DNA from: Boletus sp. NGJ
Lineage: Eukaryota > Basidiomycota > Agaricomycetes > Boletales > Boletaceae
Length of the DNA stretch: 64,000 bases
NCBI GenBank assembly: GCA_019096195.1
Contig: JAGTXK010000054.1
Span: 1-64,000 of the forward strand
Reading direction: 5' to 3'
The notes under the pieces are model-generated. The model saw only the letters and a program-made list of their open reading frames with translations, was not told the DNA's origin and did no database searches. Shown in pieces: positions 1 to 64,000 of the stretch (its first letter is position 1; each line of letters opens with the position of its first letter). The position numbers and the translations under genes were made by a program.

Positions 1-308
1 GGAGGTAAGAGCGGAAGTATTGGATGCGGTAAAGGGCGAATGCGGAGGATGGGCGGAGAGGTCTGACTTTGTCGGGGTTTCTTGTATAGTTTTCCTTTTC
101 CTTCGTCGGTCTTCTTTCAGAACCTTACTACCAGATATCTTGCAATCCGGTTCTGGGGTTCCTACGCCTTCGTAGGAGTCGAAGTATAGATCGTTAAAAA
201 TGGTGGGCGACGGTGGTAGGGGGACCGGAGTATAACTGCTTTTACTACAAGCAGGTGTAGCACAGGAGAAAGGCGAGATAAATCCCCCTAACGCTACTTC
301 GTGACGTC
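1..308 (-). other. Open frame running off the left edge
   Basis: Reading the minus strand, one frame stays open for about 100 codons from a TGA near 306 to the window edge. It is rich in Pro, Ser and Thr, then Lys/Arg (it contains NDLYFDSYEG and KEDRRRKRK). No in-frame ATG was seen at its start, so it could be an internal exon of a gene lying further left or a chance open frame. CpG dinucleotides are frequent here, unlike the repeats that follow. No family was recognised. Confidence 0.25.
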
Positions 309-1065
309 ACAGGTGATCACGAGAACCTGGGTTCACTATCGTAGAACCAGCGTACGCTTAGGTCGGCAACCACCTAAGAAGTGGGGCTAGTGCACTATGC
401 CCGGCAGCAACGTTATCCTTATTTATGACGCCGGACGAGCGTATATTCAAGCGTTTCGGCGAGTGCTTTTCTCGTCACCGTCAAGTGGTGAATACTATGC
501 AGATGTCCCTTAAAACGCTGGGCCCGCGTATATCTCCTTAGCTCTGGAGTCCGAGCGTTGTGTATCGCAGTCTAATCCAAGTGTTATGAGTCCCTTTCGG
601 AAAACAAAACCACAAGGCTCGGAATGCGTTGCAGGCTACACGAGTCCTGGCTGAACGAATCAGGAGGGGAGTCTTAGTCCTGGATATTCCCAACCCTACG
701 ACGGCCTGAAGACCGAAGCTAATGGATTGTTGGAGGAAGATACAAGTGGATTAGACTGGGGTACCAGTCGTCAAAGTGCTAGTTTATATACATGAAGAGA
801 AGTGCGCACGGACCATGCTGTGCGTGTGATAAATTACTACGTATGGTAAGACGGAGATTAATAGGGCTGTGTGAGAAGAGCGGAAATTAAAAGGTCGTGG
901 ATCACATGAGGTATGATGTCATATGACGTCATAGGTTCTAGACCTGTCATGTGATGTGTTCCCACGGTCACGTGCACAGTCACGTGACTTATGAAGAAGA
1001 AGTTTGAAGAAAATGAAAAGTAAGTGATCGTTTGAAAAGTTTGAAAATTTCCCATATTATTACAA
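309..1065. other. Intergenic, no gene seen
   Basis: No convincing coding frame. The stretch is CpG-rich up to about 850. It contains two CACGTG palindromes close together (about 969-985) and a TGACGTCA-like site near 925, which resemble bZIP/bHLH binding sites but are short enough to occur by chance. Confidence 0.3.
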
Positions 1066-1172
1066 GACTGAGTTTGATTCACAATATCAATCCACTCTTC
1101 AAATCAGATAAGCTTTCTCTTCTCTATCTGCAACCACAACCATATAGTAGCAGTAGTAGTAGTAGTAGTATT
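1066..1172 (+). repeat. Left terminal repeat copy with (TAG)n
   Basis: First copy of the terminal repeat. It ends in an imperfect run of TAG/CAG triplets. The same order of blocks is present at 5722-5855 in direct orientation and at 5521-5616 inverted. Confidence 0.7.
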
Positions 1173-2071
1173 TTTGTGATCAAAAGTTGAACAACCCGGC
1201 ACAGCACATCACCCGCTGATTGTCATCATGCCATCGACAAAATCTATGCCACCACCCACTTGCTTATGAATCTCCCACCGGAACTTTGCCAACTATCCCC
1301 TCTCCAAATCCTTCACTGCCAGTCATTTGTCACCCTTTGGCAGGTTAACCCATACCCAAACCTCCTGTGAGTCCTCTGCCTACTTTGAGCAGGCATCAAA
1401 GCCATGCACCAATTCATTGCTCACTTGTTTACCTGCCCTGAGTATCTTCCCTGTTCTTGTTGACCTCCACTATTGAGCATCTGAAGGCTTAATTTTCAAC
1501 CACTCAGAGATTGTTGGACCATTGTTCAATTCATTATGCCTGCCTTGAAGGTCATCTGCGATGACACTTACTCCAACAAATCCTGCAGTTCAATCATTGC
1601 ACAGGCAATGTTATGTCACAAATATTTTATTCTAGTCCATACTACCTGTATATTATCTTACATTTATAATAGCATCATGTCCTTATCCATAAAATACAAT
1701 TGTACAGTGATTACAAAGAACATTTCTGCCTCTAGATTTTGATGTCCTAACCTTCCACTGAGGTGAAGGCAGAGAAAATACTTTAAAGCTCTTTATCAGT
1801 CCATGTGCTACTGGTGTGTAGCTCAACTTTTTCTATGTGTGGAAATGCACACAGCCAAGGTGCACAATATGCCTGAGTGTAATGTTAGAGCAAAGCCAAG
1901 AGGGAATGTTGTAATACAACATACAAGCACTTCAGAGCTACCTCTTTCCTGTGGTGGCCAAGTTTTCAATGTGACTTCCCTTGCAAAGCAAGTTTGGATA
2001 CTATTGCTCTCAGCATATGCTGAGAGATCTTTAATGCTAATAGGAACATTGACATGTAGCTCATGGAGATC

Positions 2072-3064
2072 CTAGAGATGCTCTGTACAATCCAGTACAG
2101 TGAAGCAGAGATGTTGCTGGTTCTGCAGGTGATTCAATTGAATGATGAGCTTGTGGAAAGGGTAAGAAACATTGATGAAATGTAAAAATCCAATCACCAC
2201 AGTGGGTGAACTGACCAATGATGTCAATGTTGGAAGGGTTGTTCGGAGGCAGTCCCACCTCAAGGGTCCAATGATGACACCCAACTGTGTCTCATAGCTG
2301 AAAACCTGAAGCTTCTTCACCCTGTGCCTCTTTAAAAAATCAACCAAGGTATGAACAGGGCATGAGCCATCTAGCATGAGTGTTGAAGACTGTGGCAGGG
2401 AAAGGGTCTGGAGCAATGTAGACCATTCATTGGGTGCAAAAGTGGTATTTGTGAGAGAAAGTTCTCTGATGAGTGCATTTCATAGCACTGTAAGAGTAGA
2501 CGAGACTAAAAATGATCCAAAGAGAAGGGGGGAATGTATATGAAGGACCTCAAGCAAACTGTGCCTAAAAGAGCTACAACCATTGATACATGATTTGGTC
2601 CCTGTATGCCTGATGCCATAGCAGGTGAGTTGCTTGCATCCCAATGCTTGGATATTTTTGAGGAGATTCTGGAGTGCTGGGGAATTCTGAACAGGACCTA
2701 TATACAAAGAAAGATATACCCACTCAAAAGGTTTGAGAGATTTCAAGGATAAAAGGAAGAAGTTCAATGCCTTGAGATGATGATCAGTCATCTGCAATGA
2801 GGCTGTGAACCATAAAATCTTCGGCAGTACAAAAGTGCTCATTTGTTGCCAGAGAAAAAGTGCACCACACTGCTTATCCTCCACTTCCAGCCATCTATTT
2901 GAGTCTTCAAGGGGCCAGAATTTCACCAGAGAGAAATATAGAAGGGCAATGATGTCCTGCAACTGGCAGCAAACTTGGAAAAGTGTGCACATGGTCTCTT
3001 CAGAAAGTTCTTCAACAATTTCCATAAGTATCTTGACAGGCAAGTGCCAAAGAAAACATTCCTA
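2072..3064 (-). pseudogene. F-box/LRR-like protein, decayed
   Basis: The minus-strand translation from about 3043 begins LPVKILMEIVEELSEE and continues TLFQVCCQL, which fits the F-box consensus (LPxEIL...I...L, then VC..L). F-box proteins recruit substrates to SCF ubiquitin ligases; basidiomycetes have very large F-box/LRR families. Further on, LTNTTFAPNEW followed by hydrophobic LRR-like segments fits the leucine-rich half. The frame is interrupted by TGA at 2477-2479, after which the same frame continues, and by TAG at 2072-2074, after which similar sequence seems to run to about 1920. No in-frame ATG precedes the F-box, so an upstream exon or a lost start is needed. TGA in place of CGA is what CpG deamination gives. 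It lies inside the inverted-repeat element. Confidence 0.6.
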
Positions 3065-3239
3065 GGGCAGGTGTTATAATAAAATAAAAGATGAAAGAAT
3101 AGGCTTACAGTAAAATGTCAGTGTTTACTGCTTATACTTAGGCAACCTCCTTTATAGAAGGGGGTAGGGGGAGATCTAAAAACAATGTATTGTACCTATG
3201 CAAAAGCTGTAATTTACATGAACAAGGATGACAGCAGAA

Positions 3240-3840
3240 CAGAGGTGCTAGTAGAGTACTAACTGTTTTTTTTTTTGCTTGAAGGGGAATCTCATCATTG
3301 GAGGCTTTGCATAGAGGTAAAGTGGAAGGGGTGATTGGATTAGGAGACACACTGGCAGAAGCTTCCCAATGCTAGAGTGATGATCAATGAGAAGGGGCAA
3401 TAGAATGGAAGAGGGTACTGATTCTCTTTTTGGCTGGAAAGAGAATCTGATTGTCATTGGCAGCTTTGCACTTCAGAGATAAAGTGGAAGGGATAATGGG
3501 AGATGCACTGATGGAAGCCATGTTTTTGGGGCTATCACAATGCTAGAGTGATGATCAATGAGCAAAGACAATAGAATGAAGGGGTTAGTGGGGCACTAAT
3601 TCTTTTTTTTGCTTGAAGGGAAATCTCATCATTATTGATGATTTTGTGCTTCCGAGGTAAAGTGGAAGAGATGATCAGGTTGGGAGATGTGCTGGCAGAA
3701 ACCTTGCAATGCTAAAGTCATGATTGATGAGAAGAGATGATAGAACAGAGAAGAGATATTGACCTTTTTTTTTTGCTGGAGGGGGAGCCTTTTTACAAGA
3801 GACGGCTTTGCACTTTAGAGTTAAATTGGAGGCAGTAATT
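3240..3840. repeat. Degenerate tandem repeat, unit about 160-180 bp, about four copies
   Basis: Units begin near 3262, 3424, 3602 and 3764. Each starts with a T-run and a GCTTGAAGGG-like block, followed by AATCTCATCATT, then TTTGTGCTT or TTTGCACTT, then GTAAAGTGGAAG and, in three of the four units, AATGCTAGAGTGATGATCAA or a close variant. Spacing varies, so the units have drifted. It is a minisatellite inside the 1.07-5.6 kb element; open frames across it are probably not genes. Confidence 0.75.
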
Positions 3841-3849
3841 GAAACAGGG

Positions 3850-5520
3850 CAATTATTGACCCAAGTGTCCAGAACCTGTTAAATTCAAGGAGGATCAGAA
3901 TCAAGATATTGGTTGAAACTCTTCAACTTGCCTGAGAAGAGTTCTTTATGTGATGACTGTGCATATTGCCCATGGTTAATAGATTCATTGCTGAGAAGAA
4001 GAAAGGTGAAACACACTTTAAATAAGACGCAAACAAAATAAATAGTTATTATCATTGCCATGATTGGATGCCTACTGGTTGCTGGCCTAATTAGAAGGCA
4101 ACGACGTGTGACAATTATCATGGTTGCTGTGCTGATGGTATTTTCAATTACCCTTATTACCATTGTAGGTATTGGTGATAAAGTGATATTGCCTCACCTC
4201 TGTCCCACATCATATGTATTTCCCAGATGACTACATCCAAATCAAGTCCAGTGCTGCCTTTCTACAATGTATCTGACAATTTCCCACCAATGCCAATTTT
4301 CTCCTACTAAGCTGAGATGCTCTATCAGCCTACTATGCCAATCACTGTCTATACAGCTGAAGAAATGCTCACTTCTAAGACACTGATAGTGCCTCCCCAG
4401 TCAACTAGCAAACAATCAAATACTCTGACTCCACAGGCCCATTGCCAACTCAAAGTAGCTCAATTCAAAATAGGTCCTATAGAGGTGGTGCCTGAGAGGC
4501 AGTCCATAGACTATTGGTGATCGTGATCAAAATAGTCTTCAACACCATCAGAATCTAGTCTATCATCCTTAGAATCTGAGGATGATCAGGCCAAAAGTGG
4601 AAAGATACCTAAGCTGAATGGTGAAGTGGGTAGACCAGGGCAATGTGGATACAATCTGGAAGAAAAATTAGGTTGGAGAGAGGAAGAGTTTAAGGACCTC
4701 AAGGTAAGAGCTCATGAATTAAGTGACAGAGAATTAATGCAACCAATGGGACAGAGATTTGTTAACAAGGGAGTGAAGCGGCATCTTGATATAACAAAGT
4801 GTAGAAGTCTGCAGAATCAAAAAGCATTAGATGAAGTCATATGCAAGGTCAGTGTACCAGTTGGCATTTGAGCAGAGTCTCATCTATGCAGGCATTGGCA
4901 CATTTCCCTGACCTAGCTGACTTTGAAAACTGCTGGCCAGTCTTTGATCTTATCCAACTTCGACTGAAGTATACATCATCAAAATATTGGCAGCAGAAGA
5001 ATGGAAGCTCATAGAATACATGGGGTAGGACTGAATGTGTAATCATGATGAGAAATGTATTGAATGTGAATGTACCAATTTGAGTAGTGACAAAACATTG
5101 CCCACGTTAGAGGCTACCATGTAAATCTTCATCTCCAAGGGGACAATTTGGACTATACACTATTTGGTGTCAAGGTACAATACAATGAATGGAGATAATA
5201 CTTACAATGAAAACTAACATTATCACCCGAATATAATAGATGACAGGGTGTGACATATAACGATAGACAATAAAAACTGATCACTATGACAACTAACAAC
5301 ATGCTGTGCTGGGACAGGATGACAATAGACAACAAGACTGCTGATGAATGCTAATGTTAACCCAAACATCATGTAGCGGCAATAAATGGCTCATAGTTGT
5401 ACAGCACATCACAACAATGTACTGCACTGGTTGCCATCTTTAATTACATTTTGAATTTACTTTCTATGAGATGTTCAGCATTTGGACAGTCACCAACTAC
5501 ATTGAATTTACTTTCTACAG
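3850..5520. other. Right part of the inverted-repeat element, no assignable gene
   Basis: Open frames of 60-90 codons occur (for example 4626-4871 plus and 3885-4163 minus) but none shows a motif I recognise. CpG is scarce, as expected of decayed repeat DNA. Confidence 0.3.
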
Positions 5521-5616
5521 AGTCTACTACTACTACATAATTGTGATTGTGGGTAGAGAAGAGAAAGCTTACCCGATTTGGAGAGCAGGTTGATATTGTG
5601 AATCAAACAAAGTCTG
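5521..5616 (-). repeat. Right terminal repeat copy (inverted)
   Basis: Reverse complement of the block at 1066-1172, including TTGATTCACAATATCAA and AAGCTTTCTCTTCTCTA. It abuts a further palindromic segment, so repeat ends face each other here. Confidence 0.7.
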
Positions 5617-5673
5617 GGCAATGCTGCTCATCACATGCATCCCATGGTTGTGATGAGCGGCATTATCCAGACT
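5611..5673. repeat. 24-bp palindrome arms with a 15-bp spacer
   Basis: AGTCTGGGCAATGCTGCTCA and following bases at 5611-5634 are matched inverted at 5650-5673 (GTGATGAGCGGCATTATCCA and on) with few mismatches. The symmetry extends outward through the terminal-repeat blocks to about 5590 and 5697. This is the head-to-head junction of two terminal repeats of one family. Confidence 0.7.
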
Positions 5674-5721
5674 GAATTCGATTCACAATATCAACCTGAT
5701 TTGGAATTCCACGTGTGATGA

Positions 5722-5855
5722 GTGGTGTTGTCTGAACTGAGTTTGATTCATAATATCAACCCACTCTCCAAATCAGGTAAGCTTTCTCTTCTCTACCTGC
5801 AACCACAACCATGTAGTAGTAGTAGTAGTAGTATTTTTGTAATCAAAAAGCTCAG
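5722..5855 (+). repeat. Further direct copy of the terminal repeat
   Basis: Same block order as 1066-1172, again with a TAG-triplet run and the tail ATTTTTGTAATCAAAA. It may be the left end of a second, shorter member whose right end is lost against the LTR that starts at 6428. Confidence 0.7.
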
Positions 5856-6422
5856 TACTGTAGTATTTACAGGGCGGTGGATGCCATTCATGCAATGTCT
5901 GATGCCCACCATTGCCAGTGTGAAGGGTGTGGCAGTATGTATTCAGTGATGTGAGATTGTCCAATGATGAACCCTTGGATGTAGTTGGTGTGTGAATTTG
6001 CCACAAGTCCACTTTGGTACACTCATTACAGCTACAGCTTAGGTTTTTTCTACCCTTGACCTTCTACCTTTGCAACATCCTCTGCTGCTTGACCATGTCT
6101 CAAATTCCCACCTTCAAGACCTCACCTGCAATGTTTGTCAATTCTGCGATGGATGTTCTGAAGTCACTTGCAGAGAGTTACATCACTTCAATATGCTTCT
6201 TTCAACTGCTCAAACTTGTGCTAGCTGGGAAAGAAGATTACAACCCAGATGATTGGATGGACCTTGTCAAAATTGTTGTTGACTATGGGATCATTGACTT
6301 CTATGCAGGTGAAAGCAATGGAAACCCTTTTTCAAATAACAGGTTTCCCCAGATATTTGCTTTGCCTCCCATGGTTAGAACACTATAGGCTAGGGGAATT
6401 TTTACCTTCTAAATGAAACAAC
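5856..6422 (+). other. Unassigned stretch with one 124-codon open frame
   Basis: An open frame at 6014-6388 begins MVHSLQLQLR and contains EDYNPDDWMDLVKIVVDYG. No family was recognised. It lies between the second terminal-repeat copy and a solo LTR, so it is likely interior sequence of a truncated repeat rather than a host gene. Confidence 0.25.
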
Positions 6423-6427
6423 TCTAG

Positions 6428-7496
6428 TGAAACGATCACCATTGATACCACCTATTTATTAGCAACCCCACCTACACTTTCGCACTACCTACAGATGATA
6501 CATTTGCCCATCATCCATCCAAGCTCCATCCTCGCCTTACCTCATATACACTTAGAGCAGTCACCCATCATACCCTCCCCCATATGATATACCTCACACC
6601 GCATACACCCACATACACTTTCACTAGCTGTACCCTCATCGTACCCACCACACCTACGACACCAAGTAGCCTCATGGCTAACCCCGGTGTTCATCGCCAC
6701 AAGCACAGGCCCGCATGCCTCTAAACTGCCACACCCCGTGGACATACCTGATGCAGTGCTTGGTAGCCACGTCATGTGACATAACGCCATACAATGACAA
6801 CAACCCCCTTGTCACATATACGCGCGTTACATGCACAACACCCATGGACAGTACCTGACGCAGAGCTCGGTACACCACACAAGTACTAATCAGGAGTTCG
6901 CCTCCAGATCTCCCGAATTCCCCTGCCCGATCTTCAATCCCTGGCTCACACCATAGATCATGTCCGATGCTATCCCATGATACCGTCACCAAGTACTAAT
7001 CAAGCCCACGCTAGATTAACCCTTAGATATAGACAAGATCCGATCTATCACCTGATACAATCCCGTCTCGATACCAGATCCAACGATCACCATATGCAAC
7101 GCCTTATGCGTTACCTTTCCATTTCTCCTTCCATTTCTCATCCCCATTCCTATCTATTAGTTCCCCTTAAGATATATCACACGTAGCCACGTCTAGAGCG
7201 CTCCGGACTACATTTCACTTACATGTGCATACCACACGCATCTCATTCCATCGTTTCTCTCTTTTGCCATTGGACACTAACATTCCCCATTCCTGTGATG
7301 TCATACCCAGTATCCTACAACGTCATAGCATAGCACGGTTCGTGCACCACTATCGGTAGTATATAAGTAGCCAATAGAGTACCATGTTTCGCTTAGTCTT
7401 GAAATTGCCTTTCTCTCTGTTGCATATTGCTTTAGTTAGCAATGCTTCAGATATTGGGTTTAGGTTCTTTCTTTCGTCCATTGCAAGTTCCTTTCA
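6428..7496 (+). mobile_element. Solo LTR, family 1 copy 1 (gypsy-like)
   Basis: A fossil LTR of 1069 bp beginning TGAAACG and ending CCTTTCA, so the ends form a short TGAAA/TTTCA inversion. It is flanked by the 5-bp target duplication TCTAG (6423-6427 and 7497-7501). A second copy with its own duplication is at 28714-29742. A TATATAAGTAG promoter-like box lies near 7360. No internal retroelement coding sequence adjoins it, so it is a solo LTR left by recombination. Superfamily is inferred only from LTR length and the 5-bp duplication. Confidence 0.8.
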
Positions 7497-7501
7497 TCTA
7501 G

Positions 7502-8215
7502 GTCTGCTAGGTTTGAGTCAGTTGAATACTTAGTGTAACTAAGTGCACAGGTTGTTTGCCAATTCCCAATAAATGCTGAAGAATTGGAACTGAAATGGTT
7601 TCAACTGTAAACAACTGTAAACATGTTTAAAGGTATGCTAGTCAATGCTACTAGGTTGCTAGACTTTGGTTAGTAGACTTTTTTAGAAGGTCAAATGAGT
7701 CAATTGCTATAAAAGGCAATGACTTTGTGGCTGGTAATCCACAGATATGCTGGATTGTCAAGATGTTGAGAGCCTCTAGATAAGGCTGGAATAGGTTCAC
7801 ACTACACTTAGGTCAGATAGGTTATGATAACTCAATCTTATAGTTTGCTAAGGAGAGTGCAATTTAGTGCTTATTTGGCTGTACTGTCACTTATTCTCTT
7901 AGGTGGGCAGTCAGCAGAGTAGCAGGGACCTTTGGGGTCTAGTAGTATTAAACTGTTGGGGATCTATTCCCTTTTGTTGCTCTATTTAGGGTTTTCTTCT
8001 AAAAGATGTCCTATATTTCTTGTGCACTATTGGCTACAAGAATTTACTCCTAATAATCTAACTAGCTGTCTAAACAATGGAGAATGTCCTCCTCAAGGTC
8101 CTCTGTGGGTTGCTTGTGAGTGGTACTCCAAGTAGGGGTGAGAATTGTTCTCCTTGAGAGAACTTTTCTGGTTGAGATGCTCTGTATGAGGGGTGATCTA
8201 CTCTGTTTGTGGCCT
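7502..8215. other. Repeat-island spacer, no gene seen
   Basis: AT-rich and CpG-poor. A 67-codon open frame (7932-8135) shows no motif. Nothing else supported. Confidence 0.3.
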
Positions 8216-8566
8216 AACTCCATGGAATATCATGGAAGGTCATGGAATGTTCAGTCAGGTGACACAAGGCTGTATAGCCCATGATCACATGATCATGTTC
8301 TCTCACTGGCACTTAGCTATATACATATTATTTACAGTTCTACTAGCTATGTACTTGTAGATAGTAACAAAGCTATATGTTGGAGAAAAAATTAATTTCT
8401 CCTTGGTTTCTTGATGGAATATTCTAAGAATTGCAGGGTTGCTAGATCATACTAAGGGTCATATGGCCCTAGAGTATTGGAATAGTCTAACTACTGCAAG
8501 TGGTAGAATTAATCCCATTTGGGTCCTAGCTTCTGATTGTGCATGAAACAAGTTTGATGTAGGTCA
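8216..8566 (+). repeat. Interspersed repeat R1, copy 1
   Basis: About 350 bp that recur inverted at 34784-35133. Shared blocks include CATGGAAGGTCATGGAATGT, AGTCAGGTGACACAAGGCTG, TGTTGGAGAAAAA and TTGGGTCCTAGCTTCTGA. Likely an LTR or short non-autonomous element; ends and target duplications were not resolved. Confidence 0.75.
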
Positions 8567-8834
8567 TTGTTGGATTCAAAGAGATTATGACAAACCTCCA
8601 TTAGCAGAATTCTAATATCACAGGTGAGGCACATTCATAGTTAGACATTCATTTTTGCTAATTTGAACTCCCCAGTTCCACAGCCCCTGAATGCATTCTT
8701 GTTGTCTGATGGGGGGTCTGCATATGCTCTGGAAGGTGAGTGTGGCATCGTTCTGATGTCACATATTTTTACTCACTTTGCTTTTTCATAAAGCTCACCA
8801 CTGATCATTGTGTTGAGACACCTCTGCATGAAGG

Positions 8835-11640
8835 ATGATATGGGACTGGGCCACTAGTGTGATCAAGTTTCTGAAGTTGCTTTCCCAGATGGAAACTACT
8901 TTTGGGAGTGACTTCATGCAAGCTGAGTGGGACCTGATGTTTACTACTATCTTTGCGGCCTTTGAAGATAAGAAGCCTTCCCTCAGCAGCACTAATTCTG
9001 CCCTTAATATATCTATTCATGCTATGTGCACTTATGTCCCACATGCCCCTCATCCCCCTTCCAACTTCTCACTCTGTCACCTATCCATTTGTGGATCTCG
9101 CCAACCAAATAAGTGTCAGAAGATGGATTCAATATTCCTGGATATTTCAGCAGCAGAAGGGGACAATGATGACAACTTTAATGAGGATGAAGACAATCAA
9201 AATCAAGGGAGGGCCTCAATCAGTCAGTTAAAAGCCCCTTTCAAACTCATTCCAGATGTCCTTCCCAGTGGACATGCAAGTTATTCACAACAACTGGAGC
9301 ATTTGTTCAAATGCTCTCAGGAGTGGCAACTTCCCACATCACTAGATCCTAGCCCTTTGTGCCCACTTGAGCCCCATCATATGGTGTCTGATATCTTTGC
9401 ACCATGTCTATACATTGTGGAGTTCCCAACAAGTAGGTTGTGTTTGCTCACTATCACAGATCTTAACAATTTTTTTTTTTTCATTTTCAGGGAACATAGC
9501 AATATTCTGTCACACCATCTTCAAAAATTGTGGGCTTTGTTGCTGGAATATCACCAGCATTCTAAACAAGGTATATGTTGAGGCAAGCAGTCCTTTTCAC
9601 ATTCACAATACTTGCCCTCTGTTGCACACATCCACCATTCAAGGTATCTCCATTATTCCAGATTATGATCATCCGTCCTTGAAAGCATTACCACCCTTGA
9701 TTTCACCATGTTCATGGGCTTGGGTGTTATGAGGTGCATATAGGAATGACATTGCCTATGTTCTGTTCAAAGACAGACCCACTTGTGAGGTACTTGTTGT
9801 ACCCAATGGATGACCATACAACACCACCAGCAACAATGTTGAAGAACTCCAGGCCAGGTTCCATCAAGAATAGAGACTATTCAATGAGGCTGCAGCCTAA
9901 GATGCAGGTTGCAAAATAATATTTTTTAATAGGAACACAGGTATTCTCTGATGCATATTCAATGTATTGTCTCTTGAAGCCATTAAAACACCTCACCCTG
10001 ATTGGAGCACTCTTCACACAGCAGCTCAAGTCAACCCTGCCTTGATCAAACAAATGCATTCCCTATTCTCTACAGCCTTCTGGAAAGTAGATGACTACCT
10101 ATGTTCTAACAATGGTAAACTTGTGGAACAGATGTCAACCATCATCTTGGTAGACCATGACCAGGAAGAAGTGATGGTGCAATTCTGCATTGCTGATAGT
10201 CTGACTTGTACAGTACCTGTGGTCAGCATCCACTGTGAAGGTTTTGGCCAGTGTCTATTATGGGTCCACCGGTACCATACTTACGCCATGTGATGAATTG
10301 GTGACTTTGCTTTTGGAAAACAAGGAAATAGCAAGTAATTCTTTTAAATTGTATGCTTTATGTTGATAGTGTCCAGATTGTGGTTTCCTCAACATTCCTG
10401 GAGACACATCTGGTCCCTCACCACATATCATACAGGTCTCAAAAGTGATCTATCCTATTCACCTCTGCCCTGTTATGGTTGCAGAAGGGAATATGCCTTT
10501 CCCTTCTTACTCCCTCTTCCAGACTCTGGGACGATCTACTCTTTGACTCCTATGACTCAGAATTCCCTCATGACACCCACTCAAGCATCGCTCCATTTTG
10601 TACCCCCTTTCTAGGCGATGCATTACTATGGCTATGACATAGCCCTCTATTTCACCTATATGCATTTCACCTCTGATTCAATCACAGACATTGCCTCCTC
10701 AGCTATGTTCTCTCATACATAGCCTAGTATTCCAATTCCTCATTCGTCTGATGCCTTTGATCTCCTTTTATAATAGTATTTGATCTGTGATCTCATATTA
10801 CTATATATAACGAGAAGCCTGCCCTAGATTGGGAAGGTCTCTATATATGGGCGTACACCCTTCATGTAACCCTTAACCTTGATCTACACTTCTTACCATG
10901 TAATCAACCCACTCTCAGTTTCACATCACTTCAGGGTCTGTGCCCACTCTGGAAGTGATGACACTTGTGCTCATGATACTCCTTCTCATCACCTCGCACT
11001 TATGTGGCCTTCTGGCTATCCATTTGTGTGCCTAACCAGTGGCAACACCAACATAGATAGGGTTCTGCCCAGATAGGACGACAGGCATCACTATCTTCAA
11101 AGTCCAAGACTCCACCATTGATCATAGGGATGTCCCTCACTCTTAGAGGAGACTCTATGTAAAGCTTGCTGTCAGTCCCCATACCTAGGGAACTTAGGCC
11201 TGAGGAGCCAGTTGCTTAAGTCCAGCTAGTCCAGTAATCAACTAGGAGGTCGATTACTCAGTAACATGTCACCAATTACAAAGGTCATAATATGCCCAAA
11301 TTTGATGAGACAATGCAAGGTGATATCATAGACATCAAAACAAAGAAGCATCACAGTCTAAGAGGATGTATGGAGAGCATTGAGAGTGATGGGTGGATTT
11401 GGGTGGTAGTGCCCCTCAAAGAAGGATTCACTACCGTTATCTTGTATCATGATAATGTAAATATCAGCCTTCCTTAGGGCACCCTTTCCTATATTACTGT
11501 TGGCGATATAGTCCAGATCCTTTAAGAATTATAGTATGGTATTATCAGGACTGTGAGATCAGTTAATTTCTGAAAGCAGAGGTTGAGGTTATTTCCAAGA
11601 TGGATGGTTGTCCAGTCAGTTTTTTTTTGCCTGACATTTT
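8835..11640 (+). pseudogene. Spt5/NusG-like (KOW-domain) protein, decayed
   Basis: Pieces on the plus strand fit, in order, the layout of Spt5-like proteins common in agaricomycetes. They are an N-terminal part with an acidic stretch (about 9160-9200, GDNDDNFNEDED), a KOW-like segment at 9721-9780 (WVL, stop, then GAYRNDIAYV), and further KOW-like segments at 11300-11520 (MQGDIIDIK, WIWVVVPLKEGFTTVILYHD, then ITVGDIVQIL). Spt5 is a transcription elongation factor that binds RNA polymerase II. The copy is broken by stops (TGA at 9730-9732, where an Arg CGA would fit) and by the solo LTR at 10471-11292. The family call rests on motif memory; a transposon-borne Spt5-like gene is an alternative. 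Confidence 0.5.
10471..11292 (+). mobile_element. Solo LTR, family 2 copy 1 (gypsy-like), diverged
   Basis: A fossil LTR of 822 bp flanked by the 5-bp duplication TGCCC (10466-10470 and 11293-11297). It is related over most of its length to the LTR at 38963-39978, sharing for example AGACATTGCCTCCT, GAAGCCTGCCCTAGAT and CCTTCATGTAAC. It lacks most CpG dinucleotides present in that copy and therefore looks older. It sits inside the Spt5-like gene remnant. Confidence 0.8.
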
Positions 11641-11694
11641 CTTTGGATTCTGCTAACAACATATAGTTCAATATTTCAATTTCTCTATGAATGA

Positions 11695-11943
11695 TCTCTT
11701 TGTGTGCTTAACCAGTGGCAACACCAACGCAGACAGGGTTCTGCACAGATAGGACTGCACCACTATCTTCAAAGTCCAAGACTCCACCATTGGTCATAGA
11801 GAAGTCTCTACATAAAGCTAGCTGTCGATTCCCATATCTAGGGAACTCAGGCCTAGGGAGCCATTTGCTCAAGTCCAGCTAGTCCAGTAATCAACTAGGA
11901 GGTCGATTACTCAGGAATATGTCACAAGTTACTCGGTGTAACA
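11695..11943 (+). mobile_element. Partial LTR, family 2 (3' part only)
   Basis: A fossil fragment matching the 3' third of the LTR at 10471-11292 (AACCAGTGGCAACACCAAC, then AATCAACTAGGAGGTCGATT) and ending GTGTAACA. The 5' part is absent. It may come from the same insertion event or an independent one. Confidence 0.75.
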
Positions 11944-13247
11944 CCATCCCTGTTCGTCAGAACTTTGATCCTCCTATAGCCCATGCATCCACACCCATAA
12001 GTCTATTAATTTTTTCACCTTTATTTTATTCAGTGCTACATTTGGCAGATTGGGACTCATATCTGACATTTAAAGAATAACCTTCACAAAGCAATTTGAC
12101 AGACAGTTTGACAAATAATTTGTGCCCAATGTTCTTTGGAATGTGGAGTTGATTTGCTTGATATCGCACTGCACGAAGAAATTGAAGTACAGGTGGAATG
12201 GGCAATCAGAATGGTACTAATAGAGATAATGGGTGCTAAGGAGATGCTGGTTCCTGAGATGCTGGTTCCTGAGATGCTGGTTCCCTCCATTAACTTAATG
12301 TCACTAGATGAAGAAGACATGATTATTGATTGTGATGCTGCTTCCCACTCCATCAATAAGGTGAGTCGATTGAACACCAGATCCTTAGTAATGTCAACAA
12401 AATTCAGGTCAACAGCATGGTCAGATTGGTTGTTCAGAACACATTGGACACTATCCTCGACTGCATGACTAATGTAGTTAGTAACCTCCTCAATTTGCTC
12501 AGCCCAGGCCAGCCTTCCTCCTCACCTGGTCTGTTCTGGCTCACTTGTTTTGATACCCTACTCATCACTGTTTTAGGAGATGAATGCAAATGCATGCCAG
12601 GAGAGTGGAGGCAGCATAGCCAGTCCTTGTAAAATGTGCTTGTCTCAGTGCTGTCTTAATGTGATCTCATGTAGTGAAAGTATACCATTGGTATGATTTA
12701 TGTAAAATAGGACACTGGTTTTAGAACAGTTCTAGGATATGTTGTCCCCTCAGAAAGCACCTTTGGCAGCATACATGACTCCCCCACCAGCCCCTGATAT
12801 GCCTTCACCATTGTACTCAACATTGAGGGGCCACCAACCCCATCTGACATTGCTTATTGCTCCAGGGGATGACAGCACTCTGTGCACTCCACTGCCCACT
12901 TAGTGGACAACTAGTGACTGTCATTTGCCCATATGGTGCCCATCATGTCACCTAATAACTTTTCAACCTTTTAAAATATTACATTTCATGGATTGCTTAT
13001 AAGCTGACCAAAATTATATATTATATCGTTCGTAAAACTCTTCTATCTTAGATAATGTTAAGTAAATTTCAAAATATAATATTTTGTTGCATTAAACATG
13101 CTTTTGGAGAAGATAAGCTTGTTGTGAAAATTATGGCATCCATAGATATTATTATTTTCTATTTCCTTATATAATACTGAGAAGTTTCATGATAATACAA
13201 GATTCCTTGCAGTATTACTGTATGTGATCCCTCAGAATATAAGATTA
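11944..13247. other. Spacer with a short coding-like frame and an in-frame minisatellite
   Basis: The plus frame 12136-12468 contains three copies of a 15-bp unit GAGATGCTGGTTCCT (12243-12287) that would read EMLVP three times. No domain was recognised. The stretch may be tail sequence of the Spt5-like remnant or interior of another repeat. From about 12950 on it is very AT-rich and shows no gene. Confidence 0.3.
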
Positions 13248-13277
13248 CAGTACACTATCTCATACTGCATACAGTTG
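13248..13277 (+). repeat. Left terminal inverted repeat of the pogo-type element
   Basis: Pairs with the right end at 15928-15957. Both begin CAGTACA next to a TA dinucleotide. Confidence 0.8.
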
Positions 13278-13371
13278 GGAGACGAAAAAATATATGCATT
13301 ATGAGATATATTCAGTACCATATCAGTCATGCATTGTGATGAAGTGACAGTCACAGGATGTAATGAAGTAG

Positions 13372-15564
13372 CTATGTGTTCAGGTCGAAGGATTGGCAAC
13401 TTGGGCAGGTGAGGAATGCATCTAAAGTAGTTTGTCTGGCATGGAGAAACTCTTCCTGATGAAGGCAAACATGAAAATGACAAAGATTTGTCAGTAAGTG
13501 GAGTGGAAGGTCTGAAGAGGAGTCTCCGTGCTGTAAACATGCCTCCATAAGTTTCTTGCAAAGATTAATTGTCTCGGTGCGGGAAATATCAGGTTTGCTG
13601 ATCTCATCATCGTTGTCATCATCATCATCAATCTTGATCACCTCATTATTCTTTTCTGCTACCTCTTGAACCACCTCAGCAACAATTGCTTTGTCCCCTC
13701 CTGGCCCATCAAAAATGTCAGCTGACACCAAATCCTAAGTCTCTGCTTCTTCTTTGGGTTCAAGGAACTCGTCAAGTGTTGGTGGAGTTCCAAAGATATG
13801 GTTTCGAGCTTGGAGGTCCAAAATTGACTGTGTGACATCATTTTCAACAGCCTCAAGCTGTGGGACTGCAGGGCATACAGGAATGTGAATCTTGAGTCCA
13901 GTCAGGTTGGTGGCAGCATGTGCAAGCTTCTTGATTGCAGCAGTGGCTACATCTGTGTCATTTTCGGCATCCATGATGGCTTTGAAAGCTGGTTGCCAGT
14001 CAGAATCTTTGTAGTGAGTCTCTAGAGCATTTTTGACACTTTGTTCAGCATCAGGTAGTAACATGTCAGTGGCTGCAAATTCCCACAGGATTGCCCATGC
14101 AGTGGGATCCGCATGAGGTGGAATCGTAACTGGATCTCTGTACAAATTAAATTCAGTGGATATCAATGACCATGAATGCAGCACTCATGGTTGAATCTGC
14201 ATGTGATTCCAGCAGTTTGTGATCATTTACTGTGAAACTTGGTTCCACACACACTGAGCTATCATCATCCCTTCAAACAGATTGATCTTGTAGATTTCAC
14301 GTTCACCTACGTCATCAAGCTCAATTGCTTGATGGCAGAATTCACGGCGATAAAGTGCCTTGAGACAACAAATGATGCCAGTGTCACATGGTTGTACAAA
14401 TGTGGTCAAGTTTGGTTTGAAAAATTTGAGCTGCATATTGGTTGGCTCATAATCGACTGTATGCCCAGAGAAATTGTCCACAAAGAGGCAGACCCGATGG
14501 TTTGCAATACACATTTTATAATCAAATTTCTTGAGCCATCTGTTTCCAAGTTGTGGAATCAACGAGGTTTGTTTGAAAGGCCATATGGAGATGAAATTTA
14601 CACTTACTCTTCAAAGAGCACTGAGGTCATCCAAGCTTTTTTATTGTTGTGGTAATAAAATCCTTGCTGATCAGGAGATTTCTTCTGAAAGCATCACAGC
14701 TTCTGAGACTTTCCAATAAACATTAAATCAAATTTTTCACTGCCATCAGCAATGCAAGCAACCCCAAGTGTAATGTGGAATTTGTCTTTTTTTTCCCACT
14801 CAATTGCTTTGTTGCGAGACCACAGTCAGGAGGTGCACTAAATTAACAAAAATTAATCAGCTTATCTTTAATTAAATCTGAGAAAATCACCAAGGAAAGA
14901 AACTTGTCTCATCAAAATTCCACCGGTCTCGTGGTGCAAATTTTGACAAAATGCCATGCACTCACACTTGCTCTGCTTCAACAGTGGCAAGATCAACTGA
15001 TCCAGCCTCACCATGGCAGTGCTGTTCATGGATCTTGTATACTCAACAAAATGATATAACCCATCCATCTCCCGAAAGCCTCTCCTCAATTGGAACATTG
15101 AAAAGCTCCTTGAATCTCGACCGCTTCTCCTTTAACATTGGTCCATTGATTTGCTCGCCCTTTGTCTCCATGTGTTTAACCCACAAGAATAAAGCCCCTT
15201 CAACATCTGGTTGTGTGACAACTCAAGGACGCTTTGAAGAGAGTGCAGAAGGGTTGGTATTGACACAGTTTTGTAGTTCTAAGTGATCATCCAACTTTCG
15301 TGAGAGTGTCAGCTGTAAGAACAGCAAACCCCCTGTCTTCAGTGTGCTAAAGTGTTTAACAATGTCTTTTTGTGGGACAGATGGATGGGCATCAACATAG
15401 GCAAAGACCGTGAGCCAGTCAGCAAGTGTGAGATTTTTCCGCAATGTCTGACTCATCATTTGGGCTGATGTTTGGGGAGTGTCAACACCGAGGGCCTTTG
15501 GTTTCTTTGGCTGTCGGTTGTATTCAACAGGAGTGCTACAAGGTTTATGTTTATTGATAGGCAT
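13372..15564 (-). pseudogene. pogo-type DDD transposase (CENP-B/Tigger family), decayed
   Basis: The minus-strand product starts MPINKHKPCSTPVEY at 15564 and contains an N-terminal helix-turn-helix part (KNLTLADWLTVFAYVDAHPS, then DIVKHFSTL). A CENP-B/Tc5-type DNA-binding part follows (ALFLWVKHMETKGEQINGPM). The catalytic core is recognisable: WNFDETSFF near 14900 (first Asp), VCLFVDNFSGH near 14480 (second Asp) and FVQPCDTGII near 14390 (third Asp), giving the DDD set of pogo elements. An acidic C-terminal tail (KIDDDDDNDDE) and a final Cys-containing segment end at 13372. The pieces lie in more than one frame with stops between them, so the gene is broken. It is bounded by terminal repeats at 13248 and 15957. 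Confidence 0.8.
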
Positions 15565-15927
15565 GATTAGAAGAGAATGGGGAGAAGACGAAGAGATGGA
15601 AGCAGAATATTTTCTGCATTGTTCTTTAAGCTTAATGCCTGTCCCTTGGGCTCATTTTTTAAGTTTCGCTTGCTAGGAAGTCTATTCTCCATTCTCCAAG
15701 TCCATTCTCCATTCTTGCATACCTCTACTGCTGTACAGTAACTCCAAAATTCATATTTTGAGTCATACTGCAGTGCTCCTTGGCCCAGGGCCTAGTAGTT
15801 GTGGCCCGCCATAGTGAATATTATGCCAGTTGAGTCTATTCACTATGCATTATTCATTATTGTCGGATTTCACACTGTCCCGCAGTGGGATCCACGAAAT
15901 CCTATACAGTATGAGATTTATGCAGTA

Positions 15928-15957
15928 TGACTGTATGCATTATGAGATAATGTACTG
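15928..15957 (-). repeat. Right terminal inverted repeat of the pogo-type element
   Basis: Inverted match to 13248-13277, followed by TA at 15958-15959. Confidence 0.8.
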
Positions 15958-16019
15958 TACCTACACCTCCAAAATGGTTACCCAAAATATTTAATAATCT
16001 AATTACATTTCACAATGTA

Positions 16020-16165
16020 TTCTCAGGCACTTTTAATGTTGAAAGTCCCGGTGTGTCAAGAACTGTCCGACAGAAAGTCCGATGTGGTTGGTCGTCACGT
16101 GATTTAACACCTGCCAAGTGCCCGTACTTCCGCCTCAGTGTCCACATTACACAACACCTACGTGG
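16020..16165 (-). repeat. P450-duplicon marker sequence, copy 1
   Basis: On the minus strand this matches the block at 46500-46640: GGTGTTGTGTAATGTGGACA, then GAGGCGGAAGTACGGGCACT, then ACCAACCACATCGGACTTTC. The same block recurs near 49690-49840 and near 61060-61190. Here it lies 3' of P450-A, at the boundary between the repeat island and the P450 array. It is non-coding as far as I can see. Confidence 0.65.
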
Positions 16166-16464
16166 TATCGCTCGAGTAACCATGGGTGTGACATAACCGG
16201 GCCAGCATGGCCGAAAAGAATGATAAAATACAATAAACTTGAAGTACCCTCCCCACATACCAGACCTGATGCATCGAGATCAGAAGACAGTTGTTGTGAT
16301 CATACAAAGGTCTGGTTTGATTGTCTGCATCAGTGCCCACAACCTACTTGCACGATCAAAACTAAACTAAACAAAGGGGAACATGCATGACTGAGAATAA
16401 ATAGTGTGTCCGTTCTGACGAGTGAAAATCGTGCCCATCGTGCTCGCCAAGCCATTGACTGGGA

Positions 16465-18459
16465 TCAAGCCCGAAGGAGATCCTCCGCCCTCTTCGATCG
16501 TGGTACAATCCTACATTTGAACGGTTTGACACGACTGCAAAACCAATCGTCAGCAAATCTACATCAGAACAATTTAGCAAACTCACCGTACGATCCCCTC
16601 CTCGACATCATACTTCGGCACCAACTCCACACCATTCTCGACACATCTCGCTACATCCAACATCGCCAGCCCCATCGCGACACATATAAAGACCGTCGAC
16701 TCCGCTAGGTGCGCACCTGGACACGACCGCCTTCCCCACCCGAAACACGCCTCACGCGGGTCAGGCTGCTGTTCCTCACCAAGGAACCTCTCCGGGTTGA
16801 ACACGTCCGGATCGGGATATGTCTCTGGGTCGGATAGCATAAACCTACACCAAGCATTTCAGTGGCCGAGATCTCAAATCCATGTCACTGTCGACAACCC
16901 ACGAACCATATATTCGCATAAAGATACGTCCCTTTGGGGATCAAATATCCCTCATAGAAATTATCTTGTGTAGTAACATGGATAGCTAGAATCATATGAA
17001 CTCCAGTCAGACCAAAAACGAACATGGGTGACGATACATACCCATTGGACCCACCACATGCCACCGAAGGAGTTCTGTACAGATGGCGTTCACGTACGGA
17101 AGCGAATCACGATCGTCAAAGGTCGGAAGTCTCTTGTGCCCGACGACAGCATCCACTTCGGCCTGGGCCTTTTTCAAAATATCTGGGTATATTGTCATGG
17201 CAAGGAAAAACGCAGATAATGTGCTGGGTGTCTGTTACAACAGTTTTCAACGCGATTCTCGTTTGCGAAAACATCAACTCACGGTGTCTGATCCGCCTGA
17301 TAAATGATAGAATTATAATCAATGTGACCTCTCTCCCGAGAGCTATGCTTTCAATCCATACCGAGATACATGGAAAAAGAGGCCCACTTCAAATTACCTT
17401 CTTCCTCAGGAGTAACACCCTCCTGAAGCAGCCGTGACGTGAACGATGGCGCAGCATCGCCTTTCGCCTAAGTCGACTTCAGCTTACGAGCACCGCAAAC
17501 TTAAAAATAAAAAGTAAAACATGCCAGGTGTTCCAACACAAACTCGTGTGGCGTGTCCGCTGTCTCGCGCAGCATTCCTCGCCATCGTTTTGCATCTTTG
17601 TGGAAACCACCTCCAGGGAACCAATCAGGCAAGTAACGCACTACGGAAACATTGAAGCAACTGAAGCAGAACAAAGAGACTCGGAAAACGTACAGACGGG
17701 AAGCATGTCCACTAGAAATCGTCCCGGTGTCGTGACCACACTGAAATTTTGCATAGCGTTGTCAGCCATCTCGACAAGTGGATCACCATCTTCCTTGACG
17801 GTATAACCATGCGAGATCTTTAAGATCACCGAACCGGCCGTTCTGCCCAGAGCATGTCACGTTAGCACGTTCGCCGAGTAAATAATCAGCACCGCACCTG
17901 CGGCTATGCGCGACCAGATCGTCAGGGCTCTTTAATACATTGCATAAGAATTGCTTCGCTTCTGCCTCTTCGGCAGGGTGGAACGCCTCTAAGCTACTCT
18001 TCGTACCAATCTGCCGATGAAAGTACTTGCGATATATTCGGTACTTGTCACCGTACTGCAGAAAAAACATGCCATTGTGCCACCCCACGAGGTCGCCGCC
18101 CATCGTAAAGTGTGGCCTGTTCGACGTGGTGGCACTCTTTTTCTCGAGTAGGTATTTGGTCGCCTTGGTGGAATTTAGAATGACGTATCGCGTGCCCATC
18201 ACTTTCATGGATATGACGGGGCCTGGCATAGCATAAGTGATACCTGTACTTTGCGTGAAGTGGACATGCACTTGCCATATTTTTTGCTCATGGCCCCCAG
18301 TGTTTTATAAGGTGCATCTATCGGAAAATCGAGCAGATTTCCGATGAGCGGCCATCCAGGTGGCCCAGGTGGAAGCGGAGTCCTCCTTCTCCAGACGAGT
18401 CGTCCGACGAGGTACAGCGCCAAACTGGCAAGGCAGATATCAAAAGCGCGAACCCCCAT
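16465..18459 (-). CDS. Cytochrome P450 A
   Basis: Heme-thiolate monooxygenase, expected on the endoplasmic reticulum through its N-terminal anchor (MGVRAFDICLASLALYLVGR) followed by the proline hinge LPPGPPGWP. Landmarks in order: a B-C region with NRPHFTMGGDLVGW; the I-helix motif GGSDT plus TPSTLSAFF; the K-helix ELLRW; PERF; and the heme loop FGWGRRSCPG near 16755. The end is LLRA then TGA at 16465-16467. The ten-exon structure matches P450-E. The first intron fits only with a GC donor, and a second GC donor (CTG/GCATGT) stands at intron 4 where paralogues have GTATGT. No frameshift was seen. A TATAAA box lies at 18530-18535. It is divergent from P450-B with a 630-bp gap. The number of the CYP family cannot be assigned by eye; it resembles the O-methylsterigmatocystin-oxidoreductase-like basidiomycete families. 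Confidence 0.9.
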
Positions 18460-19089
18460 GATTCAACTCGATGGAACTGTGATGCAAGAGAAGCTCGGTG
18501 ACGATGATTGTCATGGAATTTAAGCCGACTTTATATCATGCGGTTCCTGCATGTGGGGCCGTAACGACAGGAACCGAAGGCGTGACCAGCACGGCAAGAT
18601 AGGCGAAATGAGTGCGCCATGTGGCAGGTTATCTTTCGATGCCACACTCTCATAAGTTACGCCACACACTAAACACGATACGTCCGATGCGACGATTGTG
18701 GCAAAGTGGTTCTGGCCAATGGCGGAAACTTACGCGAAACACGTTTCAACAACCGAGGTCGTCGAAGACCCCTGCGCCTTTTCCATCGTCCACTTCACAT
18801 ACGCAGACCCAACTTACCTCGAGAAACGGAGAAACGGACTGGCCCAGAGATGTTCAAGACGTTTTCATATGTTTGTAACTCCCGACAAGTGATAATGTCT
18901 GTTTTGTGCGTCAAGTGTGCTGGGGCCGTTGCTGTTAGGACTCTGCCGTTTCGCGCTGAAACTCGGGAATCGCAGGACTCTGCCGTTACACGTTCAAACT
19001 CAGGAGTCGTGTGGTTTAAAGCCGTCTGAACTCCGTGAGCTCGGCATCGATCGTATCACGCTGCTGAGCGTCTCCACCGGGTTGCAATC
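18460..19089. promoter_or_regulatory. Shared upstream region of divergent P450 genes A and B
   Basis: Both genes start outward from this 630-bp stretch. On the minus strand TATAAAG at 18529-18535 lies about 70 bp before the ATG of gene A. On the plus strand TTTAAAGCCGTCTGAA (19015 onward) occupies the equivalent place before gene B. The GCCGTC-type block right after the TATA box is also seen before genes E and H, so it is a conserved core-promoter segment. Confidence 0.6.
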
Positions 19090-21092
19090 ATGGGGGTTCG
19101 AGTACTTGATGTCTGCTTTGCTGGTTTGGCAGTGTACCTCGTCCAACGACTTGTCTGGAGGAGGAGGACTCCGCTTCCGCCTGGACCTCCTGGTTGGCCG
19201 CTCATTAGGAACCTGCTCGACCTTCCGATATATGCTCCGTATAAAACACTCGGAGCGATGAGCGGAAAACATGGCAAGTGTATAGACACTCCTCACAATG
19301 TACATACATCGCTCATACCATGCCAGGCCCTATCGTATCCCTCAACGTGATGGGTACGCAATACGTCGTCCTCAACTCCCTCAAGGCGACCAAAGACTTA
19401 CTCGAGAAGAAGAGCGCCATAACATCCAACAGGCCACACTTTACGATGTGCGGTGATCTTGTCGGGTGGAGTAATAATATGGGTTTTCTACAATACGGCA
19501 ACACGTACCGAAAATATCGCAAGTTCTTTCGTCAGCAAATTCTCACCAAGAGAAGTCTAGAGGTGTTCTACCCTGTTAAAGAAGCGGAAGCGAGACAGTT
19601 CCTACGCAATGTGTTGAAGAACGCTGATCATCTGGTTTCTCATAGTCGCAGGTGCGGTGCGGTGCGGTGGTGAATGTCCCTTCCGTGATTGTGCTAACGT
19701 GACATATTTTGGGCAGAATGGCGGGCTCAGTGATCTTGAGGATCTCACATGGTTATAGCGTCAAGGAAGATGGCGACCCGCTCGTGGAGATGGTTGACAA
19801 AGCCACGGACAATTTATCATTGATTGCTGCGCCAGGACGGTTTCTAGTGGACATATTTCCGATCTGTACGTTCTCCGAGGTTTTTTCAATCTCATTCGGT
19901 TTCTTGAAGGTTTTGCTAGTGCGATACTTGCCTGAGTGGTTCCCAGGAGGTGGTTTCCACAAAGATGCAAGGCAATGGCGAAACATGCTGAACGAGGCAG
20001 TGGGCACACCATACAGGTTTGTGTTGGAGAACCTGGTATGTTTATTCATTCAGTTCGTTATACTTGTTCGCTGATTCCGTGTTAGGCAAATGGTGATGCT
20101 GCGCCATCATTCATTTCACGGGTGCTTCAGGATGGTGTTACTCCTGAGGAGGAAGAGATTTTGAAGTGGGCTTCTTTTTCCATGTATTTCGGTATGGATT
20201 CAAGGCATGCCTCTCCGGACAGCAGAGCTTACATTGATTATAATTCTATTATTTATCAGGCGGATCAGACACCGTGAGTTGATGTTTTCGCAAACGAGAA
20301 TCGCGTTGAAAACTGTTGTAACAGACACCCAGCACATTATCTGCGTTTTTCCTTGCCATGACAATATACCCAGATATTTTGAAAAAGGCCCAGGCCGAAG
20401 TGGATGCTGTCGTCGGGCTCGGGAGGCTTCCGACCTTTGACGATCGTGATTCGCTTCCGTACGTGAACGCCATCTGTACAGAACTCCTTCGATGGCACGT
20501 GGTAGTTCCAATGGGTATGTATCTTCACTCATGTGTATCTTTTGTCTGACTGGAGTGTATGTGATGCTAGCGTGGCATGTTACTACACAGGACGATATCT
20601 ACGAGGGACATTTGATCCCCAAAGGGACGTGTCTTTTTGCGAATATATGGTTCGTGGGTTGTCGAGAGTGACTTTGAATTGAGATCTCAGCCACGTGCAA
20701 TGTTTGATGTAGGTTTATCCTATCCAACCTAGAGACATATCCCGATCCGGGCGTGTTCAACCCGGAGAGGTTCCTTGGTGAGGAACAGCAGCCTGACCCG
20801 CGTGAGGCGTGTTTCGGGTGGGGAAAGCGGTCATGTCCGGGTATGCACCTAGCAAATTCGACAATATTCATATGCATCGCGATGGCGCTGGCGACGTTGG
20901 ATGTATCGAGATGTGTCGAGAATGGCGTGGAATTGGTACCGAGATACGACGTCACGGAGGGGATCATACGGTGAATTTGCTAAATTGTTCTGATGTGGAT
21001 TTACTGACGACTGGTTTTGCAGTCATGTGAAGCCGTTCAAATGTAGGATTGTACCGCGATCGAAGATGGCGGAGGATCTCCTTCAGGCATGA
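19090..21092 (+). CDS. Cytochrome P450 B
   Basis: Same subfamily as gene A. N-terminal anchor MGVRVLDVCFAGLAVYLVQR, hinge LPPGPPGWP, then NRPHFTMCGDLVGW, KEDGDPLVEM, WFPGGGFHKDARQW, the I-helix GGSDT plus TPSTLSAFFLAM, the K-helix ELLRW, NPERF and the heme loop FGWGKRSCPG near 20815. The protein ends EDLLQA with TGA at 21090-21092. The start was chosen because it aligns with the paralogues' MG[VI]R. All splice sites read as in P450-E, including the GC-AG first intron (CATG/GCAAGT) and the 14-nt microexon GCGGATCAGACACC near 20260. No break was seen. It probably acts with a separate NADPH-P450 reductase, which is not in the window. Confidence 0.9.
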
Positions 21093-21454
21093 TATGCTTG
21101 GTCGGCAGCCCCGACTCCCACGATAGTGAGGGTTTGCCTAATGAATGGTCCCCCTACTTACATGTGACCGTTTCTCTGTAAGTGTTATGAATTTACTGTT
21201 GTCGTTCACCCGGTTTCACGACAACATGAAATCATTCATCCAAAACCACAAGTACCGTTGTATGCACAATTCCACGAGCTGCTTGTTGAAACTCGGCTGT
21301 GTCGCGTTTCCACACGGCCCATGGGCAGAGCGCGAATGAGTTCATCAGCCTCATGTTCGGCGTCTAGAAGGCTCAGGAATCATGGAAGATCGCCCTGCGT
21401 TACGGGTATAAGCGTGCGTGCGTACATTGATATACTCATATAACCAGGGAGGAC
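21093..21454. other. Intergenic between P450-B and a P450 fragment
   Basis: No gene seen. Open frames here are short and overlap the 3' flank of P450-B. Confidence 0.3.
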
Positions 21455-21780
21455 CAGACAATACTCACCACGCGTTCCCGATAATGTGCGATCCTTTTAG
21501 GATGAGGAACCCGTCGAAATAAATGTCTTCACTGGCGGTGTGGGGCGTCACTGTTTTCTCCGCTTGATAAGCATACTCGAAGACATCAAAGATACAGAAC
21601 GGTACCTAGCGGTACAATAGTGAGCCATCGAAAGACTTCCTTGCAGACTGCATCGCCTGCCAGCACTGGCAGGACATATACGTAACTTATTCGGCAGCCC
21701 TCCGTTTGCGACCATTCAGTGCCAAGAAAGGGACCGTCAAGCGCGTTTGGCAGCCTATTTCGTTTCAGAACAGCTGCCAC
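21455..21780 (-). pseudogene. P450 exon fragment (K-helix to meander exon)
   Basis: The minus strand reads VCKEVFRWLTIVPLG, which fits a K-helix ExxR region, and further on EDIYFDGFLILKGSHIIGNA followed by W and a GTGAGT donor. The same segments occur in P450-C (INAVYKEVVR, FLIPKGSHVFGNAW, GTGAGT near 22935). The downstream flank (CACCACGCGTT) is also duplicated. It is therefore a truncated duplicate of the P450-C type, not of the A/B type, with neither an N-terminal half nor a heme loop. Confidence 0.65.
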
Positions 21781-21850
21781 ACTATTGTCTCACTTTGAAC
21801 AGTCTACAGTTCGTGTTAGATGATCTACTCCCACTGTCAGTGTTACAGCA

Positions 21851-22027
21851 ATGGTCCGCAAATCTCAGGCTACTACTCAAGCTCCCAGTGACAACAACAG
21901 ACAAGATATTCTAAATCCAACTTACGAGAAGGCTCCTCGTAATGCTAAGTGGACGGAACAGAGTCTTCTTGATGGCTTAATACTATGGCTTCGTATGCCA
22001 TGTGCTAATCACTATCTAATGCCTTGA
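21851..22027 (+). CDS. Small open frame, 58 codons, Myb/SANT-like start
   Basis: Begins MVRKSQATTQAPSDNN and contains RNAKWTEQSLLDGLI. The W-T-E pattern resembles the first helix of Myb/SANT-like DNA-binding domains that open some fungal transposon proteins. It stops soon after. It could be a truncated transposon remnant or a chance frame. Confidence 0.25.
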   Translation: MVRKSQATTQAPSDNNRQDILNPTYEKAPRNAKWTEQSLLDGLILWLRMPCANHYLMP

Positions 22028-22338
22028 TCTACGTACGTGTGACTATTGTGTGACTAACGAACGTGCACCTTTTCGTTTTGGCTCGCTCGCTCGTCCGTTG
22101 GTAAACAGTGAGAATCATGGGGAACAGTGAGATGTGGACGCGGTGAGACAAGGTAGACAAACATGATGAATCCCATACATACTTATTATCAAAACAAATA
22201 ATGTAAAGTATAAGATTCCGAACGAACCGACCCCCCACGTCATTCATCTGTCGCAGAAGACGTGGTGACCAGCCAGCCGAAAGTCTCCAGAGAGTGGCTT
22301 ACCTACTACCAGCGTCTCAGTGTCAAAGGAACACTCGA
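22028..22338. other. Intergenic, no gene seen
   Basis: No supported feature. It leads into the 3' end of P450-C. Confidence 0.3.
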
Positions 22339-24507
22339 TTAACGACGCAACAAGGCCGCGGCCTTTGCAGACCTAGCCGTGATCCGGCACCTGGTGTCAC
22401 CAATGCATATGTGGAAGAGGCGACGGACATCATGCAAAGTACTCACGAAATCGTCCCCGAGGTGACGTCGACGAGTGCGGTGACTTCGACACCGTCTATA
22501 ACGTCCTTTGAAATCTCGAGTACGGCAAGCGACATGGCAACCGAGATGAAGAGGGACGCTTCCGCGAGGTGATAACCTAAGAAAGAAGACGTGGTAGCAG
22601 CCAATGCAATGCATGTCAGTTCTTCGTTCGGGTGCGAACACGGTCTCTTTACCTGGGCAGATCCTAGCATGGCGGACGTAGCGAGCATTTGCTCCCCTGA
22701 TCGTATACACATCATATCAATAACAACGTCTCCTACCTCCTTCCTAATCCAAAGCAGACATTGTGAGGATCAGGCTGGGGTGTCTCGCCGACGAACCGCT
22801 CAGGGCGAAAGACACTAGGATCTGAATACGTAGACGCGTCACGGAGATCGCCCTGAGTGTACGTTCAGTGGGGAATCGTTCGTTGCATGTGTACGTGTAT
22901 TCACGGATGCAGGGAAGCCAGCGCAATACTCACCACGCGTTTCCGAAAACGTGCGATCCTTTTGGGATAAGGAATCCTAATAAATGTCTTCCCTCGCGAC
23001 GTGGGGCACAGCTTCTTTTTTTCAGCTTAGTGAGCAGAGTCGAAGACATCAACGGGTACAGAGACAATACCTAGCGGTAGAACAGAGTGCTATCGAACGA
23101 CTTCTTTGTAGACTGCATTGATATAAGGAAGAGAATCCTGGTCATTGAAACAGGGCAATCACTCGCTGCCAACAACCGCATCAAGTTCTGCCTGTGCCTT
23201 GGCTTGAATTTCAGGAAACAAAACCGTGGCGAGAAAGGAGGCATGTATGGCGGAGACGACCTGAATAAGAGGTTGATCAGTACATACATGACTTCCTGGG
23301 ATAAAAGAGTGTACTGTGTCCGATCCCCCTGCGAAAAGATATCAAGACGAGATAAATAATATTGATAATCAAACGTGCCAAGATAGACGGCCACGGAAGT
23401 CCACATTATGAGATTCTCCTCCTCTGGACTCACCCCTCCTTCCAAGAGCGTGGACGAAAAGGACGGAATCGCTGTACCCGCCGCCTGGCCAACATGAGAT
23501 GTACTGCATTGAACGTAGAAGCTACTCTTACCATTTGCTCCACGGCATATTAGTGAGGCCGCAGATTCTGCATCAAAGGCTGATGGTATTTCTTTGCATC
23601 CTGGAGGAAGCCCGTACCAGGGAACCATTCTGGGAGATATCGTACTAGAATCCCTCTGAACATGCATTCACAGCGAAGGTTTTTCGAGCTTAGACTTACG
23701 AGCAGGGATAAGGACCACTAGGTATGCGGCAGGGGCTGAAATCAGCGAAACTACGTCCATGGCGTTGTCCGCCAATTCGACAAATGGATCTTTTTCTCTT
23801 TGAACAGTATACCCGTAGGTCACCTTGAGAATGATGGCCAGCAGTACTAGTGGTCGTGTGTGGCGATAACGAGCGAGAATAGGAATAGTATTACGATCAA
23901 AGTGCACTTACGAGCGTATGTGATTGATCAGACCCTCGGGTTGCCGCAACACATTGTCCAAGAACTGGGGGGTCTCCTCCTCTTCGATCGAGTTGAATAC
24001 CGCAATAGTATTACTGGTTCCAAACAAACGGTAGAACAACTTGCGATACCGGCGGAAGCGATTGTTACAAATAATGGAGAGTAATCCCTTACTAAAGCCA
24101 ACCAAGTTGGATGCCATGGTCATGTGCGGTCTGTCCGAACATTTGAGGCTCTGTTTCTCGAATATCGCAGAGATGGCCTTGGACGAGTTCAGAATGACTG
24201 GTATCATGGGGAGAAACTGCGTACCATGTTTTCCATTCAAGGCTGCAAAATCTTCCCAGCTTTTCTCGGTAGATAGCTGGAAGAGATTGCCAATCACTGG
24301 CCACCCAATAGGTCCATGTGGAAGTGGGCAGTAGCGCCTCGAATCAAGCAGCCGTTTGATAAGGTAAACTCCTGCTTCGAGGAGACAGACATCGAGGAAA
24401 GATATTGCCTGGGCTATTGACGACGAAGGAACGCTAGAATGTGGAAGGTGGAAGACAGAGGGAAGTGTCAGGCGGAATTTTGGGCCATGACTATAACCCG
24501 AGTTCAA
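22339..24507 (-). pseudogene. Cytochrome P450 C, a different subfamily, broken
   Basis: N-terminal anchor-like ISFLDVCLLEAGVYLIKRLL, hinge LPHGPIGWPVIGN, DRPHMTMASNLVGF, PFVELADNAMD, the K-helix YKEVVR, STYSDPSVFRPERFVGE, and a heme loop FGLGRRICPG assembled over three exons. The middle one is an 11-nt microexon (22653-22663) carrying the cysteine codon. The C-terminus ends ALLRR with TAA at 22339-22341. Breaks: TAG at 23090-23092 where Trp follows VVR in the paralogues, and a frame change between EDIY and FLIPKGSHVF near 22990. No in-frame ATG precedes the anchor, so the start is unresolved too. The intact, precisely spliced heme end suggests recent loss. Fragment 21455-21780 is a partial copy. 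Confidence 0.75.
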
Positions 24508-25265
24508 TCGAGCGTCTCATACCCAAGGTTTGGTTTAGTTAACAATGTTAGACACAGGCTAACCTGTCATTGTATAAAACATGGTTATCTTCCTTCCCAC
24601 CCAAAAATGACACGAGGTTGGCTGAAGGTGGCGTATAGTGGGAAACACTTCCAGTCATAGCCTCGATTTTGTGTGAGGATCGGGATAAAACGAGCATGTA
24701 GTTTGAGCTTGGGGGGAAACCGCAGCATCAAACGAGAAAGGTTGCAGCATGAATTAAACGCCACACTGGTTCCCTCCGTCTGAAAAAGTAGATGATCGAG
24801 CTATGGTCCATGAACCGATTCTTGACAGGACGACGAACCTGGTTGCATTGACATTGTAACTGTAGTAGGAGCGGTAGATACGAATAGGATAAGATGATTC
24901 CCACGATTAGGGCTGAGTTCACACGAACGAAGTGTGGGCCTCGGGGTCTGCGGTTGAGTCCACCGGATGGCAGAGGACTACGCCGAGCATTCTGGAATCT
25001 GGAGGCTAAATACAAAGCCGACGAATTCATTCGCACCACGCATACTCTGTAAAGACACAACATCAAGGTTGCAACGCTAGGAAACACAGGAACTGTTCAT
25101 ACAACAGTGAATTCACATGAACGAACGGATGCTGTCGTGATACAATGAATGACAACAATAACAGATAACACTCACACAGAACTAGCAACCCATGTACCGT
25201 CTGGCGAACGCGTAGTATCATCGAGTCGGGGACCAGAATCATATCTAATCTGCCGACCAAGCATA
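24508..25265. other. Intergenic; duplicated 3' flank of P450-D
   Basis: No gene seen. From about 25030 to 25265 the sequence resembles 58150-58390, which is 3' of P450-G (shared CGCACCAC, CTCTGTAAAGACA, ACAACAATAACAGATAACAC-like blocks). The duplicated unit therefore includes at least 200 bp of 3' flank. Confidence 0.5.
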
Positions 25266-27255
25266 TCATGCCTGAAGGAGATCCTCCGCCTGCTTAGATC
25301 GCGGTACGATCATACATTTGAACGGTCTGACATGACTGCAAATCTAAGCTTAACAAATCCACATTACAACGAGTTAGCACACTCACCGTATGGTCCCCTC
25401 CGTGACGTCATACCTCGGCACCAGGTCCACACCATTCTCGACACATCTTGACACATCCAACGTCGCCAGCGCTATCGCTACAAATATAAAGATCGTCGAC
25501 TCCGCTAGGTGTGCACCTGGACACGACCGCCTTCCCCACCCGAAACACGCCTCGCGCGGGTCAGGCTGCTGTTCCTCACCAAGGAACCTCTCCGGTTTGA
25601 ACACGTCCGGATCGGGGTATGTCTCTGGGTCGGATAGCATAAACCTACACCAAACATTGCACGTGAGCTGAGATTTCAATTCAAAGTCACTCTCGACAAC
25701 CCACGAACCATATGTTTGGAAGAAGACACGTCCCTTTGGGGATCAAATGTCCTTCGTGGATACTATCCTGTGTACTGACATGCATACCTAGTATCACATG
25801 CACTCCAGTCAGACTAGAAACGCACATGGTAAAGATACATACCCATTGGAACTACCACGTGCCACCGAAGGAGTTCTGCGCAGATCGCGTTCACGTACGG
25901 AAGCGAATCACGATCGTCAAAGGTCGGAAGTCTCTTGTGCCCGACGACAGCATCCACTTCGGCCTGGGCCCTTTTCAGAATATCTGGGTAGATTGTCATG
26001 GCAAGGAAAAATGCAGATAATGTGGTGGGTGTCTGTTACAACGGTTTTCAACGCAATTCTCGGTTACGAAAACATCAACTCACGGTGTCTGATCCGCCTG
26101 ATAATTGATAGAACTGTAAGCTCGACCATCCCGAGAGCCATGCTTGAAGCCATACCGAGATACATGGAAAAAGAAGCCCACTTCAAAATCTCTTCCTCCT
26201 CAGGAGTAACACCACCCTGCAGTGCCCGTGAAATGAATGATGGCGCGGCATCGCCCTTTGCCTAACCCGCAATCAATAAACACGTATCACGAACTCGAAA
26301 AATAAACATACCAGCTCCTCCAACACAAATCTGTATGGTGTGCCCGCTGCCTCGCTCAGCATTTTTCGCCATCGCCTTGCATCCTTGTGGAAACCACCTC
26401 CTGGGAACCAGTCAGGCAAGTATCGCACTAACGAAACCATTTAAGTAACTGAAATAGACGAAAAAAAAAAGGTGGAGAACGTACAGATCGGAAATATGTC
26501 CACCAGAAACCGTCCCGGAGCTGAGATCACATTGAAATTTTCTATGGCTTTGTTAGCCATCTCCACGAGAGGATCACCGTCTTCCTTGACGGTATAACCA
26601 TGCGAGATCTTCAGGATTACTGAGCCGGCTGTTCTGCACAAAATATGCCATGTTAACACGATCATCGCACAAACGGCGCTGTACCGCACCTGTGACTCTG
26701 AGCGACGAGATCATCAGCGTTCTTCAACACATTGCGCAGGAATTGTGTCGCTTCAGCTTCCTGGGCAGGGTAGAATACCTCTAGGCTACTCTTGGTACCG
26801 ATTTGCTGACGAAAGAACTTGCGATGCTTTCGGTGTATGTCACCATATTGTTGAAAAGCTGTGGTATCATGCCACCCGACGAGGTCACAGCCCATCGTAA
26901 AGTGTGGCCTGTTGGATGTGATGGCGCTCTTCTTCTCGAGTAAGTCTTTGGTCGCATTGATAGAATTCAGAACGATGTATCGCGTGCCCATCATTTTCAT
27001 GGATATGACAGGGCCTGGCATACTGAGCATAAGCGAGGAATGCAATCTGTGTTAAATCAGTATGCACTTGCCATATTTTCTGCTCATGGCCCCAAATGTT
27101 TTGTACGGTGCATGGACCGGAAAGTCGAACAAATTTCCAATGAGCGGCCAACCAGGAGGCCCAGGTGGAAGCGGAGTCCTCCTTCTCCAGACAAGTCGTC
27201 CAACGAGGTACAATGCGAAACAAGCAAGGCAGACATCAAAAGCGTGAACCCCCAT
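25266..27255 (-). CDS. Cytochrome P450 D
   Basis: Starts MGVHAFDVCLACFALYLVGR, then LPPGPPGWPLIGN and NRPHFTMGCDLVGW. It continues with KEDGDPLVEMANKA, WFPGGGFHKDARRW, GGSDT plus TPTTLSAFFLAM, ELLRW, PERF and the heme loop FGWGRRSCPG near 25550. It ends AEDLLQA with TGA at 25266-25268. Exon borders match P450-E at every position checked (GC-AG first intron, 14-nt microexon, GT-AG elsewhere) and no break was found. In exon 1 and in MKMMGTRYIVLNS it is closest to P450-A, with which it probably forms the older pair. The 5' side faces the second repeat island. Confidence 0.9.
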
Positions 27256-28488
27256 GATTCAACTCGAGGCGGAACTGTAATACACCAGCTTTGAACTGGT
27301 GCGAAGAGGGAAAAAAACTGGCAACAACTTTGAGCTGCCTGTTAAGCGAGGAAGTGCTACCTCTGACTGCGGGCGCAGAGACTTGTACTTAAAACGCCAT
27401 GTTAAGGGACCCAGGAACGTCCGCACGGATGCATGCATACAGGCTTACCAACAACTTACCAAAGGATAACTGTCGATTGGCAATGATTACGTGGCCATGG
27501 GCAACTGAACCCAAGCTCCGAGTCGCACAGGTTTGTGATGCTGTGGCGAATATTAATCATGGCCTCAGTGTGCCAGAGTTTGTTAAACCTGAATATGATT
27601 GAATGGTTGTCTTTCGTGCCTCAGTTCTTAGTTACCTTGCCTCCAGGGGAAAGTCACGTGATGCGGATTTCATCTGCCAATAATCAACAATCGCAAACAG
27701 CTCCTAACCCTTCCACCGCCATCCAGACTATGGTTCGGGTCATCGGTCAATTATAATCATTGCAATTGACTTTTCTGTGTGGAGTTGCTTAATCCCCTCT
27801 TATCACATCCCAGCAATCCTTGTGACTCGGAACCAGTGTTGCTGAACACCAAAACTGCATGCCTCAAATCACCATCTTTTGTACAACAGTTAGTCTCTGA
27901 AAGTTACTCACTTGTCATACTTGTCTCGAAAATTTTCACTCAGGTGCTTCTCTTTCCACCAAGGTCTACATTGGCAGAGCTGACCCTAGTTACAGTATTT
28001 AAGCAGTGGCCCCTATCTGTCAATGATGGTATTGTATTGAGTCTGCTAATTGACTGAGCATGTGTCCAGAATTCCATGTCCAGAATTTTATATTTGATGA
28101 CACCAAGTTTTTGTGTCCAGACTTTCATAGTCAGTGCTCACACTGGCAGAATTCCAAAATTCATTGTCACAAGTAACATTTTTCTTGGAGGGTGACTGGT
28201 GTCCTACAGAAGCCATTTTCCTAGAGTAGTGGGTTCACACCCCAACCAAGTGTGGTTGCCTGGCTTTCCATACTTTCTCTAGACCTGTGCAAGACTAGCA
28301 TCATTGACAGCAAGTCCCATTTGATGTATATATACATTCATGATTGTGAGGCCTAGGTCTAAAGGTTTCTAAACAATTAAAACAAACCTCCAATGTACTG
28401 GATGGTGATGGACATAAGGACTGTGTTTTTCTGCACAATATCAGTGATGTAAGCAGCAGGGTCAGACAGGGTGTGTTTTTGTCATCAG
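27256..28488. other. Transition from P450 array into the second repeat island, no gene seen
   Basis: The first 350 bp are CpG-rich host-like DNA; then CpG drops. Open frames of 60-90 codons show no motif. Near 28225 a GGGTTCACACCCC stretch resembles a tRNA B-box and might belong to a SINE, but no A-box or tail was confirmed. Confidence 0.3.
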
Positions 28489-28713
28489 GGCCAAAGGCAT
28501 ATGTTTTTTTTTTTCCTCTGTGTTTATTGTCCTGCAGGGCAGTGGCCCTATGTTGGACAGTAGCTACTGGTTATACATGACTGCTTGGTGTGTAGTACAG
28601 AATCTATGTGTTACTATATTCATGTATGAAAATGGCTTCATAGGCAGAGCAAAGCCTGTGTGTGGCTAGGTGAGTGACTGTGTGATGGATTATGAGTGCT
28701 GATGGGGCACTAG

Positions 28714-29742
28714 TGAAATGATTATCACTACACCTCTACACTCCCACACTACCCACAGACGATACACTTGCCTGCCTTCACCAAGCTCCATCCTCATCTC
28801 ATCTCACATACACCTAGAGTAGTCACTCATTGTATCCTCCCCCATACAATGCACCACACCACCGACTATACCCACATACGCTTTCACTAGCAGTATCCTT
28901 GTCACACCTGTTACACTATGACACCAAGTAGCCTCACAGCTAACCCTGGTGTTCATCGCCACCAGCACAGGCCCACACACCTCTAAACTACAATGCCCTG
29001 TGGACATACCTGATGCAGTGCTTGGTATCCACACAAGACCTGTAGACCGTACCTGATGCAGTGCTTGGTATCCACACAAGACCTGTAGACTGTACCTGAT
29101 GCAGTGCTTGGTATGCTACACAAGTACTAATCAGGAGTTCATCTCCAGATCCTCGACTCCTCCGCTTGATCCCTGGCTCACACTGTAGATCATCCACATA
29201 TCACCCCAAGTACTGATCAAGCAATGCTAGATCAACAAATTATTTATAGGGCACATATTCTGAATGCTCTGACCATCATGAGTTCCTAATCTGAACCATC
29301 CCAAGCATTCTGACTGGAACCACCCCCGAAACCCTCCAGAAGCCCTACTCTATGCAACGCCTTATACATTATCTTTCTATTCCCCCCTTCACCCCCCTCT
29401 TATCTATTAGTCTCTTATGATATATCACATGTAGCCATGCCCAGAGCATTATGGACTACATTCCATTTACATGCGCATACCACATGCATCTCATTCCATT
29501 GTTTCTCTCTCTTTCTATTGGACACTAACATTTCTTGTTCCTGTGATGTTATACCCAGTATCTACGATGTCATAGCATAGCATGGTCCATGTGCCACTAT
29601 CGGTAGTATATAAGTAGCCGATAGAGTACTCTGTTTTGCTTAGTCTTGAAATTGGTTTCTCTCTCTTGCATATTATCTTTGAGGCAATGCTTGAGATATC
29701 AGGTTTAGGCTTCTTTCTTTTGTTCATTGCAAGTTCCTTTCA
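28714..29742 (+). mobile_element. Solo LTR, family 1 copy 2, inserted in the LINE tail
   Basis: A fossil LTR of 1029 bp beginning TGAAATG and ending CCTTTCA, flanked by the 5-bp duplication ACTAG (28709-28713 and 29743-29747). It is the partner of 6428-7496, and the promoter-like box TATATAAGTAG recurs near 29607. It is more CpG-poor than copy 1. Because it lies between the LINE coding end and the LINE poly-A tail, it arrived after the LINE. Confidence 0.82.
28996..29115 (+). repeat. About 43-bp tandem repeat inside the LTR, nearly three units
   Basis: TACCTGATGCAGTGCTTGGT recurs at about 29007, 29052 and 29095, the first two followed by ATCCACACAAGACCTGTAGA. The other LTR copy has only two diverged versions of the core in this interval, so the array grew in this copy. 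Confidence 0.75.
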
Positions 29743-29769
29743 ACTAGGTGGTGTGGTATGTATGTATTG

Positions 29770-32700
29770 GTTGGAACATGTGTGCCTTTAGGTGACTACT
29801 GACGAGGTTTGGATGGGGTAAGGTCCCCATATTGCTTGAAGAAGCATCCTGTCTAGTGTAGGAACTGTAGGGTGTGTGGGATGCACTTTGGGTCTGAGAA
29901 CAAGGGGGTGATCTGTCTTGCCTAGTTGTGTGTGGCATAGTGGAGACAGAATCTTGTGTGTTCATATCTGGGGCAGTGGAGGAGGAGGTAGACAATGGTC
30001 TCATTGTGATCAGGGCAGTGAGGGCAGAATGAGTTGTCCGATTTGGAGATTCAGTGGAGGTGTTTGTTTAGGGGTGCATGGCTGGTGTGGAGTTGGAAGA
30101 GGGTAGCAGCATGATGTTTGGGTAAATCATCAGTGAATTTGAGGAATTTGTTGGAGGGGAGGGAACTATCAATGGCAAGTGCAATGATGGCACAGGGGGA
30201 CTTTTCAAAGATGGTTTTTTGGAGATTTTTTAGTGATGCAAGGATGTGTTGTTTTGCCACTGATTTACTTCTGGGGAGAGTCTTTATTTGGCCTTTGGGA
30301 TCTCTGAGCTGCATTGAGAGGGTTTTCGCTGTACTATTGTTGCCCATTGCTGCCTGTTTGGCAGCTTTGTCCACTTTCTTGTTTCCTGGGATTTCGACAT
30401 GCATTGGTGTCCATTTGAGTGTGATTGAACTGATATGGTGATGTGCAAGTGCCAATTTTAGGCTTAAGTGGAAAATGTCCATAAGATAGTGGCTGGGCTC
30501 TGATATGAGTGCCATGGAGGCGAGGAGTGCTGCCATGTTATCAAGTCTGAGTGATACTGAGCATATTCTTTATCTCTCTCTTTTCAGCAACTCCACTGCA
30601 AGAATCATCATTCTGACTATCTCCCCCTCATATATCATGTGATCCTCTACTGATCCTAGCTTGTATCTTAACTCTCCTACTTTTATTCTGCTTCTTGTGA
30701 TTACTACTGCTTCACTTATCTTACTGTCATGTCCTAAGCTGTCTGAGTATAAGCATGCATTTTCTCTTATCTCCACATCAATATCTTGTGTTTGAGCTTT
30801 GATTTTACCCTCTTTTGTTTTCAGCTTAACTTCTGAGGTCCACTTTGAGTCAAAGTGGGCTGGTGTGATGATTTCAAAGGATCTGGGGTCTAGGTTGAAA
30901 GAGTTGGTGAGGTTGTGGAGTGGTGATTTGTGACACTTATGATGTCTGAATGTGCTAATGATGTGTTTGTACAATGGATGTGATTTAGGGACAGTGACCA
31001 TCCTGAGTGTGGCATGACTGCAGTGCTTATGGAGGAGGACTGGGATCTGAAATAGATTGGTGTAGGTGAATAGGAGGTCAGAGGCTGTTGTGAACATTTC
31101 TTCTATAATGTGGATAGTGGCAAGGCATTGTACTGATTTTATTTTTTTTCTGAAGCCATGGGCTCTCCATCCACTGTCATTTTTTCCTCTGCCCTGGTTG
31201 AGCATTCTTGTTTCCCATACATCTACTACATATAGCATTTTTGATATGGCTACCCCCTTGTATAGCTTCTTTATCATTCTTGCTTTGATTCTTTCATTAT
31301 GCATTTGCATGCTAGCACATATTTTGTATCTTTAGCTATGGAGTATGCAGTGTGTTATGTGAAGTAGAGTTCATTGTCTATGAAGACTCTGAGGAACTTG
31401 TAGCTGGTAGTTGGGTTGATGGAGTGTTTTTGAATGGTCATGGAGGGTCATGGAGACAGGATCATCTTTCCTCTGTGCTATGGGTCTGGTACTTGTGCAT
31501 GGGAGACTCCTAGTAATGCAGTTTTGTCTAGCTTGAATTCTATGTAGTGATCTCTGCTCCATTCTAGTGCTTCCCCTTCCCCTTCCATAATCTGTTTTAG
31601 TTTCATGTTTGCATCTGCAAAGTCCTTTCCCCTTGCTATAAATGCTATGTCATCAATGAAACCCAGGTCCATCTTGTTTTTTTTCATCTTTGGCAAGTCC
31701 GATGAGATTTGTGTTGTAGAATAGAAATATGATGGGTGATATGGAGCAACCCGAATCAAGACCTATGGGGATTTGGAATGTTAGTGAGGTGAAGTCATCA
31801 AAGGATAGAGTAGTTATCTGGCTGTCTAGTTGGTGCTTGTACCAGTCCATGTATTCTTTGGAGATTCCTTTCGACCCCATGTTGTGGATTAGGCATTCTA
31901 TCACAACACTGGGGAAGGTGGCTTTGATGTCTAGAAAGAGCATTGAGATGTATTTATTAGTGCTATGGGCCCAAGCATTGTGGATGAACTTAGTCATCAA
32001 GTAGATGGAGTCCACTGTGGATCTGCCTGGTTGGCCACCAAAGTGGATGGAAGGGAGTAGGCTGTGGTGCTCTGCAATGTTTGAGATGTCATTGGCAATG
32101 CATGAGGATAAGATTTTGGCCATGGTGTTGAGGAGGGCAATAGGTTGATATACTTTAAAGATGATGGTTAATAATAGTTTCCATGATTCTGGATAGAAGC
32201 CTAGGTCAAATGTCGGAAGATAGTTCCTAGATATGAGATAAGTAGATCAGCTGCATTTGTGAATATAGTGTTGCTGACCCTGTTAGAGCCAGGCACTTTG
32301 TATGGTGAGAGCTTTTTGATGGCTTGGAGAATTTGTTCATTAGTTATGTTACTGAAAGTGCATACTGGTTTAGGGTATTGATCATTAGGGTAGTCAGGGA
32401 TGTGTTTGGGGCACAGTTTGAAGAAAGTTTTGTATAGCATTTCACTTGTCTCTTGATTCGTCTATTTGTTATTTTGGGAGTGGGTATTAAACTTTCTAAG
32501 GTTAGGGATGTGTGAGATGAAGTGGTTGGAAGTTTGTCTACTAGATACTTGTGGGCTTGCCAGATGGTGGCAACATTGATGTTTTTAAGGTACTCATTCC
32601 AGTGGTCTTTCTTGGCTTTTTATAATTTTTTGGTAAAGGTGTTGCATGCTTTCTTATAGTCCTGGTGGATTGGGTTGTTTTGTATGTGGTGGCAGGCTTT

Positions 32701-33760
32701 GGCTTTGTATGTGATTTGTTTGAGATTGTGATTAGTGGTATCTACAATAGTTTGGGTGACCATCAGTGCATAGCATATGGGGATAGTTTTGAGAGTGGGA
32801 CATTCTCTTTAATGGCAGAGGTGATTGCTTCTACTAAGGTGTTCAGTCAGTCTTGTGCTTTGTCTATGTTTGTGATGGGGGTGGATTTGGGAAGATTGTG
32901 TAGTTTTGATTCTAGGGTGGCATGAAATTCTTTTCAGTCAGTGGCTCTATAGTTGTGTCTTGGGGGCAGGTTGGTCAGTTTGGAGGCAAGGTTTAGTTCT
33001 GTTGTAATTGGAAAGTGGTCAGTGTTTGCTGGTGTTAGTTCCTCTTTTGTATTACATGAGTTTATGAAGTTGATAAGATGAGATGTGCAGAAAACATTGT
33101 CTGGTCAGGTTAGATTATCTGTGGAGTTGACATGTAGAGTTGGGATACTAGGAGGAAGTGCCATTTTTAGATCATACTGTATGTCAATAGGATGTTGAGG
33201 AGTTGATTTGCAGAGTTGAGGTTCACAGCCATGAAAAGATGGTGGTTGTTGGGGTGGTCCCACATTGAATGATGGTGGTTAAAGTCTCTAAGTAGAAGGA
33301 TGCTGCAGGAGTCGTTGTTTCTATCCAGTTAGTGTTGAGAGGTAAGGTGGTGGGTGAGAGTGTGGAGGGTGTGGGAGTGGGTGCCATTGTTGTAGATGTT
33401 GTATATCCTGAGTTTGCCAGAGTTGCCTGATAGTTTGAGTGCAGTAATGTTGGGTGTGTCAAGGGGGATTATTCTCCAGTGGTCTTTGGAGATGGTTTTG
33501 TTGATGAAGATGATAGAGCAGGTTCTTTTGGTGTTCATAGTGTCATGGATGGTGGGGTATATGATGTTCCAATGAGGGTTTGACATGGTGAGGTTGATGC
33601 AGTTGATGTGAGGTTCTTGCAAGATTGTGATGTCATACTGTTTTGGATTGAGTTCATATAGGAGATGTTGCTGGGCAATGTTCGACTTGTTGAGGTTTTG
33701 TTGCCAGATACATAGGGATTTTCTGTTTGATGGTTGGGTGTTCAGGTGTGGAATATTCAT
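29770..33760 (-). pseudogene. LINE ORF2: endonuclease, reverse transcriptase, RNase H
   Basis: The endonuclease start has WQQNLNKSNIAQQHLLYELN and ILQEPHIN near 33600-33720, then RDFNHHHSMWDHPNNHHLF, fitting the APE motif GDFNxHHxxWD. The reverse transcriptase has LSPYKVPGSNRVSN (near 32310), GQPGRSTVDSIYLMTKFIHN and LFLDIKATFPSV (near 31940-32040), and FIDDIAFIARG in place of the YADD box near 31660. RNase H is seen in WTPMHVEIPGNKKVDKAAKQ near 30350-30410. A tail CPHCPDHNETI...HCPRY follows near 29960-30020. The enzyme copies LINE RNA into a nicked target. Stops and frame shifts lie between these blocks. Confidence 0.82.
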
Positions 33761-33830
33761 GAGGTGAAGTTAGAGAGACCCTCATAGATTGATTGACTGG
33801 GAGAGAAGTAGATGGTGTTTTCTCCATCTT

Positions 33831-34783
33831 CTAGAGAGGGGGAGGATCTGCCTGGTGTAGTTGTTGGGGGGATGGCATTGGTGGGTTTGTGACAAGGGAG
33901 GAGTTGGGTAGGTTGGGTGGGTTGGTAGGCAGTTCTTGCTCTCTTTGCTCTGGCTTATAAAAAGCAGTGTTATTTCTTTTTCTCTTGGTTGTTGAGGCTG
34001 TATCCTTTATTGGAGTGGGCAGTCTGGTGAGAGAAAGTGGGTACTGGGTGGGCAGTGGGACAGGAGGGTTTGGTGTATGGGTTGGAGGTGTCATGGGTGG
34101 TGATCCAGGATGAGGGGTCATCAATTATGGGGAAGTATTTGAATGTTGCTTCTTTGTTGTTGTTGAACATCCTCTGTTTAGCTATGCAAAAGGAGGGGCA
34201 GTTCCTGTCCCAGAATGTGTGTTCATGAGTTTTGCAGTTGACACAGGAGAAGTTGTTCAGATACATCATAATGCAATCTTTAGTGGTGTGATTTGGTTAC
34301 CATATGTTCTGCATGTTTTGGTGTATTTAGGGCAGTTTTTGGTGAAATGGTGGTCTAAAATTTGGCAGTGGTAGTATCTAGTGGGGTCAGAGTAGTGTCT
34401 ATGGCCACAAGCTTTGTGGCCTTCTATGTTAAGTCCCTGGCAAACTACTATGTTGGCATTTTTGGTGGTGTTGAAGGTGAAGATGGTGTGGGTGACTTTC
34501 TGGTCCTTTTTTCTGTGAAGGGGTTTTTTGATCCATACAGCAGATTTGATACACTCTAGGGCGAGGTTGGAGCTGCTCTCCATGGAGAAGAGGGAGTAGG
34601 GGCACTCAACATCTAGAGTGATAGGGACAAATTCTATGAGCAGTTTGTAGGTGCAATCTAGGAGGGAGATGTCAGTGCCAAAGCATTGAAGGAATTGAGC
34701 TTATTTCTTGGGGAGCATAGCCATGTTACACTCTCTGGGTGGTTAAGTTCTAATATGTGGAGGTTGTCTCTTGCATGGCATGG
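33831..34783 (-). pseudogene. LINE ORF1-like gene with zinc knuckle, 5'-truncated
   Basis: Minus-strand reading begins at the R1 junction with NLHILELNHPESVTWLC. It continues KLLIEFVPITLDVECPYS and AVWIKKPLHRK, then CRHYSDPTRYYHCQILDHHF with NCPKY, a CCHC-like knuckle near 34370-34460. A Pro/Thr-rich tail follows (34124-33831). Gag-like ORF1 proteins of fungal LINEs bind the element RNA. The start is missing because repeat R1 abuts it, and the frame changes at least twice. Confidence 0.7.
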
Positions 34784-35133
34784 ACCTGCATCAAACTTGT
34801 TTCATGCACAGTCAGAAGCTAGGACCCAAATGGAATTAATTCTACCACTTGCAGCAGTTAGAATATTCCAATACTCTAGGGCCTCTATGATCCTTAGTAT
34901 GATCTAGCAACTCTGCAATTCTTAGAATATTCCATCAAGAAACCAAGGAGAAATTAATGTTTTTCTCCAACATATAGCAATGTTACTATCTACAAGTACA
35001 TAGCTAGTAGAACTGTAAATAATATGTATATAGCCAAGTGCCAGTGAGAGAACATGATCATGTGATTATGGGCTATACAGCCTTGTGTCACCTGACTGAA
35101 CATTCCATGACCTTCCATGGTATTCCATAAAGT
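34784..35133 (-). repeat. Interspersed repeat R1, copy 2 (inverted)
   Basis: Reverse-complement match to 8216-8566 over about 350 bp. It separates the truncated LINE ORF1 from a coding-like remnant that starts at about 35180. Confidence 0.75.
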
Positions 35134-35179
35134 TCTATGAGCTAAGGAGAAAGTTAATGTAGTTCACATCACATGGGAG

Positions 35180-36422
35180 GATTGGGACTTACCAGGGTTG
35201 TGATCTGCTTGTGGATTTTGTTGAACATTTGCATGCATTGTGAAACTGTGGTAGAGGCAGACTTGGAGAGCTCCAGCATACTGTGGATCTTTAGAATCTT
35301 CTGCCAGTTCTCATGGTTGGCTTTTTAAAATGTTGTATAAAGCTGGCTGCATAGTGATGGAGTGACTGTATGATATGAGATTCTAGAATAATACATGATA
35401 TCCAGATGGCAAACTTATGTGGTGCATTCATATGAGCACCCACATGAAGGCATTCTTCTTTGCCAGGTATAAGGGCCAAAGATTCCAGTGGTTCATGGCA
35501 GTGATCACCCAACCATGGCTCTTATTCCAACTGTCCAAGACTTGTTGGACTGAGCACGAGATCTCATCAACTGCCTTCATGAGGATCTGGTCAAGCTCCT
35601 TGTAACAAGCTGCAAGAATCAAGTTGATGTAAGCAGCTCACCAGCTGGATGTAGGAGTGGATGACAATGGAATGACTGTAATTGGGTTGTTGAAACATTG
35701 AGATGGGGGTGGAGTGTCTTCATTATCAACATCATTGGTCGACTCAAGATCAAGAGTGAGTGCTGTAGATAGAGAAAGAAAGAGAGGATCAACTTGCACC
35801 TTAGTGATGCGTGATGGCCCAGCAGTGGGCTAATTGGCAAGGGGGGAACTGCCACAGTGGGAATGCCTGCAATTGGGTTGTCAAGAAAGTGAGATGCAGG
35901 TGGAGCATTCTCATTATCAACCTTGATGGTTGACTCAAAGTTAAGAGTGAGTGCTGTGAATGGAGCATGGAGGATAGGATCAATTTGCACAGTGGTGATG
36001 TGTGATGGCCCTTTGGTGGAGGGTGGAGTTGTAGAGGGGGGTGAAGCTACTGTTGGACTAGCAACTGGATGCAATGGGTCAGCCAAGGGTGCCTCAAATG
36101 GGAGTGAAGCAACTATTGGACTAGTGGGGGTGTCAAATTGATCACTGGAGGGTTTCACAGAGGGAGGTTTGGCAGCAACCTCTTTTGCTGCCAGTAGAGC
36201 CCTCTACTGCCCTGCTTGGTGAATGAATCCGGCAGCATATATGGTTAGCTTGATTCTGTGGCAAGTTGGCTGTGGCAAATCTTCATGACCATGGCTATTG
36301 CCTCCCTCATGAGGAGAACTGATTGGATGAACATCTGGAGGAGTCAACAGTACACATGAAGTACTTCTAGTTTTATGTGCCATAACTAACTGAACATTAG
36401 TGATGGTGAAGACAAATGACAC
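35180..36422 (-). pseudogene. Transposon-associated agaricomycete gene, decayed
   Basis: Minus-strand pieces in order: MSFVFTITNVQLVMAHKTRS, a Pro/Ser/Thr-rich linker with two tandem 180-bp units, and then AACYKELDQILMKAVDEISC with WNKSHGWVITAMNHWNLW. They are followed by FKKPTMRTG, NHENWQKILKIHSMLE and QMFNKIHKQITTL, ending at a GTAAGT donor near 35203. The last segments resemble an agaricomycete protein family often found beside large DNA transposons (nucleotide-level proof not possible here). Function unknown. Stops break the frame. CpG-poor like its neighbours. Confidence 0.45.
35655..36013. repeat. Two tandem units of about 180 bp
   Basis: GGAATGACTGTAATTGGGTT (35669 on) and GGAATGCCTGCAATTGGGTT (35860 on) start two diverged units that both end in GATGTGTGATGGCCC or a close variant. 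They encode the Pro/Ser-rich linker of the remnant gene on the minus strand. Confidence 0.7.
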
Positions 36423-37122
36423 AATGAAGACTCACAAAAATTCAATGACTTGATCAGAGTAGTGGAATAGTGTGAGAGTCCACAGAGAATCCAGAGGAGG
36501 GCAACAAAAAGGGATGTAAGACTATGTTCAGAACTCCTTCAACAATTATAATACAATGCGATACTGACAGTTGAACTCTCCAAGAGTGTGGAGCATCTTA
36601 GCTCCTTGAACATTCAAGCCAGTTTGAGTTGTATTCAGTGAAGAGAACAAGGTCAATCACTGTCACCATGATGGGAGTCACCATCACCATGTTGCGATGA
36701 TGGAAAGGAAAGCAGAAGGTGCAGTGTTGAAAGCAGATTAACCCTAGATGAATTGTCAGCATAGAAAACAACCAGGAAAGCCAAATTTGAATAGCATACT
36801 GATGTTTAAAGAGCAAATACATAGATTCCAACTGGCCAACACCAATGGATGAAAAAGCTCCATAAGTTCTAGACAAATGGTTAGCATAGAAAGCAACAAG
36901 AAAAGCCACAGTTGAGTAGTATACCAAATTCCAAGAACTATAGGACTTGAAGTGCAAATCAGATGAGGAGGAGTGGAGTGAGCGAGTGTTCAGAATCCAC
37001 CAGCAATCCCAGTCATGGACTCCATGTATTTGGTTTAAACGATCTGAGATTTTCTGACCTGACTTGGATACAGAGATTGAGATATCTGACTACTAGAATG
37101 CTCAATACTCAATGATTTCCAT
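36423..37122. other. Repeat-island spacer, no assignable gene
   Basis: Contains an imperfect internal duplication (near 36740-36790 and 36880-36930, both with AGCATAGAAA[AG]CAAC and AGAAAAGCCA-like text). Open frames show no motif. Confidence 0.3.
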
Positions 37123-37124
37123 TA

Positions 37125-37247
37125 CAGCAGTTTGGGAATCTCTATGGAAAACGAATTTTGGAAAGTCATGCCTCGGAGACACCCAGGAAAGGACCCCAGG
37201 TGCAGCTGAGTGGGTGGCCTGTGCAGCTGAGTAAGTGTAGTTTGCTG
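37125..37247 (+). repeat. Left terminal inverted repeat
   Basis: Pairs with 37715-37837. Confidence 0.8.
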
Positions 37248-37714
37248 TAGCATATGTCAGTTCAATTTTCATACTACCCACATTGCTGGCATGTCCGAGT
37301 CTGACCAATCAGCTGAAAGGCAGTATGCCTTCACTGTTGCCCTCACTGTGTACTCTGCACTCAAATAGTCATCTAAGGGCAAGAGTGCTACCAAGTGACA
37401 AGAGAAGTCCATCAAGACTAAGGAGCTATTTTTCCCACTCAATGAGGACAACTATCTTGCATTCCTAGCAAGCATTCTCAAGAAGCATGGTCAGAATCAA
37501 TACAAGGTCTCTCACAAGCAATGATTCCCATTCAAGTTTACTATGCCAAAGACAAAGTGAGTGTCCTGTAAACAAGCAATTTCTTAATACCTAACATGTG
37601 GCAGATGTCCTTGACACTATGGTTGTGATTGTACAAGAGTGGTATTTGAGCCTTGATGTTGAAAGGCATGACATGATAGGGCCCTGGTATCAATGGTTGT
37701 GGTGTGGTGCAGAA

Positions 37715-37837
37715 CAGACTCGTATACTTACTCAGCTGCACAGGCCACCCATTCAGCTGCACCTGGGGTTTTTTCCTAGGTGTCTCTGAGGTGTGAATTT
37801 CCAAAATTCATTTTCCACAGAGATTCACAAACCACTG
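37715..37837 (-). repeat. Right terminal inverted repeat
   Basis: Pairs with 37125-37247; next to TA at 37838. Confidence 0.8.
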
Positions 37838-37839
37838 TA

Positions 37840-38957
37840 AGTCAATCTGAGTCAAATGTAAATATGAGTTCCATCTGTCTCAAATGGATGGATTCTATAA
37901 TGTTTCAGGTGAAGATTGACACATATGTAACTACTCCAGCAGCAACCACATTGCAATTCCATCATTGATATGATTAGTGGTGGTCTGAACCCCCTCTTGC
38001 TGTGTGGAAACTATATAGTAAAATGAGCATTGACAGTCACCCACAAAAGACTACAACAAGCTTCATGTGATGATTAAAACATAAATTATGGGCTGAGGGA
38101 AAAAAAAAAAGTACAACACAGGAAAGATTCTGACATAGTGATTCTTGAACCACAGCACATATCTGCTCCAAGGTACCTAAGGGTAGGAGGTCAAAGATAA
38201 AGTCTTTGTACTTATGTTGATAGCGTCCATCCTTGCTAAGGTCATCAGAAACGAACAAATGGTGAGGGCCTTCTGGACTGATGATGGGCATCAACTTGCC
38301 AGTAGAAAGGGTCTGTGTCATGTCAGATACCAAGGATACCATGGAGGACACAGTGAGAGTAGGAGAGGGAATTCCTTTGAGCGAAATCATTCAAGTCTGC
38401 ATTGAATGGGTGGATCAAAAAAGTTGAGTGTAGCGTCTCCTGCTGTGTAGCCTCCTAATAGTCTCTGCAAATGACATGAATGCATGACAAACCAAAAGAA
38501 ATGAGATCACTTATGCTCCTTGGTAATGGAACATGTGAGTACCATTGCAATGGTGGATTGAGTGCCAATGAGACCTGGCAGGCAGAGCTTGAGCCTCAAT
38601 GGAGGGAAAACAGTAGCCACATCATGATGCCATCTCATCACTTATATGGCTATGCTCCAGCAAAAATGATCCAACTGGGAAGGACACTGCATATAGTGGT
38701 TGACTGGATCTGCATGATCAATTGCAGATAGGGCAAGAATGTAGAACTGTTATACTGAAATTGAGAAAACACCCACCAGAGGGTCAATAGCACCAGATTA
38801 ACAGGCAAAACGACATACACAATTCTCATATGCAGACAAGTTTTGTGAGAAAGAATGTAGGTGTGTGCACAATATCATAGCTCAATCAATCAATCAGTTC
38901 CATAATCAGATCTGCACTTAATGGTTGAGTTAGGAGGACTTTGGTGCCAGTTGGTTA
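37840..38957. other. Repeat-island spacer with one unassigned frame
   Basis: A minus frame at 38390-38037 contains LFVSDDLSKDGRYQHKYKDF and IFDLLPLGTLEQIC, which looks like real decayed coding sequence of unknown family. It may belong with the KELFFPLNEDNYLAF piece at 37.4 kb. Nothing else supported. Confidence 0.3.
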
Positions 38958-38962
38958 GTTAG

Positions 38963-39978
38963 TGTTACGGTTACCGAAGGGGGTACATCTTTTCCCCTTC
39001 CTTCTCCCCCCGTAGGACTATGGGACGACCTATTCTTCGACTCTGACCAGGGATTCCCCTGGGATTCCCCCACGACACCGACCCAGGCATCACCCCATCC
39101 GGAACTACCTTTCTAGGAAGTTATTCATAACTTCCTTTTTAGGAACCTACCCATTTGGTATGGACACCGCCTCCCTATTTCACCTGATACATGCTCTCTT
39201 CCTTTTTGATCCGATCATAGACATTGCCTCCTTGGCTATGCTCTCTCGCACATAGCCCAGTATTCCTACTTTCCCCATTAGACTCATGCCTTGATCCATT
39301 TATAGTAATCTTTCGTCTGCAACTAAACATTACTATATTCATCACGAAGCCTGCCCTAGATGGGTAAGGCCTATAAATAGGGACGCGGGCCCTTCATGTA
39401 ACTCTAACCTAGATCTACACTCCTTCCCATGTAATCTACTGCTTCTCCCGCTAAAGGTTCCACTTCACCTCAGAAGCCTTCTCCCGCGATCTGGAGGTGC
39501 TTGCCCTCGTGCTCGTGATAATCCTTCTCATCACCTCACACTTGTGCACCATCGTTGCCGTTACCGGCTTCTAAAGCTTCAGCAACACAAACAACCAACA
39601 GAGGTTGGTCGTCGTCGGTCAGGACTCCACCACTGACCCAGCAAGTCCGGGACTCCACCACTGGCACTCATACATCAGGACTCCGCCACCGATACTAGGC
39701 CCAGTAAGCCCAAGGAATTAGCAGACGGAAGGCTACTGCTCCTTGGCCTGTGCACCGGTCTGCCCACCCTTCTTATAGGATTGGGATTCCATGGTAAATC
39801 CGAGACTCCGCCATCGGTCGTAGAGGTAACGAGAGGACTCTACGTAAAGCTTGCAGTTGGTCCCCAGTCAGAGGAAACCGTTGGGCCTCTGGAGGTTGAG
39901 TAATCCCTCAAGTCCTGCTAGTCCTATAATCCAACAGGGGTTATACGGGAACGTGTCACATTGTTACCCGGCATAACA
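38963..39978 (+). mobile_element. Solo LTR, family 2 copy 2 (gypsy-like), well preserved
   Basis: A fossil LTR of 1016 bp. The ends TGTTACGG and GGCATAACA form a short inverted pair. It is flanked by the perfect 5-bp duplication GTTAG (38958-38962 and 39979-39983). A CTATAAATAG promoter-like box lies near 39391. It keeps many CpG dinucleotides, in contrast to the surrounding DNA and to copy 1 (10471-11292), which marks it as one of the youngest insertions in the window. No internal region remains. Confidence 0.88.
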
Positions 39979-39983
39979 GTTAG

Positions 39984-40739
39984 TATGGGGTGTCTGAAAA
40001 AGGCCTGTAGTACTTACTTTTCAGTTTGCTAGCTTGAAGCTTGAATGTTGGTGTGGTAACATTGAGTTTGAGTAAATTTTCTATCACCTGTGTATGAAAC
40101 TGAGTCAAAGTCACACCAAAGTCAGTACAGCTACTCTACTTGAAGTGTATTTTCCTCATTTCCTATTACTGATTATCAATATGGCATGTAACATAGTTCC
40201 ATCCATCCATCAGTGTCTCTAAAACCCTCACAGGGTTCAAGGGCATCATTGTCAACACTTTTCAATAATGTTCAAACATATAGATTGCCTAGGTACCATG
40301 TCATCTGCATTGCATTTGAACTATACTCAGGCTGTTTGTCATGGTGCTGACTTGTCTTATTGGGTTTCTCTGAAAATTATGGTATGTGCACTAGCCCAGT
40401 ATCCCTATCTCCCACTCACTTCTATCTCTAATGCACAAACATGAATGCAACACATGAGCATTGCATCTGTGTTTGTAATCATGTGTCCATAGCACATAGT
40501 GCTGTGGTTGCCTTTCTATCATCTTCACCTCTCACACATCTGTAGATCCATTCAGCATAAGTTGAGAATCTTATTGGATTATGAGGTTTGTATAGATGTG
40601 CAAAAATGGCTGAGTTACTTCTTCAGTGGTGAGCACTGCTGGTGCACTCATGTATTGAAGAGATTCTAACTTATTGGAAACAAATGAAAATCCATATGAT
40701 GGACTACTTATTTGACAGCAAAGGCCAGCATGCATGTGT
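39984..40739. other. Spacer between solo LTR and ULP1 remnant, no gene seen
   Basis: AT-rich, CpG-poor; it may be 3' sequence of the KDZ/ULP1 element. Confidence 0.3.
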
Positions 40740-41485
40740 GTAGGTAGTGACAGAAAGTAGGAATTTCAGACTCTTTCAGCCCCATCACATCAAATTCATG
40801 CAATATTGCAGCCACACTCACCAACACCCATATCTCACAATCATGTCCATTGGTCTGCAAGGCCTCAGTCTACTAGCATAAGCAAGGCACAAGAGTAATT
40901 GGGACTGATAAAAATGGGTGCATGGTCCATGACTCATTTTCAAAGTCAGGCTGAGTATTGGGATGGATCCTCTTTGCAATGCTAGAGAGTTGAAAAATGA
41001 GTCTCATGATGTTCTGTGGTAGATAGTTAGCAATGGAGGAAGAATATACAAAATGGAATGTACATCAACATCTACATACCAAGGTGTCTGTTTGTCGAGG
41101 CTATCAAAGAGGCACAGCTCATGATAAGTGATGTGAGTCACACACAAAATCTAGTGAGTGGCGGAAGGCTGGTAGATGGGGATGATTCAAACGTTTTTTG
41201 TCCAAAACCTTGTGTGCTGAGTGACTCTCCAAAGGTTCTCATCATCAAAGTGCATGGTAGATCAAAAGTTGAGAAGACCACATATGAGTGCTCATTCCAA
41301 ACTCCAAGTGTTGTAAAGAGAATAGGAATACAACCATTGATACAGACATCATTAACACATGATGTGGGAGATGTGAGCATCACGACATCTGAAGGTTCAA
41401 ATATATTGTGGTGTAACCCATCTCTTGGGGCATGCACTCTTGTCATCTCTGTGTCAGTCTGGGTTGGTGGTGGGATTAGTGTCAT
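40740..41485 (-). pseudogene. ULP1-type (C48) cysteine protease domain, decayed
   Basis: The minus strand from 41485 reads SCVNDVCINGC, FSTFDLPC, then a His codon at 41154-41156 followed by a TAG (where Trp is usual) and ILCVTHITYHELCLFDS, with the catalytic Asp in LFDS. Near 40820-40857 stands QTNGHDCEIWVL, followed by SVAAILHEFDVMGLKESEI. The set His, Asp, Gln and Cys is that of SUMO/NEDD8-type ULP1 proteases. In agaricomycetes such domains are linked to KDZ transposases, and here the domain directly follows one on the same strand. One stop and frame changes break it. Role in transposition is not established. Confidence 0.75.
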
Positions 41486-41499
41486 ATCAACCCTTAAGT

Positions 41500-44400
41500 C
41501 CTAATCTGGATCAGCTTTTGCTCTACTTCCATAAGAGAATTATGTACCACTGGCAGATTCCAGGTGATTTGAACAAATGGAATGTTCATCTTGTCCTCAC
41601 AATCATTGGTGTCCTCATCATGAAGATTAGATTGTGATAATCGACCCAGATCATCTGATCTGGATCTACTGTCACAGGTGCTTCTTTGGCAGTGCATTTC
41701 TCTATTTGTTCCTCATCAGGCAGAGCTTTGAAGATGGTTAGGCTGACCCAATGCAGTGATATTTCAGGCATCCCACTGCACAACTCAACTACTATTTGAG
41801 TGGTGTCCTTGATGTGCATATCAAATTGGGCCCTTGATGCCAACAAACTCAACCAATACAGAGGAAGCATCAATAGTTGCTCATGGTGATGCAGGATAAG
41901 ATAGAGAGCCTTGTCTGAAAAGGAAGTCAGTCACAAAATACACATTTAGTAAGATATGTACTTCTAGGGGTCCTAAGCACAAGCTCAACCATCATGAGTT
42001 TGTTATTATTGATGCTGTTTCTCTAAGCACTGATTGTGTTTGAGCATTGCCTAAATACCTACATAGACATCTTTGTCTTCCATCCAGTGCGGAATGTGGC
42101 TGATGGATGGAGTGATCCAGACATCTTCCATCAATAACTGATCATTGTGGAGGTCATTCAATTTTGTAGGCAGAGGAGTGGGAAGCAGAATTGACCATGA
42201 AGGGTCATTCAGTTTTTCAAGGTATTGACAGTAAGTATTGAATTTGCAAATGGCACTTATTAGAGCAGGTTGGCACTCAGTGATAGTCTTGCATGTTTGT
42301 TTATGGAGCTTTGTATCTAGAGAAAATGAGAATAAACTATGTGATTTAACTCAACATACCAAGAGTTTTCTGCACCCCTCCATGGTCTGGTCATATTTGT
42401 CCCACTTAAAGAAGCTTCCTACTGCCCATTTACATATGTTGATCTTTAAGTTGCAAGTAAGGTGTAGAGTCCAGACACATTCATGTTAATATCTTGAAGT
42501 TCTGGAAACTTGTCACACACATTAAGCAATGCATAAAGTGTATCTACCTTCGACATCAATTGATCATGAGTATGCTCCAAACTCTTTATTGCCCTCATCA
42601 TATCATCAGAAAGCTCTTGCTTCTCCATTGCAATCTTCACAGCTTGAATTGCTTGATTGCATTGTTAACATCAGCTCAAAGTGCCAAGACAGTATCAAGC
42701 TCCTTTTTGAGGCATGTGGGAGCGTCTAATAAACAATAAACCTTAGATCATAATTTGATTAATCAAGCACTTATGAGCTCAAATAGAAAGCCTATTGCTT
42801 GTAGAGATCTTCAACTGGGATGCCATATTGTGCAATATCATCAGAGGCTGCTTTTCCTTGATCCTGTATACCATGGTGAAGGCAGCGATTAATCCAGTCA
42901 CCAAGGTCTGTTCACATCTCATTGCCAATTGTGGTGGTGTGATGATCAACCAACCAAATGTGGCATTGTCATTATGAAATTAGGTTAGTAATCATTTCAA
43001 GAGCACCATACCAGAATTTTACAAAGGAAAATCATTCAATCCCAATAGGTTTGATCATGTGAGACCAAAGGTGCTCAGTCTCTTCACCATCTAATAGTCC
43101 CAGGCTATCAGTTAACCATGGGTTGAGGACCAGTTGACATGCCCATTTGTGACCATAGGCATGAATGGCTGTAGTAGCAAAACAAATCTGAGACACAACA
43201 TTTTGAGATAGTATGTTATACTATTAAGGCTTAATGAGATCATAAATACACTCAGATTTCATAAGGCACTCACCAGAGAGAGAGTACTGTCCATGACATA
43301 TCCTACATCATATAAAATTACAACAGTGGCATGAGATGGTAGAAGTGAGATGAGATGATTAATAAGAGCGAGTGGATATTTTTGTTGCTCTCTGGAAGTG
43401 TCGATGTTGGCTAAGAATAGAGGAATGTTGTGCTGACATATGAGGGCTATAAGCCCAGTGTTGTCAAAGCTTACCATTGATGTCTTCTATTGCTTACCAT
43501 TGATGGCTTCATAAGAGGATTTGGAGAAATCAAGCACTTTATCAGATACAGTCATGTTGCAGCATTTGGCAGGCTTCTTGCATTCCTTCTCGATGTGGTG
43601 ACCCATCACATCTACCTGACTTTTGGGAAGGAAGTAAGCTGGATCATAGAAAGGTGGGTAGTCACTAGCAGAGCAATGATGCCAGTGATGGAAGTTTCCA
43701 TCAGTGGACACATAAATATCCCCTTCTGCAGCAAGAGATTTTCCAAAAACAGTTCCACTGAAGCATGCAGGACATTGTTGAACAAGGATTGGTGTGTAGC
43801 TTGTGGGAATTAAGGATGTCTGAGAGAAGAAAAGTAAACCTAGGGTGGATGGGGTGGAGACCATGAGGGCACCTTGGAATGGCAAGTTGAGTGATGACTG
43901 ACTTGGAGATGGTGTTGCGAGAGTGGTAAATGAATGAGCAGGAGTGATGGCAGATGTCAAAATATGGGGTGTTAAGGGAGCACTCTGAACACCCTTGAAC
44001 ACCTTGATGTGATCTTGGCAATTTTGGAGGGAGGTCTCCACCTGCCGCTCAACTTGAACTTAGAGGACATCATACCACTGCATAGCAGATGCAAAGCTAT
44101 GCCAGAAAGGCTCCTGCTGTGTGATAATTAGACAGCACACACTATCTGTAAATATTGACTTACATTGTTGTTCACCATATGAAATCCTTGCCAAATATAG
44201 TGTGTATGCAATGCTGTTGCAAGGGCATTGACAGCATCACATGATCACTCAAAAAGAGCACAGTAGAATGCCAGCAAATTGATGGAAATAGCCATATGAG
44301 GCTGCAAAGGGGCAGTAGGGAATAGACTGAAGTGAATGAGGATTTGAGGAAGTGTTGCACATTCACAGCTTGTTACTTGAATGGGGGTAAAATCTGATAC

Positions 44401-45110
44401 TGATCAGATGTATGTTCTAAAATATCAAAGGAACTTACAATTGAACAGAGGACATAACATATTGATAGGTTTTCATGTGCATTGAGCTTGACCACAAAGA
44501 GTAATGACCAATGAAAATGGTGGGAGAGCCTTGCCAAGCATTTAAGAGATGTAGTGAAGGTATGGCTATATCAAAGTCGGAATGATTGTTTTCCAGTTGC
44601 AACATGAATGTTCAGCAGAGATATCAGGGAGGACATTCTTGCATGCTGCAGATTGAGCCACTGAGGTTGCTTCCAGCAGCTGAGTGTCATTGATGACTTG
44701 GTATGATTCACCATCACTTAGAATGAACTCTAGTGTAGAGATGTCTTTGTTGGTGTTGAAAAGTGAGAGGCCATGCAAGGCAAGGAAGGGGAATGCTTCA
44801 CTGGAAGACTTGACTTTGGCATTTCCAAGGTTGAGGAGCGCATCTTCTTTGCTGAGGTTGGTAAAGATGTAATGTGATCTGTAGGTTACACATCCTGTGG
44901 GTCTATGGGAGGGGGTGGTGTGCATGAATGGATGGCATGGAAATGTTGGAGTTGGCCATCCTGGTGTGAAAGGGTGGGTGTTTTGATTGGAAAACTGGTT
45001 TGTGTGTTGGTATTGGGTTGGTGGAGGTGGTTTGGAAGGTGGTTTTGGAGTTGGTTTTGGTTGGTTTTGGTTGGTTGGAATGTCTGGGATATCTACAGGT
45101 GAATACTGTA
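41500..45110 (-). pseudogene. KDZ (Kyakuja-Dileera-Zisupton) transposase, decayed
   Basis: Minus-strand blocks in order. From 45110: a Pro/Thr-rich start, then RSHYIFTNLSKEDALLNLG and STLEFILSDGESYQVINDTQ (44566-44900). Then [20 protein letters not shown] and [12 protein letters not shown] (43670-43780), [38 protein letters not shown] and TVVILYDVGYV (43310-43470). Then HAYGHKWACQLV with GLLDGEETEHLWSHM (43040-43175), DLGDWINRCLHHGIQDQGKA (42830-42920), and a coiled C-terminal part ELSDDMMRAIKSLEHTHDQL (42446-42640). These match the KDZ family, large cut-and-paste DNA transposases of basidiomycetes. The first two blocks are less certainly part of it. Many stops and frame changes are present; terminal repeats were not found. 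Confidence 0.8.
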
Positions 45111-46400
45111 AACTTGAAACATTGCATCAGTACATGGATACTGAATGTAGCTGTACTTGGAGATGTTTCATGGCATAGTTTAGAGCCATACCCAGTGCCA
45201 CTGTCATCACAAAGTGCATGGCGTGCATGTGGTGGTCTTCAACAAACAATTGATCGATGTGTGTGCATGCCATGAAGTAGTCACTATAGCAAGGAGACCA
45301 TTTCCCAACCCACAAAAACGAGCTTGTGAATCTGGGCAACATTATGTCCACCTAGCTGTGCCGACTGATACGTTCATAAATGTCTCACATATCAGATGGC
45401 ATAGGATAAAGAGAGGAGGCCATTTAGATGTTTGATTGCTTTGGTGGCACCCTGGGCAATATCATCCTATCGAATCCTTGCTCAGGCTATGGAGCAGATG
45501 CCACTAGAGGCCACATGTGTTGCACAACCTATCAACAGCCTTCCACCCTATTCTTCAATACAGTGTTTGATGTGGGTGGCCTTCTCTGATGACATCGGGA
45601 TTGGCTGTATTTGTGCAGGTCCTTTTCAGAGTCAATGTAACAAGTTGTGATCAGTGGCAGTCAAAACTTGAACTTTTTCGTCCTGATGCAGTGAAGTTGA
45701 TCACTTTCACTGTCACATTTGTTACTGTTGAGCTTAAGTAAGCTATATACCAAATATGGGGTACAAGCTACATCCGGCCGAACATATAGTATGACGGCGA
45801 AGAGTACAACACCAAAATATCGAGGGTCTATCCCCTCATATTACAGATGAGTGAATAGCTTATAAAATCAATAGAGTACCCTAGTATAAGTACAGAAGCT
45901 ACCAGAGGGGACTAATAAGAGTTCTGCGCCTTTGGGTCCGAGCAAGCGGAGCAATTAAATCACAGTTTCTGCCCTGAAGGCTTACATAATCATATCGCCT
46001 AACGCCCTCCGCATGTATTTCTCTTCCCTACAGTATTTGACAGAGCTCAGACAAACACGAAATCTTCGTTATCATTCCCACTGGCAATCATCCGATCCAG
46101 ATGACAAAGTTGGTGGAGCAGGGTCGGTCGAGCCTTTGTGACAGCGGCTACTAAGACAAAATGGAGACTGGGCGTCGTTTCTTCCAGTCCGAACTTGGAG
46201 GGAAGGGACGCATGCCGACACCATCCTTTTTTCGACAACGAATTGAGTGCCATTGTACCGCTAGTTTCCCTAAAGGAGATAGACAGTCTATTGGGATTCG
46301 TGAAGGGCCATTACTATCGGTGAGTAGCTTGATCACCATAACGGTCACCAGATACTATGCCGCGAACAAACAGTGCTGATCGATTCTACTGACGCGTTGC
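45111..46400. other. Boundary from repeat island to host-like DNA, no assignable gene
   Basis: Up to about 45650 the sequence is CpG-poor with open frames lacking motifs. From about 45770 CpG becomes common again. Nothing else supported. Confidence 0.3.
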
Positions 46401-46401
46401 T

Positions 46402-46640
46402 ATGAAGGCATTAAGCCAATGGACCCATGGCCACTCGGGGATACCACGTAACGAGAATGCGATCGCGAAGGCTAAGAAACTGGCACTACTGGAGAGATCG
46501 GTGTTGTGCAATGTAGACACTAAGGCGGAAGCACAGGCACTCCAAAACATCTCCCTTCAGACTGCCAGTTACAATAAACCACGCGCCAACCACGTCAACG
46601 ACTTCCTGTCAGACAATTCTTGACAGTTGAAACTCCTGGA
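46402..46640 (+). repeat. P450-duplicon marker with an RNase H-like motif, copy 2
   Basis: The frame at 46402 reads QWTHGHSGIPRNENAIAKAK, which fits the RNase H signature W-x-x-GHSGI-x-x-NE-x-A-x-x-AK. It is followed by the block found also at 16020-16165, 49600-49840 and 61060-61190. It is a relic of a retroelement RNase H domain or of a host RNase H-like gene, carried along with the P450 copies. Confidence 0.55.
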
Positions 46641-47053
46641 CAACCCGGTGGCTGCTACCTTCTGATGTCACCCTAACTTACTTACACCCTACCACTAAGC
46701 AGTGCCGATACATTCTATTGCCTCATGCGGCAAAATAGTTGCGAACTACGTCCAGTGGCAGCACTGGCGACCAGCGGCGTCGGGTTAGAACGGAAACTCA
46801 CGACAACCGAGGTGGTGGAGCTCCCTTTCCATGCGCCACTTCACACACGTAGACACGACTTACCTTTAGAAACGACGTGGCCTAAAGATATTCATTATCA
46901 AGACATCTTCGTACGTTTTGTAACTCCGGTCAAGCGATGAGTCTGTTTTGTTTGTCAACTGCGTTGGGACATCAAGGACCACCAGCTTAATCTAGATCAG
47001 CCATCCACGCGCCGTTGTTGTCAGCACCACTCTCAAACTCGGGAATTGTATGG

Positions 47054-47059
47054 TATAAA
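47054..47059 (+). promoter_or_regulatory. TATA box of P450-E
   Basis: TATGGTATAAAGCCGTCTGA lies 72 bp before the ATG. The same string, slightly varied, precedes genes G and H, and a degenerate form precedes B. Confidence 0.65.
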
Positions 47060-47125
47060 GCCGTCTGAATTTCCATGAACGCGGTATCGTATCCTGCCGC
47101 CGTGCGACTCCATTGAATTGTAATC

Positions 47126-49118
47126 ATGGGGATTCGAGTACTTGGTGTCTGCCTTGCTGGTTTGGCGCTGTACCTCGTCCGACGATTTGTCTGGAGGAGG
47201 ACTCCGCTTCCCCCTGGACCTCCTGGTTGGCCGTTCATTGGGAACCTGCTCGACCTTCCAATATATGCTCCGTATAGAACGCTTGGAGCAATGAGCGGAA
47301 AATATGGCAAGTGCATAGACACTCCTCACAATGTACATACGTCGCTCATGCTACGCCAGGCCCTATCATATCCCTCAACGTGATGGGCACGCAATACGTC
47401 GTGCTCAACTCCTTCAAGGTAACAAAAGACTTACTCGAGAAGGAAAGTGCCGTCACATCAAACAGGCCACACCTCACGATGGGTGGTGACCTTGTCGGGT
47501 GGGGTAAATCTACGGTTTTTCTACAATATAGCGACACGCACCGAAAACATCGCAAATTCATTCATCAGCAAATCGGCACCAAGAGTAGCCTAAAGGTGTT
47601 CTACCCTGCCCAAGAAGCTGAAACGAGACGATTACTACGCAACGTATTGAAGAACACTGATAATCTCATCGCTCATAGTCGCCGGTGCGATACGGTGCCG
47701 TTTGTGCCCTGCGCGATTGTGCTAATGTGACACATTTTGGGCAGAACGGCCGGCTCAGTGATTTTGAAGATCTCGCATGGCTATACTGTCAAGGAAGATC
47801 GCGATCCGCTCGTGGAAATGGCTAACAATGTCATGGACAATTTCATTGAGATCTCGGCTCCGGGCCGGTTTCTTGTTGACCTATTTCCGATCTGTACGTT
47901 CAGAGTTGCTTCGATCCATTTCAGCTCTTGAAGGGTTTCACTAGTGCGATACTTGCCTGACTGGTTCCCAGGAGGTGGTTTCCACAAAGATGCAAGGCGA
48001 TGGCGAAAAATGCTGAACGAGGCAGTGGGCACTCCATACAGGTTTGTGTTGGAACACCTGGTATGTTTATCCTTTAAGTTCGTGACTCTTGTTCGCTGAT
48101 TCCGGATTAGGCAAAGGGCGACGCTGTGCCATCATTCATTTCTCGGGTCCTTCAAAATGGTGTCACTCCTGAGGAGGAAGAGATCTTGAAGTGGGCTTCT
48201 TTTTCCATGTATTTCGGTATGGATTCAAGGCATGCCTCTCCGGACAGCAGAGCTTACATTGATTATATTCTATGATTTATCAGGCGGATCAGACACCGTG
48301 AGTGGAATTTTCCACAAACAAGGGGATGTCACTAAAAAGTGCGGTAACAGACGCCCACCGCAGTGTCTGCGTTCTTCCTTGCCATGACAATCTACCCCGA
48401 TATTCTGAAAGTGGCGCAGGCCGAAGTGGATGCTGTCGTCGGGCACGACAGACTTCCGACCTTTGACGATCGTGATTCGCTTCCGTACGTGAATGCGATC
48501 TGCACAGAACTCCTTCGGTGGCACGTGGTGGCTCCAATGGGTATGTATCTATACCCAACCTTGTGCATTTCCGATCTGACTGGAGTGCGTGTGATGCTAG
48601 CTATGCATGCCACTACACAGGATAATATCTACGAAGGACACTTAATCCCGAAAGGGACATGTCTTATTGCGAATATATGGTTCGTGGCTTTTCGAGAGTG
48701 ACATTGAATTGAGATCTCAGCTGAAATGGTTTGTGTAGGTTTATCCTATCCAACCCAGAAACCTATCCCAATCCGGACGTGTTCAACCCGGAGAGGTTCC
48801 TTGGTGAGGAACAGCAGCCCGACCCGCGTGATGCGTGTTTCGGGTGGGGAAGGCGGTCGTGTCCCGGTGCGCACCTAGCGGAGTCGACGATCTTCATATG
48901 TGTCGCGATGGCGCTGGCGACGCTGGATGTGTCGAGATGTGTCGAGAATGGTGTGGAGTTGGTGCCGAGACACGACGTCACGGAGGGCACCGTACGGTGA
49001 GTCTGCTAAATTGTTCTGATGTGTATTTGCTAACAACTGGTTTTGCAGTCACGTTAAGCCGTTCAAATGTAGGATCGTACCGCGATCAAATAAGGCGGAG
49101 GATCTGCTTCAGACATGA
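47126..49118 (+). CDS. Cytochrome P450 E (reference member of the array)
   Basis: Exons read as 47126-47306, 47360-47684, 47745-47893, 47945-48060, 48111-48216, 48284-48297, 48351-48540, 48601-48679, 48739-48996 and 49049-49118. They sum to 1488 nt, 495 residues, in frame throughout. Landmarks: membrane anchor (residues about 1-22), LPPGPPGWP (about 29-37), GGSDTT oxygen-activation motif (about 293-298), K-helix E350/R353 in ELLRW, NPERF (about 403-407) and the heme loop FGWGRRSCPG with Cys at about 428. The first intron (53 nt) fits only as GC-AG. Exon 6 is 14 nt. Introns are 50-67 nt. It oxidises an unknown small molecule at the ER with electrons from P450 reductase. Close to G and H in exon 1. 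Family number not assigned. Confidence 0.93.
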
Positions 49119-50268
49119 TGTGCTTTGTCGGTAGGTTAGGTATGATGGTCCCCGACTCCCATGATACTAGGGAATCACCGGATAGCTAGTTCTATGAGTG
49201 TTACCTGTTTGGTGTTGTGGTTCATTCAGTATTGGCAGGGCAATATGGGCTCATTCATGTAAACTACTGCCATGGTATAAACATATCTACAATGTTGCCA
49301 CTGCACTTCTCGGAGTCGTTGCACCCGCCCACCACTCCCAGTCCTGAACGTCCCGTTTCGGCACCTCACAGTTCTCCCTTCCTGGGGCCCCTAGCACGAT
49401 AAGGCACCCTGTCTGCAGGAAGTCAGTCCTGCGAGATGGTCCGTCACACCCTGCCGTGCGGGGTTCCGCTTCCGTTTTGGGCCGGAAAGCGTTGCGTGCT
49501 TCCAGCCTTCCACGCGATCCCCTCCGTCTCTCACCCCGGGCCGTGACAGTCGCTGGATGCTTGGCCGCGAACAAACGCTGACCAATTCTACTCATGCGTT
49601 GGCATGAAGGCATTCTGGCGTCAACACCGTGGAGGGATATCACGCAACGATGAGGCAGCCAGGCCAAGAAAGCGGCACTAGGAGAGACCGGTGTTGTGCA
49701 ATAGAGGCGGAAACACGGGCACTCCAAAACATTACCAGAGCAAAGCTACTAAAATGATCTTAGATTGCCAGTCAAATCACGCGCCTGACCGCACCAACGA
49801 CTAGAGACTTCTTGCTGGGCAGTTTTTGACAGTTGAAACTCATCGACAGTGCCATGTGGGAGCTATCGTCCGACGCCACGCTCTCACTTACACCTGGATA
49901 CCACTCTTAAGCATGACATGTCCGTCTCGGAGATTGCGACGATTGCGTCAAAGTGGTTGCGAACTACCTCCAGTGGCAGCACTGGGTCAGAACGGAAACT
50001 CACGGAAAACGCGTTTCAGCAACTGACGTGGTTGGACATCCCTGCACCCTTTCCAGTCTCCTACCTTGAGAAACAAATTAACCGAGAGATATTCAAGACA
50101 TCTTCGTACGTTTTATAACTCCGGTCCAGCAATAATGTCTGTTTTGTCCGTCAGTTGCGTTTGGACATTAGGGCCAGCTTAATCTATACCATAGATCAGC
50201 CATGCGCGCCGTTGCTGTCAGCAGCACTCTAGGGCTCTGCCATTACGCGGCTGAGCGACTCCATTGGG
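49119..50268. other. Intergenic with P450-duplicon marker, copy 3
   Basis: From about 49540 to 49840 the sequence matches the marker region at 46.37-46.64 kb (CGAACAAACGCTGACCAATT, GCATGAAGGCATTCTGGCG, GAGACCGGTGTTGTGCAAT). The following 400 bp continue as the 5' flank of a P450 copy. Between 49119 and 49540 I see no gene. Confidence 0.55.
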
Positions 50269-50271
50269 TTG

Positions 50272-51595
50272 TAATCGGCATTCGAGTACTTGATGTCTGC
50301 CTTGCTGGTTTGGCACTGCATGTACCTCGATCAACGACTTGTCTGGAGGAGAACTCCGCCTGGACCTCCTGGTTGGCCGCTCATTAGGAACCAGTTTGAC
50401 CTTCCAATATATGTTCCATATAAAACGCTCGGAGCGATGAGCGGAAAATATGGCAAGTGCATAGACACTCCTCACAATGTACATACGTCGCTCATGCTAC
50501 GCCACGCCTTATCATACACCTCGACGTGATGGGTACACAATACATCGTCCTCAACTCCCTTGAGGCGATCAAAGACTTACTCGAACATTGCCATCACATC
50601 AAATAGGCCACATTTTACGATGGGTGTAACCTTGTCGGGTGATAAATTTACGACTTTGCTACAATATGGTGACACGTACTCCCAGTAAAACATCACAAAT
50701 TCATTCATCAGCTAGAGTAGCCTAGAGGTATTCTACCCTGCCCAAGAAACCGAAACGAGACAATCATTACGCAACGTGTTGAAGAACCTTGATGATCTCG
50801 TCGCTCATAGTCGCCGGTGCGATACGGTGCCGTTTGTGCCCTGCGCGATTGTGCTAATGTGACACATTTTGGGCAGAACGGCCGGCTCAGTGATCCTGAA
50901 GATCTCGCATGGTTATACCGTCAAGGAAGATGGTGATCCGATCGTGGGGATGGCTAACAAAGTCATAGATAATTTCATTGAGATCTCGGCTCCGGGACAG
51001 ATTGTAGTGGATATACTTCCGATCTGTACGTTCAGAGTTTCTTCGATCTATTTCAGTTCTTGAAGGATTTCACTAGTGTGATACTTACCTGACTGGTTCC
51101 CAGGAGGTGGTTTCCACAAAGATGCAAGGCGATGGCGAGAAAAGCTGAGCGAGGCAGTGGGCACACCATACAGGTTTGTGTTGGAACACCTGGTATGTTT
51201 ATCCTTTACAGTAAGTTCGTGATTCTTGTTCGCTGATTCCGGATTAGGCAAAGGGCGACGCTGTTTCACGGGCGCTGTAGGATGGTGTTAGTAGTACTCC
51301 TGAGGAGAAGAGATTTTGAAGTATGGCTCAAAAGCACAGCTCTTGGGACAGTTGAGCTTACAATTCTATGATTTATCAGGCGAATCAGACACTGTGAATT
51401 GATTTATTTCACAAGCAAGACTCAAGAGGGTCGCACTGAAAAGCTCAATAACAGACGTCCCCAGTGTCTGCATTTTTCCTTGCCATGACAATCTACATAA
51501 TCTAAAAGTGGCGCAGACTTCCGACCTTTGTGGATCGTGATTCACTTCCGTACGTGAATGCGGCTCCTTCGATGATGCGTCAACGTTGACACAAC
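50272..51595 (+). pseudogene. Cytochrome P450 F, truncated and broken
   Basis: Aligned by eye to P450-E: VLDVCLAGLALH and PPGPPGWPLIRN (exon 1), NVMG-type and phase-equivalent exon 2, TAGSVILKISHGYTVKEDGD (exon 3, 50876 on), the exon 4 block GGAGGTGGTTTCCACAAAGA, the microexon region near 51380, and LPYVNA-type text near 51550. Damage: the start codon is lost (ATCGGC where paralogues have ATCATGGGG), exon 1 has deletions, exon 2 has deletions and frame changes, and exon 5 lacks bases. The copy ends in the K-helix exon with no PERF or heme loop. It lies directly upstream of the glycosyltransferase 3' end. Confidence 0.85.
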
Positions 51596-51760
51596 GCATC
51601 CAACATTTTCGGTATGTTTCTATCCGTAATTAGGCAGGCATCACCGACGCGATGAGTGCGTAGTAATTTCAACCTCGTTTCGGTAGATCCCACCACCCAG
51701 GGCCATACGTAGTACATCAGAATTTGCATATTGTACTTTCAATCATGCAGTACATCTACT
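51596..51760. other. Short spacer, no gene seen
   Basis: Between the truncated end of P450-F and the glycosyltransferase stop codon; nothing supported. Confidence 0.3.
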
Positions 51761-53458
51761 TCATATTTCGGGAACTGCATCTAACTTGCTTATCCCTGCC
51801 TCCTTCAAGATCACCATGGAAGAAAGTTCTCGCCCATTCCCTCTTGCTCTGCAAAGCTCCTTCAAACGTTTTGCCGACCTTCTGAATTTGCCCGCTTCCT
51901 CGGTATCTCCTGTTACTCTCACCAATGCTTTACCGAATTCTTCTGCCCGAACACTTGGTGCACAGGTTTTATTCCCGAAAATACCAATGCTCAGGAACTC
52001 TGCGCGGTTTGCATGGTCGTAGGTATCCAACCAGACAGGAAGGACGATGTGCGGAATGCCAGACCTATTCAAAGACATTCAACTCAGGTACTCGGTGAAG
52101 ATCACAGACGAAAAACCTCACCAAACGCCCTCAAAGAATGAATTCGCTCCTCCGTGGTGGACTGTACAAACCACGTTGGGATGTTGCAATATCGACACTG
52201 GTTCTGCCTCCATCCAAGGCAATACCTTCACCCTCCCTTCTTTGATTTCCTTCCCGATGATGTCGTCAATCGCTCCTTGAATGTCCCCACTTTCCATGAC
52301 CTTCCAGAGCACTTGGATTTTACTAGCGCCTCTTTGATTGTGATAATCTAGCAATATACGAAATGCGCTAGCCATCTCTCTCGCGACCCTTTCGTCGGAA
52401 ACGACGTGCGATCCAAGGTTGACCATTACGGTTGGTCCATCGTCCAACCACTTCATCAAAGCTGGATCGGTCTCCTCGAGGGGATCAAAGGGTATGATGA
52501 TGGGGCCACATAGGTGTAGGTGTTTGGGGATGAGGGTAAAGGCGAAGTCTGTTTCCACGAGTGCAGGACAGATATGCGTTACTCCACAGCCAAGTTGGTT
52601 ACCTAACTCTTTAGGCGTAGTGTTGACCCCCAGGGACCTACGTAAGGCTAGAAATTGTTTGATCTGCGTCGAAGTCATCGTTCGTATAGCGAGCCGAACG
52701 TGAAGATAGATGTTGAGAGGGATCTGCCACCACTTGAGAGGAAATGGAAATCCCGACGATAGACTAGGCAGGTGGTTGTCAGTTACCCCGAACGAGTGGA
52801 TGAAAATTTCTACGACGAACACAGGATATTTCCAAAATCCCGCCAAGTAGGGCTGCATCATCACCGCGATATCCTTTGTGGAATTCGGTGATATATTGAT
52901 GAACTTTTGGTCTGCGAGTTTGCAGGCATCCTGTGCAATATGGAACATATTATCTATCACCACCACGTTTGGTTTGATGGCTGTGATGATCTCCTTGCAA
53001 CTTTCGACAGCTGCGACAAATTCCTCCTGACTCCAGGGATATAATATAAGGTCTATCTTTGAGTAACTTTCCAAAGCTCCCGACACACCATGAGAGTGCG
53101 CCAAGTCAGCAGTTCTCATACCGTGCTTCATGAGAGCTTCATTCCACGATGCTATGCCCTTGAATTCACAGAAGTTAACAGAGCCAGTGGAATTACTCCT
53201 GGAGCACGAGGCGTGGCGGTCGACGAGCTCTTGAAGGCGTGAAACGCGGGTTCTAAGCGGCGAAAAAGACGCAATGTAGACATTCATGCCTGCGAGGGCG
53301 AGTTCATATGAGGTTGCAAGGGTCACGTTGGCTTGCCCGTACTCCGAGTATGTAAAGATGAGAACGATAGGGAGGGGACTCATGGCAGAGAGGATCAACT
53401 GCTGGGGGAAAGTGTTCGAGAATGCTGGCGGGCAGATGCTCACGGTGTCTGGCGCCAT
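51761..53458 (-). CDS. UDP-glycosyltransferase (GT1 family)
   Basis: Two exons (53458-52122 and 52064-51761) joined over a 57-nt GT-AG intron give 1641 nt, 546 residues. The N-terminal half starts after SPLPIVLIFTYSEYGQANVT and has the acceptor-domain features PLRTRVSRLQELVD, PNVVVIDNMFHIAQDACK and SPNSTKD. The C-terminal donor-binding half has PTVMVNLGSHVVSD, VLPWMEAEP, VCTVHHGGANSFFEG, then across the intron WSGIPHIVLPVWLDTYDHAN, matching the GT1 signature (HGGxxS/NxxE, then DQ/DxxxNA). It would transfer a sugar from a UDP-sugar to a lipophilic acceptor such as a sterol or a P450 product. The N-terminal position usually held by the catalytic His (GH) reads GQ. Convergent neighbour of the P450 pseudogene; next to the R3H/G-patch gene on the other side. 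Confidence 0.88.
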
Positions 53459-54399
53459 GACGGCAGCAAGGCCACCATTTTCATAATAGATGGCGGGGTT
53501 GAAACTTTGTCATGGAGTTACTCCAATGGACCATCCGAAGATGGCTGCATCGCACATGAGAACATCCTTCCTGATGGTTCGGTTTCCCCGTCGATATCCT
53601 ATCTAGACACTGATTAAATTGACTGTGTCCTTGCCTGTTTCGTGTGGTACTGCCTTGCAAGTTGGATTTTGATGCGAGGAACTGCGCAAATGGAAAGATT
53701 GGTCAGCGTCCTCAGCTCCAAAAGTACAAAGTACTCAAGTTAACTAAAGACGGTCGGAGTTCAAATCTGGGAAGCTAATACTCGTCAGTTTCACAACTTT
53801 GAGAATCCTACTCAACCCTTTCATCGTCCACACATAGATAGCATATTTTAAGAGTACTGTGAACTTGAACGAGCTAATTTGAAGTAAAAATGAACGAGAT
53901 CGTCAAAAGCTAATCGTACTTCACCTGCCGATCAGTGCCGAAGCTGAGTTTGAAGCTTTTCTGAGCTGCCGTGAGTGTGCCGACCTCCCTCACTGCGAGG
54001 TCAATTCAGAAGGAGACCGGGGAACAACAGTCGACCTGACCCAACTTATGTTCCTCGTACAACGACGCATATGAAATGCCACATACGGTCCCTTTTCTCG
54101 CACCATCCTGCTACCTATATATACCTTTGCTGCAGTACAAATTGTATCATCATCTAATCTGGATAGACAACCCCAGTTTGATGTATATACTAGCATCGAT
54201 CTCTCCGTCGTCCAATACTCACCATCCCAGCGACCGCACTAGAGTCTCCGATATACAAATAAGGTCAGTTCTCGGAGTTTCTCTCGCAGAAGTGAAAGAA
54301 CGAAACAATACACAGCCACATGTGCATGTGACTGTACCCAGACTGGTGGAGAGTCACAGAGTTGTATCTACACCACTCTTTCGCCGTACCTCAACATAA
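53459..54399. promoter_or_regulatory. Intergenic between divergent glycosyltransferase and G-patch genes
   Basis: The 5' regions of two outward-facing genes. TATATATA at 54116-54123 (context CTACCTATATATACC) is a likely TATA element for the plus-strand gene, about 280 bp before its ATG, so a 5' untranslated part of about 250 nt is expected. No coding sequence was recognised here. Confidence 0.5.
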
Positions 54400-57300
54400 A
54401 TGCCTCACAAAGGGAACAAGAATAAAAACAAGAACAAAAACAACAATCATCGTGGTCGAGGTGGTGGTCGTGACCGTGGTCGCGGTCGGGGAGCACCAAA
54501 TGGTGTTCCCACGGCTGGTCGTGCCCCTCGCCATACCGATCCCCGTGCGAGCACAGAAATCGACGTGGTGGTACAGCAGTGGGCGGAACCATCGACTGTA
54601 CCGGGTGCGTCACGGGTGGTCGTCCACGTCCACCTATGGATTCGTTTCGTGGGATAATCCCTTATCTTTGATATTAACCCCACAGGCGCGAACGGGGGAG
54701 AGAATGTGAATAGAAGGAATGGGTCCTGGAGGGGTGGGGCGCCCAAGTCGAGATCCGGCGCTGGGACACCTTTGAGGGGGACGGATAGTCTTCGGCGGGG
54801 CGACTTGACGCCGAGAGGGAATGGGGCGGGGCGTGGACTGGGTAGAGGTAGAGGTAGAGGTAGAGGACGGGGACAAGCTAACGGAGGGGATCCTTCTAGT
54901 GCCTCACGCTGCCCTCGTTTCGGCGGTGTTGGTGTCAACTCCAAGGCAAGGACCAGCGTCAGAAATGACGCCCCCCTCTCCGACCTGCTCTATTCCGAGC
55001 GTCCGCTTCTGCGGCCCGTCAAGTTCGTACGGTCGACTTTGACCCCGTTCTTGTTTCAGTATGCGGAAGAGGTGTTGGAACCTGCGCCGCAAGCCGCTGG
55101 TGAGTGCCCCGTGTCCTCTTATTTTGCCGTTCTCTGTTCCTTTTTTGTTGTACCGGTGCGTGAATGCTGATCGATGGTGTTTTGTTTCTAGATACGACGG
55201 AGACGTCTCACGCCCCCATCGCTAACCGCGTGGCTCGGTTGTTCCACACGAATGCGCCCAATTCAGACTCTGGATCAGAAGATCACGCTGAAGATGCACT
55301 CGAGGAAATCGATTTCGCAAACCTGGCCAAGGTCCGCGCAGAGGTGGATGCCATCGCTCAAGGCATTGCGATGCTGGACAAAGCCGCTCGCAGAGATCAA
55401 GACGACATCGAGGAAGTTGATTTCGCCGATTTGGCCGCAATACGCGCCAAAGTCGACTCGGATGCCGCGGAAATACACGCAGTTTCTCGAGATGACAGGA
55501 TCGAGGAGGCGTTCACTGGTGTATACAACCAGATCAAAGACACGAGGCAAGTATCGAGCCCCATGGACGTTGTTGACGACGACCAGCCACACGGTGTCCA
55601 ACAGACGATACCGTTACCATTATCACCTACGCTCGACGATTCGCTTGATTTCAAACCATCTACCGAGACTCCAGATCTGTCTAACCACGAATCTTTCCCA
55701 CATACCCAAGATACGATTGTCGTCGGGGAAGGGGTACCCTGCTCATCCAACGCATCGCCAAACACGCCTGTAGAAGAATCACCCCAATCTATACCACCAG
55801 GCGCACCTTACGACGACACTGATCCACTCTTCGTCGTAGATACCTCACCCACGCGTCCCTTTACCGGCCGTTCTGCGAGCGATGTCATACTCGTCGACCG
55901 AACAGGTCACGGCGAGGCGCTCGGTGACCAAGACGAAGAACGCATCGTCTACGTCGCCCCACATCCACGCTCAGGGCGCGTCTCGCGCGTCCCCGCCATC
56001 CCCCGCGTCAAGCTGCCCCAGACGTCCATGTTGATAGGCATGTCTCTTGAGACTGGAGGGCTGAGAAGCCCAGTTCGCGAGGACGATTGTGGTCCAGTGC
56101 CTTCCAGTGATCGAGATCGAGATCGAACGCATACGGGTCTCGAAGGTGAAACTGGGGAAGAACATTACCTTTCCCTCGCATCGCTCACCCTCGGGCCCAC
56201 CCCTTCCGCTACCACGTCCTCGCCTGCCCGCCCGACGCCAGCGCGCGCGAATGCGGCGTTGAGAGCACGCAAGAAGTTGGTGTGGATCCAGCGACAGGAG
56301 AAGCGAGGTCTGATGGGGTTCGGTGCGCTTGGAGCGATGGTATCGGAGGCGAGATTGAGGGAGGAGGATGTGAGGGAGAGGCGGCGTCCCAGGTGGGAGA
56401 TGAGACGGAAGGGTGACTCGGATGTGGATTGGGGCACCGAGGACGAAGACGAAGATGGCGAGAGCGAGAACGAGGAGGGCGAAGAAATGGATGAATTGGA
56501 CGCAGTGTCAAATGGTCTCGGAGGGATGGAGATTGATCCAGATCTGGTCATGGACGTGAATGCGATGCAGGGATTCATGAACAGTATGGAGGGGTCGCGG
56601 TTTGTGACCATGGACGATCTCGAGGACGAGGCGCAGATGCGGCGGGAAGACGAGGAGGGTGAGGGTGGACCTGAGGGGAGCTCTTGTTCCGAGCGTAGCG
56701 ACGAAGAGGAAGCGAGAATGTCCGAGGAAGAAGAAGAGGCATTTAACATTGAAGAAGAGAACTTCATCGCTGAATCTGAAGGAGATGATGAACTCTCTGA
56801 AGATTCCGACGACGAGCTGAGTCCTAGATCGAGCTTCCAAGCGCGCCTGCGTAAGGTGCGTGAACGGAGTCGTAGCCAACATCCAATGATTGTCCAAGAG
56901 TCCATGCCCTCCACGCACGGTGCAGACGACGAAAACATTATAGCACATATCAAGGTGAGTCGCGAGTTGACTGTTGTCGAGCTCGTGTGTCTCATGTCAC
57001 GGGAATGGCCAGGACCTCCTCGAAAAGAACAGCCAGATTCTCTCTGATCGTGCCAGTAAAGAGAAACAGGTGGTCTTTCGCGATCAACACGAGGAATATG
57101 TGGACGATTCCGAGTTTACTACCCCCGTCAACAAGAAGAGTGCGTCTTGCATTTTTCCTCGTCGTACCTTTGAGCTCATGCTACGCACCATGACCTTGCA
57201 CAGAGAAAAATAAGGGTAAACAAGCGACGGGACACTTTGCCACCGAGTTGAATGCTCAATGGGCCAAAGATCGTGCTAAGAAAGCAGAACACAAGAAGGA

Positions 57301-57907
57301 ACGCGAGGCCGCACGTCTTCGCGCCGCCCTCGACCCCCTGAGCGCCGACGCCAACACAGGCAACCACGGTCGCACATCCCGCAAAGCCATGAGCGCGGCG
57401 GCCCATCTCGATCCGGATGCGGCGCGGTCTGTCGCCCCGGGCGCGATCGTCGATATGGTGACCCTCGAGACGCAGATGAGGCGGTTCATCGAGGACGTAG
57501 GGGGGCGGAAAAGTTTGGCGTTGCCGCCAATGGACAACAAGATGCGGAAGGAGGTGCATGAGATGGCGCATGCGTTTGGGCTGAAGAGCGAGAGCAAGGG
57601 GAAAGGGAGTAGGAGGTATACGACGTTGTTCAAGACGAGTCGGACGGGGTTGAATGAGCGCAAGGTAAAGGCGACGATGAAGCGGAATTTGTCCAGGGGA
57701 GGACAGATCCCGAGACACCAGGAAGGGTACGAGGTGGGCAAGGATGCGCCGGAGATTAGGGAGAGCAATGTTGGGTTTCGGATGTTGGCTTCGATGGGGT
57801 GGTCAGAGGGTGTTCGGATCGGAGGTACGGGGTCGGTCGGTATCGATGCCCCGCTGACTGCGATCGTCAAAAACTCGAAACTTGGTTTGGGCGCGACGCG
57901 GGGGTGA
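54400..57907 (+). CDS. R3H and G-patch domain protein (Sqs1/Pfa1-like)
   Basis: Five exons (54400-54604, 54686-55099, 55192-56954, 57013-57139, 57204-57907) add to 3213 nt, 1070 residues, in frame with GT-AG introns. N-terminus: Lys/Asn- then Arg/Gly-rich (RGRGGGRDRGRGRG and a second RG tract near 54835-54880). Centre: long acidic region (GTEDEDEDGESENEEGEEMD near 56430-56500 and another near 56700-56810). C-terminus: R3H-like segment (about residues 919-982, MVTLETQMRRFIEDVGG, MRKEVHEMAHAFGL) and a terminal G-patch (about 1019-1066, NVGFRMLASMGWSEGVRIGG, LTAIVKNSKLGLG). This order fits yeast Sqs1, which activates the DEAH helicase Prp43 through its G-patch in splicing and ribosome biogenesis. 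It is a single-copy-type housekeeping gene embedded in the P450 array. Confidence 0.88.
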
Positions 57908-58389
57908 GGGATGCGATTGATCATTCTCCCCTGGCCAGGCTTGTTGGCGAATCATGATCAAAATCTTCACCACCTTCACCCTCGCCACCACTGGACAACT
58001 TGAATACCTCATTTATCGCCCCATCCAAATTATCAAACTCCGTCATATGCTTACAACTCTCTCTTGGTCGCCCATACTGTCGGGAGCCTCGGGAAGCAAT
58101 TCTTTTTTTTTTCGGACGGACAACTGGTAGATTGTAGAATACAGTGAATGCAATTCGCACCACCCACGCTCTGTAAAGACATGACATCATTGACTACCAA
58201 GTTGGATGAAGAAACATGTCGAATTGTTCATACATTTAACTCAGGTTGTCGCCGTGATACCCACTGAACGACAACAATGAACAGATAACACTCACAGAGA
58301 AACTAGCAACCACTGTTTACTATCTGCCGAACCTCTAGTATCGTAGGAATCGGGGGCCATCTTCATGTTTAATCCACCCACCAAGCACA
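57908..58389. other. Intergenic; duplicated P450 3' flank
   Basis: From about 58150 the sequence parallels 25030-25265 beside P450-D. No gene seen. Confidence 0.4.
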
Positions 58390-60386
58390 TCATCCCAGAA
58401 GAAGATCCTCCGCCTCCTTCGATCGCGATACGATCCTACATTTGAACGGCTTGACATGACTGCAAACCAGTCGTCAGTAAATCCACACCAGAACAATTTA
58501 GCAAACTCACCGTAGGACCCCCTCCGTGACGTCGTGTCTCGGCACTAACTCCACACCATTCTCGACACATCTCGACACATCCAAAGCCGCCAGCGCCATC
58601 GCGACACATATGAAGATCGTCGACTCCGCTAGGTGCACACCTGGACACGACCGCCTTCCCCACCCGAAACACGCATCACGCGGGTCGGGCTGCTGTTCCT
58701 CGCCAAGGAACCTCTCCGGGTTGAACACGTCCGGATTGGGATAGGTTTCTGGGTTGGATAGGATAAACCTACACAAAACCATTTCAGCTGAGATCTCAAT
58801 TCAATGTCACTCTCGAAAAGCCACGAACCATATATTCGCAATAAGACATGTCCCTTTCGGGATTAAGTGTCCTTCGTAGATATTATCCTGTGTAGTGACA
58901 TGCATAGCTAGCATCACACGCACTCCAGTCAGATCAGAAATGCCAAGGTTGGGTATAGATACATACCCATTGGAGCCACCGCGTGCCACCGAAGGAGTTC
59001 TGTGCAGATCGCATTCACGTACGGAAGCGAATCACGATCATCAAAGGTCGGAAGTCTGTCGTGCCTGACGACAGCATCCACTTCGGCCTGTGCCACTTTT
59101 AGAATATCGGGGTATATTGTCATGGCAAGGAAGAACGCAGACACTGCGGTGGATGTCTGTTACCGCGCTTTTCAGTGCGATTCTCTTGTTTGTGAAATAA
59201 TTCAACTCACGGTGTCTGATCCACCTGATAAATAATAGAATTATAATCAATGTAAGCTCTGCTGTCCGGAGAGGCCTGCCTTTAATTCATACCGAAATAC
59301 ATGGAAAAAGAAGCCAACTTCAAAATCTCTTCCTCCTCAGGAGTAACACCGTCCTGAAGCACCCGTGAAATGAATGATGGTTCAGCATCGCCCTTTGCCT
59401 AACACGGACTCAGCGAACAAGTATCGTGAACTCGAAATAAACATACCAGGTGCCCCAACACAAACCTGTATGGTGTGTCCGCTGCCTCGTTCAGCATTTT
59501 TCGCCATCGCCTTGCATCTTTGTGGAAACCACCTCCCAGGGAACCACTCAGGCAAATATCGCACTAGAGAAACCCTTCAAGAAACCGAAGGATTCCGAAA
59601 AAAAAAACGGAGAACGCACGGATCGGAAATATGTCCACTAGAAATCGTCCTGGCGTAGCAATCATAGATAAATTGTTCGCGACATTGTTAGCCATCTCCA
59701 CGAGCGGATCACGATCTTCCTTGACGGTATAACCATGCGAGATCTTCAAAATCACTGAGCCCGTCATTCTGTCCCAAATATCTCACGTTAGCACGATCAC
59801 CCAGGGCACAACGGCACCGGATCGTACTTGTGAGTATGAGCGATGAGATCATCAGCGTTCTTCAACACATTGCGTAGGAATTGCCTCGCTTCGGTTTCTT
59901 GAGCAGGGTAGAACACCTCTATGCTACTCTTGGTGCCAATTTGCTGACGAAAGAATTTGCGATGTTTTCGGTACGTGTCACCGTATTGTAGAAAGCCTGT
60001 GGATTTACCCCACCCGACAAGGTCACAGCACATCGTAAAGTGTGGTCTGTTGGATGTGATGGCGCTTTCCCTCTCGAGTAAGTCTTTCGATGCCTTGAAG
60101 GAGTTGAGCACGACGTATTGCGTGCCCATTACGTTGAGGGATATGATAGGGCCTGACATAGCATGAGCGACGTATGTACATCGTGAGGTGTGTGTATGCA
60201 CTTGCCATATTTTCCGCTCATGGCTCCGAGGGGTTTATATGGAGCATATATCGGAAGGTCGAGCAGGTTCCCGATGAGGGGCCAACCAGGAGGTCCAGGC
60301 GGAAGCGGAGTCTTCCTCCAGAGAAGTCGTCGGATGAAGTACAGTGCCAAACCAGCAAGGCAGACACCCAGTACTCGAATCCCCAT
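58390..60386 (-). pseudogene. Cytochrome P450 G, one frameshift
   Basis: Start MGIRVLGVCLAGLALYFIRR, LPPGPPGWPLIGN, NRPHFTMCCDLVGWGKSTGF, KEDRDPLVEM, GGSDT plus TPTAVSAFF-type I-helix, ELLRW, PERF, heme loop FGWGRRSCPG near 58650, end EDLLLG with TGA at 58390-58392. All splice sites match P450-E. In exon 4 the paralogues read WFPGGGFHKDA, but here one extra base at about 59535-59537 (CCTGGGAGGTGG instead of CCTGGAGGTGG on the coding strand) shifts the frame to WFPGRWFPQRC and would truncate the protein before the I-helix. Everything else is intact, so this is either a very recent loss or a base-call error. Nearly identical in exon 1 to P450-H. Confidence 0.85.
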
Positions 60387-60456
60387 GATTACGACCCAAT
60401 GGGGTCGCACGGCGGCAGGATACGACGGATGGTGTGTTCATGGAAATTCAGGTGCC

Positions 60457-60462
60457 TTTATA
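60457..60462 (-). promoter_or_regulatory. TATA box of P450-G
   Basis: On the minus strand TATGGTATAAAGGCACCTGA lies about 70 bp before the ATG at 60386, followed by AATTTCCATGAACACA, shared with P450-H. Confidence 0.65.
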
Positions 60463-61766
60463 CCATACGACTCCTGGGTTTGAACTGACAGCAACGGCCA
60501 ATGGCTGATCTAGATTAAGCTGGTCTTGACGGAGTCCCGAGTTGAGCTCCCAATGCAGTTGACGAACAAAACAGACATTGGCGCTTGACCGAAGTTACAA
60601 AACGTAGTACGAAGACGAAGATGTCTTGACAATGAAGATCTTTATCTGTATGCCACTTCGTTTCTCGAGGTAAGTCGGGTCTACGTGCATGAGGTGGAGA
60701 ATGGAAAGCCACCCCAGTTGTTGAAGCACGTTTCGCGTGAGTTTCATTCCAATCACACAATCTCCGCAATCGGACGTGTCGCGCCCAGTGATTGTAAGTG
60801 AGAGCGCGACATCGGAAACTTGAGGTAGTTGCCACACGGCGTTTTCGACGAGTTTCAAGCCTTCTGTGGCACAGAACTCCGAACCTGAAAATACCGAAAA
60901 CACCGAAATTCGTTCGATCTCAATTGGACAACACAAAACAGGATCGCTGGCCGTATCCGAGTCGAACGGTATCCTTTCCGACGAAATCTGGTGAGTGGTT
61001 GAGCAGGCGGAGTCGATGAAAGATAGAACACGTTTCGAAGACCAATTTTCCCACGTTGACAACTCATGTGAAAAGTACAGTAACTGGCAATCTGAAGGGG
61101 AATGTTTTGAAATGCCCGTGCTTCCGCCTGTGTCCATATTGCACAACACCGATCTCTCCGAAATTGACGTCCGCGCCATGTTGCTAAACTAACCTGCGAT
61201 GAAATTAAATAAAAAAAAAATCGAAAATAATACAGTCTCTTGAAAATTTCGTAGCTCACACATTATCGATTCTACTGACGATCAACGGGTGCAATACGAC
61301 AGGTCGGTCCATATCCACAGACATGAAAACTGGGCCATGGAGCTCTTGAACAACGGAAGGACAGAGATTGAGGTTGCTGATCAGTTCGATATGGGAGATA
61401 ACGATAGGTCTTCGTATTCGTCCCTTGCCTCACCAGGTTCGGTGATTGCGCTGGAAGGCCTGTCCAATTACGGACATAACACCGGAAATATATGCTGCAT
61501 CATGGGGGTTGTGTCAATGTGTTGACGCGTTATCAAGTGGATAAGAGTTGACACGTTTCATTCCCTCCCACGTAATCGATTGTTCCCGCCAGCACAGCGG
61601 CTTGTGTTGATGCTAGAATGCCTTCATGGCGACACGTGTAACTAGAATCACGGTCAGCATCGTTCGTTCGCAGCCAAGCATCCGACGACCGTCACGGTGA
61701 TCAAGCAACTCTCTGCTCAGTTATAAGTAGCGACCACCATCATATCTAATCCGCCCACCAAGCACA
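60463..61766. other. Intergenic with P450-duplicon marker, copy 4
   Basis: On the minus strand 61060-61190 matches the marker (GGTGTTGTGCAATATGGACA, GGCGGAAGCACGGGCATTTC). A second marker part lies at 61595-61690 (on the minus strand GGATGCTTGGCTGCGAACGA, CGCCATGAAGGCATTCTAGC). The two parts are contiguous at 49.55-49.75 kb but separated here by about 400 bp, so something was inserted or rearranged between them. A long minus frame (60595-61179) over this stretch has no recognised domain and I do not call it a gene. Confidence 0.5.
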
Positions 61767-63746
61767 TCATCCCAGAAGAAGATCCTCCGCCTCCTTCGAT
61801 CGCGGTACGATCATACATTTGAACGGCTTGACATGACTGCAAACCAGTCGTCAGTAAATCCACACCAGAACAATTTAGCAAACTCACCGTACGAGCCCCT
61901 CCGTGACGTCGTGTCTCGGCACTAACTCCACACCATTCTCGACACATCTCGACACATCCAACGTCGCCAGCGCCATCGCGACACATATGAAGATCATCGA
62001 CTCCGCTAGGTGTACACCTGGACACGACCGCCTTCCCCACCCGAAACACGCCTCATGCGGGTCAGGCTGCTGTTCCTCGCCAAGGAACCTCTCCGGGTTA
62101 AACACGTCCGGATCGGGGTATGTCTCTGGGTTGGATAGGATAAACCTACACAAACCATTTCAGCTGAGATCTTAATTTCATGTTACTCTCGACAAGCCAC
62201 GAACCATATATTCGGAAGAAGACACGTCCCTTTCGGGATGAAACGCCCCTCGTAGATATTATCCTGTGTAGTGACACGCGCAGCTAGCATCACACACACT
62301 CCAGTCAGTCCATAAATGCACATGGGAAGATACGTACCCGTTGGAGCCACCACGTGCCACCGAAGGAGTTCTGTGCAGATCGCATTCACGTACGGAAGCG
62401 AATCACGATCGTCAAAGGTCGGAAGTCTGTCGTGCCCGATGACAGCATCCACTTCGGCCTGTGCCACTTTTAGAATATCGGGGTATATTGTCATGGCAAG
62501 GAAGAACGCAGACACTGCGGTGGGTGTCTGTTACCGCGCTTTTCAGTGCGATTCTCTTGTTTGTGAGATAATTCAGCTCACGGTGTCTGATCCACCTGAT
62601 AAATCATAGAATTGTAAGCTCAACTGTCCCAAGAGGTGAATGCATACCGAGATACATGGCAAAAGAAGCCCACTTCAAATTCTCTCCCTCCTCGGGAGTA
62701 ACACCATCCTGCAGTGCCCGTGAAATGAATGATGGCACAGCATCACCCTTTGCCTAACCCAGAATTAATAAACAAGTATCACGAACTCAAAGAATAAAGA
62801 TACCAGGTGCTCTAACACAAACCTGTATGGTGTGCCCACTGCCTCGTTCAGCATTTTTCGCCATCGCCTTGCATCTTTGTGGAAACCACCTCCAGGGAAC
62901 CACTCAGGCAAATATCGCACTAGAGAAACCCTTCAAGAAACCGAAAGAGATCGCAAAAAAAAATTCAGAGAGAACGTACGGATCGGAAATATGTCCACTA
63001 GAAATCGTCCTGGGGCAGCAATCATAGATAAATTATTCATGACATTGTCAACCATCTCCACGAGAGGGTCACGATCTTCCTTGACGGTATAACCATGCGA
63101 GATTTTCAAGATCACTGAGCCCGCCATTCTGTCCGAAATATGACACATTAGCACGATCACCCAGGGCACAACGGCACCGTATCGCACTTGCGACTATGAA
63201 CGACGAGATCATCAGCGTTCTTCAACACATTGCGTAGGAATTGTCTCGCTTCGGTTTCTTGGGCAGGGTAGAACACCTCTATGCTACTCTTGGTGCCAAT
63301 TTGCTGATGAATGAACGTGCGAAGTTTTCGGTACCGGTCACCATATTGTATAAAAGTTATGGATTTACCCCACCCGACAAGGTCACAGCACATCGTAAAG
63401 TGTGGTCTGTTGGATGTGATGGCGCTTTCCTTCTCGAGTAAGTCTTTCGATGCCTTGAAGGAGTTGAGCACGACGTATTGCGTGCCCATTACGTTGAGGG
63501 ATATGATAGGGCCTGACATAGCATGAGCGACGTATGTACATCGTGAGGTGTGTGTATGCACTTGCCATATTTTCCGCTCATGGCTCCGAGGGTTTTATAT
63601 GGTGCATATATCGGAAGGTCGAGCAGGTTCCCGATGAGGGGCCAACCAGGAGGTCCAGGCGGAAGCGGAATCTTCCTCCAGAGAAGTCGTCGGATGAAGT
63701 ACAGTGCCAAACCAGCAAGGCAGACATCCAGTACTCGAATCCCCAT
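61767..63746 (-). CDS. Cytochrome P450 H
   Basis: Start MGIRVLDVCLAGLALYFIRR, LPPGPPGWPLIGN, NRPHFTMCCDLVGWGKSITF, KEDRDPLVEM, WFPGGGFHKDARRW (frame intact, unlike gene G), GGSDT plus TPTAVSAFFLAM, ELLRW, PERF, heme loop FGWGRRSCPG near 62030, end EDLLLG with TGA at 61767-61769. The ten-exon layout with GC-AG first intron and 14-nt microexon is kept. No break was seen. It is the closest paralogue of P450-G, with near-identical exon 1, first intron and promoter, so the two arose by a recent tandem duplication of about 3.4 kb. Role as for the other members: an ER monooxygenase of unknown substrate. Confidence 0.9.
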
Positions 63747-63816
63747 GATTACGACCCAGTGGGGTCGCACAGCGGCAGGATACGATGGATAGTGTGTTCA
63801 TGGAAATTCCGACGGC

Positions 63817-63822
63817 TTTATA
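63817..63822 (-). promoter_or_regulatory. TATA box of P450-H
   Basis: TATGGTATAAAGCCGTCGGA on the minus strand, about 72 bp before the ATG at 63746, with the AATTTCCATGAACACA block following. Confidence 0.65.
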
Positions 63823-64000
63823 CCATACAATCCCTGAGTTTGAACGTGTGACGGCATAGTCCTAGAGTGCTCCTGACAGCAACGGTGTGAATGTCTGATC
63901 TAAATTAAGCTGGTCCGAATGTCCCAATCATCAGAGATCATCAGCTGGCGAACAAAATTGAAAACAAACATCGTTTGACCAGACCAGTCAAACGATGTCT
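63823..64000. other. Upstream flank of P450-H to the window edge
   Basis: Resembles the 5' flanks of P450-B and P450-E (GTTTGAAC, CTAAATTAAGCTGGTC). An AAACATCGTTTGACC / GTCAAACGATGT inverted pair stands at the very end. No gene seen. Confidence 0.4.

Follow-up and report, generated by a model that had tools for sequence, protein, structure and literature searches.

Very small exons in fungal cytochrome P450 genes have been described before, and the case closest to the one reported here is the 8-nt exon within the AGHETT motif of CYP5141A1 from Phanerochaete chrysosporium (Nelson and Syed 2026, PMC12940212); its authors state that there are multiple examples of micro-exons in the I-helix oxygen-binding motif. 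The same source describes, in Fusarium CYP621A, an exon of 1 nt within the PKG motif, at which gene models fail. Microexons of 2-10 amino acids occur in nearly one third of the P450 genes of P. chrysosporium, 41 of which have exons of 29 bp or less (Doddapaneni et al. 2005, PMC1184071). Exons of 13, 15 and 25 bp are reported in Phlebia brevispora P450 genes with cloned cDNAs (PMC3292997), and very short exons are mentioned for Phlebia radiata (PMC6540522). In the open-licence literature we found neither a 14-nt exon at the I helix nor an 11-nt exon in the Cys loop, and saw no printed account of the 11- and 12-nt I-helix exons of two further P450 groups described below. Here we report a 14-nt exon at the I-helix motif of the gene P450-E, one of eight P450 copies, lettered A to H by their order, in a 64-kb window (the whole stretch of DNA analysed, 64,000 nucleotides).

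The P450-E gene and its 14-nt exon

P450-E occupies positions 47126-49118 of the plus strand in ten hand-placed exons: 47126-47306, 47360-47684, 47745-47893, 47945-48060, 48111-48216, 48284-48297, 48351-48540, 48601-48679, 48739-48996 and 49049-49118, the last of which includes the stop codon. Together these sum to 1488 nt, or 495 codons plus the stop, and the exact open frame of 495 codons claimed in a preliminary description of this DNA is confirmed. A splice-aware realignment of the finished protein to the DNA returned identical boundaries, which is a check of consistency and no independent proof. Intron 1 (47307-47359, plus strand) is of the GC-AG type (GCAAGT...CAG), and a GCAA donor is found at intron 1 of all six stop-free window genes (A, B, D, E, G and H).

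The product matches the Pfam family PF00067 (E=2.6e-68) over residues 29-476, corresponding to positions 1-456 of a profile of 462, and by this family match it is a full-length cytochrome P450 with a predicted role as a monooxygenase. Its translation contains GGSDT, ELLR, PERF and FGWGRRSCPG, so that all four classes of P450 signature motif named in PMC12940212 (I-helix, EXXR, PERF and FxxGxRxCxG) are represented.

The exon of interest is exon 6 (GCGGATCAGACACC; 48284-48297, plus strand), which is entered in phase 1 and left in phase 0. It lies between intron 5 (48217-48283, plus strand, 67 nt, GTATGG...CAG) and intron 6 (48298-48350, plus strand, 53 nt, GTGAGT...CAG), and the coordinates, lengths and frame first assigned to it proved correct. 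Exon 5 (48111-48216, plus strand, 106 nt) ends in SMYF and the first base of the G293 codon, exon 6 finishes that split codon and goes on to encode G294-S295-D296-T297, most of GGSDT, and exon 7 (48351-48540, plus strand, 190 nt) begins with TPTAVSAFF. The I-helix motif of P450s usually takes the form AGx[DE]T, and its acid and threonine have an established part in oxygen activation. In the alignment with the PDB match 3c6g (P450 2R1), ggsdtt of P450-E falls on AGTETT, and since GGSDT begins at residue 293, the acid and threonine of the I helix correspond to D296 and T297. Exon 6 is therefore a small exon inside the oxygen-binding motif, and it has the features of a coding microexon, being internal, no longer than 15 nt, bounded by splice sites on both sides and able to restore the protein. 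The original proposal that it encodes the oxygen-activation motif was supported: with it the P450 is intact, and 37 of 50 related loci have an exon of equal length. From the gene model we infer that the 14-nt exon is spliced into the RNA.

In order to see what other readings of the interval between exon 5 and exon 7 keep the frame, introns of the GT/GC-AG type were enumerated at lengths of 38-250 nt for one intron and 38-160 nt for two. This gave four one-intron and 93 two-intron readings that are open and in frame, and the original assertion that the frame is kept only with a 14-nt exon was accordingly too strong. The I-helix motif survives in none of the four one-intron readings and in 27 of the 93 two-intron readings, and the sole enumerated reading that retains the motif along with the complete exons 5 and 7 is the one with boundaries at 48217/48284/48298/48351. 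The four one-intron readings are what could be said for a gene that has no microexon at all, in which a single longer intron leads from exon 5 to exon 7 and the proteins lack the oxygen-activation motif. To this we give practically no credence: not one of these readings keeps the motif, and 37 of the 50 loci, the majority of them distant from E in sequence, repeat the motif together with the exon length and phases, which would not be expected of non-coding DNA.

Copies in the window and across the genome

Within the window the 14-mer occurs seven times at two mismatches or fewer, compared to 0.27 expected, and is followed by GTGAG in six of the seven occurrences and by GTGAA in F. The identical letters are present in A (17283-17296, minus strand), B (20260-20273, plus strand) and D (26084-26097, minus strand), and a form differing by one base, GTGGATCAGACACC, in G (59211-59224, minus strand) and H (62582-62595, minus strand), just as had been described for these five copies. 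The microexon of C (23315-23328, minus strand) lies in a decayed P450 copy (22243-24417, minus strand) with four in-frame stops in the alignment, and has the upstream donor GCACGT; the GC with which this intron starts is at 23378. The site in F (51380-51393, plus strand) has two mismatches, the end of its upstream exon is missing, and it too lies in a decayed copy (50290-52138, plus strand), with five in-frame stops in the alignment. Two other features share the window: open frames at about 30051-34700 (minus strand) that resemble fragments of a non-LTR retroelement, with likeness to reverse transcriptase and RNase H, and, inside the P450 cluster, a 463-residue open frame at 52118-53509 (minus strand) that resembles a UDP-glycosyltransferase.

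We considered the identity of these letters as a sign of selection and rejected it, as the exons next to the microexon resemble one another to much the same degree. Four-fold sites of the six stop-free window copies agree at 52/60 comparisons in the microexon, 88/103 at the end of exon 5, and 113/136 and 300/332 in exon 7, and because the microexon is no more alike than its neighbours, recent duplication explains the sharing of its letters. The introns that flank the microexon are 62-100% alike among the same six copies. The likeness of these introns in A, B, D, E, G and H is patchy, with intron 5 of B and E 97% alike, intron 6 of A and B 100%, and others down to 62%; this patchwork suggests that gene conversion may have acted in the P450 cluster of the window.

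The relatives outside the window were collected from a single genome, that of the window itself, in an assembly of 32.8 Mb and 141 contigs that yielded at least 108 P450 matches from 92 scored candidates of 224. Further scans with E and with one relative as queries scored 86 of 189 and 87 of 213 candidates, and the list is a lower bound because only part of the candidates were scored and not all matches were fetched. Eighty fetched regions and the eight window genes gave 88 loci, each of which was aligned with nine query proteins, never its own, by a script that applies splice rules and is given no intron places; eight of the nine queries had themselves been modelled with E as guide, and the aligner rewards the motif. 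The 50 loci that scored above 500 are called the clan here, and the 38 below 500 were excluded from its count because the queries modelled them unreliably.

The script found the 14-nt exon in 34 of the 50 clan loci (27/42 outside the window and 7/8 inside), and in three more that it had missed (L025, L064 and L065) the exon was spotted by eye and then read in frame, for a total of 37/50, or 30/42 outside the window. The following exon is 190 nt long in 31 of the 34 script-found loci, the exceptions being L011 (187 nt), L021 (196 nt) and C (213 nt), and the donor upstream of the 14-nt exon is GC in L025, L029 and C. Identity to E is 30-49% in the 22 loci compared of the 27 found by script outside the window. 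Those that show no usable 14-nt exon (13/50) include L006, which has no intron after the motif and keeps the one before it, L073-L075, which have the intron after the motif only, and L069, which has neither. An exon of 10 nt is found in L031/L063, where the upstream intron is seemingly shifted by 4 nt at both ends, and one of 19 nt at the I-helix site of L034/L057; L037 and F are decayed, and L071 and L072 are broken. All of these counts include pairs more than 90% identical, both outside the window (L008/L020, L015/L016, L031/L063, L034/L057, L041/L042, L064/L065 and L074/L075) and among its copies within the 50 (E/G and G/H). L064/L065 are 100% identical, L074/L075 99.9% and L015/L016 95.6%, on the same or different contigs, and these three pairs are either recent duplicates or leftover haplotypes of the assembly.

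Codons of the form [AG]-[GASI]-x-[DE]-[TSN] are encoded by the 14-nt exon of 33 of the 34 loci, compared to 0.015 expected from dinucleotide shuffles; since these loci had been chosen for having the exon, the test shows that chance does not produce such an exon within the interval, and says nothing of its frequency. At four-fold sites outside the window identity is 124/414 in the microexon, and 186/569, 303/1046 and 791/2757 in its neighbours. Outside the window, then, the sense, length and phase of the 14-nt exon are held and its letters vary. It could be argued that recent tandem copying in the cluster produced the agreement in the 14 letters, which would then say nothing of conservation, and the window, where the microexon is no more alike than the flanking exons and the introns are up to 100% alike, fits this well. 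The argument holds for the letters, but not for the exon, which is present in 30 of the 42 loci outside the window, where length, phases and coding sense persist; as an account of the exon itself we regard it as highly improbable. The word conserved, as first applied to these 14 nt, is thus justified for the exon (37/50 loci) and not for the letters shared in the window.

Of the 40 rows of a tree, 32 have the 14-nt exon, and these fall to either side of the midpoint root; the six intron states require five changes, which is the minimum possible. The root was placed at the midpoint for drawing only, and the tool warned of long branches; ten of the 50 loci (C, F, L065, L075, L070, L071, L072, L037, L021 and L025) are outside the tree. 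This midpoint-rooted tree indicates that the intron pair is probably ancestral to the P450 clan, and would have been mostly kept through duplication and sometimes lost or shifted. Searches for relatives of exon 7 gave 54 pattern matches in IMG/VR and 435 in GTDB genomes, none of which was confirmed.

Splicing, mis-splicing and gene models

In our judgment exon 6 is very probably a coding microexon that is included constitutively in this family of fungal cytochrome P450 genes and is spliced by intron definition. Each of the short flanking introns would be recognised as a unit across the intron, and if introns are recognised in this way the length of the exon is of little matter to the splicing machinery. 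In the 34 loci these introns measure 50-68 nt before and 46-60 nt after the microexon, and intron definition has been inferred for basidiomycetes in a study in which the fraction of cassette exons averages 3% in fungi and protists (PMC2397502). Unusually strong donors at the flanking introns were considered and rejected: the donor match, out of 4, is 2.85 and 3.03 at these introns compared to 2.94 at the other introns of the same genes. A splicing signal within the 14 letters was likewise rejected, their four-fold sites being about as variable as those of the neighbouring exons.

Inclusion of the 14 nt would supply the acid-threonine pair of the I helix, D296 and T297, and skipping or intron retention would break the frame and lead to an early stop. 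In all 30 stop-free genes, six in the window and 24 outside it, a stop appears when the microexon is skipped, and retention brings one in 29/30 for the intron before it, 28/30 for the intron after it and 30/30 for both. The mis-spliced RNA would probably be lost to decay. Given these stops and flanking introns that are ordinary, we take the exon to be constitutive.

A dropped microexon need not break the frame if a different acceptor is used. An AG was sought from 30 nt before the start of exon 7 to 75 nt after it. In 25 of the 30 stop-free genes such an acceptor allows a bridge from the true donor that omits the microexon, keeps the frame and meets no stop, with no weight given to the strength of the acceptor. 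In P450-E the bridge from donor 48217 to acceptor 48364 is in frame and deletes the nine residues GGSDTTPTA. For E, G and H one such acceptor sits 13 nt inside exon 7; the positions of the in-frame acceptors differ between genes. These bridges speak for the microexon as a regulated switch, in which skipping under some conditions either makes the RNA unproductive or yields a P450 that lacks its catalytic pair and the level of enzyme is set by splicing, and a switch with a 20-nt microexon is described for Xlr2 of Trichoderma virens (PMC11121469). We consider such a switch very unlikely here, because 14 is not divisible by three and plain skipping leads to an early stop in every one of the 30 genes, because the in-frame acceptors sit in different places in different genes, because the silent sites of the microexon carry no excess of conservation, and because cassette exons are rare in fungi (PMC2397502).

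The same bridges bear on annotation. In the 34 loci, 113-138 nt separate the start of exon 7 from the donor that precedes the microexon. Models that cross this gap with one intron should be distrusted, because in 25 of the 30 stop-free genes the frame can be kept by a bridge that starts at the true donor; such a model silently deletes the catalytic pair, and enzymes expressed from it are predicted to be probably inactive. A rule for curation of this P450 family follows: expect a 14-nt exon and then a 190-nt exon at the I helix. It had been suggested at the outset that exons this short are rarely annotated and that automated models are likely to lose the motif or split the gene. The first part is overstated in view of the 41 P. 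chrysosporium genes with exons of 29 bp or less (PMC1184071), and the second is plausible, with precedents in transcripts from gene models that are wrong at the 1-nt exon (PMC12940212), in the 20-nt exon that is absent from a JGI model (PMC11121469) and in plants (PMC8831610).

Other tiny exons and comparison with known systems

The I helix is not the only catalytic motif of these P450s to be split. In P450-C an 11-nt microexon (22653-22663, minus strand) carries the codon of the heme-ligand Cys (R-I-C-P-G), and an 11-nt exon with this codon (R-x-C-P-G), entered in phase 2 and left in phase 1, is found in C and in L022, L025, L029, L030, L064 and L065. Its letters are GATCTGCCCAG in L022, L029, L030 and C and TCGATGCCCGG in L064. 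In L022, L029 and L030 the exons of 117, 11 and 130 nt add up to 258 nt, the length of the unsplit exon 9 of E. Introns near the heme-ligand Cys occur at several positions in the clan, and in 15 loci with a readable motif there is none within 45 nt.

Two further P450 groups, both of which scored below 500 with the clan queries, have tiny exons at the I helix. In the second group (L043-L050 and L052) a 12-nt exon, encoding TSSN and the like, is found in 9 of the 12 loci examined, the remaining three having no match to the anchor used, and includes the threonine in 8/9; as 12 is a multiple of three, skipping of this exon would keep the frame. In the third group an 11-nt exon, encoding VSLS/ISLT and the like, directly follows AGYETTS in eight of nine loci (L019, L023, L024, L026, L027, L028, L035 and L039) and is absent from L080; more than one upstream donor is possible in five of the eight. 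L040 has no split after AGYETTS. An exon of 25 nt (GxxxxxNxW) that lies after the PKG region also recurs in 19 of the 41 stop-free clan loci, for example L008, L010, L011, L014-L017, L055, L056 and L058; the window genes have one 79-nt exon in its place, and the 25-nt exon of L006 is located elsewhere.

Microexons as such are unsurprising, since with 9-12 introns placed at random in 495 codons each gene is expected to have 1.4-2.5 exons no longer than 30 nt. An exon of that size holding both the D and the T codon is expected under the same placement in 1.1-1.9% of genes, and an excess of tiny exons at the I helix over random expectation is suggestive and not established, because the I helix was looked at first and conserved stretches align best. 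One tentative idea is that, in the source fungus, P450 catalytic motifs are hotspots where introns recur, and that splitting these motifs off could be favoured. The boundaries of the I-helix microexons differ, in that the 14-nt exon ends in DT, the 11-nt exon follows AGYETTS and the 12-nt exon starts at the threonine, and in the subgroup with the Cys exon both sites critical to the reaction would lie on 25 nt of exon; an error of splicing might then give a dead or decayed product, not a half-working enzyme. We think this doubtful. That more than one P450 group has such small exons at its catalytic motifs offers a testable case of introns settling in rigid protein motifs.

Compared with the described systems, the exon of P450-E is closest to that of P. 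chrysosporium CYP5141A1, which is likewise very small and lies in the I-helix motif of a P450 from a basidiomycete; the exon of P450-E differs in being 14 nt and not 8, in holding the whole acid-threonine pair, and in having been counted over the P450 clan of one genome with its phases, losses and shifts (PMC12940212). With the P450ome of P. chrysosporium it has in common small exons, short introns and tandem clusters (PMC1184071). Exon sizes and intron locations are likewise conserved among tandem paralogs in basidiomycete P450 families (PMC3899305). As in Fusarium CYP621A, a tiny exon sits in a rigid P450 motif, although that case concerns the PKG motif of an ascomycete and is supported by RNA reads (PMC12940212). 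The plant microexons of 15 nt or less belong to other families and are supported by RNA, yet they are also old, conserved, placed in key protein motifs and often missed by annotation (PMC8831610). The exon of P450-E is, in sum, a further case of a type of microexon already described in fungi, one that is ordinary and easily missed.
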